Below are positions 1 through 37,600 of a stretch of DNA of 37,600 bases, in pieces. Position numbers and translations under genes: made by a program. Position 1 is the stretch's first letter, and every line of letters starts with the position of its first letter. Source of the stretch: Candidatus Gastranaerophilales bacterium (lineage in GTDB: Bacteria > Cyanobacteriota > Vampirovibrionia > Gastranaerophilales > JAILCC01); the NCBI GenBank assembly GCA_028696075.1, contig JAQVHS010000002.1, positions 1 through 37,600 of the forward strand. The letters are read 5' to 3'. The notes below the pieces were generated by a model. That model searched no databases and was not told the origin of the DNA. It was given only the letters and a program-made list of their open reading frames with translations.

Positions 1-3000
1 TTTCATTACCGTCAGAGTAAACGTACGGATCTTCAACAGTTCCTGCGCCTGTGCGTTTGCCGAAAGTTGAATTTGAGATATTTAATAAGGCTGTTGCACC
101 CGTATTATAAATAGCGCCGCCCTGTTGGTTTGTATCTCCCAGAGCCGTATTCTTGTAGAAGTTGGAATCCGTAATTGTAAGTTTTCCGCCGTCGTTGTAG
201 ATAGCGCCGCCGGAAACATTCGTTGCAATATTGTTGTCAAATGTTACATTATCAATAACTACGGTAGAATTTTCACCTTTGATGTTCAAGGCTCCGCCGT
301 CTACTGCCGTCCAGTTTTTGATGGTCACGTCATTGATATTTAAGTTCCAGGTGTCGGCAGAACTTGTTGAATCAACCGCAAATAATGAATAAGCATCATT
401 ACCGTTAAGAATTCCCGTACCTGAAATATTTAATGTACCCTTGTTCATAGCCGGCAGGTTCATATATGCCAAATATTCATCTGTTTGCGCATAACTTCTG
501 GTTCCTGCTGCCATTAGGGCTGCTTTTAACCCATCGGGAATTTCAGTGGCAAATAATATTTTACCGATATTATCACTATGTTTAATTCTATACATAGAAT
601 CAGTAGTGTTAATAATTATATCCTCAAAATCACTCAAACTTATTCCGTTATTGACTGACGAAAGGACAGTTAGTTCTACAGGTGTTAGTATTTCCAAGTC
701 ATTTAAGATATTAAAGTTTGTAGCAATACTTCCGCTTCCGGTTGTTATTGCTAAATTGTCCAGAGTGAGAGTATTTGGCGAAATATCAATCTTTAACGCA
801 GGCGTATCCGCAGCAGTAAAGCCGATAAATTTGATGCTGTCTATTTTACTGTTTTGCAGGTCTAAAACAGAAGCTCCCGACATAGCAAAGTTTATCCCTG
901 TTGCAGGAGCGCCGAAGAAGGTACCGGAATTAGCAAGCTTTAAAGTACCGCCAAAGAGGTTAACAGCGCCGAGATAGCCGGCCATATCAGCGTTAAGAAT
1001 TATAGAGCCTGTGTTATATGTTGCGTTATTGTTGATATTGATAATGCTGGTGGCATTTTCGGAGGTTATTCTGTCGTTAAATATTACTGACTTATCAGAA
1101 TCGGCGCTGATATTAACAGTACCGCCGTTAGTGTGAATGGCGTTGGAGACACTGTTGGCTTTATTGTCTGTGAATTCAATATTTCCGCTGTCGGCAATCA
1201 GGTTGAGTGTTCCTGCATTGTAGATAGCGCCGCCTTTAGTGGCTGCTGTGTTACCTGCAAATATGGAATTACCCTTGATTGTTAAAATCCCCTGATTATA
1301 GATAGCAGCACCATTAGTTGCAGTGTTCCCGTAAAATTTGCTGCCGGATATTGTGTTAGCTGTTGTGTTGGACTGAAAACAAAGAGCTCCGCCCCCGCTG
1401 CCGGCTTGATTGCCGTTGGAATAAACATAAGGGTCTTCAACTGTCCCGGAACCGCTGCGGCTGCCAAATATAGAATTAGAAATGACAGCTTCTGAAGTTG
1501 CGCCCGTGACATAAACAGCTCCGCCGTTGGCAACTGCTGATGTGGTTTTATTATTGTAAAATTTGGTATCGCTAATTGATAATATTCCCGAGCTATAAAT
1601 GGCTCCGGCGCCGGCCGGCGAAGTATTATTATCAAAAACAGAATTATCCCTGATTGTTAGTATTCCCACGTTGTAAACAGCTCCGGCATTATTAGCGCTA
1701 TTGCCATAGAATCGACTGTTTATGATGGTTGCTTCTGAATTGGTAGAATTGAAAATAGCCCCGCCCTGGCTTGTTGTGGCTATATTACCGTCAGAATAAA
1801 CGTATGGGTCTTCGGTTGTACCTGAGCCTGTGCGTTTACCGAATATGGAATTTTCAACGGTTAATTTAGCTGTATGCCCCCAGTTGTAAATAGCCCCTCC
1901 CGCCAAGGCTTGATTGTTATAGAACTCAGCTCCCGTAATAGAAACTTCAGCTGCAGCGTTATAAAAAGCTCCTGCGGTATTGTTGGATATATTATCCCGG
2001 AATATTGCATTATCGTTTATTGTTAATGCTCCTGCCGTATAAACGGCTCCGCCCACATTTGTGGCTGTATTACCTGCGAAAACAGAGTTACCGTTTATAG
2101 TTAATGGTCCCGATGCATTGTATATTGCTCCGCCGTCGTTTGCTTTGTTACCGTAAAATTGGCTGTTTGTTATAGTGAAGCTTGCTGCATTGTTGTTATT
2201 AATCGCGCCGCCCCGTCTGGTTGTTTCGTTACCGTCAGAATAAACGTATGGGTCTTCGGTTGTACCTGAGCCTGTGCGTTTACCGAATATGGAATTTGTA
2301 ATTGTCAGCCCTGATGTTTCACCCGTATTATAAATAGCACCACCGTTTTTGCTTGCAGCGGTTGCTTTGTTATTATAAAATTCAGCACCTGTTAATGATA
2401 ATATACCACTATCGTTATAAATCGCTCCGCCACTGCCTGTTGCTGTGTTACTAGTAAATACGCTGCCATTAACTGTTAAGTTTGAGCGATTGTAAATCGC
2501 CCCGCCGCTATTGCTCGCTTCATTACCGGCGAATATAGAGTTGCCGTTTATAGTTAATGGTCCTAATGTATATATTGCCGCGCCGTCATTTGCCTTGTTA
2601 CCGTAAAATTGGCTGTCTGTTATTGTTATAGTGGCGACTGCTGTATTGTTGTTAAAAATTGCTCCGCCGTTTCTGGTTGTTTCGTTACCGTCAGAGTAAA
2701 CGTATGGGTCTTCGGTTGTACCTGAGCCTGTTCGTTTACCGAATATGGAATTTGAGATTGTCAGCCCTGATGTTGCACCCGTGTTATAAATCGCGCCGCC
2801 GTCTTTGTTTACGCCAGTTGTTTTGTTGTTGTAAAATTCCCCGTCCGTTATTGATATTGTGCCGTTGTCGTTATAAATCGCCCCGCCGCTATTGCTCGCT
2901 TCATTACCGGCGAATATAGAGTTGCCGTTTATAGTTAATGGTCCTAATGTATATATTGCCGCGCCGTCATTTGCCTTGTTACCGTAAAATTGGCTGTCTG

Positions 3001-3943
3001 TTATTGTTATAGTGGCGACTGCTGTATTGTTGTTAAAAATTGCTCCGCCGTTTCTGGTTGTTTCGTTACCGTCAGAGTAAACGTATGGGTCTTCGGTTGT
3101 ACCTGAGCCTGTTCGTTTACCGAATATGGAATTTGAGATTGTCAGCCCTGATGTTGCACCCGTGTTATAAATCGCGCCGCCGTCTTTGTTTACGCCAGTT
3201 GTTTTGTTGTTGTAAAATTCCCCGTCCGTTATTGATATTGTGCCGTTGTCGTTATAAATCGCTCCGCCAAAATTAGATGCAATATTTCCGCCAAAAACGG
3301 AGTTGCCGTTTATGGTCAATGCCGAGGCATTATAAATCGCCCCTCCGCGACCCAAACCGCCTATTAAACTGGCGTTGGCTGCAAAGGCAGAGTCTGTGAT
3401 TGTCATTGAGCCTATGTTATAAATCGCCCCGCCGGAATTGGTGGCGCTATTAGCATAGAAATTTGAACTCGCAATATTTACAGTACCATTGTCATTGTAA
3501 ATGGCACCTCCGTTTGTTAATTTATTACCGTCAGAGTATACATAAGGGTCTTCAACAGTACCCGAACCTGTGCGCTTACCGAAAGTAGTATTGTTGATTG
3601 TCAGAGTTCCGGAGCTTTTGTTCTCAATAGAGCCGCTGTTTGTTAGCTTGATATTGTTAAAGTTCAAATTCCCGTAATTACTGAAAAGCCTGTAATTGGT
3701 TGTTGTACCGCTAAGAGTATACCCGTTGCCGTTTAATGTAGCATCTGTGCTTGAAGTTGTTGTTAATGTATCTGCAGCAGTGATGTCTAAGTCTAAAGAC
3801 ACAGTTTCATTATTTAGAATGCCGTTTTTTAAATCATTCCAATTATCCACAGCCAAAGCAGACTGCGTTGTGAAACCTAGTCCTAATGCAACCGCAGATA
3901 GTATCGCGCAATATTTTAATTTGTTATGTTTGTATTTGGACAT
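1..3943 (-). CDS. Giant PMP-type (GGAIYN repeat) secreted surface protein, 5' part, truncated by window edge
   Basis: One reading frame stays open on the minus strand from the ATG at 3943 to the left edge, at least 1,314 codons, so the C-terminus is not seen. Residues 1-31 form a signal peptide: lysine-rich start, hydrophobic core, and a cleavage site after SALA. The mature part is a string of beta-helix repeats with GGAIYN followed some 15 residues later by FYxN or FxxN, the pattern of Chlamydia polymorphic membrane proteins (Chlam_PMP). A segment GKRTGSGTxEDPYVYSDGN recurs seven times. Around 490-1030 the repeats give way to a non-repeat stretch, after which a second passenger-like repeat block starts. 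PMPs are usually autotransporters, but no beta-barrel can be checked here. No clear ribosome binding site precedes the ATG. The role is probably adhesion or surface display (inference). Confidence 0.85.
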   Translation of the reverse strand, partial: MSKYKHNKLKYCAILSAVALGLGFTTQSALAVDNWNDLKNGILNNETVSLDLDITAADTLTTTSSTDATLNGNGYTLSGTTTNYRLFSNYGNLNFNNIKLTNSGSIENKSSGTLTINNTTFGKRTGSGTVEDPYVYSDGNKLTNGGAIYNDNGTVNIASSNFYANSATNSGGAIYNIGSMTITDSAFAANASLIGGLGRGGAIYNASALTINGNSVFGGNIASNFGGAIYNDNGTISITDGEFYNNKTTGVNKDGGAIYNTGATSGLTISNSIFGKRTGSGTTEDPYVYSDGNETTRNGGAIFNNNTAVATITITDSQFYGNKANDGAAIYTLGPLTINGNSIFAGNEASNSGGAIYNDNGTISITDGEFYNNKTTGVNKDGGAIYNTGATSGLTISNSIFGKRTGSGTTEDPYVYSDGNETTRNGGAIFNNNTAVATITITDSQFYGNKANDGAAIYTLGPLTINGNSIFAGNEASNSGGAIYNRSNLTVNGSVFTSNTATGSGGAIYNDSGILSLTGAEFYNNKATAASKNGGAIYNTGETSGLTITNSIFGKRTGSGTTEDPYVYSDGNETTRRGGAINNNNAASFTITNSQFYGNKANDGGAIYNASGPLTINGNSVFAGNTATNVGGAVYTAGALTINDNAIFRDNISNNTAGAFYNAAAEVSITGAEFYNNQALAGGAIYNWGHTAKLTVENSIFGKRTGSGTTEDPYVYSDGNIATTSQGGAIFNSTNSEATIINSRFYGNSANNAGAVYNVGILTIRDNSVFDNNTSPAGAGAIYSSGILSISDTKFYNNKTTSAVANGGAVYVTGATSEAVISNSIFGSRSGSGTVEDPYVYSNGNQAGSGGGALCFQSNTTANTISGSKFYGNTATNGAAIYNQGILTIKGNSIFAGNTAATKGGAIYNAGTLNLIADSGNIEFTDNKANSVSNAIHTNGGTVNISADSDKSVIFNDRITSENATSIININNNATYNTGSIILNADMAGYLGAVNLFGGTLKLANSGTFFGAPATGINFAMSGASVLDLQNSKIDSIKFIGFTAADTPALKIDISPNTLTLDNLAITTGSGSIATNFNILNDLEILTPVELTVLSSVNNGISLSDFEDIIINTTDSMYRIKHSDNIGKILFATEIPDGLKAALMAAGTRSYAQTDEYLAYMNLPAMNKGTLNISGTGILNGNDAYSLFAVDSTSSADTWNLNINDVTIKNWTAVDGGALNIKGENSTVVIDNVTFDNNIATNVSGGAIYNDGGKLTITDSNFYKNTALGDTNQQGGAIYNTGATALLNISNSTFGKRTGAGTVEDPYVYSDGNE
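2493..3254. repeat. Exact tandem duplication, 381 bp x 2, inside the PMP-type gene
   Basis: Bases 2493-2873 and 2874-3254 appear identical wherever I compared them, and identity runs a few bases past the second copy. The period of 381 is 127 codons, so the reading frame is kept and the protein gains one repeat module. Perfect identity next to otherwise diverged repeats points to a very recent duplication, or to an assembly effect. Confidence 0.9.
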
Positions 3944-4053
3944 AATTCAAGTTCATTTTGGGGGACAACAAGTAAATAACGTTAACAGCGGCTTATCAAC
4001 TAATTATTAATAGCTATAGTTATACACATGTAGTATATGCCACAATATAACCT
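3935..4053 (-). promoter_or_regulatory. Leader/promoter region of the PMP-type gene (copy 1 of a duplicated leader)
   Basis: Minus-strand leader just upstream of the ATG at 3943. It carries a TATACT -10-like hexamer near 4034-4039, a TAACGTTA palindrome near 3977-3984 and a CCCCC tract near 3961-3965. The block is repeated with changes at about 5425-5547, which marks it as a conserved unit. No good -35 is visible. Confidence 0.5.
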
Positions 4054-4361
4054 AAAAAAAACGTTTATTTGTATTAAGAAAGTTACAAAAATACTCCGTT
4101 TAGACTACCAGCCTTAAAAAATCTTAACATAAAAATTAAAAATTACAAATAAAATGATAATTATCATTCCAATATGAAAGTGCAGTAAAATATTTATTTA
4201 ATGAATTAACAAAACTTTTTTTAAACGTATCCAAAAATAGTTACCCGCCTGTGCAAGTGTTTTGTTGAAAAAACATTAAAATCGGGATTTTTAAACTTAT
4301 TATATTCGTGAAATTATTCACACAGTTTGACTTGAGGGGTTGTTGGTTGTAGTCTTAACTT
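3944..4361. other. Gene-free spacer between the divergent PMP-type and radical SAM genes
   Basis: This 418-bp very AT-rich spacer holds the PMP leader on its left and a 16-bp perfect palindrome at 4153-4168. The right part has AT-rich promoter-like sequence (for example TTATTATATT near 4298-4307) before the gene at 4362. I see no coding sequence in it. Confidence 0.6.
4153..4168. promoter_or_regulatory. Perfect 16-bp palindrome, Fur-like operator candidate
   Basis: AATGATAATTATCATT is a perfect palindrome with overlapping GATAAT and ATTATC hexamers, the words that make up Fur-family boxes. It is shorter than a canonical 19-bp Fur box. It sits between the two divergent promoters, so it could act on either gene. 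The assignment rests on sequence resemblance only. Confidence 0.35.
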
Positions 4362-5312
4362 ATGGAAAATAAAACGGTTCGGGTATGTCATTTTGCCAAG
4401 TTAAAAATACGCTGCAACGGCGATATTTATCCTTGCTGTGCGGTGCCTGCCGACCAAAAATTAGGCAATATTTTTAACGAAAACATTTTTGAAAAAATAG
4501 AAAACACAGACGTAATTTGCGAATGCGAAATGTTCAAATCCGTAGCCCGCAATGCAGATGACCGCCCTAATTTGAATTATATTCATTTTGAAACGTCGAA
4601 TGTTTGCCAGGCGTCTTGTGTTTGTTGTCCTCAAAAAAAGGAAAAACTTCCGAACGAAGAGGCTCATATGCAAAAAATAAAAGAATTTATTGAACACTAC
4701 AAGCCGCGTAATGTTATTGCAATCGGCGGCGAGATTCTTGTCCAGAAAAATTCAATGGAAATGCTTTTTGCATTCAAATCCAAATATCCGGATATGCAAT
4801 TCCATACGATTACGAATTTGTCTGTATCAGAGCTGATTGTGAAGCAGGCGGAACAGATTTTTGATAAGATGACGGTTTCTATGCTCGGGTTTCAGCCTGT
4901 GACTTATAATTTTGAAATGGGTCTGGATTTGGACATTACTATGCGGAATTTTAACTGTCTTTACGAGAATAAAAAAGTTCGTCTGTCGCCTAAATACCTT
5001 GCTATGCCGACAAATTTGCCGGAACTGCCGTTATTTTTCGATTGGGCGGTAAAACTTGATGTCGAAAAAATTTATCTGCATAATATCCACGAGTTCAAGA
5101 GAGTTGCCCAAACAGCTGATAAATACTGGGTTACAACGTTTGCAAAGCTTGAAAAAGCAATGAAAAAGGTTTTTCAAGAAAATTCAGACTTGATTAGGGG
5201 CAAAAACCGCCATTTTATTTCGATTCACCCGCTTCTTGCCGAATTCATAAAAATTGACGAACAATTTATTAAAGAAAACGGTTTTGAAAAAATTGTTTGT
5301 ATAGCAAAATAG
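4362..5312 (+). CDS. Radical SAM protein with N-terminal SPASM-like cysteine cluster
   Basis: This 316-residue protein has the radical SAM cluster motif CxxxCxxC at C82, C86 and C89, and a GGE motif at 122-124, which in this superfamily contacts the methionine carboxylate of S-adenosylmethionine. Residues 9-58 look like an SPASM/auxiliary cluster domain placed before the radical SAM core: C9, C18, the pair C25-C26, then GNI, and C53-x-C55. In known SPASM enzymes this domain is normally C-terminal. The substrate is unknown; SPASM proteins often modify peptides or enzymes, but no precursor peptide gene is visible beside it. The gene stands alone between the two copies of the PMP leader. The start is the first ATG of the frame, with only a weak GAGGGG element far upstream. 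Confidence 0.75.
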   Translation: MENKTVRVCHFAKLKIRCNGDIYPCCAVPADQKLGNIFNENIFEKIENTDVICECEMFKSVARNADDRPNLNYIHFETSNVCQASCVCCPQKKEKLPNEEAHMQKIKEFIEHYKPRNVIAIGGEILVQKNSMEMLFAFKSKYPDMQFHTITNLSVSELIVKQAEQIFDKMTVSMLGFQPVTYNFEMGLDLDITMRNFNCLYENKKVRLSPKYLAMPTNLPELPLFFDWAVKLDVEKIYLHNIHEFKRVAQTADKYWVTTFAKLEKAMKKVFQENSDLIRGKNRHFISIHPLLAEFIKIDEQFIKENGFEKIVCIAK

Positions 5313-5424
5313 GATATTAACGATTTTGGCGCCGGTTATCAGAATAATTTCCAATCCTTTGGCGAATGTGTATCCAAAAAAAAGTTGTCAGAGAACAATT
5401 CCGCACTCATAACGAATTTTGTAT

Positions 5425-5547
5425 TTGGGTATAATTTAAATTCATGGCTTTTTTGGGGGAAATAACAGGTAAATAACGTTAACAGCGGTCTATCTATTAT
5501 TAATGGCTGTAGTTATACACATATAGTATACGCCACAATGTAATCTA
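5425..5547 (-). pseudogene. Orphan copy 2 of the PMP-gene leader with lost start codon
   Basis: On the minus strand this aligns with the leader and first codons of the PMP-type gene (3935-4053), sharing TAACGTTAACAGCGG and the TATACT-to-TATAACTA block. Where copy 1 reads ATGTCCAAATACAAA, this copy reads ATACCCAAATACAAA, so the start codon is gone and homology ends directly after. It looks like the 5' stub of a deleted or rearranged paralogue. A displaced leader duplication is the alternative. Confidence 0.6.
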
Positions 5548-5549
5548 AT

Positions 5550-5703
5550 TGGCTGCATCCGTCAAACTACGCAATCAGAGATTGCTTGTTTGTCGTAGTG
5601 CTCAAACCCACTGACAAGGCAAAGCCTTGTGCGGGTTCAAACCCCTCGTACATAAAAAACAAAAAACTGTCTTATGACAGTTTTCTCTGTTTTTAGATTA
5701 GGA
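5550..5703. repeat. Structured direct repeat, left copy
   Basis: This matches 8196-8351 nearly base for base, apart from a few differences near the terminal hairpin. It contains nested hairpins: GCAATC-AGA-GATTGC enclosed by ACTAC/GTAGT, ACAAGGC-AAA-GCCTTGT enclosed by AACCC/GGGTT, and ACTGTC-TTAT-GACAGT near the right end. In the right copy the last hairpin is the tRNA-Ser terminator, so this copy probably began as a duplicate of tRNA-downstream sequence. Confidence 0.85.
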
Positions 5704-5777
5704 TATTGTAGTTACGCTAGCAATAGTCTCTCTTGAAATGTTTTTACAGGTTCCTCCACTTAGTGTTTATTTGGACT

Positions 5778-5920
5778 AAATTCCCTGATAACTGCCATTT
5801 TACCGGGAATTTTTCAATTTTTACAGTGAATCAGGAAAATTATAGCAAATTTTACATAATCTACATAAGCATTTAATGGGAAATTCCCTAAACCAATTAA
5901 CAGGGAATTAGCAGGGAAAA
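5778..5920. promoter_or_regulatory. Cluster of GGGAATT words, operator or iteron candidate
   Basis: AAATTCCC (5778-5785) pairs with GGGAATTT (5805-5812); GGGAAATTCCC is a perfect palindrome at 5878-5888; AGGGAATT (5902-5909) and CAGGGAAAA (5912-5920) follow. Such a cluster upstream of a gene start suggests binding sites for one protein, but none is identified. Confidence 0.35.
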
Positions 5921-6006
5921 TAATGGCTGCCATAAATATACTGTTAAACTACTTGTTTTAAATTCTATTATTATCATGGATTAAAGAAAAACAAGGAGAA
6001 ATTATT

Positions 6007-6515
6007 ATGGTATGTTCACTAAGAAATGCAATGCAAAGAATTATGGGTAAAGATAAATCTTACCTACATTATTACAAAAGGATTATAAAAGATTATGAAA
6101 GAGGTAATTGGAATTTTGACATAAGAATTTTAATTACAAAGTCGATGTGCCTTGCCCTATTTCTGTTGCAAGAAGGGGATACAAGAAACAATTTTGCTTA
6201 AGCATAATCGATTTTGAAAAATTTAGAGTAGAATATGAAAAATATTTAAATGAATATTTATACCCATGGCAGTATGTCAGAAAAAATAAAATTATTGCCC
6301 GCAAAACTTGGATTAAAAAACATGGTTATATCACTAAAGGTAATCAATATTGCCAAAAATCGATGTATGATTGTACAAAATGCCTTAATAGAACCGCTTG
6401 TGAAGTTGCAAAGAAACATACTAATAATGAACCGGCGATGCTTAAAATGACAAAGATGTTGGAATTATTATATGGAAATTTACAATCTGGTCATTATGCT
6501 AGTTTAATTGATTAA
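6007..6515 (+). pseudogene. Frameshifted gene of unknown function (about 169 residues if repaired)
   Basis: The reading frame starts at the ATG at 6007 after a good AAGGAG site and runs into TAA at 6201. A second frame overlaps it and continues to 6515. Between about 6117 and 6140, adding one base after AGA would join them into a continuous protein reading NFDIRNFNYKVDVPCP. This points to a one-base deletion or read error in the AAGAATTTT stretch. The product has a lysine- and tyrosine-rich middle and four cysteines in its second half (KSMYDCTKC, then RTACE), perhaps a metal site. I recognise no family. It lies inside the repeat-bracketed islet. A programmed frameshift is possible but no slippery heptamer is evident. 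Confidence 0.6.
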
Positions 6516-6614
6516 GTTAAACCTTTTAATAAATGAGAGTAGTCTTATACATGAATAATAACAAATACATTTAGAAAGTAAATTCATTTCTTTAAACCGT
6601 ACTTGTTTAGCGGG

Positions 6615-7835
6615 TTATATCTCCCCCACCGGCACAATATTTATCTCTCTGTTCAAAGGCAATATTTTATCATAAAGGCAAATAACTGCGCCTTTACCGA
6701 CAGGTTTTCCTAATTTTTCAAGCACTTTGAACGACGAAATATTTTTTCGCAACGGGGCAGCTGTTTTTTTAACTTCAACAGGATATAAAGTGCCATCTGT
6801 GTCAAATACAAAATCGATTTCCTGTTGGTTTGTGTCTCGATAAAAATATATATTTGGGGTTTTACCGTTGTTCCAATAGGATTTTAAAATTTCGGCAAAA
6901 ACATAAGTTTCAAAAATTGCTCCGTTCATTGCCCCGTTTGCAAGAGTTTTTGGAGTATCCCAACCGGTTAAATAAGCACACAAGCCGGTGTCCAAAAAAT
7001 ACATTTTGGGTGTTTTGATTATTCGTTTTGTAATGTTGTTGTAATAAGGATACAAGAACTTAATTAACCCTGATGTTTCAAGAATTGATGCCCAAGCTTT
7101 TGCAGTCTTCACATCAATATCAACATCGCGTGCAATATCTGTATAATTAATCAACTGCCCTGTGCGTGCTGCAATTGCTTTTAAGAAATTTAAAAACTGA
7201 ATTTCATCGCCTATTTTGGTAATGTCTTTAACATCGCGTGTGATATAAGTTTGCACGTATGAACTGTAAAATATATCTCGGGGCATATCTTTGTCTGAAA
7301 GCAGTTTTGGGAAAGAGCCTCTAAAAATAATTTCATAAACCTCATTAATATCAAGCGGCTTTGTTTTTAATTTAATTCTATTTTCAATCCATTCGTCAGT
7401 CGGCAAAAAGGCGCTGGAATGTTCAATATTATTTGTCAATTCAGGATATGAAATTCCAAGCATATCAATAATCGCAACCCTGCCTGCCAGTGTTTCTGTG
7501 ACATTTTTCATTAAATGGAATTTTTGCGAACCCGTGAGCCAAAATGCTCCCGGCTGCTGATTTTTATCAACATGCATTTTAATATATGAAAATAATTCAG
7601 GTGCATATTGAACCTCGTCAATAATTAGCGGAGGCTTATGAATTTGTAAAAACAACCCCGGATCTTCTTTTGCAAGGCGTCTTTGCTCTAAGTCATCAAG
7701 TGTGACATACTCGCGCTCAGGCGCTAGAGTTTCCAGTAAAGTAGTTTTTCCAACCTGTCTTGGACCTGTGATAAGAATTACGGAAAAATGTTTTGATATT
7801 TCAAGTATAGTTTTAGAGAGTTGACGTGGTAACAT
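6615..7835 (-). CDS. AAA_14/DUF4143 ATP-binding protein
   Basis: This 406-residue P-loop ATPase has Walker A GPRQVGKT at residues 24-31, Walker B LIIDE at 70-74 and a sensor-like WLTGSQ about 30 residues later. The C-terminal half ends in a DUF4143-like segment with YRDTNQQEIDFV and PVEVKK, resembling a PD-(D/E)XK nuclease-like fold. Proteins of this class are common accessory genes of uncertain role. The frame extends upstream to 7880, but the AGGAGG six bases before the ATG at 7835 fixes that start. A promoter overlapping a perfect palindrome lies just upstream, suggesting operator control, perhaps autogenous. It sits within the islet bracketed by 154-bp repeats. Confidence 0.85.
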   Translation of the reverse strand: MLPRQLSKTILEISKHFSVILITGPRQVGKTTLLETLAPEREYVTLDDLEQRRLAKEDPGLFLQIHKPPLIIDEVQYAPELFSYIKMHVDKNQQPGAFWLTGSQKFHLMKNVTETLAGRVAIIDMLGISYPELTNNIEHSSAFLPTDEWIENRIKLKTKPLDINEVYEIIFRGSFPKLLSDKDMPRDIFYSSYVQTYITRDVKDITKIGDEIQFLNFLKAIAARTGQLINYTDIARDVDIDVKTAKAWASILETSGLIKFLYPYYNNITKRIIKTPKMYFLDTGLCAYLTGWDTPKTLANGAMNGAIFETYVFAEILKSYWNNGKTPNIYFYRDTNQQEIDFVFDTDGTLYPVEVKKTAAPLRKNISSFKVLEKLGKPVGKGAVICLYDKILPLNREINIVPVGEI

Positions 7836-7860
7836 TTGTGCCTCCTGATTCTTGACACAA

Positions 7861-7899
7861 TTTAGTTTAATATGGAGCATAATTCCATATTAAACTAAA
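7861..7899. promoter_or_regulatory. Perfect 16-bp inverted repeat, operator candidate
   Basis: Arms 7861-7876 (TTTAGTTTAATATGGA) and 7884-7899 are exact reverse complements with a 7-base spacer. No T-run follows on the minus strand, which argues against a terminator. The right arm covers the -10 box of the promoter for the ATPase gene, so a bound protein would block transcription. Confidence 0.65.
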
Positions 7900-7914
7900 A
7901 ATACCAAAAGTCAA
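7887..7914 (-). promoter_or_regulatory. Sigma-70-type promoter of the DUF4143 ATPase gene
   Basis: On the minus strand TTGACT (7914-7909) and TAATAT (7892-7887) are separated by 16 bases, close to consensus. The predicted start lies inside the palindrome, about 45 bases before the ATG at 7835. Confidence 0.6.
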
Positions 7915-7941
7915 GTTCTAATTATTCAAAATTTTTAATTT

Positions 7942-8115
7942 TTACTTTGTATAAATTTGATCATGATATAATACTGGATTTGCCACACCTTTCTTTGTAT
8001 ATTCGGCAGGAACCCTTTTATTGAAAAAATAATTCTTTATTTTTTCAGGAGCATCTACTTCTGAAAATTCATAACGCTCGCCTCCATTTACAGGATGCCA
8101 ATATTGCATTTCCAT
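7942..8115 (-). CDS. Small unknown protein, 57 residues
   Basis: The ATG at 8115 follows an AAAGGAG ribosome binding site at seven bases, and the frame ends in TAA at 7942. The product begins MEMQYWHPVNGGERYEF, is rich in charged and aromatic residues, and has no signal peptide or membrane segment. I recognise no family. It lies upstream of the DUF4143 ATPase gene on the same strand. The ATPase has its own promoter in the 106-bp gap, so the two are not clearly one operon. The strong ribosome site and protein-like composition support a real gene. Confidence 0.65.
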   Translation of the reverse strand: MEMQYWHPVNGGERYEFSEVDAPEKIKNYFFNKRVPAEYTKKGVANPVLYHDQIYTK

Positions 8116-8159
8116 AATAATTTACTCCTTTCATTAAATTCGGAGAGGAGGCAGGCACG

Positions 8160-8195
8160 TTGTTTGAGTAATCGCGTTGCTCAACTCAAACTCAC
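8160..8195. other. Short inverted repeat beside the right structured repeat
   Basis: GTTTGAGT and ACTCAAAC form a perfect 8-bp inverted repeat around AATCGCGTTGCTCA. It directly precedes the right copy of the structured repeat and has no counterpart at the left copy. Confidence 0.5.
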
Positions 8196-8351
8196 TGGCT
8201 GCATCCGTCAAACTACGCAATCAGAGATTGCTTGTTTGTCGTAGTGCTCAAACCCACTGACAAGGCAAAGCCTTGTGCGGGTTCAAACCCCTCGTACATA
8301 AAAAACAGAGAGAACTGTCTTATGACAGTTTTCTCTGTTTTTAAATTAGGA
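8196..8351. repeat. Structured direct repeat, right copy, abutting tRNA-Ser
   Basis: Near-identical to 5550-5703 with the same nested hairpins. Its right end overlaps the last three bases of the tRNA-Ser gene (TCC on the minus strand), as an attachment-site duplication at a tRNA 3' end would. No integrase lies between the copies. Confidence 0.85.
8303..8340 (-). terminator. Rho-independent terminator of tRNA-Ser
   Basis: Arms 8303-8319 and 8324-8340 pair over 17 positions, with one G-T wobble, around a 4-base loop. On the minus strand the stem is followed by a run of T, and it begins 8 bases after the tRNA 3' end. Confidence 0.8.
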
Positions 8352-8435
8352 GAAGGTGGGATTCGAACCCACGGTGCGCTCGTCACGCACGACGGTTTTC
8401 AAGACCGCTCCTTTAAACCACTCAGGCACTTCTCC
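8349..8435 (-). tRNA. tRNA-Ser (anticodon UGA)
   Basis: An 87-base minus-strand gene: acceptor arms GGAGAAG/CTTCTCC pair fully, the anticodon loop is CTTGAAA with anticodon TGA (reads UCA), and a long variable arm and GGTTCGAATCC T-arm are present. CCA is not encoded. The gene carries its own promoter and terminator. Confidence 0.95.
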
Positions 8436-8452
8436 GATTGGGCTTTAAGTAT

Positions 8453-8480
8453 ATAATACAATAAGAAAATATTTTTGCAA
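8453..8480 (-). promoter_or_regulatory. Promoter of tRNA-Ser
   Basis: On the minus strand TTGCAA (8480-8475) and TATTAT (8458-8453) are 16 bases apart, about 17 bases before the mature tRNA 5' end. Confidence 0.55.
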
Positions 8481-8541
8481 TATTAATCCCGTTGCAAAAA
8501 TCAGAAAAATTTGTCTTTTGTGCTATCCTTAGTGAGGACAG

Positions 8542-9453
8542 ATGACGAGTGGCGAAAATATGGAAATAAATGTTTGTTTTGCATCGGATGATAATTACTC
8601 GCAGCATTTGGCTGTAGCTATTGCATCTACGCTTTTAAATACGGCAAAAGATGATTTTATAAACTGTTTTATTATAGATGATGGCATAAGTAATGAAAAC
8701 AAAGCTAAAATTGCAGAAATTTCAAAGTTTGCACCTTGCCGAATTACGTATGTAAAAATCAACCCCGAAGACTTCAAAGGATGTTATTTGCCTGAGGGAG
8801 TGCATTTTACCATGGCTACTTTTTATCGTTTAAAAGCGCCTTCACTTTTTCCTGATATTGATAAAATTATTTATCTTGACTCGGATATGATTATACAAGG
8901 TTCTTTGGCGACTTTGTTTGACAAAGATTTGGCTGATTATTACGTTGCAGGTGCAAGAGATATTTTTGCTTTGGATGAAAACAGTATATATATCAATGCA
9001 GGGATGTCTATGTTTAACCTTGCTAAAATGCGCCAGGACAACGTAGAGGATGCGCTTTTAGACTACGTTAGGAACAATGCTACAAGCTGCCCGGACCAGG
9101 ATGCGATTAATGTCGTGTGCAAAGGTAAAATTTTGCCTGTTGAATTAAAATGGAATAATCAATGCATGAAGGTTTATCAAACTACTGACCCCTCTGTCAA
9201 AACCAAAAAGACAGAAAAAACTCAGATTTTGCACTTTATAGGCAAATGTAAGCCTTGGCAGCATAAAGGGCATTATGAGCAAAAAGTTATTTATTATCAC
9301 TATTTGAATAAAACACCTTTTGCTGATTTTAAAACAAAATATTTGCAATGGATTGAAAATATTATAACAGCTGCTTTTTGTTTTTACGAAGAAGGCGACC
9401 ATTATAAATACAGGATTTTTACGTTGAAAGGCAAAATAAAAAAACGTAAATAA
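8542..9453 (+). CDS. Glycosyltransferase family 8 protein
   Basis: This 303-residue protein follows the GT8 plan (lipopolysaccharide glucosyl/galactosyltransferases, glycogenin): an N-terminal nucleotide-sugar half beginning INVCFASDDNY, a DxD metal site (LDSD, around residues 112-115), the YINAGMSMFNL acceptor-side motif, and the C-terminal HFIGKCKPW motif whose histidine joins metal binding in the family. It probably adds a hexose from a UDP-sugar to a cell-surface glycan. The annotated ATG follows GAGGAC; an ATG six codons later (8560) would match the usual GT8 N-terminus better. A terminator follows the gene. Confidence 0.85.
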   Translation: MTSGENMEINVCFASDDNYSQHLAVAIASTLLNTAKDDFINCFIIDDGISNENKAKIAEISKFAPCRITYVKINPEDFKGCYLPEGVHFTMATFYRLKAPSLFPDIDKIIYLDSDMIIQGSLATLFDKDLADYYVAGARDIFALDENSIYINAGMSMFNLAKMRQDNVEDALLDYVRNNATSCPDQDAINVVCKGKILPVELKWNNQCMKVYQTTDPSVKTKKTEKTQILHFIGKCKPWQHKGHYEQKVIYYHYLNKTPFADFKTKYLQWIENIITAAFCFYEEGDHYKYRIFTLKGKIKKRK

Positions 9454-9476
9454 CACATATATTTATTATAAACTTT

Positions 9477-9512
9477 AAAAAGAGGCTACCGTTTTTGGGG
9501 CAGCCTCTTTTT
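9477..9512. terminator. Bidirectional terminator between GT8 gene and convergent small gene
   Basis: AAAAAGAGGCT and AGCCTCTTTTT form a perfect 11-bp stem with a 14-base loop. T-runs occur on both strands, so it can end the GT8 transcript and the converging minus-strand gene at 9529. Confidence 0.8.
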
Positions 9513-9528
9513 AATTGAAAAAATTATT

Positions 9529-9855
9529 TTAAATTCTTATTTCGTTTAAAAGGTAGTTTGCTATCCATTGGAAATCATTGTTTAATATTGAAGCTTCTTC
9601 AATGAATGATACGCAAGAAACACCTATTCTGATTAAGCACATTGCGCACAAACCTCTGGTTATACCCTTAGAAGTTTGCATATGTTCTATCATTTCGGGA
9701 ACGAACTTTAAACCTTTTGCTACGATTTCGTTCTCGATTTTATTTTTTAAAGTCGGTTCTGCTTCTGATGCTCTTTCCATAAGTTTTTCGAATTCTGATT
9801 TTAAAGCTTCGCTTTTGTAAAAACTTATGGGATTGTTTTCTAATAGTGCCTGCAT
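9529..9855 (-). CDS. Small helical (HEAT-like) protein, unknown function
   Basis: A 108-residue soluble, acidic, apparently all-helical protein. The segment VPEMIEHMQTSKGITRGL and the following CLIRIG resemble one HEAT/armadillo helix pair, but this is only a resemblance. The ATG at 9855 follows an AGGAATAA ribosome site. It is transcribed divergently from the gene at 10032, with a 21-bp operator-like palindrome between them. No partner or pathway can be named. Confidence 0.6.
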   Translation of the reverse strand: MQALLENNPISFYKSEALKSEFEKLMERASEAEPTLKNKIENEIVAKGLKFVPEMIEHMQTSKGITRGLCAMCLIRIGVSCVSFIEEASILNNDFQWIANYLLNEIRI

Positions 9856-9931
9856 GACTTATTCCTGTACTACTCTGATATTATTTTTGATTATACATGC
9901 AAAAATTCCCTGAATACGATTTCCTTACATA

Positions 9932-9952
9932 ATCTTTATACGATATAAAGAT
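9932..9952. promoter_or_regulatory. 9-3-9 palindrome in divergent promoter region
   Basis: ATCTTTATA-CGA-TATAAAGAT is a perfect inverted repeat between the divergent small genes at 9855 and 10032. Its size suits a dimeric repressor. No regulator is identified. Confidence 0.4.
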
Positions 9953-10031
9953 GTAACAAAAAAATAATTCAGGTAGCAAATTTTTGCTGTTTTACGGTTT
10001 AATATTCCACAGGTAGCTTAATAAGGATTCC

Positions 10032-10250
10032 ATGCCGTTTATGATTAATGAGTATGGTCAATTCAATTACGAACAAGATTCTAATGGCGCTTACAGTTAT
10101 TTTTTGGAAAAGTTTATTGACAAAGCAGGTAAAGACGCATCTATCGCTAAAATTAAAGATGAGATTTTAGAATCTGATTGCAGCCAAGAAGACCCCGGCA
10201 TTATTGAAAAAGCCAAGGTCCATCTTAGAAATTTTATAAACGAAAAATAA
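10032..10250 (+). CDS. Small unknown acidic protein, 72 residues
   Basis: The ATG follows AAGGAT at a suitable distance and the product is a charged helical protein beginning MPFMINEYGQFNYEQD, with no membrane segment. A second in-frame ATG lies three codons on. It ends four bases from the stop of the convergent Bax-inhibitor gene. I recognise no family. The ribosome site and protein-like composition support it being real. Confidence 0.55.
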   Translation: MPFMINEYGQFNYEQDSNGAYSYFLEKFIDKAGKDASIAKIKDEILESDCSQEDPGIIEKAKVHLRNFINEK

Positions 10251-10253
10251 TTT

Positions 10254-10997
10254 TTAATTTCTTCTTGAAGCAAACTTTGATAAAAGCTTCAGCATTTCTA
10301 TATATAGCCATACAAGTGTTACAAGCAATGCAAAACCGCCGTACCATTCCATATATTTTGGCGCATAAGATTGTACACCTCTTTCTATAATATCAAAGTC
10401 CAAAAGAAAATTAAAAGAAGCAACACCCACAACAAGCAGGCTGAAACCTATTCCTATCATGCCCGATTCATGGATATACGGTACGCTTTTGCCAAAAAAG
10501 CTCAAAATCCAGCTTGCCAAATATACTATTAAAATTGCGAAAGTTGCTATCATAACACTTGCACGGAATTTATTATCAACTTTGATAATCCTTGACATAT
10601 ACAAAAACAGCATCGCCATCATAGCTGCCAAAGATAAAGCTATCGCTTGCAGTACAATTCCGCTGTAACTTGCTTCAAACATTGAAGAAATCGCCCCGAG
10701 TGCAAGCCCTTCGCATGCTGCATATATAGGGGATAAAAAAGGTGCTGCTGTGGGTTTAAAGGAAATTATAATTGCAAGAATAAACCCTACAATCAAACCG
10801 CCAAACATTAACCCCTGAGCCATAAGCATTTGTCCTGTTGCATAGGCATTCCAGGAAAATGCCCCTGCAAGAATTAATATTGCCATTAAAAGAACGGTCT
10901 TTAAAATAGTACCGTCAACTGTCATCGGGATGCTGTCAGCAGTAACATACTGTGCATTTTGACTAAATGTGTTTTCATTTAAAACCGGTGTACTCAT
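10254..10997 (-). CDS. Bax inhibitor-1 / YccA family membrane protein
   Basis: A 247-residue protein with a soluble N-terminal tail of about 27 residues and then about seven hydrophobic spans. It resembles the bacterial YccA-like branch of the Bax inhibitor-1 (TMBIM) family; the last span ends in a lysine- and arginine-rich tail. Family members are inner-membrane proteins linked to calcium leak or to control of the FtsH protease, but the role here is unknown. AAGGAG precedes the ATG. It is last in a minus-strand operon, 13 bases after ispD. Confidence 0.8.
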   Translation of the reverse strand: MSTPVLNENTFSQNAQYVTADSIPMTVDGTILKTVLLMAILILAGAFSWNAYATGQMLMAQGLMFGGLIVGFILAIIISFKPTAAPFLSPIYAACEGLALGAISSMFEASYSGIVLQAIALSLAAMMAMLFLYMSRIIKVDNKFRASVMIATFAILIVYLASWILSFFGKSVPYIHESGMIGIGFSLLVVGVASFNFLLDFDIIERGVQSYAPKYMEWYGGFALLVTLVWLYIEMLKLLSKFASRRN

Positions 10998-11010
10998 AAA
11001 TTATCTCCTT

Positions 11011-11679
11011 TTATTTTTTGTCATTTAATAATATTTCTGCAAACAGGATATCTTCTTTGGTTGTTATTTTAATGTTTTGATAACTTCCTTCGCTTATAAA
11101 AACGTCATGTCCTGATTTTTGGAATAAATAACTGTCGTCTGTTGCGTTTTCACCTTGGAATTTTATATGTGCTTCTAAAATATCCTTATATTTAAAAATT
11201 TGCGGGGTCTGAATATTGTATAAACCTTCGCGATTTATATTATCTGTGATTCTTCCGTTTTTATCAACTCTTCTTATAGTATCTTTTGCAGGAACGGCGC
11301 AAATAGCGCTGCCCTTTTCTTTTGCAAGGTTGAGCGCTTTTATAATCATTTCTTTTGTGGTTAACGGTCTTGCCGCATCTGCAATCGCCACAAAATCAGG
11401 GCTTGAACATTCCTTCAGCCCGTTCAAAACGGATTGTTGTCTGGTTTCTCCGCCTAAAATTACTTTTGAATGAGAAATATGAGAGGTTAAACTCTTTATT
11501 TCTTCCAAAAAATTTGACGAGGTGCAAATAATTATCTCATCAAACAAAGCCGTTTCTGTATATACGTTCAAAGCGCGTTCTATAACGCTTATACCGGATA
11601 TTTTTTCAAGCAGTTTATTAAGGTTTCTATCATATCTTGAGCCGCTGCCTGCTGCTGTTATTATCAAGCTTGCTTTCAT
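11011..11679 (-). CDS. ispD: 2-C-methyl-D-erythritol 4-phosphate cytidylyltransferase
   Basis: This 222-residue enzyme joins CTP and MEP to give CDP-methylerythritol in the non-mevalonate isoprenoid pathway. The family marks are present: the nucleotide loop AAGSGSRY at residues 9-16, GGETRQQSVLNGL, DAARP, VPAKDTI, QTPQIF and NIKITTKED near the C-terminus. Length is typical for IspD, with no fused IspF domain. It is the middle gene of the GT2-ispD-BI-1 operon, 16 bases from the upstream gene and 13 from the downstream one. The ribosome site is weak (CAGG). Confidence 0.93.
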   Translation of the reverse strand: MKASLIITAAGSGSRYDRNLNKLLEKISGISVIERALNVYTETALFDEIIICTSSNFLEEIKSLTSHISHSKVILGGETRQQSVLNGLKECSSPDFVAIADAARPLTTKEMIIKALNLAKEKGSAICAVPAKDTIRRVDKNGRITDNINREGLYNIQTPQIFKYKDILEAHIKFQGENATDDSYLFQKSGHDVFISEGSYQNIKITTKEDILFAEILLNDKK

Positions 11680-11695
11680 ACTTTTGCCTGTCAGG

Positions 11696-13048
11696 TTATA
11701 TTACTTCGTTTGTGGCAACTTCGACGGCAGCTTCGACCTGTTTTACAGGTTTAATACTTTCATTTTCCAGCCCGTGAGAAGTTTTACCCCAGTTCATATC
11801 GCGTTTAAAGATAAGTATTTTGAACACAATCCAGGTTACAAGCGGTATCCATAAAACCACCATGTATATACCGGTAATTATTGCTTGTCCTATTGCTTTA
11901 AAAACCGGTTGTTTGTCATATTTTCTTAAGGAATAAACAATTCCGAGGAAGAAGAACAAGCAAATACCGACCCCTACAGCAGCTGTTGAAAGTAAGTGAT
12001 TTTCATAACCTTTCATATATTTAAGACTTTGTACAATTATACTGCCGACTAAAAGAACAGGAATTACAAACTCTAACATATAAGCAAGCATATCAAAACT
12101 CGCGCGGAGTGAAATTACTTCTGATGTTGCAACGTCTACACAGTAATCAAGGTATCTTCTTATGGAACCTTCTACCCATCTGCGGCGCTGTTTTAACAGC
12201 GGAATCGGTTTTAAAATCGCTTCTTCGTAGACTTCGCCTATAGGACAGTATCTTATTCCCCAGCCGTTCAAATGAAGCTTTGTAGACAAATCCAAATCGT
12301 CCGTAATTGTATTATTGTTCCAGCCGTCTACTTCTAAAAGCGCAGCCCTTTTTATCAGCTGCCCGTTGCCTCTCAATTCTACGGCTCCGTTAATGCTGTC
12401 ACGGCTCAGCTGCAAGTGATTGTCAAGAGTGTATTCGTTGTTTTGGCAGGCGGTAAGAATATTTAATTCTTTATTGATTATAATTTTTCTTGCCTGTACC
12501 GCACCTACTTCTTCCGGGGCAAGGTAAGGCAAAAGAACCTTTAAAAAATCCTTTTTCACTCTTGCATCAGCGTCAAAAACACATATAACATCAGCATTTG
12601 TCAAAGCTAAAGCATCGTTTAATACTGCGGATTTTCCGGGGAAAGCGTCTTTATCTCTTATAATCGCTTTTACTTTTCCGCCGTAATTTTTTTCAACTTC
12701 TTTTATTACTTTTGCTGTATCATCATCACTTCTATCGTCAATTACAAAGATTTCAAACTTTTCATAATCAATGGCTGCAATGTTTTCAATGGTTTTTTCA
12801 ATAACGGTTTCTTCGTTATGAGCAGGAATCATTATACATACTGTAGGCTCATAATCTAAATTAAGCCGTTGAGGTTTTTTTCTTAGTCTTCGGTCCTGAT
12901 GACTAAATGCCGCCGTTGTGAAAATTGTATAAAGTACAAGCAGGAAAGTTACTATAAACAGGGATTGTACAGGGATTACAAACCTTACTAATTCTATCAT
13001 TGACCATATTACTGTTATTATTGCTAATAAAACTAATCTATCTCTCAT
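11696..13048 (-). CDS. Membrane-bound glycosyltransferase family 2 (processive type)
   Basis: This 450-residue protein has two N-terminal membrane spans, a cytosolic GT2 catalytic domain and three or four C-terminal spans. Catalytic landmarks are in order: VIDDRSDDD, FDADARV (the DxD metal site), TDDLDL (general base region) and QRRRW. This D,D,D,QxxRW arrangement marks cellulose/hyaluronan-synthase-like enzymes. RRRWVEGSIRRYLDY after the QxxRW motif recalls the cyanobacterial glucosyl-diacylglycerol synthases, so a glycolipid synthase is one candidate and a polysaccharide synthase another; I cannot decide. GAGGT precedes the ATG. It is first in the operon with ispD and BI-1. Confidence 0.85.
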   Translation of the reverse strand: MRDRLVLLAIITVIWSMIELVRFVIPVQSLFIVTFLLVLYTIFTTAAFSHQDRRLRKKPQRLNLDYEPTVCIMIPAHNEETVIEKTIENIAAIDYEKFEIFVIDDRSDDDTAKVIKEVEKNYGGKVKAIIRDKDAFPGKSAVLNDALALTNADVICVFDADARVKKDFLKVLLPYLAPEEVGAVQARKIIINKELNILTACQNNEYTLDNHLQLSRDSINGAVELRGNGQLIKRAALLEVDGWNNNTITDDLDLSTKLHLNGWGIRYCPIGEVYEEAILKPIPLLKQRRRWVEGSIRRYLDYCVDVATSEVISLRASFDMLAYMLEFVIPVLLVGSIIVQSLKYMKGYENHLLSTAAVGVGICLFFFLGIVYSLRKYDKQPVFKAIGQAIITGIYMVVLWIPLVTWIVFKILIFKRDMNWGKTSHGLENESIKPVKQVEAAVEVATNEVI

Positions 13049-13186
13049 TTTTACCTCAAAGTATTCATAAAATATTTTACTAAATTACTATAGTACATAA
13101 TACCTCAAGCACAAAATAAAAGCGAAAATGTAATTTTTCTTAAATCCAAAGTAACTCAAAAAATGTTTGTGCTAATATTTTACATG

Positions 13187-13192
13187 TATAAT
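13187..13192 (+). promoter_or_regulatory. Putative -10 box of the lysS-leuC transcript
   Basis: A perfect TATAAT lies 25 bases before the lysS start, with no convincing -35. The site is inferred from position and sequence only. Confidence 0.4.
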
Positions 13193-13217
13193 AAATTAAA
13201 TCTATCTGGAGGATAAA

Positions 13218-14717
13218 GTGTCAAACGAAACTGTAAACAAAACAGATTCAGTCAGAGAGTCAAGAATACAAAAATTAACGGAATTAGTGGAGAATGGAAT
13301 TAACCCTTATCCTTATACGTATGACAGGAATGCATGCGCGCAAGAGCTTCAGGCAAAATATCAAGACCTTGAAGCAGGAACAGAAACAGAGGATACATAC
13401 CACGTAGCGGGCAGAATTATGGCAAATCGCAATAACGGTATGTTTATGGACTTGATGGACAGTTCGGGGAAAATTCAAATTTTTTGCCATAAAGACAATT
13501 TAAACGAAGATAAATTAAAACTTTTAAAACTGCTTGATATCGGTGATATTTTAGGTGTAATGGGAACGGTTCGCCGCACACCCAGAGGTGAATTGAGTAT
13601 TAAGGCAAAGGATATTAAAATCCTTGCCAAATCTTTGCAGCAGCTGCCTGAAAAATTCCATGGTCTGACCGATAAAGAAACGCGCTACCGCCAGAGATAC
13701 CTTGATATGATTGTTAATAAAGAAGTCAGAGATACCTTTAAAAAACGCTCTAAAATTGTTCAAAAGATAAGAGAATATTTAACGAATGAAGGTTTTCTGG
13801 AAGTTGAAACCCCTATGCTCCAAACTATAGCAGGCGGTGCAACTGCAAGACCTTTTACAACACACCACAATGCGCTTGATATGCAAATGTTTTTAAGAAT
13901 TGCTCCGGAACTCTATTTAAAGCGTTTATTGGTTGGCGGATTAAGTGAAAAAATCTTTGAAATAAACAGAAGTTACAGAAACGAAGGACTTTCGCCGAAA
14001 CATAACCCTGAATTTACTATGTTAGAGCTTTATCAGGCTTATGTTGATTATAATGAAATGATGGCTCTTGCCGAAAATATGATAAGTTCTATCGCTCAGG
14101 ATGTTTTAGGTACAATGAAAATAACTTTTCAGGGCAGAGAAATCGACCTTACCCCGCCTTGGGACAGAATGACTATGCTTGGCGCTATTAAGCAATATAC
14201 AGGGGTTGATTTTACCGATAAAATTACGCTTGAAGAAGTGCAGGCGGAAGCCAAAAAAATGGGAGTTGATGCCGATGACTGCGAAAATTGGGGAAAGACA
14301 TTAGACAGAATTTTTGAAGAAAAAGTTGAACCAAAGCTGATTAACCCTATCCATATTATTGATTATCCCCGTGATATATCGCCTTTGGCAAAACCTCACA
14401 GAGATAACCCCCGTTTAACCGAAAGATTTGAAACCAGAATTAACGGTTGGGAAGTTGCGAACGCTTTTTCCGAACTTTCAGACCCGATAGACCAGAGAAG
14501 AAGGTTTGAGTTTCAAGCGGAGGCAAAAGCTAAAGGTGATGACGAAGCTTGTGAGATTGATGAAGATTATATCAATGCGCTTGAGTACGGAATGCCTCCG
14601 GCGGGCGGATTAGGTATAGGTATTGACAGACTTATAATGCTGCTTACCGATTCACCATCCATACGTGATGTTATAGCATTCCCTACCATGCGTAAAAATT
14701 TGGATAAAGTTGACTAG
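13218..14717 (+). CDS. lysS: Lysyl-tRNA synthetase, class II
   Basis: This 499-residue enzyme charges tRNA-Lys. An N-terminal OB-fold anticodon domain (about residues 60-150) is followed by the class II core: GGATARPF and RIAPELYLKRLLVGG, then the motif 2 region FEINRSYRNEG, and motif 3 GGLGIGIDRLIML near the end, followed by RDVIAFPTM. Length is normal. The start codon is GTG, fixed by a strong GGAGG seven bases upstream. leuC begins 24 bases after the stop with its own ribosome site, so the two are probably co-transcribed. Confidence 0.97.
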   Translation: MSNETVNKTDSVRESRIQKLTELVENGINPYPYTYDRNACAQELQAKYQDLEAGTETEDTYHVAGRIMANRNNGMFMDLMDSSGKIQIFCHKDNLNEDKLKLLKLLDIGDILGVMGTVRRTPRGELSIKAKDIKILAKSLQQLPEKFHGLTDKETRYRQRYLDMIVNKEVRDTFKKRSKIVQKIREYLTNEGFLEVETPMLQTIAGGATARPFTTHHNALDMQMFLRIAPELYLKRLLVGGLSEKIFEINRSYRNEGLSPKHNPEFTMLELYQAYVDYNEMMALAENMISSIAQDVLGTMKITFQGREIDLTPPWDRMTMLGAIKQYTGVDFTDKITLEEVQAEAKKMGVDADDCENWGKTLDRIFEEKVEPKLINPIHIIDYPRDISPLAKPHRDNPRLTERFETRINGWEVANAFSELSDPIDQRRRFEFQAEAKAKGDDEACEIDEDYINALEYGMPPAGGLGIGIDRLIMLLTDSPSIRDVIAFPTMRKNLDKVD

Positions 14718-14741
14718 AGAACTGTTAAGGAGAGAACTGAT

Positions 14742-16001
14742 ATGCCGATGAATATTACGGAGAAAATTTTTGCAGCTCATGCCGGACTGGATGAAGTTAA
14801 AGCAGGTGATTTAATTACAGCTAAAGTTGATATTACACTTGCAAACGATATTACAGGACCTGTTGCTATAAAAGAATTTAAAAAAATCGGAGTAGATAAA
14901 GTATTTGATAATACAAGAGTTGTTTTTGTTCCCGACCATTTTGTACCCAATAAAGATATTAAATCGGCGCAGCAGGCAAAAATGATTAGAGAATTTGCAC
15001 GTGAACAAAAACTCGTACACTACTTTGACGTCGGTAGAATGGGTATTGAACATACGCTTTTGCCTGACAAAGGTATCGTAGGCGCAGGCGATTTGATTAT
15101 AGGCGCTGACAGCCATACCTGTACTTACGGCGCTTTAGGTGCTTTTTCTACAGGTGTAGGCTCTACCGACCTTGCTTGTGCTATGGCATCGGGCGAAACA
15201 TGGTTTAAAGTTCCCGAAGCTATTAAAGTTGAATTTAACGGCAAATTAAACAAATGGGTTTCCGGCAAAGACTTAATCCTTCACCTGATAGGCGATATCG
15301 GAGTTGACGGAGCTTTGTATCAAACTCTTGAAATCGGCGGCAGCGTCATTGAAGCAATGGGTATGGACGGCAGATTTACCATTTGTAATATGGCTATTGA
15401 AGCAGGTGCAAAAAACGGTATTATCGTTCCTGATGCAATAACCGAAGAATATTTAAAAGGCAGAACATTAAGACCTTACAAATTCTACACGAGCGACCCT
15501 GATGCTTCTTATGCAAGAGTGATTAAATACGATGTAGCGGATATTGAGCCAACGGTTGCATTCCCTCATTTGCCCGAAAACACTAAACCTATTTCACAAG
15601 TCGGCAATGTAAAAATAGACCAAGCCGTTATAGGAAGCTGTACAAACGGCAGACTTTCCGACCTTGAAGTTGCCGCAAGCATACTCAAAGGCAGAAAAAT
15701 TCACGATGACGTTCGTTTGATAGTATTCCCCGGTACTCAGGACATCTATCTCAAGGCTATTGATGCGGGTTATGTCCATACAATAGTTAATGCAGGCGGA
15801 GCGGTTTCCACTCCTACGTGCGGACCTTGTTTGGGCGGACATGCCGGTATCCTTGCCGAAGGCGAAAGAGCTATTTCCACTACAAACAGAAATTTTGTAG
15901 GCAGAATGGGACATGTGGACAGTGAGGTTTACCTTTCTAACCCTGCTATTGCCGCAGCAAGCGCAATTCTTGGCAGAATTGGTTCTCCCGACGAACTATA
16001 A
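14742..16001 (+). CDS. leuC: 3-isopropylmalate dehydratase large subunit
   Basis: A 419-residue aconitase-family protein of the shorter LeuC/HacA type. It isomerises isopropylmalate in leucine synthesis together with a small subunit, LeuD, which is not present nearby. The three iron-sulfur ligands are in GSCTNGR (around residue 301) and TCGPCLGG (around 361 and 364); [20 protein letters not shown] is also characteristic, with the last part of the family signature intact. A homoaconitase-like substrate cannot be excluded. AAGGAG precedes the first ATG; a second ATG lies two codons later. Its last six bases overlap the end of the convergent gene. Confidence 0.93.
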
Positions 16002-17090
16002 ATCTTTTTGTCGTAAATACCTGTTTATAACCTCTTGCTTTTGTATTTCGGGTAATGAGGTTAAGTTCGCGTTACCCGCGATATTAGGATTGAACAGTTC
16101 GCTTTCCGCAACAGCCTGAGAGCCTGACGGGGGTTGAGCTTTTGTTCCTATAGGCGTTACTTTGTACATTGTACTTTGTCTTGCTATTTCAGCGGCTTGT
16201 CCTAAATCTGCGGCGGGTCTTATAGTATCATTTGTTGCATTTAACAATTCTTCCGCTGCCAACCCTGTGCGCGGTATTTTGCTTTCTGCTGCCAATCTTG
16301 CATTGTTTGCTATTATTTCATCATTCAAAATGGCTGTTCTTGGGGCCTTTGCTTCTGCCGCGAGTTTGGCATTTGCAGCTATAGCTTCCTCGGCAGTTGC
16401 ATTGCGTGCAGAACGTCCTATCATAGGTATAGCATCCTTCAGCCCTTTTGCTCCGCTTACAACATCGTGAGAAGGATGAATAAGGGCTTTTATTTTTTTC
16501 AGCATTAACGCAATATTTATCTTTGAATTGTTGTAGCTTACTTTTAATGCTTTAGGGATAAACTTTAGACAGTTATAAGTCGCTGTTAAATTTCCGCCTT
16601 CTTTTGCCGTTTCAGCTATATTCATGCCACCTGCTTTGGCAGCATGCAGCGCTGATTTTGCGGTGAAAAATGAAAGAAGGAACGAAAAAGTTCCATATCC
16701 CATAGTGTCCCAGGCTTTTTGAGCTTGTGCATCGGTTTTGGCTTTTGCTGCTTTATATGTGCCAATTGCAATTTCCGAAGCGCCTACTATTGCTCCGAAT
16801 GCCACCAGTACCGGCAAAACAGTTCCGCCTGATAACAAAGTCAGCCCTATACCTGTTGCTATTGCAGTTGTTGTAGCTATAGGATGATTAATTATGGTTC
16901 TTACGATTCCGCAAAGTCCTTTTCCAAAGTGTTTAAACTTTTCACCAAAAGATATTTTGCCGTCATCTTTGCCGTCTGTGCAGTACTTGTCCTCACCTTT
17001 TACCCAGCGTTTAAAGGCGCTGTTGTTTTTTGTAGTATATATTTGTTTTGTACTTTGTTCAAAGTTTGCTGAGCTTAAACTGTTTACCAT
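15996..17090 (-). CDS. Unknown protein with EF-hand-like loop, hydrophobic middle and repeat C-terminus
   Basis: A 364-residue protein of unknown function. Residues 39-50 ([12 protein letters not shown]) match an EF-hand loop at positions 1, 5, 6, 8 and 12, with lysine at position 3. Residues about 65-160 contain glycine- and alanine-rich hydrophobic stretches that could insert in a membrane. Residues about 225-290 hold imperfect copies of a unit with [10 protein letters not shown] and [10 protein letters not shown]. The C-terminus is polar. There is no signal peptide. AAAGG precedes the ATG. It is convergent with leuC, overlapping its end by six bases. I suspect a lineage-specific protein. 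Confidence 0.7.
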
Positions 17091-17241
17091 TACTTACCTT
17101 TATATTTTAAGGCATAATAAGCCCTCGTATTTATAAATAAAAACAAAAAAAATGCATTTATTGCCGATTTTAGCAGATTTAATTTTTATAAATTACATGT
17201 TTGAGATAAAATCAACTTGGTTCAAATATGAGGAAGTGGCT

Positions 17242-18453
17242 ATGAGTAATCCGTATGTAAAACATCAAAATTACAATCTGCCTGACAAAAACGGCTTTTT
17301 TGGCGAGTTTGGCGGATGTTTTGTACCTGAAAACTTTAAATTGGTTTTAAATAAATTGGCAGATGATTTTAATCAGGCATGGAATGATGAAAGTTTTTTG
17401 GATGAAGTTTACGAACTTTTAAAGGATTATTCGGGGCGACCGACACCGTTATATTTTGCTAAAAGATTAACAGAACATTACGGCAAAGGAAAAATATATT
17501 TAAAGCGCGAAGACCTTAACCATACAGGCGCGCATAAAATTAATAACGTGTTGGGACAAGCGCTTTTGGCTAAAAGGCTTGGCAAGAAAAAAGTTATTGC
17601 AGAAACCGGAGCAGGTCAGCATGGTGTTGCAACTGCCACAGCTGCAGCGCTTTTGGGTATGGAATGCCAGATTTTTATGGGCGAAAATGACATTATAAGA
17701 CAACATCTTAACGTTGAGAGGATGAAGCTTTTAGGAGCAAAAGTTCATAGTGTAGACTCAGGTACAAAAACACTAAAAGACGCCTGTGATGCCTCTATTG
17801 ACTATTGGTTAAGACATGCGGATGATGTGTTTTATGTTTTAGGCTCTACCGTAGGACCTCACCCTTATCCTATGATTGTGAGAAATTTCCAATCCGTTGT
17901 AGGTGCGGAAATTAAACAGCAAATCCTTGAGAAAGAAAACAAGCTTCCTGATTATATTTTAGCCTGCGTAGGCGGCGGCAGTAACGCTTTGGCTGCTTTT
18001 TATGCTTTTCTCGAGGATAAAAACGTTAAGCTTATAGGGCTTGAAGCGGCAGGCGAAGGTTTGGATACAAACAGGCATGCGGCGAGTTTAACCCTTGGTA
18101 AAAAAATGGTTTTACATGGAATGTATCAGTACGTTATACAGGATGAAAACGGAGAAGTGGCAAAGTCTTACAGTATTTCAGCAGGTATTGATTACCCCGG
18201 AGTAGGACCTGAACACTGCTATTTGAAAGATACCGGACGTGCGCAGTATTATGCGATTACGGATGATGAAGCAGTAGATGCTTTTGCAAAATTGTCCAGG
18301 CTTGAAGGTATTATACCTGCGATTGAAAGCTCACATGCCCTTGCATATCTGGAAACCCTTATGCCTCAAACCTCTAAAGATGACATTATTGTCGTAAATG
18401 TTTCGGGCAGAGGCGATAAAGATACAGAAAGATTACTGCAGTTATTGACGTAA
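17242..18453 (+). CDS. trpB: Tryptophan synthase beta chain
   Basis: This 403-residue PLP enzyme condenses indole and serine to tryptophan. The PLP lysine is K99 in [22 protein letters not shown] and the phosphate-binding CVGGGSNA are also present, and the C-terminal SGRGDKD is typical. The frame is open back to 17152, but GAGGAAG six bases before the ATG at 17242 and family length fix this start. No trpA or other trp gene is adjacent; the next gene is tyrS, 27 bases on. Solitary trpB genes can supply the chain in trans or salvage indole. Sequence features are those of TrpB1. Confidence 0.95.
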
Positions 18454-18480
18454 GCATTAGATATAAGATTAGGAAATCAG

Positions 18481-19719
18481 ATGGAAAAAACAGAGATAAA
18501 ACAAGAATTCATAGAACAGGCACAAAGTTTATCCCGTGGAACCGAAATTTTACCTGACGGCATTATGGGGCTTGCGCTCAAACTTCAAAAAGCAAAAGAA
18601 AACAACAAGCCTTTGCGTGTAAAATTGGGGTTAGACCCGACAAGACCGGATTTGCATTTGGGGCATAGCGTCGTTATGCGTAAATTAAGACAGTTTCAGG
18701 AATTAGGACATCAGGTTGTTTTAATCGTAGGCGGAGCTACTGCTATGATAGGCGACCCTTCGGGCAAGTCTGAAACAAGACCCAGCCTTACAAAAGAGCA
18801 GGTTGAAGAGAATGCGCAAAGCTACTTTGAACAAATGGGCAGAATCGTTGATGTTTCAAAAGCAGAAGTGTTGAACAACGCAGACTGGCTGCATAAAATG
18901 GGGTTAACCGAACTTTTGGGGCTGTCCTCTAAAATGACTGTTGCACAAATGCTTGTCAGGGATGATTTCCAAAAACGCTATCAGGAGAACAAGCCCATAA
19001 GTATCCATGAATTCTTTTATCCTTTGATGCAGGCTTATGACTCTGTTGCAATTGATTCTGATATTGAGCTTGGCGGTACTGACCAAAGGTTTAACGTGCT
19101 TTTGGGCAGGGATATCCAAGCAGCTTACGGTAAAAAAGACCCTCAAATGGTTATGCTTTTGCCTCTTCTTGAAGGTACGGACGGTATGCTTAAAATGTCT
19201 AAAACTTACCCTGAGCATTGCATAAGCCTTACCGAAGAACCTAAAAATATGTACGGCAAGCTGATGTCTATTTCTGATGAATTGATTTACCGCTATTTTG
19301 AGCTTTTGACGGAAATTTCTGATACAGAACTTTTGCAGGTTAAAGCTGACCTTGCCAATCCGCAGTTTAACCCCCGTGATTTAAAAATGAAGCTTGCCAA
19401 GACAATCGTAAATTATTATTATGACGAGCAAACAGCGCAAGAAGCGCAGGATGAATTTGTCAATGTTGTTCAGAAAAAGGGTGTCCCTCAAGATATTCCG
19501 GAAGTTCAAAAGAACGACGGGGCTTTAATCATTGATATTGTGCTTGAATTAGGATTTGTACAAAGCAAAGGCGAAGCAAAAAGACTAATTCAGGGCGGAG
19601 GCATTAAAATTAACGGTGAAAAGGTTTGCGCTGTTGATGCAACCCTTGACTACAAAGGTGAAACAAGCGTTGTATTGCAGTCAGGCAAGAGAAATTTTGC
19701 CAAGCTTGTTAAAATATAG
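18481..19719 (+). CDS. tyrS: Tyrosyl-tRNA synthetase
   Basis: A 412-residue class I synthetase that charges tRNA-Tyr. The HIGH motif appears as HLGH (residues 59-62), the KMSKS loop as KMSKT (around 239), and the C-terminus carries an S4 RNA-binding domain (VQSKGEAKRLIQGGGIKING). The KMSK form puts it in the TyrZ-like bacterial subclass. AGGAAA precedes the ATG. It follows trpB closely and is probably co-transcribed. A tRNA-Tyr gene lies in the same window at 27461. Confidence 0.95.
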   Translation: MEKTEIKQEFIEQAQSLSRGTEILPDGIMGLALKLQKAKENNKPLRVKLGLDPTRPDLHLGHSVVMRKLRQFQELGHQVVLIVGGATAMIGDPSGKSETRPSLTKEQVEENAQSYFEQMGRIVDVSKAEVLNNADWLHKMGLTELLGLSSKMTVAQMLVRDDFQKRYQENKPISIHEFFYPLMQAYDSVAIDSDIELGGTDQRFNVLLGRDIQAAYGKKDPQMVMLLPLLEGTDGMLKMSKTYPEHCISLTEEPKNMYGKLMSISDELIYRYFELLTEISDTELLQVKADLANPQFNPRDLKMKLAKTIVNYYYDEQTAQEAQDEFVNVVQKKGVPQDIPEVQKNDGALIIDIVLELGFVQSKGEAKRLIQGGGIKINGEKVCAVDATLDYKGETSVVLQSGKRNFAKLVKI

Positions 19720-19761
19720 CAATATTGAAAAATAAGAACTATAATCTTAATTTTAGAGCCT

Positions 19762-19787
19762 GTCATGCTGAACTTGTTTCAGCATCT
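19762..19787. repeat. REP-like hairpin after tyrS
   Basis: GTCATGCTGAACTTGTTTCAGCATCT folds as TGCTGAA/TTCAGCA. The same word opens the repeat region at 24651, interrupted there by other sequence. It resembles widespread short palindromic intergenic repeats and may also end the tyrS transcript, though there is no T-run. Confidence 0.55.
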
Positions 19788-19904
19788 TCTATAGAGATTA
19801 AAAATAATTTAAACATTTTTTTAATTTGTTTTGTATTTTTCTTGCAATATAATTCAATCACGTTCGCGAAGGCGATAATTAAATTATAAGCATAAAATTA
19901 CATT

Positions 19905-20168
19905 ATGCAAGCAAAAGACAAAAAGAAAATAATACTTAATGCATTGGCTTCCGTGATGAAAGATTTGAGAGGAAAGAAAAGCCAATTTATGTTTGCGAGT
20001 GAAAATGATATTTCAATATCTATAATAAGTACTGCAGAGAGAGGGTTAAAAGACCCTCAATTAACTACTTTGTTTAAACTGGCTGAGGCATTTGACATCA
20101 GTATTGCAGATTTTATAAGTTTAATAAACAGCAAACTGCCGCAAGATTTTCATTTTATAGAAAAATAA
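19905..20168 (+). CDS. Small Xre-type HTH regulator
   Basis: An 87-residue protein matching a lone helix-turn-helix domain of the Cro/CI (Xre) class: the recognition region ISISIISTAERGLKDPQLTTLFKLAEAF, with ERG and the LxKLAxAF motif, is characteristic. There is no sensing domain. No clear ribosome site precedes the ATG. A perfect inverted repeat (20186-20206) lies between it and clpB, a possible target. The regulated gene is otherwise unknown. Confidence 0.75.
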   Translation: MQAKDKKKIILNALASVMKDLRGKKSQFMFASENDISISIISTAERGLKDPQLTTLFKLAEAFDISIADFISLINSKLPQDFHFIEK

Positions 20169-20185
20169 ATATATTAAATAATAAT

Positions 20186-20206
20186 TAAGTTTTCTAGACT
20201 TAATCG
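20186..20206. promoter_or_regulatory. Inverted repeat upstream of clpB
   Basis: ATTAAGT and ACTTAAT flank seven bases (TTTCTAG), about 55 bases before the clpB start. It could be an operator for the adjacent Xre regulator. No CIRCE element for HrcA is visible here. Confidence 0.35.
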
Positions 20207-20261
20207 AAAAATACCTTAAAATCAATTATGTAATATAAAGTATATTTTTTACGAGGTTAGT

Positions 20262-22865
20262 ATGATTGATTTTAATAAATTTACTCACCAGTCCCAGAAT
20301 TTGGTTTTGGCGGCACAGGATATAAAAAATCGTTATCAAAACAGCCAACTTACTCCTTTGCATTTGCTTCTTGCCATTTTAGAAGATAATCAGAGTGTGG
20401 GGTATGATATATTTTATGATTTGAAGCTTGATATTTCGGGATTAATAAATACTACAGAGGCTGAACTTGCCAAATTGCCTAAAATTTCCGGACAGGCAGA
20501 TACTGACCAGCTCTATATTTCCATGGATTTTAAAAAACTTGTTGACGCTGCCTTTGAAATTGCAAAATCTATGAACGATTCTTTTGTAAGTGTTGAACAT
20601 TTAATCCTGGCAATGCTTGATGATACCGATGATATTTGCTATTCAATTTTGACTAAATACAACTTACGTAAAGAAAATCTGTTAAAAGCGTTAAAAGACA
20701 TAAGAGGTAACAAAAAAGTGGACTCACAGAATGCGGAAGATAATTACAAAGCACTGGAAAAATACAGTACGGATTTAACTAAACTTGCAAAAGAAGGCAA
20801 GTTAGACCCTGTAATAGGCAGAGATGAAGAGGTAAGGCGTGTTATTCAGGTCCTTAACAGAAGGACAAAAAACAACCCTGTTTTGATAGGTGAGCCGGGT
20901 GTGGGTAAAACCGCTATTGTTGAAGGCTTGGCGCAAAGGATAGTAAGAGGCGATGTACCTGAAAGCCTTAAAGACAGGAAGCTGATATCGCTTGATATGG
21001 GGGCTTTGATAGCAGGTGCTAAATACAAAGGCGAATTTGAGGAGCGGCTAAAGGCTGTTATGAAAGAAGTAAAAGATTCTGACGGTGAAATAATTTTGTT
21101 TATTGACGAGCTTCATACAATGGTCGGCGCAGGCGGCGGAGAGGGCGCTATGGATGCAGGCAACCTTTTAAAGCCTATGCTGGCAAGAGGTGAATTGCGC
21201 TGTATCGGGGCTACCACCGTTAATGAATACCGTAAATATATAGAAAAAGACCCTGCACTGGAAAGACGTTTTCAGCCGACGTTTGTTGATGAGCCTTCCA
21301 TTGAAGATACGATAAGTATTTTGCGCGGTATAAAAGAAAAATACGAAGTTCACCATGGAGTGAATATAAAAGATGCTGCACTTGTTGCAGCGGCTAAACT
21401 TTCCGACAGGTATATAACAGACAGGTTTTTGCCTGACAAAGCCATTGACTTGATTGACGAAGCAGCTTCTTCTTTGCGTATAGAAATTGACAGCATGCCC
21501 GAAGAGCTGGATTCTTTGGTGCGTCAAAAAATTCAGCTTGAAATAGAACGCGAAGCGATTAAGAAAGAAGAGGACGAAGAATCAGCAAAAAAAGCAGAAT
21601 ATTTAACCAAACAAATAGACAGCTTGAGTACGAAAATAGACAAAATCAAAACTCAATGGAACAAAGAAAAACAATCTATTTCTACTTTAGCTAACTTAAA
21701 AGATGAAATGGAAAGGCTAAAAGTTCAAATTGAACAGGCAGAGCGCGAAGCGGATTTGGCAAAAGCTGCAGAGTTAAAATACGGCAAGCTCATTGAACTT
21801 GAAAAACAGCTTAAAAAGGAAGAAGAAGAAATGTCTTCGCGCAAGGAAAAAAACACCCTTCTGAAAGAAGAAATTGACGAAGATGATATCGCAGAAGTCA
21901 TTTCCAAATGGACACAAATTCCTGTAAGCAAGCTGCTTGAGAGTGAAAAGCAAAAACTTTTGAGAATGGAAGATTTTCTGCATAAAAGAGTTGTCGGTCA
22001 AAACGAAGCTGTGGACGTGGTTTCCGATGCCATAAGAAGGGCAAGGGCAGGTCTGAATGACCCTAAGCGTCCGATAGGTTCGTTCATATTCTTAGGTCCG
22101 ACAGGGGTGGGTAAAACAGAGCTTGCAAAGGCAATAAGCGAGTTTTTGTTTAACGACGAAGACGCGCTTGTCAGAATTGATATGTCTGAATATATGGAAA
22201 AACATACGGTTTCAAGGCTTGTCGGCGCACCTCCGGGGTATATAGGATATGAAGAGGGCGGGCAGCTTACAGAAGCCGTTCGCAGGAAACCTTACAGCGT
22301 AATTCTTTTTGACGAGATTGAAAAGGCACATCCCGATGTATTTAACATAATGCTTCAAATCCTTGATGACGGGCGTTTAACGGATTCAAAAGGTAAAACC
22401 GTGGACTTTAAAAACACTGTTATAATTATGACGAGTAATATAGGCTCAAGTATTATTCTTGAAAGCACAAACGGTGATGAAGAAGCTAAACTGCGCACTA
22501 AAGAGCAGGTGATGGACTTGATGCGGGCATCTTTTCGCCCCGAATTTTTAAACAGAATTGACGAGATAGTATTCTTTGAAGGGCTGACTTTAGAGCAGCT
22601 GGAAGAAATTGTAGATATCCAGCTTGCCGGATTGTCTGCACTTTTAGGCGAACAGAATTTGAAGTTCACTATTACGCTGCAGGCAAAAGTATTTTTGGCT
22701 AAAAAAGGCTATGACCCCGCATACGGTGCAAGACCGTTGAAGAGGGTTATAAGACAGCTTGTTGAAAATCCTTTGTCAAAATTAATTCTTCAAGGAAAGT
22801 TTTTGCCCGAAACTATTGTGAAAATTCATGAAAAAGACGACAAGATTATATTTTTGAAAGGTTAA
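20262..22865 (+). CDS. clpB: ATP-dependent disaggregase ClpB
   Basis: An 867-residue Hsp100 chaperone that threads aggregated proteins through a hexameric ring, working with DnaK. Domains in order: Clp_N (about 1-150); first AAA domain with Walker A GEPGVGKT (around 209) and Walker B ILFIDELH; a long coiled-coil middle domain (about 410-540), which separates ClpB from ClpA and ClpX; second AAA domain with Walker A GPTGVGKT (around 612) and pore loop [10 protein letters not shown]-terminal small domain. Length is typical. GAGG precedes the ATG. It appears to stand alone. Heat-shock control is expected but no known box is visible. Confidence 0.95.
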
Positions 22866-22998
22866 TATCAGGAATTTTGAAGTCATTGACTTTTAATATA
22901 TTTTTATTGTCCGTTTTAAGCAGCTGCTCTTTGCAGATGTTACTTATATCAATAGGATTGCTTAAAAACTTTAGTAAACATTTTTCGTTTAAATTCAT
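22846..22998 (-). CDS. Possible small protein, 50 residues
   Basis: A short minus-strand frame begins at ATG 22998 and ends at TAA 22846, overlapping the clpB end by 20 bases. The product is helical and polar ([19 protein letters not shown]...), with a protein-like composition, but no clear ribosome site. It could be a real lineage-specific small gene or chance in AT-rich sequence. Confidence 0.35.
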
Positions 22999-23248
22999 AG
23001 GTAACTTCAAATTTCTATCTCAATATATTTAGTTTAAAAAATTTTAATCATTTAAACATCATCCATTAGTTGAGTTTAGGTGGTTTAAACCATCCTATAC
23101 AAGGTGTATTTGTTAGAGAATTTACCACTAAAAGATGTATTGACCGCAACAAATGCTAACTTTTGTAAATAATAAAAAAAGTACTTGCGCTGAAAAATTT
23201 ATTATTGTATGATGTACACCTATTCTACAATTTGATAAGTGAACAGAA
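22999..23248. other. Spacer before the paired membrane-protein genes
   Basis: AT-rich sequence with a perfect 12-bp palindrome TGGTTTAAACCA (23088-23099) and the promoter listed at 23185. I see no further gene. Confidence 0.5.
23185..23213 (+). promoter_or_regulatory. Promoter of the paired membrane-protein genes
   Basis: TTGCGC (23185-23190) and TATGAT (23208-23213) are separated by 17 bases and lie 35 bases before the ATG at 23249. Confidence 0.5.
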
Positions 23249-24046
23249 ATGAAAACACTTGCGATAAATAATAATCTTAATATCTTAAAATCAAGCCCGA
23301 ACGGCATAAACAGCTTGGAATATGAGAAGCGAAGGAATTTTGCGGGGTGTTCTCAGGCGATGTTTAAGGAGCGAGATTATAAAAATGACCTGATAACCCA
23401 CAAGAGCGACTATACAAGCTTGGAGTGTGTAAAAAAATTAAATAGCAGTGCGACTAAATCCACCAACATCAGTTTCGGTGGATTTTTTAATTCCAGGTTT
23501 TTCCTTAAAGGTTTGGAATTTGCGGCGGATAACGGTGCGTTATTCGGAGCGGGAGCGGCGCTTGTTGCTACCTGTGCTTTCAGACCTGCGGCGATTATGG
23601 CTACTCCGGGTATAGAAAAAGAAAATAAACAGTACGCTTCAGCCGAATCGGTGGCTTCCGGTATCATCGGGTTTTTAATTATGGCTGTTTTATCTATTCC
23701 TTTGGCTACGGCAATTAAAAAGGTAAATAAAAATCCCGCAAAGTATTTGAAGCCTGAAACAATTAAAGCTTTGAGTGAAAAAGGCGATTTGATAAAGTCT
23801 TCGAAATATAAATTTTCGACCCAGCTGTTTAAGTTAGGTGCGGATTTTGTTTCCGCTATCCCCAAAGCAATGTTAACAATTGCGCTTCTCCCTGCTATTA
23901 TGGTTTCTATTTTTGGGGAACATACGGTAAATAGAATTAAAAATAAAAAGAACAATGTGTTTAAAGACCAAAATGTTTACTTAAAGTCAGCTGTCAGTAT
24001 GTCAGGCAGCCATATTTTTAAAAACTTTCAGAAGGAGGCAAAATAA
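23249..24046 (+). CDS. Unknown membrane protein, first of a coupled pair
   Basis: A 265-residue protein with a polar N-terminal 75 residues ending in ISFGG, then two or three hydrophobic segments (about 88-110, 135-155 and 200-222), and a basic C-terminus. There is no standard signal peptide. The next gene starts on the last base of its stop codon (TAATG), so the two are translationally coupled and their products probably work together. Both carry an aromatic-x-G-G motif before the hydrophobic part (SFGG here, AFRGG in the partner). I recognise no family. The ribosome site is weak. Confidence 0.65.
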   Translation: MKTLAINNNLNILKSSPNGINSLEYEKRRNFAGCSQAMFKERDYKNDLITHKSDYTSLECVKKLNSSATKSTNISFGGFFNSRFFLKGLEFAADNGALFGAGAALVATCAFRPAAIMATPGIEKENKQYASAESVASGIIGFLIMAVLSIPLATAIKKVNKNPAKYLKPETIKALSEKGDLIKSSKYKFSTQLFKLGADFVSAIPKAMLTIALLPAIMVSIFGEHTVNRIKNKKNNVFKDQNVYLKSAVSMSGSHIFKNFQKEAK

Positions 24047-24624
24047 TGAACATATTAAAAGCTAATATGACAACAAACTGCACTCCTTTAAGACCGAACT
24101 TTCCTCGCCGGGATGTTGCGTTTAGAGGCGGTTTCTACGATTTTGCCAGAAAAACCGTAAACCATGGTTATGATAAATTTACCGATGTTGTGGCAATCGG
24201 TGTCGGCAAGGCGATTGATACAACACCAGTCCGAAAATTTGCCGAAAAATTCCATACAACCAATCTGGCTGCATATATGTTTGCTTTAACCGGTGTAATG
24301 TTATCCACATTCCAAATAATCAGTATTGCTAAATCACCTAAAATTAAGGAAGAGCGTAAAAAACCACTTATGCTGAAAGGGCTGATTTCTTGTGTTGCTG
24401 CTACCGTCGGCGGATTTACCATTGATAAATTGTTGGATAAGCCGCTTGATAAGTATGCAAAGAAATTTGCCGAAATGCATGCTAAAAATCCTAATTTGCA
24501 CAAGTACATGGAAGGCATTAAGATTGCCAAATCAGCGTTGGTTTTTGGCATGTTATACAGGTTCATAGTGCCTGTGATTTCTACATTCTGCGCCCAAAAA
24601 ATTGTTGATAAGCAAAAAGCGTAA
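24046..24624 (+). CDS. Unknown membrane protein, second of a coupled pair
   Basis: A 192-residue protein that begins on the A of the preceding TAA stop; AGAAGGAGG lies within the end of the upstream gene and serves as ribosome site. It has an N-terminal VAFRGGFYDFA motif, two or three hydrophobic segments (about 73-95, 108-125 and 160-182) and many lysines. It shares general layout with its neighbour, suggesting an old duplication or complex. Function is unknown. Confidence 0.7.
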   Translation: MNILKANMTTNCTPLRPNFPRRDVAFRGGFYDFARKTVNHGYDKFTDVVAIGVGKAIDTTPVRKFAEKFHTTNLAAYMFALTGVMLSTFQIISIAKSPKIKEERKKPLMLKGLISCVAATVGGFTIDKLLDKPLDKYAKKFAEMHAKNPNLHKYMEGIKIAKSALVFGMLYRFIVPVISTFCAQKIVDKQKA

Positions 24625-24965
24625 TAAAGAAGCTAAGAGGCTGAGAAGCTGTCATGCTGAACTTGTTTGACAAAGGGAACAGGCGAATTAATGGGTCTTG
24701 TGACCCTGTCTCCGCAGCGAAGCGAAGTGTCAGCATCTGTCCAATAGCCAAGTAGCCAAGTAGGTTGGGTTTTAACCCAACTACATAAGCTAATCCCAGC
24801 CTCTCAGCTTCCCGGCTTCCTAACTTCCTTAAGCTCTTCACCCCTTCACCTCTTAAGTTTCATCCCGGCCTCTCAGCTTCCCAGCTTCTTAGCCGCCAAG
24901 CTGCTTAACTTCTTGTAAGGCTGATTAGGTTTGTGTTAGAATTTCATTAGAGCAGGTTTTATGAG
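24625..24965. repeat. Repeat-rich spacer with several hairpins
   Basis: This 341-bp spacer has no gene. It holds the REP-like word GTCATGCTGAACTTGTTT (24651-24668) whose second arm CAGCATCT is displaced to about 24731, with a GGGTC-TTGT-GACCC hairpin inside the interruption. A hairpin GTTGGGT-TTTA-ACCCAAC follows (24763-24780). Then come several inverted and direct copies of AGCCTCTCAGCTTCC-like words (24629-24650, 24798-24820, 24868-24895). The base composition is richer in G and C than the flanking genes. Confidence 0.65.
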
Positions 24966-25952
24966 TTGGTTTTGAATACTTACATCGAAGTTTTAGAAAA
25001 AATTAAATCGGCACAAAATATCCTTTTGGTTTCGCATATAGGTCCCGATGGCGATACGGTTGCCTCGACTTTGGCTATGAATAAACTTATAAAGAAGAAT
25101 TTTCCCGATAAAAATCCGGTTTTTGTTATACAGCATAAAATCCCTGATGTTTATACGTTTTTGCCCGGGATTGAAGATTGTATTTTAACAAACCATGAAG
25201 TTAAGGTTCATAAATTTGATTTGGCTATTGCGCTGGATTGTGCGACTTTGGACAGAATGGGTTATTTTGAAAAAATTTATAAAAAAGCGAATTTTACGAT
25301 AAATCTTGACCATCATATAACAAACCCCCATTTTGCCGATATAAATATAGTAGAGGGGCATTTTTCAAGTACTGCGGAAGTCATTTATAAATTATTTGTT
25401 GAAAATAATCTTGAAATAGATAAAGAAACCGCCCTGTGTCTTTATACAGGCTTGCTCACGGATACAGGCGGATTTAGGTACTCAAATACCAATGAAGCGT
25501 CTTTTGAAGCTGCAAAACAATTGGTGTCTTTGGGCGCTAACCCTACTGAAATTTTTGAAAAATGTTATGAGCGCAAACCTAAGGAAATGCTTAAAATAGC
25601 TGCTTTTGCTGTTTATAGTGCTGTTTATGTTATGGATGATAAAATTTCTTACACTAAAATCGACAGGAAGATGCTCGAAGAGTTCAACGCAAAAGATGAA
25701 CATTTGGAAGGAATTTCCGAGATTTTAAGACAGGAAAAAGACGTAGAGGTCAGCTTTGTTGTTAAAGAAACCGTTAAAAAAGAAGCAAAATTCAGCTTTC
25801 GCAGCAAACGTGTCGATGTTTCCCAAATTTGTGAATTTTTTGGCGGCGGCGGTCATAAACTGGCTGCAGGCTGTATTATCCAAAAAAGCTTAGATGAGGC
25901 GATAAACGATGTTTTACCGATTGTAAAATCACAGGTGAAAAAATGTTTATAA
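24966..25952 (+). CDS. nrnA: Bifunctional oligoribonuclease/PAP phosphatase (DHH family)
   Basis: A 328-residue DHH-DHHA1 phosphoesterase. NrnA degrades short RNA (nanoRNA) and dephosphorylates 3'-phosphoadenosine 5'-phosphate. The metal-binding motifs are in order: SHIGPDGDT near the N-terminus, LDCAT, LDHHI (around residue 115) and TGLLTDTGGF; the DHHA1 domain ends in GGGGHKLAAGC. The start is TTG at 24966 after GCAGG; no in-frame ATG fits, and another TTG lies two codons on. Its end overlaps yihY by ten bases, implying coupled translation. Confidence 0.9.
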   Translation: MVLNTYIEVLEKIKSAQNILLVSHIGPDGDTVASTLAMNKLIKKNFPDKNPVFVIQHKIPDVYTFLPGIEDCILTNHEVKVHKFDLAIALDCATLDRMGYFEKIYKKANFTINLDHHITNPHFADINIVEGHFSSTAEVIYKLFVENNLEIDKETALCLYTGLLTDTGGFRYSNTNEASFEAAKQLVSLGANPTEIFEKCYERKPKEMLKIAAFAVYSAVYVMDDKISYTKIDRKMLEEFNAKDEHLEGISEILRQEKDVEVSFVVKETVKKEAKFSFRSKRVDVSQICEFFGGGGHKLAAGCIIQKSLDEAINDVLPIVKSQVKKCL

Positions 25953-26809
25953 GATTGTGTAAATTGGTTTTTTCCGTGGCGGAGGCAAGCTTTAGAGATG
26001 ATTTTTTGGGGAAAGCCGCCGAGATGGCATTTTATTCAATTTTTGCTTTTTTTCCGTTTTTGGTTTTTATGGTGGCTTTATACAGCGCTTTTGGGACCGA
26101 AGAACTTGTTACTCAAATCCTTAATTATTTTTCCGTGATTATACCTTCTGACGTTCACAACTATATAATAGTAATGCTTAGAGAGATTTTGCATAGTACA
26201 AATGCAACTGTTGCTTCTTTTACTTTTATTATTGCGATGGCAGTTGCTTCTAATGCAATGTTTACATTTATAAAAGGCTTAAACAAAGCCTATCACGTGG
26301 AAGAAACCCGCCCGCTTTGGTATACCAGGCTTTTATCGGTCATCCTTCTGTTTGTTACCGCTTTTGTCATTTTTTTGGGTATCAACGCGTTGGTTTTCGG
26401 TAAAATTATTTTTAACTTTATACTAAGTTTTGGCATTTTGCCTAAGCAGACAGTGTATTTTATTTCTTTTATACGCTGGCCTATTATATTTTTGGCGCTT
26501 TATGCCGTTATTTTTACAAACTATTATTTGATGCCTAATATTCATTACAATCCAAAAGCAAAGTTCTTTTCTACTATACCAGGGACTTTTTTCTTCTGCT
26601 TTGCCTGGATAATTTCTTCGTGGCTTTTTAGCGTTTATCTGAACCACTTTAATATGTACAGCAAGCTTTACGGGGCGTTGGCTGTGTTTGCAATATTTCT
26701 GATATGGCTTTATTATACGTCTTTTATCGTGCTTTTGGGCGGCGAAGTAAACTCTAAGTTTTATGACAAACTTAAAGATGAAGAAAGAATGCTTAATACT
26801 ATTATATAA
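25943..26809 (+). CDS. YihY/UPF0761 (BrkB-like) membrane protein
   Basis: A 288-residue inner-membrane protein with about six hydrophobic spans. The opening FLGKAAEMAFYSIFAFFPFLVF and the closing AIFLIWLYYTSFIVLLGGEVNS match the YihY/BrkB family. The family was once called ribonuclease BN by mistake and its function is unsettled. The ATG lies inside the end of nrnA, so the two are co-translated. No terminator is evident downstream. Confidence 0.88.
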   Translation: MFIRLCKLVFSVAEASFRDDFLGKAAEMAFYSIFAFFPFLVFMVALYSAFGTEELVTQILNYFSVIIPSDVHNYIIVMLREILHSTNATVASFTFIIAMAVASNAMFTFIKGLNKAYHVEETRPLWYTRLLSVILLFVTAFVIFLGINALVFGKIIFNFILSFGILPKQTVYFISFIRWPIIFLALYAVIFTNYYLMPNIHYNPKAKFFSTIPGTFFFCFAWIISSWLFSVYLNHFNMYSKLYGALAVFAIFLIWLYYTSFIVLLGGEVNSKFYDKLKDEERMLNTII

Positions 26810-26814
26810 ATTAC

Positions 26815-27015
26815 TTAAGCGATGAAGTTCAAGCCGTATTTAGTAGCGCCAACCAATGGACATTCTCTTAAAAGTTGGTTTACTGTTTTAAATTGGGTAC
26901 GTTTTGGTTTGTCAAAGCCTTTTTGGATGCTGCTTATATTGCTCTGGTACATATTTGCAACAGGGGCTATGTTTTTATATCTTAAATTGAATAAATCTGT
27001 ACTTGTAGTATACAT
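26815..27015 (-). CDS. Small unknown basic protein, 66 residues
   Basis: Minus-strand frame with GGAGAG exactly six bases before the ATG at 27015; an ATG two codons earlier (27021) abuts that site and is too close. The product begins MYTTSTDLFNLRYKN, is basic and has no membrane segment. A 12-bp inverted repeat (27060-27099) and the diverged 99-bp-type element lie upstream. Composition is protein-like, better than the overlapping plus-strand frame. Function unknown. Confidence 0.6.
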   Translation of the reverse strand: MYTTSTDLFNLRYKNIAPVANMYQSNISSIQKGFDKPKRTQFKTVNQLLRECPLVGATKYGLNFIA

Positions 27016-27059
27016 GCTCATCTCTCCGTTTAGTTTTTCTCTCTTACTTTAATAAAAAC

Positions 27060-27099
27060 AAATAGTATATAAAAATTGCGTAAAAAGTATATACTATTT
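27060..27099. promoter_or_regulatory. 12-bp inverted repeat upstream of the small minus-strand gene
   Basis: AAATAGTATATA and TATATACTATTT are exact complements around a 16-base spacer. Each arm contains a TATACT word readable as a -10 box on one strand, so it may combine promoter and operator. Confidence 0.45.
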
Positions 27100-27156
27100 T
27101 AAAAAATGAATAAATGAAGAGTTTTTACTGTTATGTCTGGCGCAAATCCGCCGTCT

Positions 27157-27245
27157 TGAATTTTCAGGGTGTGGGGAAATGATGAATTTTCTCACACCTT
27201 ACGGGGCTAGTCTTGCTTTGCAAGCCGTCGTCCTGCCGAAAATTC
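27157..27245 (-). repeat. Three-helix element, diverged copy A
   Basis: On the minus strand this aligns with the 99-bp units at 36621 and 37467 and ends in the same CAAGACGGCGGATTT tail. Outer helix GAATTTTCGG/CTGAAAATTC, hairpin CTTGC-AAA-GCAAG and hairpin GGTGTG...AAAT-TCATC-ATTT...CACACC replace helices of different sequence at the same places, so pairing is kept while bases change. Confidence 0.7.
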
Positions 27246-27308
27246 GCTTGAACAAAAAATATGTTTATGTTTTATTAAAATTTAAGTGCAAGAATTGTAA
27301 TTGTGTAC

Positions 27309-27337
27309 TTGACATTAAGTCATGTCCTTTATACGAT
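27309..27337 (+). promoter_or_regulatory. Strong promoter of the tRNA-tuf transcript
   Basis: A consensus TTGACA (27309-27314) and TACGAT (27332-27337) with 17-base spacing lie 17 bases before tRNA-Thr(UGU). It likely drives all three tRNAs and tuf. Confidence 0.7.
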
Positions 27338-27354
27338 TAAGTTTCAAGCACTAC

Positions 27355-27426
27355 GCCGGTGTAGCTCAATGGTAGAGCAACGGTTTTGTAAACCGTAGGT
27401 TGCGGGTTCGAGTCCCATCACCGGCT
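27355..27426 (+). tRNA. tRNA-Thr (anticodon UGU)
   Basis: A 72-base cloverleaf: acceptor GCCGGTG/CACCGGC, D-arm GCTCAATGGTAGAGC, anticodon loop TTTGTAA with anticodon TGT, T-arm GCGGGTTCGAGTCCC. Discriminator T; CCA not encoded. First of three tRNA genes before tuf. Confidence 0.96.
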
Positions 27427-27460
27427 AGCTCTTATAAACAGCACATTTACAACTTTATAC

Positions 27461-27543
27461 GGGTAGGTGGCCGAGTGGTTAAAGGCGGCAGACTGTAAAT
27501 CTGCTCACGTGAGTGTACGCTGGTTCGAACCCAGCCCTGCCCA
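27461..27543 (+). tRNA. tRNA-Tyr (anticodon GUA)
   Basis: An 83-base gene with a long variable arm. Acceptor GGGTAGG/CCTGCCC (one G-T pair), anticodon loop CTGTAAA with anticodon GTA, T-arm CTGGTTCGAACCCAG. Discriminator A. Confidence 0.96.
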
Positions 27544-27568
27544 AATTAATTGATTGCTCGCCTGGCAT

Positions 27569-27640
27569 GCCTATGTGGCGCAGGGGTAGCGCATTCCCTT
27601 GGTAAGGGAAAGGTCACGGGTTCAAATCCCGTCATGGGCT
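27569..27640 (+). tRNA. tRNA-Thr (anticodon GGU)
   Basis: A 72-base gene with acceptor GCCTATG/CATGGGC (one T-G pair), anticodon loop TTGGTAA with anticodon GGT, and T-arm ACGGGTTCAAATCCCGT. Together with the other two this keeps the thr-tyr-thr-tuf order also seen in E. coli thrU-tyrU-glyT-thrT-tufB, without the glycine tRNA. Confidence 0.96.
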
Positions 27641-27695
27641 AATATAGAGCGAAATTCAACCTTATATTGTAGATACTTAACAAAGGAGAAACAAA

Positions 27696-28904
27696 ATGGC
27701 ACGTGCAAAATTTGAACGTACAAAGCCACACGTTAACGTTGGAACAGTTGGTCACGTTGACCACGGTAAAACAACTTTAACTGCGGCTATTACAAGTACT
27801 ATGGCAGCAGCAGGTAAAGCAGAAGCTAAGAAATTCGACGAAATCGATGCTGCTCCTGAAGAAAAAGCCAGAGGTATAACAATTTCAACTTCTCACGTTG
27901 AATATGAAACAGATGCCAGACACTATGCCCACGTTGACTGTCCCGGTCACGCGGACTATGTAAAAAACATGATTACAGGTGCTGCACAAATGGATGGAGC
28001 TATCTTGGTTGTAGCTGCAACTGACGGTTCTATGCCTCAAACAAAAGAACATATCCTGCTTGCAAGACAAGTTGGTGTACCTCAATTAGTTGTGTTCATG
28101 AACAAATGCGACATGGTTGACGATGAAGAATTATTGGAACTTGTTGAAATGGAATTGAGAGAAGACTTGTCAAAATATGAATTTGACGGTGATAATGTTC
28201 CTTTCATTAAAGGTTCTGCTTTGAAAGCGTTGGAAGCAGTTGTTGCTAATCCAAAAATTCAAAGAGGCGAAGATAAATGGGTCGATAAAATTTGGGAATT
28301 GATGGATGCTATCGATACTTACATCCCAACTCCTGAAAGACAAATAGACCAACCATTCTTGATGCCGGTTGAAGATGTATTCTCTATCACAGGTAGGGGT
28401 ACTGTTGCAACAGGAAGAGTAGAACGTGGTAAAGTTAAAGTTGGTGAAGAAGTTGAAATCGTTGGTTTTGGCGAAACTAAAAAATGTGTAGTTACCGGTG
28501 TTGAAATGTTCAGAAAACAACTGGACGAAGGTATGGCTGGTGATAACATTGGTGCATTGCTTCGTGGTGTTGGTAAAGAAGACATCGAAAGAGGCCAGGT
28601 ATTGGCAAAACCGGGTTCGATTAAACCCCACACTAAATTTACGGCAAACGTTTACGTTTTAACAAAAGAAGAAGGCGGAAGACACACTCCTTTCTTCCCC
28701 GGTTATAGACCACAATTCTATATCAGAACGACAGACGTTACCGGTTCAATCAAATTCGAAGGCGAAATGGTAATGCCTGGCGATAACGTAGTTATGGAAG
28801 TTGAACTTATCGCTCCTGTAGCTATTGAAGCAGGTATGAGATTTGCAATTCGTGAAGGCGGTCGTACCGTTGGAGCCGGAGTTGTAGATAAAATTATTGC
28901 TTAA
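27696..28904 (+). CDS. tuf: Elongation factor Tu
   Basis: A 402-residue GTPase that carries aminoacyl-tRNA to the ribosome. G motifs are intact: GHVDHGKT (P-loop, from residue 19), the RGITI effector segment, DCPGH and NKCD. Domains 2 and 3 follow and the last residues are [15 protein letters not shown] sits eight bases before the ATG. It follows the three tRNA genes and is probably on the same transcript. A perfect hairpin lies in the gap before rpsJ. Confidence 0.98.
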
Positions 28905-28910
28905 GGTATA

Positions 28911-28947
28911 ATTAACAAAGCGAGGGGTTATTCCCTCGCTTGTTAAT
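28911..28947 (+). terminator. Long hairpin between tuf and rpsJ
   Basis: ATTAACAAAGCGAGGG pairs with CCCTCGCTTGTTAAT, with one bulged A and a six-base loop. There is no T-run after it, so it may be a weak terminator, attenuator or RNA processing site setting the tuf to ribosomal protein ratio. Confidence 0.5.
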
Positions 28948-29004
28948 ACAAAAACGTACCAAGGGCGCACATGGTAGTAAAATTTTAAAGGAAAAAGAAC
29001 AGTT

Positions 29005-29316
29005 ATGAGTACTAAGCAACAAAGAATAAGAGTTTGCTTAAAGGCATATGATCACAGACTTATCGATGCTTCTGCCGAAAAAATTATTGATACGGCAAAA
29101 AGAATTGATGCAAAAGTCGCAGGTCCTATACCGTTACCGACAAGACGTCGTATTTTCTGTGTTTTGAGATCACCTCACGTGAACAAAAAATCAAGAGAAC
29201 ACTTTGAAATACGTACGCACAAAAGAATAATCGATATATATCCTTCAAATACAAATACTGAAGAATTATTCAGATTAGATCTTCCTGCCGGCGTAGACAT
29301 CGAAGTTAAATTATAA
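29005..29316 (+). CDS. rpsJ: Ribosomal protein S10
   Basis: A 103-residue small-subunit protein, also known as NusE in antitermination. The conserved core [12 protein letters not shown] and [30 protein letters not shown]-like region are present and length is standard. AAAGGAAAAAG precedes the ATG. It is first in the S10 cluster but is separated from rplC by an unusually long 467-bp spacer, so rplC may have extra control. Confidence 0.97.
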
Positions 29317-29324
29317 ATTTTGCG

Positions 29325-29460
29325 AAAAGGGGCTGCTGGGCAGTGGGGCGGCTCGAGGCTGTCGATGCTGTGGCGATAGATAGTTAACAAAGTGGGGTGG
29401 CGAGGCTGCGGAACACGGCGACAGCTGGCAGTAGTGCAGCGGAACGGTGGCAAACGAACC
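29325..29460. repeat. GC-rich tract with imperfect direct repeats
   Basis: GTGGGGCGGCTCGAGGCTG (from 29343) and GTGGGGTGGCGAGGCTG (from 29391) are imperfect copies, each followed about ten bases later by GGCGATAG or GGCGACAG. The tract is far richer in G than the rest of the window and codes for nothing I can support. Confidence 0.55.
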
Positions 29461-29594
29461 AAATCCCCTCAATTCGTAAGATTTTATAGGATATATATCC
29501 AAAAAATAAATAAGGTATTGCATTTTATATTTTTGTAATACAATAAATACAAGACAGCATCTGGCAATTGTTTGCTTTTGAAAATTTAATAGCT

Positions 29595-29692
29595 AATTTT
29601 CGGCGGGGCGCCGAGTGAGGCAGAGCCGAACCCAGCCCGTGAGTCGTGTGGAAACGATGAGTTTTTCGACGACCCGAAAATGCAAGACAACG
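29595..29692 (+). repeat. Three-helix element, copy B (solitary)
   Basis: Same family as the units at 36621 and 37467. Helices: ATTTTCGG/CCGAAAAT, GGGC/GCCC with inner GGC-AGA-GCC, and GTCG/CGAC with inner AAAC-GATGA-GTTT. It ends in GCAAGACAACG. Loop and bulge bases differ from the tandem copies, while the helix positions are mostly kept. Confidence 0.8.
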
Positions 29693-29783
29693 ATTGAATG
29701 TGATCTACGGTTACGCTAAAAGTGCGTAATTAGGTTTTCAGATGTTTAAATTAGCGTAGCGCTCACAAAGAAAGAGGAAAAAC

Positions 29784-30419
29784 ATGACTCTAGGAGTAAT
29801 AGGAAAAAAACTAGGCATGACTCAAGTTTATGATGAAAAAGGCTTGGTCATCCCGGTTACGGTGGTTCAAGTAGCCCCCCTAACCGTTACACAGGTTAAA
29901 ACCGTTGATACGGACGGTTATAGTGCTGTTCAAGTCGGAACATGCGCTTGTAAAGATAAAAGATTAACAAGACCTCAAATTAACCATTTGAAGAAAAATA
30001 ACTTACCCGCATTGAGCTTACTTAAGGAATTCAGAGTTCCTGATGCAAGTGCTTACAATGTGGGTGATTCTGTTGATTTGAGTATTTTAGAAGGTGTAGC
30101 AAAGGTTGATGTTACAGCTAAATCAATAGGTAAAGGTTTTCAAGGTACCGTAAAAAGATATAACTTCTCAAGAGGACCTATGGCTCACGGTTCAAAAAAC
30201 CACAGAGCGCCCGGTTCAATCGGAGCAGGTACTACCCCGAGCCGTGTTGTCAAAGGTAAAAAGATGGCAGGCAACATGGGTAATGAACAGGTTACCGTTA
30301 CAAAGTTAAAAGTTGTAAAGGTTGATACCGATAAGAACATTATCTTAATTAAAGGTTCAATCCCCGGACCTGAAGGCAAAATGGTTACGATTAAACCGTC
30401 AAGAACAAAATGGAACTAA
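29784..30419 (+). CDS. rplC: Ribosomal protein L3
   Basis: A 211-residue large-subunit protein that helps form the peptidyl-transferase centre. The start GVIGKKLGMTQ and the loop SRGPMAHGSKNHRAPGSIG are diagnostic. AGAGG precedes the ATG. rplD follows 20 bases later. The long spacer upstream carries repeats rather than a known L4-type leader that I can recognise. Confidence 0.97.
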   Translation: MTLGVIGKKLGMTQVYDEKGLVIPVTVVQVAPLTVTQVKTVDTDGYSAVQVGTCACKDKRLTRPQINHLKKNNLPALSLLKEFRVPDASAYNVGDSVDLSILEGVAKVDVTAKSIGKGFQGTVKRYNFSRGPMAHGSKNHRAPGSIGAGTTPSRVVKGKKMAGNMGNEQVTVTKLKVVKVDTDKNIILIKGSIPGPEGKMVTIKPSRTKWN

Positions 30420-30439
30420 TTCTTTAAAGGAATATAAAA

Positions 30440-31075
30440 ATGTCAAAACAATTAACATTACATAGCAGCAACGGAAGTCAACTGGGTCAAATAGACTTGG
30501 AAGATAAAGTATTCGGCGTTGAGCCTAATATTCATCTTATGCACCTTGCGCTAAGAAGACAATTAAATAATGCAAGAGCAGGCAGTGCCAATTCAAAAAC
30601 CCGTGCAGAAGTGCGCGGAGGCGGTAAAAAGCCTTGGAAACAAAAAGGTACAGGCAGAGCAAGAGCAGGCAGTTTGAGAAGCCCTCTTTTTGAAGGCGGC
30701 GGAGTTATCTTCGGACCTAAACCCAGAGATTATTCCTTCAAAATGCCGGTTAAAGCACGCAGATTGGCGTTAAGATCAGCTTTATCTTCAAAACTGGACA
30801 ACACTTTGGTTATCAAAGATTTCTCGGCTTTAACCCAACCTAAAACTAAGGACTTCAATAATATATTGGCTTCTTTAAAAGTTGAAGGAAAGATATTAAT
30901 AATAGCCGATACAAAACAACAAGAAAATCAACATCTGGAATTGGCGGCAAGAAATCTTCCTAACGTTAAAATAATAATCCCTTCCAACATAAACGTAAAA
31001 GATATATTGGAAGCAGCAAGTGTTGTTATTACTGAATCTTCGATAGCTGAAATAACAGAGAGGTTGATGAAATAA
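30440..31075 (+). CDS. rplD: Ribosomal protein L4
   Basis: A 211-residue large-subunit protein with an extended loop in the exit tunnel. GGGKKPWKQKGTGRARAGS followed by SPLFEGGGVIFGPKPRDY is the conserved tunnel-loop region. Its stop codon shares one base with the rplW start (TAATG), so the two are coupled. In E. coli L4 represses this operon; whether that holds here is unknown. Confidence 0.97.
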   Translation: MSKQLTLHSSNGSQLGQIDLEDKVFGVEPNIHLMHLALRRQLNNARAGSANSKTRAEVRGGGKKPWKQKGTGRARAGSLRSPLFEGGGVIFGPKPRDYSFKMPVKARRLALRSALSSKLDNTLVIKDFSALTQPKTKDFNNILASLKVEGKILIIADTKQQENQHLELAARNLPNVKIIIPSNINVKDILEAASVVITESSIAEITERLMK

Positions 31076-31386
31076 TGAGTAAGTCTAAAACAAATACAGA
31101 AAGATTATATGACATTATCAAAAAACCTATCATAACAGATAAGTCACATAATGCCGTAGAAAAGTACGGACAATATACTTTTGAAGTAACAAAAGAAGCA
31201 ACAAAAGTGGAAATCAAACAAGCAATTGAATTGATTTTCCCGGGTAGAAAAGTAAAAGCGGTTAAAACCGTTTACATGCCCAGTCACGAAAAAAGATTAG
31301 GATTAAAACAAGGCAGAACTGATTCCGGTAAAAAGGCTATAGTTACTATCGTTGGAGATCCAATCGAAGAGTTAATAGGAGCATAA
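31075..31386 (+). CDS. rplW: Ribosomal protein L23
   Basis: A 103-residue protein at the tunnel exit, the docking site for trigger factor and signal recognition particle. IIKKPIITDKS at the N-terminus and YTFEVTKEATKVEIKQAIE are typical. The ATG overlaps the rplD stop. rplB starts three bases after its stop. Confidence 0.96.
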   Translation: MSKSKTNTERLYDIIKKPIITDKSHNAVEKYGQYTFEVTKEATKVEIKQAIELIFPGRKVKAVKTVYMPSHEKRLGLKQGRTDSGKKAIVTIVGDPIEELIGA

Positions 31387-31389
31387 ATC

Positions 31390-32211
31390 ATGGCAATTCG
31401 TAAAATAAATCCAACTTCTCCGGGTCAAAGAGGCATGTCTCGTTTTGAATTTGACGAGATTACAACAGATAAACCCGAGAAATCATTACTTGAGCCTATT
31501 AAAAAGCAAGCCGGCAGAAACAACACAGGCAAAATTACCTGCAGACACAAAGGCGGCGGACATAAAAGAGCTTACAGGAAAATTGATTTCAAAAGAGATA
31601 AATTTAATGTTCCGGGAACAGTGAAAACTGTTGAGTATGACCCGAACAGAAACGTTAGAATATCTTTGGTATTCTATGCAGATGGTGAAAAAAGATATAT
31701 TTTAACCCCGCAACAATTAAATGTTGGTGATGTTATTGTATCAGGACCTGATGCGGAAATTAAAGTAGGAAACGCTCTTCCATTATATGCAATTCCACTT
31801 GGTACTATTGTGCATAACATAGAGATGAAACCTAACAAGGGTGCGCAGTTAGTAAGAAGTGCCGGCGGCGGCGCTCAGGTAATGGCAAAAGAAGGTGAAT
31901 TCGTTACTTTGAAGTTGCCAAGCTCAGAAATGAGAATGGTTAACAAAAATTGTATCGCTACAATCGGTACTTTGGGAAATGAAGAAGCCAAAAACATTTC
32001 TTTAGGTAAAGCAGGACGCACTCGTCACTTAGGTATCAAGCCTACAGTGAGGGGGGTTGTAATGAACCCTGTAGATCACCCTCACGGTGGCGGCGAAGGT
32101 AAAACTTCAACAGGCGGACCTCCTCAAACACCTTGGGGTAAACCTGCACTTGGTTATAGAACTAGACGTAATAAACAATCTGACCAATATATAGTCAGAA
32201 GACGTAAATAA
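31390..32211 (+). CDS. rplB: Ribosomal protein L2
   Basis: A 273-residue protein needed for subunit joining and peptidyl transfer. It shows the N-terminal RNA-binding half ([13 protein letters not shown]) and the C-terminal [14 protein letters not shown] loop with the conserved histidine, ending in YIVRRRK. Length is normal. rpsS follows ten bases on after GGAG. Confidence 0.98.
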
Positions 32212-32221
32212 GGAGAATTAG

Positions 32222-32503
32222 ATGGCTCGTTCACTAAAAAAAGGTCCATTCGTTCACGAATCGTTAATGAAAAAAATAGAAAAAATGAATGATGTAGGCG
32301 ATAAGAAAGTAATCAAAACTTGGTCGAGAGCGTCTATGATTATTCCTGAGATGTTAGGACACACAATCGCAGTACACAACGGAAAAACACACGTTCCTAT
32401 ATATGTTACAGAACAAATGATTGGTCATAGACTCGGCGAATTTGCACCGACAAGATTTTTCAGGGGTCATGCCGGTCAAGACAAAACAGCGAAAAGGAAA
32501 TAG
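32222..32503 (+). CDS. rpsS: Ribosomal protein S19
   Basis: A 93-residue small-subunit head protein. [22 protein letters not shown] and [16 protein letters not shown] are the family marks. AAGGAG lies before the ATG. rplV begins two bases after its stop. Confidence 0.97.
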
Positions 32504-32505
32504 AC

Positions 32506-32841
32506 ATGGAAGCAAAGGCTAAACAATCAAATATTAAAATGCCCGCAAGAAAAATTCGCAGGGTGATAAACGTAGTTAGAGGCAAAGATGTTAACGAAGC
32601 CTCCAGAATCCTTCGTTTTATGCCGTATGCCGCAGCAAGAGTAGTTGAAAAAAATCTTAAAGACGCTATTGCTAACGCATCTCAAAAAGGGCTTGCTGCA
32701 GATACACTGTTTGTATCAGAAATATTTGCAGATGAAGGCATAACTTACAAAAGAGCAAGATGCAGAGCTCAAGGTCGTATGTACAGAAGACTGAAAAGAA
32801 CTTCTCATTTGACCATCAAGCTTGCAATGGTAGAGAAATAG
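32506..32841 (+). CDS. rplV: Ribosomal protein L22
   Basis: A 111-residue protein lining the exit tunnel. The C-terminal [19 protein letters not shown] segment forms the tunnel hairpin where macrolide resistance changes usually arise. The stop codon overlaps the ribosome site of rpsC (ATAGGAGG). Confidence 0.96.
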
Positions 32842-32852
32842 GAGGCGGACCA

Positions 32853-33599
32853 TTGGGACAAAAGACACATCCAACCGGATTTAGAATAGGAATCATTAAA
32901 CCTTGGCTTAGTTCTTGGTACGCTAAAAAATCAGAATACCCTGAATTTTTGGCGGAAGACGCTAAGATAAGAAAATATGTTAAAAAGAAACTTTATGCTG
33001 CCGGCATAAGCAGAATATTGATAGCAAGAAAATCTCAAAACGTTATTATCACGGTAGTAGCGGCGAAGCCCGGTATTATAGTGGGCAGAGGCGGACAAGG
33101 TATTGATGAATTGAGAAATGATGTTTCAAAATTAATTAATAAAAGAGTTCAAATTGATATCGTTGAAGTAGCTAAAATTGATGCTGATGCGCAATTAGTA
33201 TCAGAAGCAATTGCACAACAGCTTGAAAAAAGGGTTGCGTTCAGAAGAGCTATGAAAATGGCTATGCAGCGTACCATGAGAGCCGGTGTTGAAGGAATAA
33301 AAGTTGCCGTTTCAGGACGTTTAGGCGGTGCGGAAATCGCAAGAACAGAATGGGCGAAAGAAGGCAGAATTCCTCTTCAAACACTTAGAGCTGATATAGA
33401 CTACGGTTTTGCTCAAGCTGATACAACAATGGGTATCATTGGTGTAAAAGTTTGGGTTTTCAAAAGCATTATCCTTCCGGGAGAAAGAGCTGATGAAAAT
33501 ATAAAAGCAAAATCATCACATAATAACGCTCCGGCTGGTGCTGCGGATCGTGAAGAAAGAGCAAAAAGACGCTCAAGAGCACCAAGAAAAAGCGAATAG
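32853..33599 (+). CDS. rpsC: Ribosomal protein S3
   Basis: A 248-residue small-subunit protein at the mRNA entry site. It contains a KH domain ([12 protein letters not shown]) and the conserved [14 protein letters not shown]. The frame is open back into rplV at 32760, but the family start [12 protein letters not shown] and an AGGAGG nearby put the start at the TTG codon at 32853. Use of TTG here is notable because rpsN also starts with TTG. The C-terminal tail is long and basic. Confidence 0.95.
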
Positions 33600-33628
33600 T
33601 ACATTAAATATAATTAGGAGCAATTAAA

Positions 33629-34033
33629 ATGTTAATGCCCAAAAAAACAAAATATCGTAAGCAGATGAGAGGACGTATGTCAGGTACCGAAACTCGCGGT
33701 GTAAACCTTGAGTTTGGCGAATTAGGTCTTCAAACAACCGAACCTGCTTGGATTACAAGCCGCCAAATTGAGGCTGCAAGAAGAGCAATGACTCGTTCCA
33801 TCAAAAGGGGCGGTCAGGTTTGGATAAAAATCTTCCCTGATAAACCTGTTACTGCACAAGCTGCAGAAACTCGTATGGGTTCAGGCAAAGGAAGCGTTGA
33901 ATACTGGGTTGCCGTGGTCAAACCGGGCAGAGTTCTTTTTGAACTCGGCGGCGTTTCTAAAGAAGTAGGAACAAAAGCGTTGCTGTTGGCTGCGCAAAAA
34001 CTTCCTGTATTGACAAGAATAATAGAAAAGTAG
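33629..34033 (+). CDS. rplP: Ribosomal protein L16
   Basis: A 134-residue protein of the A-site region. [17 protein letters not shown] and the R-rich [15 protein letters not shown] helix, then [11 protein letters not shown], are typical. TAGGAG precedes the ATG. The G of its stop codon is also the first base of an alternative GTG start for rpmC. Confidence 0.97.
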
Positions 34034-34044
34034 TGGTGATAACT

Positions 34045-34239
34045 ATGAAATTAGAAGAAATGCGTGAAAAGTCAATAGTGGAACTAAAAGAAGAGGTAGT
34101 TTCTTTGAAGAAAAAGTTATTCGAATTGAGAATGGCAAAAGCTCTTCAAAAAAACGATGACCCTTCATTGGTTTCCAAAACTAAAAAACAAATCGCACAA
34201 ATTAAAACAATCATAAGTGAAAAAGAGTTAGCAAATTAA
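34045..34239 (+). CDS. rpmC: Ribosomal protein L29
   Basis: A 64-residue two-helix protein near the tunnel exit (MKLEEMREKS...LKEEV, then KKKLFELRMAKAL). The frame can be extended to a GTG at 34033, but the ATG at 34045 gives the usual N-terminus and length and lies after GGTGAT. Confidence 0.93.
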   Translation: MKLEEMREKSIVELKEEVVSLKKKLFELRMAKALQKNDDPSLVSKTKKQIAQIKTIISEKELAN

Positions 34240-34252
34240 GAGGTTATAAAAA

Positions 34253-34498
34253 GTGCCTAAGAAACAAAAAACGGGTGTAGTAATCAGCAATAAAAACGAC
34301 CAAACGGTTGTTGTCAGTGTTCCTGAATACAGACCTCACCCAAAATACAAAAAAATCATAGAACAAAACAAGAACTATGTAGCAGCTGATTTTACCAACG
34401 AATGCAATGAGGGTGATAAAGTTCTCATTCAGGAAAGTAAACCAATCAGCAAAACTAAAAGGTGGAGTGTTGTAGAAATTGTGGAAAAAGCAAAATAG
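34253..34498 (+). CDS. rpsQ: Ribosomal protein S17
   Basis: An 81-residue OB-fold protein that binds 16S rRNA early in assembly. TGVVISNKNDQTVVV and ESKPISKTKRW are typical. The start codon is GTG, preceded by GAGGT. There is a 51-bp gap before rplN. Confidence 0.95.
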   Translation: MPKKQKTGVVISNKNDQTVVVSVPEYRPHPKYKKIIEQNKNYVAADFTNECNEGDKVLIQESKPISKTKRWSVVEIVEKAK

Positions 34499-34549
34499 CT
34501 TTTGGAACAAGGATCTACTAAATAGACAATCAAACAAGGAAAATCAACA

Positions 34550-34918
34550 ATGATTCAACAAGAAACAAGATTGAAAGTAGCAGATAACACAGGTGCAAAA
34601 CAATTGCTTTGCATAAGAGTACTCGGCAGTTCTAACCGTCGTTACGCTTCTGTTGGTGATGTTATTGTAGCTTCTGTTAAAGATGCGGCTCCGAATATGC
34701 CTGTTAAAAAAGGTGATGTTGTTAAAGCTGTAGTTGTTAGGACTAAAGCCAGTCTTAAACGACAAGACGGCAGTGTAATTCGTTTCGATGAAAACGCAGC
34801 CGTTATCATTAACAAAGATGGTAACCCTACAGGTACTCGTGTATTCGGACCGGTAGCCCGTGAGCTTAGGGAAAAGAACTATATGAAAATAGTTTCTTTG
34901 GCTCCGGAAGTAATTTAG
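34550..34918 (+). CDS. rplN: Ribosomal protein L14
   Basis: A 122-residue protein at the subunit interface. [29 protein letters not shown] and [11 protein letters not shown]-like [17 protein letters not shown] confirm the family. AAGG precedes the ATG. Confidence 0.98.
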
Positions 34919-34931
34919 GAGTAGTTAAGCC

Positions 34932-35273
34932 ATGGCAAAAGAAAAAATTAAACATAAAATGCATGTTAAAACCGGCGACAGAGTATGTGTTATCGCAGGT
35001 AAAGACAAAGGTAAAATCGGTGTTATTAAAAAAGTTATAACCGCTGATAATAAAGTAATAGTGGAAGGCTTAAATCTTGTAACAAAAGCAAGAAAAGCAA
35101 ATCCTATGCTCGGCGTAAAAGGCGGATTGGAAAAAATCGAAGCTCCAATAGCCGTTTCAAATGTTATGATTTGCTGTCCTGTGACAGAACAACCGACAAG
35201 GATCAAGCACGAAGTCGTAAACGGCAAAAAAACACGTGTTTGTAAAAAAAGTGGTGAACAATTAGACGCATAA
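34932..35273 (+). CDS. rplX: Ribosomal protein L24
   Basis: A 113-residue assembly-initiating protein with an N-terminal KOW motif (GDRVCVIAGKDKGKIGVI). TAGGAG lies before the ATG. The C-terminal part has one CC pair and a final VCKKSG, ordinary for the family. Confidence 0.95.
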   Translation: MAKEKIKHKMHVKTGDRVCVIAGKDKGKIGVIKKVITADNKVIVEGLNLVTKARKANPMLGVKGGLEKIEAPIAVSNVMICCPVTEQPTRIKHEVVNGKKTRVCKKSGEQLDA

Positions 35274-35285
35274 GGATTAAAAAAA

Positions 35286-35858
35286 ATGACGTTAACTAAA
35301 AATTTAAAGAAAAAATATGTGGAAGATGTCATTCCTGCTTTGAAAAACAAGTATGAATACAAAAATGTGCATCAAATCCCAAAATTGGAAAAAGTTGTAA
35401 TCAACATGGGTGTTGGCGAAGCTGTTCAGAACGCTAAAATTTTGGACGGTGCGGTTGAAGAACTGACTAAAATTTCAGCCCAAAAGCCCGTTGTTACCCG
35501 TGCTAAAAAATCTATCGCTTCTTATAAATTGAGAGCAGGTATGCCAATCGGCTGCATGGTTACTCTCAGAGGCGAAAGAATGTACGATTTCCTTCAAAAG
35601 CTAATCAACGTTACTCTTCCAAGAATTCGTGACTTCAGAGGAGTAAGCGAAAAAAGTTTTGACGGCAGAGGTAATTATTCTTTAGGGATTAAAGAACAGC
35701 TTTTATTCCCTGAAATTAAATATGATGATGTTAGTGTGGTTAAAGGGATGAATATTTCTATCATTACTTCAGCCAATACTGATGAAGAGGCGCTTGCCCT
35801 TTTAAAAGAGCTTGGAATGCCTTTCAAAAAGAAAAAAGAAGTTAAAGAAAGTAACTAA
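35286..35858 (+). CDS. rplE: Ribosomal protein L5
   Basis: A 190-residue protein that binds 5S rRNA and contacts P-site t[18 protein letters not shown], the [17 protein letters not shown] stretch and [19 protein letters not shown] are characteristic. Length is slightly above the usual 179 because of an N-terminal lead and a lysine-rich tail. Confidence 0.97.
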
Positions 35859-35880
35859 ATTCTTATAAAGGAGAAAAACA

Positions 35881-36087
35881 TTGGCTAAAAAAGCAATGAT
35901 AGAAAAAGAACAGACCAGAGAAGAACTTGCAGCAAAAGGCAAATACCCAAAAGTAAGGTTGCATAACCGTTGCAGTATCTGTGGTCGTCCGCATGGATTC
36001 CACAGAGATTTCGGTCTTTGCAGAATTCATTTGAGAGAAATGGCTCACAGAGGGTTGTTACCCGGTGTAACTAAATCCAGCTGGTAG
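35881..36087 (+). CDS. rpsN: Ribosomal protein S14, short zinc-type with one altered ligand
   Basis: A 68-residue protein of the short S14 class that normally holds zinc with four cysteines. Here C31, C34 and C47 are kept, but the fourth position is H50 ([12 protein letters not shown] where LCRICLRELAH is usual). Histidine could still bind zinc. The N-terminal region is several residues longer than usual. The start is TTG at 35881, set by AAAGGAG. A 137-bp spacer with a REP-like hairpin follows. Confidence 0.92.
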
Positions 36088-36151
36088 TGTCAACGGGTTC
36101 AGAATAAACTCCCCGAAGTAATCCGGCTAACGCTCAGAATGACAATAAATG

Positions 36152-36181
36152 GATTGCCGCGGGCTTTGCACCCTCGCAATG
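36152..36181. repeat. REP-like hairpin in the rpsN-rpsH spacer
   Basis: ATTGC and GCAAT enclose GGG/CCC, giving a stem with the loop CTTTGCA. It resembles widespread intergenic palindromes reading GGATTGC...GCAATG. The rest of the 137-bp spacer has a related AATCCGGCTAACGCTCAGAATGAC word. Confidence 0.5.
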
Positions 36182-36224
36182 GTAATAAATAAAAATCCAA
36201 AAGACAGAACAATAAGGTGAAAAA

Positions 36225-36620
36225 ATGAATACAGATCCAATAGCAGATATGTTAACAAGAATCAGAAATGCAAATATTGCAAAGCATTCTGATGTCCAAA
36301 TTCCCTGTTCAAACTTAAAGCTTGAATTAGCAAAACTTCTTCAATCAGAAGGATTTATTTCAGGTTATGAAGTTTGTGATGCGGAAAAATTCAAAATGAT
36401 AAAAGTTGCTCTTAAATATGATGATGCGGGACTTCCTGTTATCACTAATTTAAGAAGAGTTAGCCGCCCGGGTTTGAGAGATTACAAAAAATCCAAAAAA
36501 CTTCCAAAAGTTATGGATGGGCTTGGCATTGCTATCATTTCCACAAGCAAAGGACTTTTAACCGACAGAAAAGCTAAAAAAGAAAATGTCGGCGGCGAAG
36601 TTCTATGCTACGTTTGGTAG
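36225..36620 (+). CDS. rpsH: Ribosomal protein S8
   Basis: A 131-residue 16S-binding protein. MNTDPIADMLTRIRNAN at the start and STSKGLLTDRKAKKENVGGEVLCYVW at the end are conserved (the serine-rich loop precedes the final strand). An AAGGTG site precedes the ATG. The TAG stop is followed without a gap by the first 99-bp repeat unit. Confidence 0.97.
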   Translation: MNTDPIADMLTRIRNANIAKHSDVQIPCSNLKLELAKLLQSEGFISGYEVCDAEKFKMIKVALKYDDAGLPVITNLRRVSRPGLRDYKKSKKLPKVMDGLGIAIISTSKGLLTDRKAKKENVGGEVLCYVW

Positions 36621-36719
36621 CGGATTTTCGGCAGGGCGCCGAGTGAGGCGAAAGCCGAACCCAGCCCGTAAGTCGGAGGTAAACGAAGAGTTTTCCGACG
36701 ACCCGAAAATACAAGACAG
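36621..36719 (+). repeat. Three-helix element, copy C (first of a tandem pair)
   Basis: A 99-bp unit beginning CGGATTTTCGG directly after the rpsH stop. Within the unit: helix 1 at positions 4-11/83-90; helix 2 GGGC/GCCC at 14-17/44-47 with inner GGC-GAAA-GCC (a GNRA-type tetraloop); helix 3 GTCGGA/TCCGAC at 52-57/74-79, with a three-base bulge and inner AAAC-GAAGA-GTTT. The next unit starts exactly 99 bases on. Confidence 0.9.
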
Positions 36720-36818
36720 CGGATTTTCGGCAGGGCGCCGAGTGAGGCGAAAGCCGGACCCAGCCCGTAAGTCGGAGGTAAACGAAGAGTTTTCCGGCGA
36801 CCCGAAAATCCAAGGTAA
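36720..36818 (+). repeat. Three-helix element, copy D (second of the tandem pair)
   Basis: Nearly identical to copy C over the first 90 bases, then diverging after CCCGAAAAT. One change (TCCGAC to TCCGGC) turns a T-A pair of helix 3 into T-G, so pairing survives. A degenerate tail with CAAGACAACG follows up to about 36840. Confidence 0.88.
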
Positions 36819-36926
36819 TCCAAAGTAATACAAGACAACGCAAGATAAAAATAGTATAAACCGCAAGGTTGAAAACCCGCCCTGAGCGTTTCAGGTACGG
36901 AAATATTGGCAAAAAGGAGAAAGAAA
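36819..36926. other. Remainder of the rpsH-rplF spacer
   Basis: Short sequence with repeat-tail words (AATCCAAGG, CAAGACAACGCAAGA) and no gene, ending with the AAGGAG site for rplF. With copies C and D it makes a 306-bp gap in an operon that elsewhere has gaps of mostly under 30 bases. Confidence 0.6.
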
Positions 36927-37466
36927 ATGTCAAGAATAGGCAAAAAACCGGTGGAAATTCCTTCCGGAGTTGAAGTTACAATTTCAGGTAATGTTATTAC
37001 GGCAAAAGGTCCTTTGGGGCAGGAATGTGTTGAAGTAAGACCTGAAATTACTATAGAAAAACAAGACAACATTCTTGTTATCAGTAGAAAAGATGATTCA
37101 AGAGAAGCAAGAAGCTTTCACGGATTGTACAGAACATTGATTAATAACCTTGTAGTCGGTGTTAAAGACGGGTTTGTGAAAAATCTTGAAATCAACGGTG
37201 TTGGCTACAGAGTAGCAAAAGCAGGGAAAGATTTAGACTTTCAATTAGGCTGTTCTCACCCTGTAAAAGTTTTAGCGCCGGAAGGTGTTGAATTCATCGT
37301 TGAAGGTACCAACAAGATTACCGTTAAAGGAAGAAATAAACAGGTGGTTGGTGATGTAGCAGCTGAAATCAGAAGCAAACGTCCTTCTGAAGTTTATAAA
37401 GGTAAGGGTATCAAATATGCCGGCGAACACATCAGAAGAAAAGCCGGTAAGACAGGTAAAAAGTAG
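36927..37466 (+). CDS. rplF: Ribosomal protein L6
   Basis: A 179-residue protein near the sarcin-ricin loop. MSRIGKKPVEIPSGV, the middle NNLVVGVKDGF, and the closing RSKRPSEVYKGKGIKY segment are typical. The frame is open a little further upstream, but AAGGAG and the family start select the ATG at 36927. The TAG stop is directly followed by another 99-bp unit, as at rpsH. Confidence 0.97.
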   Translation: MSRIGKKPVEIPSGVEVTISGNVITAKGPLGQECVEVRPEITIEKQDNILVISRKDDSREARSFHGLYRTLINNLVVGVKDGFVKNLEINGVGYRVAKAGKDLDFQLGCSHPVKVLAPEGVEFIVEGTNKITVKGRNKQVVGDVAAEIRSKRPSEVYKGKGIKYAGEHIRRKAGKTGKK

Positions 37467-37565
37467 CGGATTTTCGGTAGGGCGCCGAGTGAGGCGAAAG
37501 CCGAACCCAGCCCGTAAGTCGGAGGTAAATGAAGAGTTTTCCGACGACCCGAAAATACAAGACAG
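37467..37565 (+). repeat. Three-helix element, copy E
   Basis: A 99-bp unit starting CGGATTTTCGG right after the rplF stop. It differs from copy C at a few bases only (CGGTAGG for CGGCAGG, AAATG for AAACG in the inner helix 3 region). All main helices remain possible. Confidence 0.9.
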
Positions 37566-37600
37566 CGGATTTTCGGTAGGGCGCCGAGTGAGGCGAAAGC
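37566..37600 (+). repeat. Three-helix element, copy F (cut by window edge)
   Basis: The first 35 bases of another unit, in register with copy E at 99 bp and sharing its CGGTAGG variant. The tandem array continues beyond the window. Confidence 0.88.

Follow-up and report, generated by a model that had tools for sequence, protein, structure and literature searches.

A full SPASM domain carries seven cysteines for two auxiliary clusters, and the SPASM/twitch signature opens with CX9-15GX4C. The GGE motif has a SAM-binding role. An arrangement with the module in front of the radical SAM core is described by the NCBIfam model NF033640 (N_Twi_rSAM, ‘twitch domain-containing radical SAM protein’). 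In the review PMC9012708, SPASM/twitch domains are described as C-terminal extensions; the auxiliary-cluster domain of BtrN and MoaA is C-terminal there, and the role proposed for its cluster is to take up the electron of the substrate radical or to hold the substrate.

A literature search returned no study of the reversed order, with the module in front; most subscription-journal papers lay outside this search, which makes the result weak evidence of absence. The literature covered did not mention NF033640, and nothing in it joined radical SAM, SPASM and circular permutation.

The gene and its radical SAM core

The open reading frame at 4362-5312 (+ strand) of the window, i.e. the whole stretch of 37,600 nucleotides that was analysed, runs from ATG to stop and encodes a radical SAM protein of 316 residues. 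The features of the locus are as follows.

4362..5312, + strand: radical SAM gene with an N-terminal SPASM/twitch-type module (open reading frame, Pfam and NCBIfam matches, eight further homologues)
4386..4526, + strand: N-terminal SPASM/twitch-type module, C9 to C55 (PF13186 at residues 11-59, invariant cysteines, modelled hairpin and helix)
4578..5252, + strand: predicted radical SAM barrel, residues ~73-297 (DSSP of the model, PF04055 at 77-180 below the gathering score, fold matches)
4605..4628, + strand: CX3CX2C motif C82-C86-C89 with the extra invariant C88 (sequence; nine of nine homologues)
4725..4733, + strand: GGE motif G122-G123-E124 (27-row alignment)
3955..4056, + strand: direct repeat of ~100 bp, upstream copy (one of two copies in the genome)
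5451..5548, + strand: direct repeat of ~100 bp, downstream copy, 83% identical (one of two copies in the genome)

The first-pass annotation had read the protein as a radical SAM enzyme with a SPASM-like part before the core, and the residues that it listed (C9, C18, C25, C26, C53, C55, G35-N36-I37, C82, C86 and C89) all lie where it had placed them. Apart from its own gene, the protein matched nothing in the 1.84-Mb source genome at E ≤ 1.

When the window protein was compared with Pfam, the Radical_SAM model PF04055 matched residues 77-180 with 25.4 bits against a gathering score of 29.5. The same model was found in all nine homologues, the window protein included, at E ≤ 0.01 (best 1e-9). 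The core fragment alone had TIGR04317 as its best NCBIfam match, with 29 bits against a cut-off of 380. The CX3CX2C motif (C82/C86/C89) is present and is invariant both in the nine homologues and in all 27 rows of an alignment that includes 25 viral proteins. Position 88 is a cysteine in the family versus S, T, M or I in the 25 viral rows. In the same alignment, G122 and G123 are invariant and position 124 is E or D in 27 of 27 rows. After C89, no cysteine is conserved among the nine homologues.

An AlphaFold model computed from the 27-row alignment had a pLDDT of 84.5 and a pTM of 0.84, and DSSP assigned to it an alternating strand-helix barrel from residue 73 onwards. The barrel matched those of DesII (8hzv; Z 14.4, rmsd 4.4, 224 residues aligned), PFL activase (8fo0; Z 14.1, rmsd 4.0, 209 aligned), and MoaA (1tv7; Z 13.6, rmsd 4.4, 220 aligned); the fold matches to DesII and MoaA suggest that the protein adopts the partial or full TIM barrel of the radical SAM superfamily. 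Predicted phage radical SAM proteins matched the model at length, the best TMq being 0.64 among the 50 matches listed (A0A6J5L3D5, rmsd 5.8, 321 columns). By sequence, phmmer gave no match among solved structures, and a nine-row profile matched only NifB (6y1x, E 0.003), in the barrel; thus, neither search found a solved structure for the front module.

The front module and the order of the two parts

The results of the profile searches showed that the 81-residue N-terminal fragment matches Pfam SPASM (PF13186) at residues 11-59 with 26.9 bits (E 5.9e-6), above the gathering score of 21.5, and that the whole protein reaches 21.5 bits, i.e. exactly that score. The best NCBIfam match of the fragment was the SPASM model TIGR04085, with 19.2 bits and below the cut-off of 27. 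Pfam SPASM was found in seven of the nine homologues and Radical_SAM in nine of nine at E ≤ 0.01, and the order of module and core is common to all nine; the SPASM-type module before the core, as proposed in the first-pass annotation, was thereby borne out.

The cysteines C9, C25, C26, C53, C55, C82, C86, C88, and C89 are invariant in the nine homologues, and the spacing CX15CC...CxC of the module is kept across them. Thus, five of the cysteines originally assigned to the module stand (C9, C25, C26, C53 and C55), whereas the sixth, C18, varies. The stretch C9-X10-G20-X4-C25 has the spacing with which the SPASM/twitch signature opens. In the 27-row alignment, C25, C26, C55, C82, C86, and C89 are found in every row and C9 in 26 rows. 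C53 is a cysteine in only two of the 27 rows of this MAFFT alignment; its pairing with a viral CxxC is seen in the profile alignment alone.

The N-terminal cysteines could have arisen by chance, or belong to a disordered cysteine-rich tail rather than to a SPASM-type module, and the first-pass annotation had named a missing SPASM-profile match together with predicted disorder as what would speak against its reading. The model gave a divided answer. Two strands (13-16 and 21-24) forming a hairpin and a helix (42-48) are predicted within residues 13-48, whereas residues 1-9, 27-29, and 57-66 have a pLDDT below 50, and the blocks with C9 and with C53/C55 have mean pLDDT values of 41 and 49, respectively. 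Furthermore, a run on a two-row alignment gave a pLDDT of 50.6, with residues 1-70 at 24-35; the confidence of the 27-row model depends on an alignment in which viral proteins supply the N-terminal signal. The score of PF13186 on the whole protein, only just at the gathering score, and that of TIGR04085, below its cut-off, point in the same direction. However, a chance or disordered tail is difficult to combine with a cysteine spacing conserved nine-way, with a fragment scoring above the Pfam gathering score, with the modelled hairpin and helix, and with the co-linear profile match to viral N-twitch proteins given below; we regard it as extremely improbable.

With five conserved cysteines rather than the seven of a full SPASM domain, the module is putatively of the twitch type, i.e. 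of the shortened form with one cluster, which its cysteine pattern fits. One auxiliary cluster beside the radical SAM cluster would then be expected in the window protein, as in BtrN and MoaA; the difference is that the domain is N-terminal in all nine homologues and C-terminal in those two enzymes. The SPASM enzymes anSME, PqqE, and SuiB, whose SPASM domain is C-terminal, are recognized by the same Pfam model PF13186 as the front module, but have the opposite order and the seven module cysteines of full SPASM against the five conserved here. The front module is also similar to the SPASM part at the C-terminus of two Lachnospiraceae proteins of the usual order (hhalign probability 97.4%, E 1.2e-11, 43% identity over 51 columns), a match that is biased upward, since both proteins were found with degenerate patterns including NG[DN][IV]YPCC.

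Of the NCBIfam models, NF033640 matched the whole protein best (31.1 bits, E 1.3e-7, against a cut-off of 170) and was found for all nine homologues at E ≤ 0.001. The arrangement in the window protein is the same as in this model: the twitch module, with CX..GX..CC and a later cysteine pair, comes first and the radical SAM core second. None of the proteins in 60 relatives or in 14 control genomes passed the NF033640 cut-off. Usable reading frames of other proteins of the bacterial order were obtained from 11 of 24 loci; in eight of these 11 (L008, L011, L013, L015, L016, L017, L018 and L028) the cysteines or module precede the core, and three (L009, L010 and L024) have the usual order. Six of the eight front-cysteine proteins were scanned: L008, L011, and L015 matched NF033640 with 56-64 bits, L013 matched it in the core only (26.4 bits), and in L016 and L018 it was not among the best 25 NCBIfam matches.

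Viral contigs gave 56 loci with relatives when scanned with a wider alignment; scans with the single protein and with a narrower alignment found no relative in them. The core lies at position 111 or later in all 56 viral ORFs, and CX8-16GX3-5C stands before it in 26. Four of the six viral relatives scanned passed the NF033640 cut-off (L108 with 412.5, L111 with 357.6, L109 with 247.7 and L117 with 190.9 bits), and L083 (70.3 bits) and L093 (64.9 bits) were below it. An alignment of viral proteins only, built from 25 of the 56 ORFs (the same 25 as in the 27-row alignment), contained Pfam SPASM in 16 and Radical_SAM in 24 of its members at E ≤ 0.001. Since the 27-row alignment includes the window protein and a comparison with it is not independent, the window family was compared with the viral-only alignment. 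The two were co-linear over 272 columns, with a probability of 99.2% and an E value of 2.8e-19 in the profile comparison. Unlike the viral N-twitch proteins, the window family lacks ~13 residues before the cysteine pair, and its module ends in C53-E-C55 where theirs ends in CxxC, the two pairs facing each other.

The first-pass annotation had presented the order as the reverse of the usual one and had suggested that the enzyme might be independently built. An order unusual enough to count as a discovery is not supported, given that NCBI curates the order, that viral relatives pass the curated cut-off, and that most readable proteins of the bacterial order are front-loaded. An independent origin is unsupported because the family aligns co-linearly with viral proteins of the same order of parts. 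The reversed order is thus real, yet it is a recognized arrangement, of which the window protein is a divergent representative that scores below the curated cut-offs. Many viral contigs encode proteins with this order, and several proteins of the bacterial order have it as well, despite the C-terminal placement described in PMC9012708. The window protein contributes a single divergent example, with a small family of limited spread.

Spread, gene neighbours and the putative substrate

The results of the homologue searches showed matches at E ≤ 0.001 in 37 of 286 genomes of the bacterial order. Only six of the 286, the source genome included, matched at E ≤ 6.2e-116; the next best value was 5e-12. 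A profile search found the protein in nine of 383 sampled genomes of the order at E ≤ 1e-30, in five of 52 genera. In a sample of the phylum, three of 386 genomes matched at E ≤ 1e-15, all of them within the same order. The close family is thus narrow. The other eight homologues are 47-62% identical to the window protein. Three other genomes of the host's own family (97, 87 and 66% complete) gave no match. A search of genome contigs with the single protein found no relative; the corresponding profile search gave, among the matches listed, one homologue (L040, 56% identical) and the two Lachnospiraceae proteins of the usual order. L040 is probably the same sequence as L034.

The protein is quite probably a radical SAM enzyme with a catalytic [4Fe-4S] cluster and one twitch-type auxiliary [4Fe-4S] cluster in front, and a divergent member of the N-twitch branch. 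Judging from the motif and the modelled fold, C82, C86, and C89 would hold the catalytic cluster, which would cleave SAM to give the 5'-deoxyadenosyl radical. The short N-terminal twitch module would hold the auxiliary cluster, most likely via C9, C25 (or C26), C53, and C55, the residues that conservation points to. By analogy with the C-terminal counterparts in BtrN and MoaA, this cluster would most likely serve either to relieve the substrate radical of an electron or to hold the substrate. The protein appears to belong to the same superfamily branch as the curated N-twitch proteins (NF033640), as a shorter and divergent form below every NCBIfam cut-off seen.

At five of the nine loci (genera g34 and g45), the gene begins 4-11 bp downstream of a gene for a 597-residue GTPase on the same strand. 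The one of these GTPases that was scanned, in L034, passed the TypA_BipA cut-off (914.8 versus 757.3 bits), and the other four were taken as TypA/BipA because their starts are near-identical. The possibility exists that the enzyme modifies the translation machinery and is tied to TypA/BipA. However, at the other four loci, that of the window included, the gene is not beside typA, and the typA of the source genome lies on another contig without this gene adjoining it. As the five linked genes are confined to two genera, a single ancestral placement could account for the linkage. We therefore rejected typA as a general, obligatory partner, since it is found at only five of nine loci, and consider the tie to TypA/BipA very unlikely indeed.

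The remaining neighbours vary. The G314 homologue has an overlap of 4 bp with a gene for a dGTP triphosphohydrolase, and those of G328 and G354 stand beside other genes. The window gene and an open-ended surface-protein gene, which is at least 1314 codons long and carries repeats of the Chlamydia-PMP type, are divergently oriented. The surface-protein gene (2-3943, - strand) has a signal-peptide-like start, and two internal copies of 300 nt in it were reported to be 100% identical. An EamA transporter gene follows the radical SAM gene at three loci; a functional link between them was rejected because 96 of the 286 genomes of the order encode the transporter (E ≤ 1e-70) and the source genome lacks a match to it at E ≤ 1e-10. 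Since the neighbours differ between loci, the context does not name the substrate.

We also compared 696 small ORFs (15-120 residues, within 2.5 kb of the nine loci). No shared precursor peptide was seen among the best-shared 25, all of which lay within typA and none of which came from the window; for very short peptides, E 0.001 is out of reach in this comparison, and distant precursors are outside its range. These results bear on the possibility that the protein is a RiPP-type maturase modifying a peptide or protein, with the front module also binding a leader peptide. Such a function is suggested by lesser NCBIfam matches at E ≤ 0.001 to StsB (eight of nine homologues) and HxsC (six of nine), and by the RiPP maturases SkfB and SuiB among the fold matches. 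However, all these matches are far below the curated cut-offs, and neither the small ORFs nor the differing neighbours favour it; we consider a maturase unlikely. For the N-twitch enzyme proposed above, the substrate would rather be a small molecule, or a protein encoded far away, than a peptide encoded at the locus, because there is no constant neighbour and no visible precursor peptide.

It is also conceivable, albeit quite improbable, that the narrow family is a separate functional class. Its minimal front module (CX15CC...CxC) and extra core cysteine (CX3CxCC) would then support a type of reaction that the C-terminal SPASM/twitch enzymes are not known to carry out; in view of the typA and dGTPase neighbours, its target might be a component of translation or of nucleotide metabolism.

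Arrays of reading frames with CxxxCxxC were observed elsewhere. At L039 (G192:C1:14000-33000), positions 375-17435, ten ORFs with the motif at 95-117 occur in ~17 kb, interleaved with other genes, some of them membrane-protein-like. Five of these ORFs were scanned: Pfam SPASM was N-terminal in two, and Radical_SAM was found in four, one of them just below the gathering score. The viral contigs L097, L108, L111, L112, and L131 each have two to four adjoining ORFs with the motif at position 110 or later.

History of the gene and repeats around it

In the gene tree, the two g32 proteins split from the other seven with a support of 100/100, the root being a midpoint root only. The window protein groups with the g34, g45, and g43 proteins of another family; the order inside this group is not settled. 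A direct repeat of ~100 bp, of which the genome has two copies, flanks the gene on both sides (3955-4056 and 5451-5548, 83% identical). The tree, the missing matches in the host's own family, and the bracketing repeat are compatible with acquisition by transfer or with a local rearrangement, without proving either. The upstream copy of the repeat lies just upstream of the surface-protein gene, which starts at 3943 on the - strand.

A phage or plasmid origin was considered and rejected: in a tblastn search, neither the 50,697 phage records nor the 72,556 plasmid records contained a match to the protein. The relative L015 had no match in the phage records. In PHROGs, a match of 17.2 bits (E 0.0038) was obtained.

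Downstream of the gene, the window ORFs 6007-6201 and 6147-6515 overlap in different frames, and could together represent a single gene split by a frameshift; ORF 6147-6515 matched no Pfam family at E ≤ 0.01. A stretch of ~160 bp occurs twice in the window, at 5542-5703 and 8188-8351 (120 nt at 98%, then 50 nt at 90%), and the second copy reaches the 3' end of a tRNA-Ser gene (8348-8435, - strand). Between the two copies lie a gene for a DUF4143 AAA ATPase (6615-7880) and small ORFs. The ~160-bp pair could mark an inserted element at the tRNA gene.
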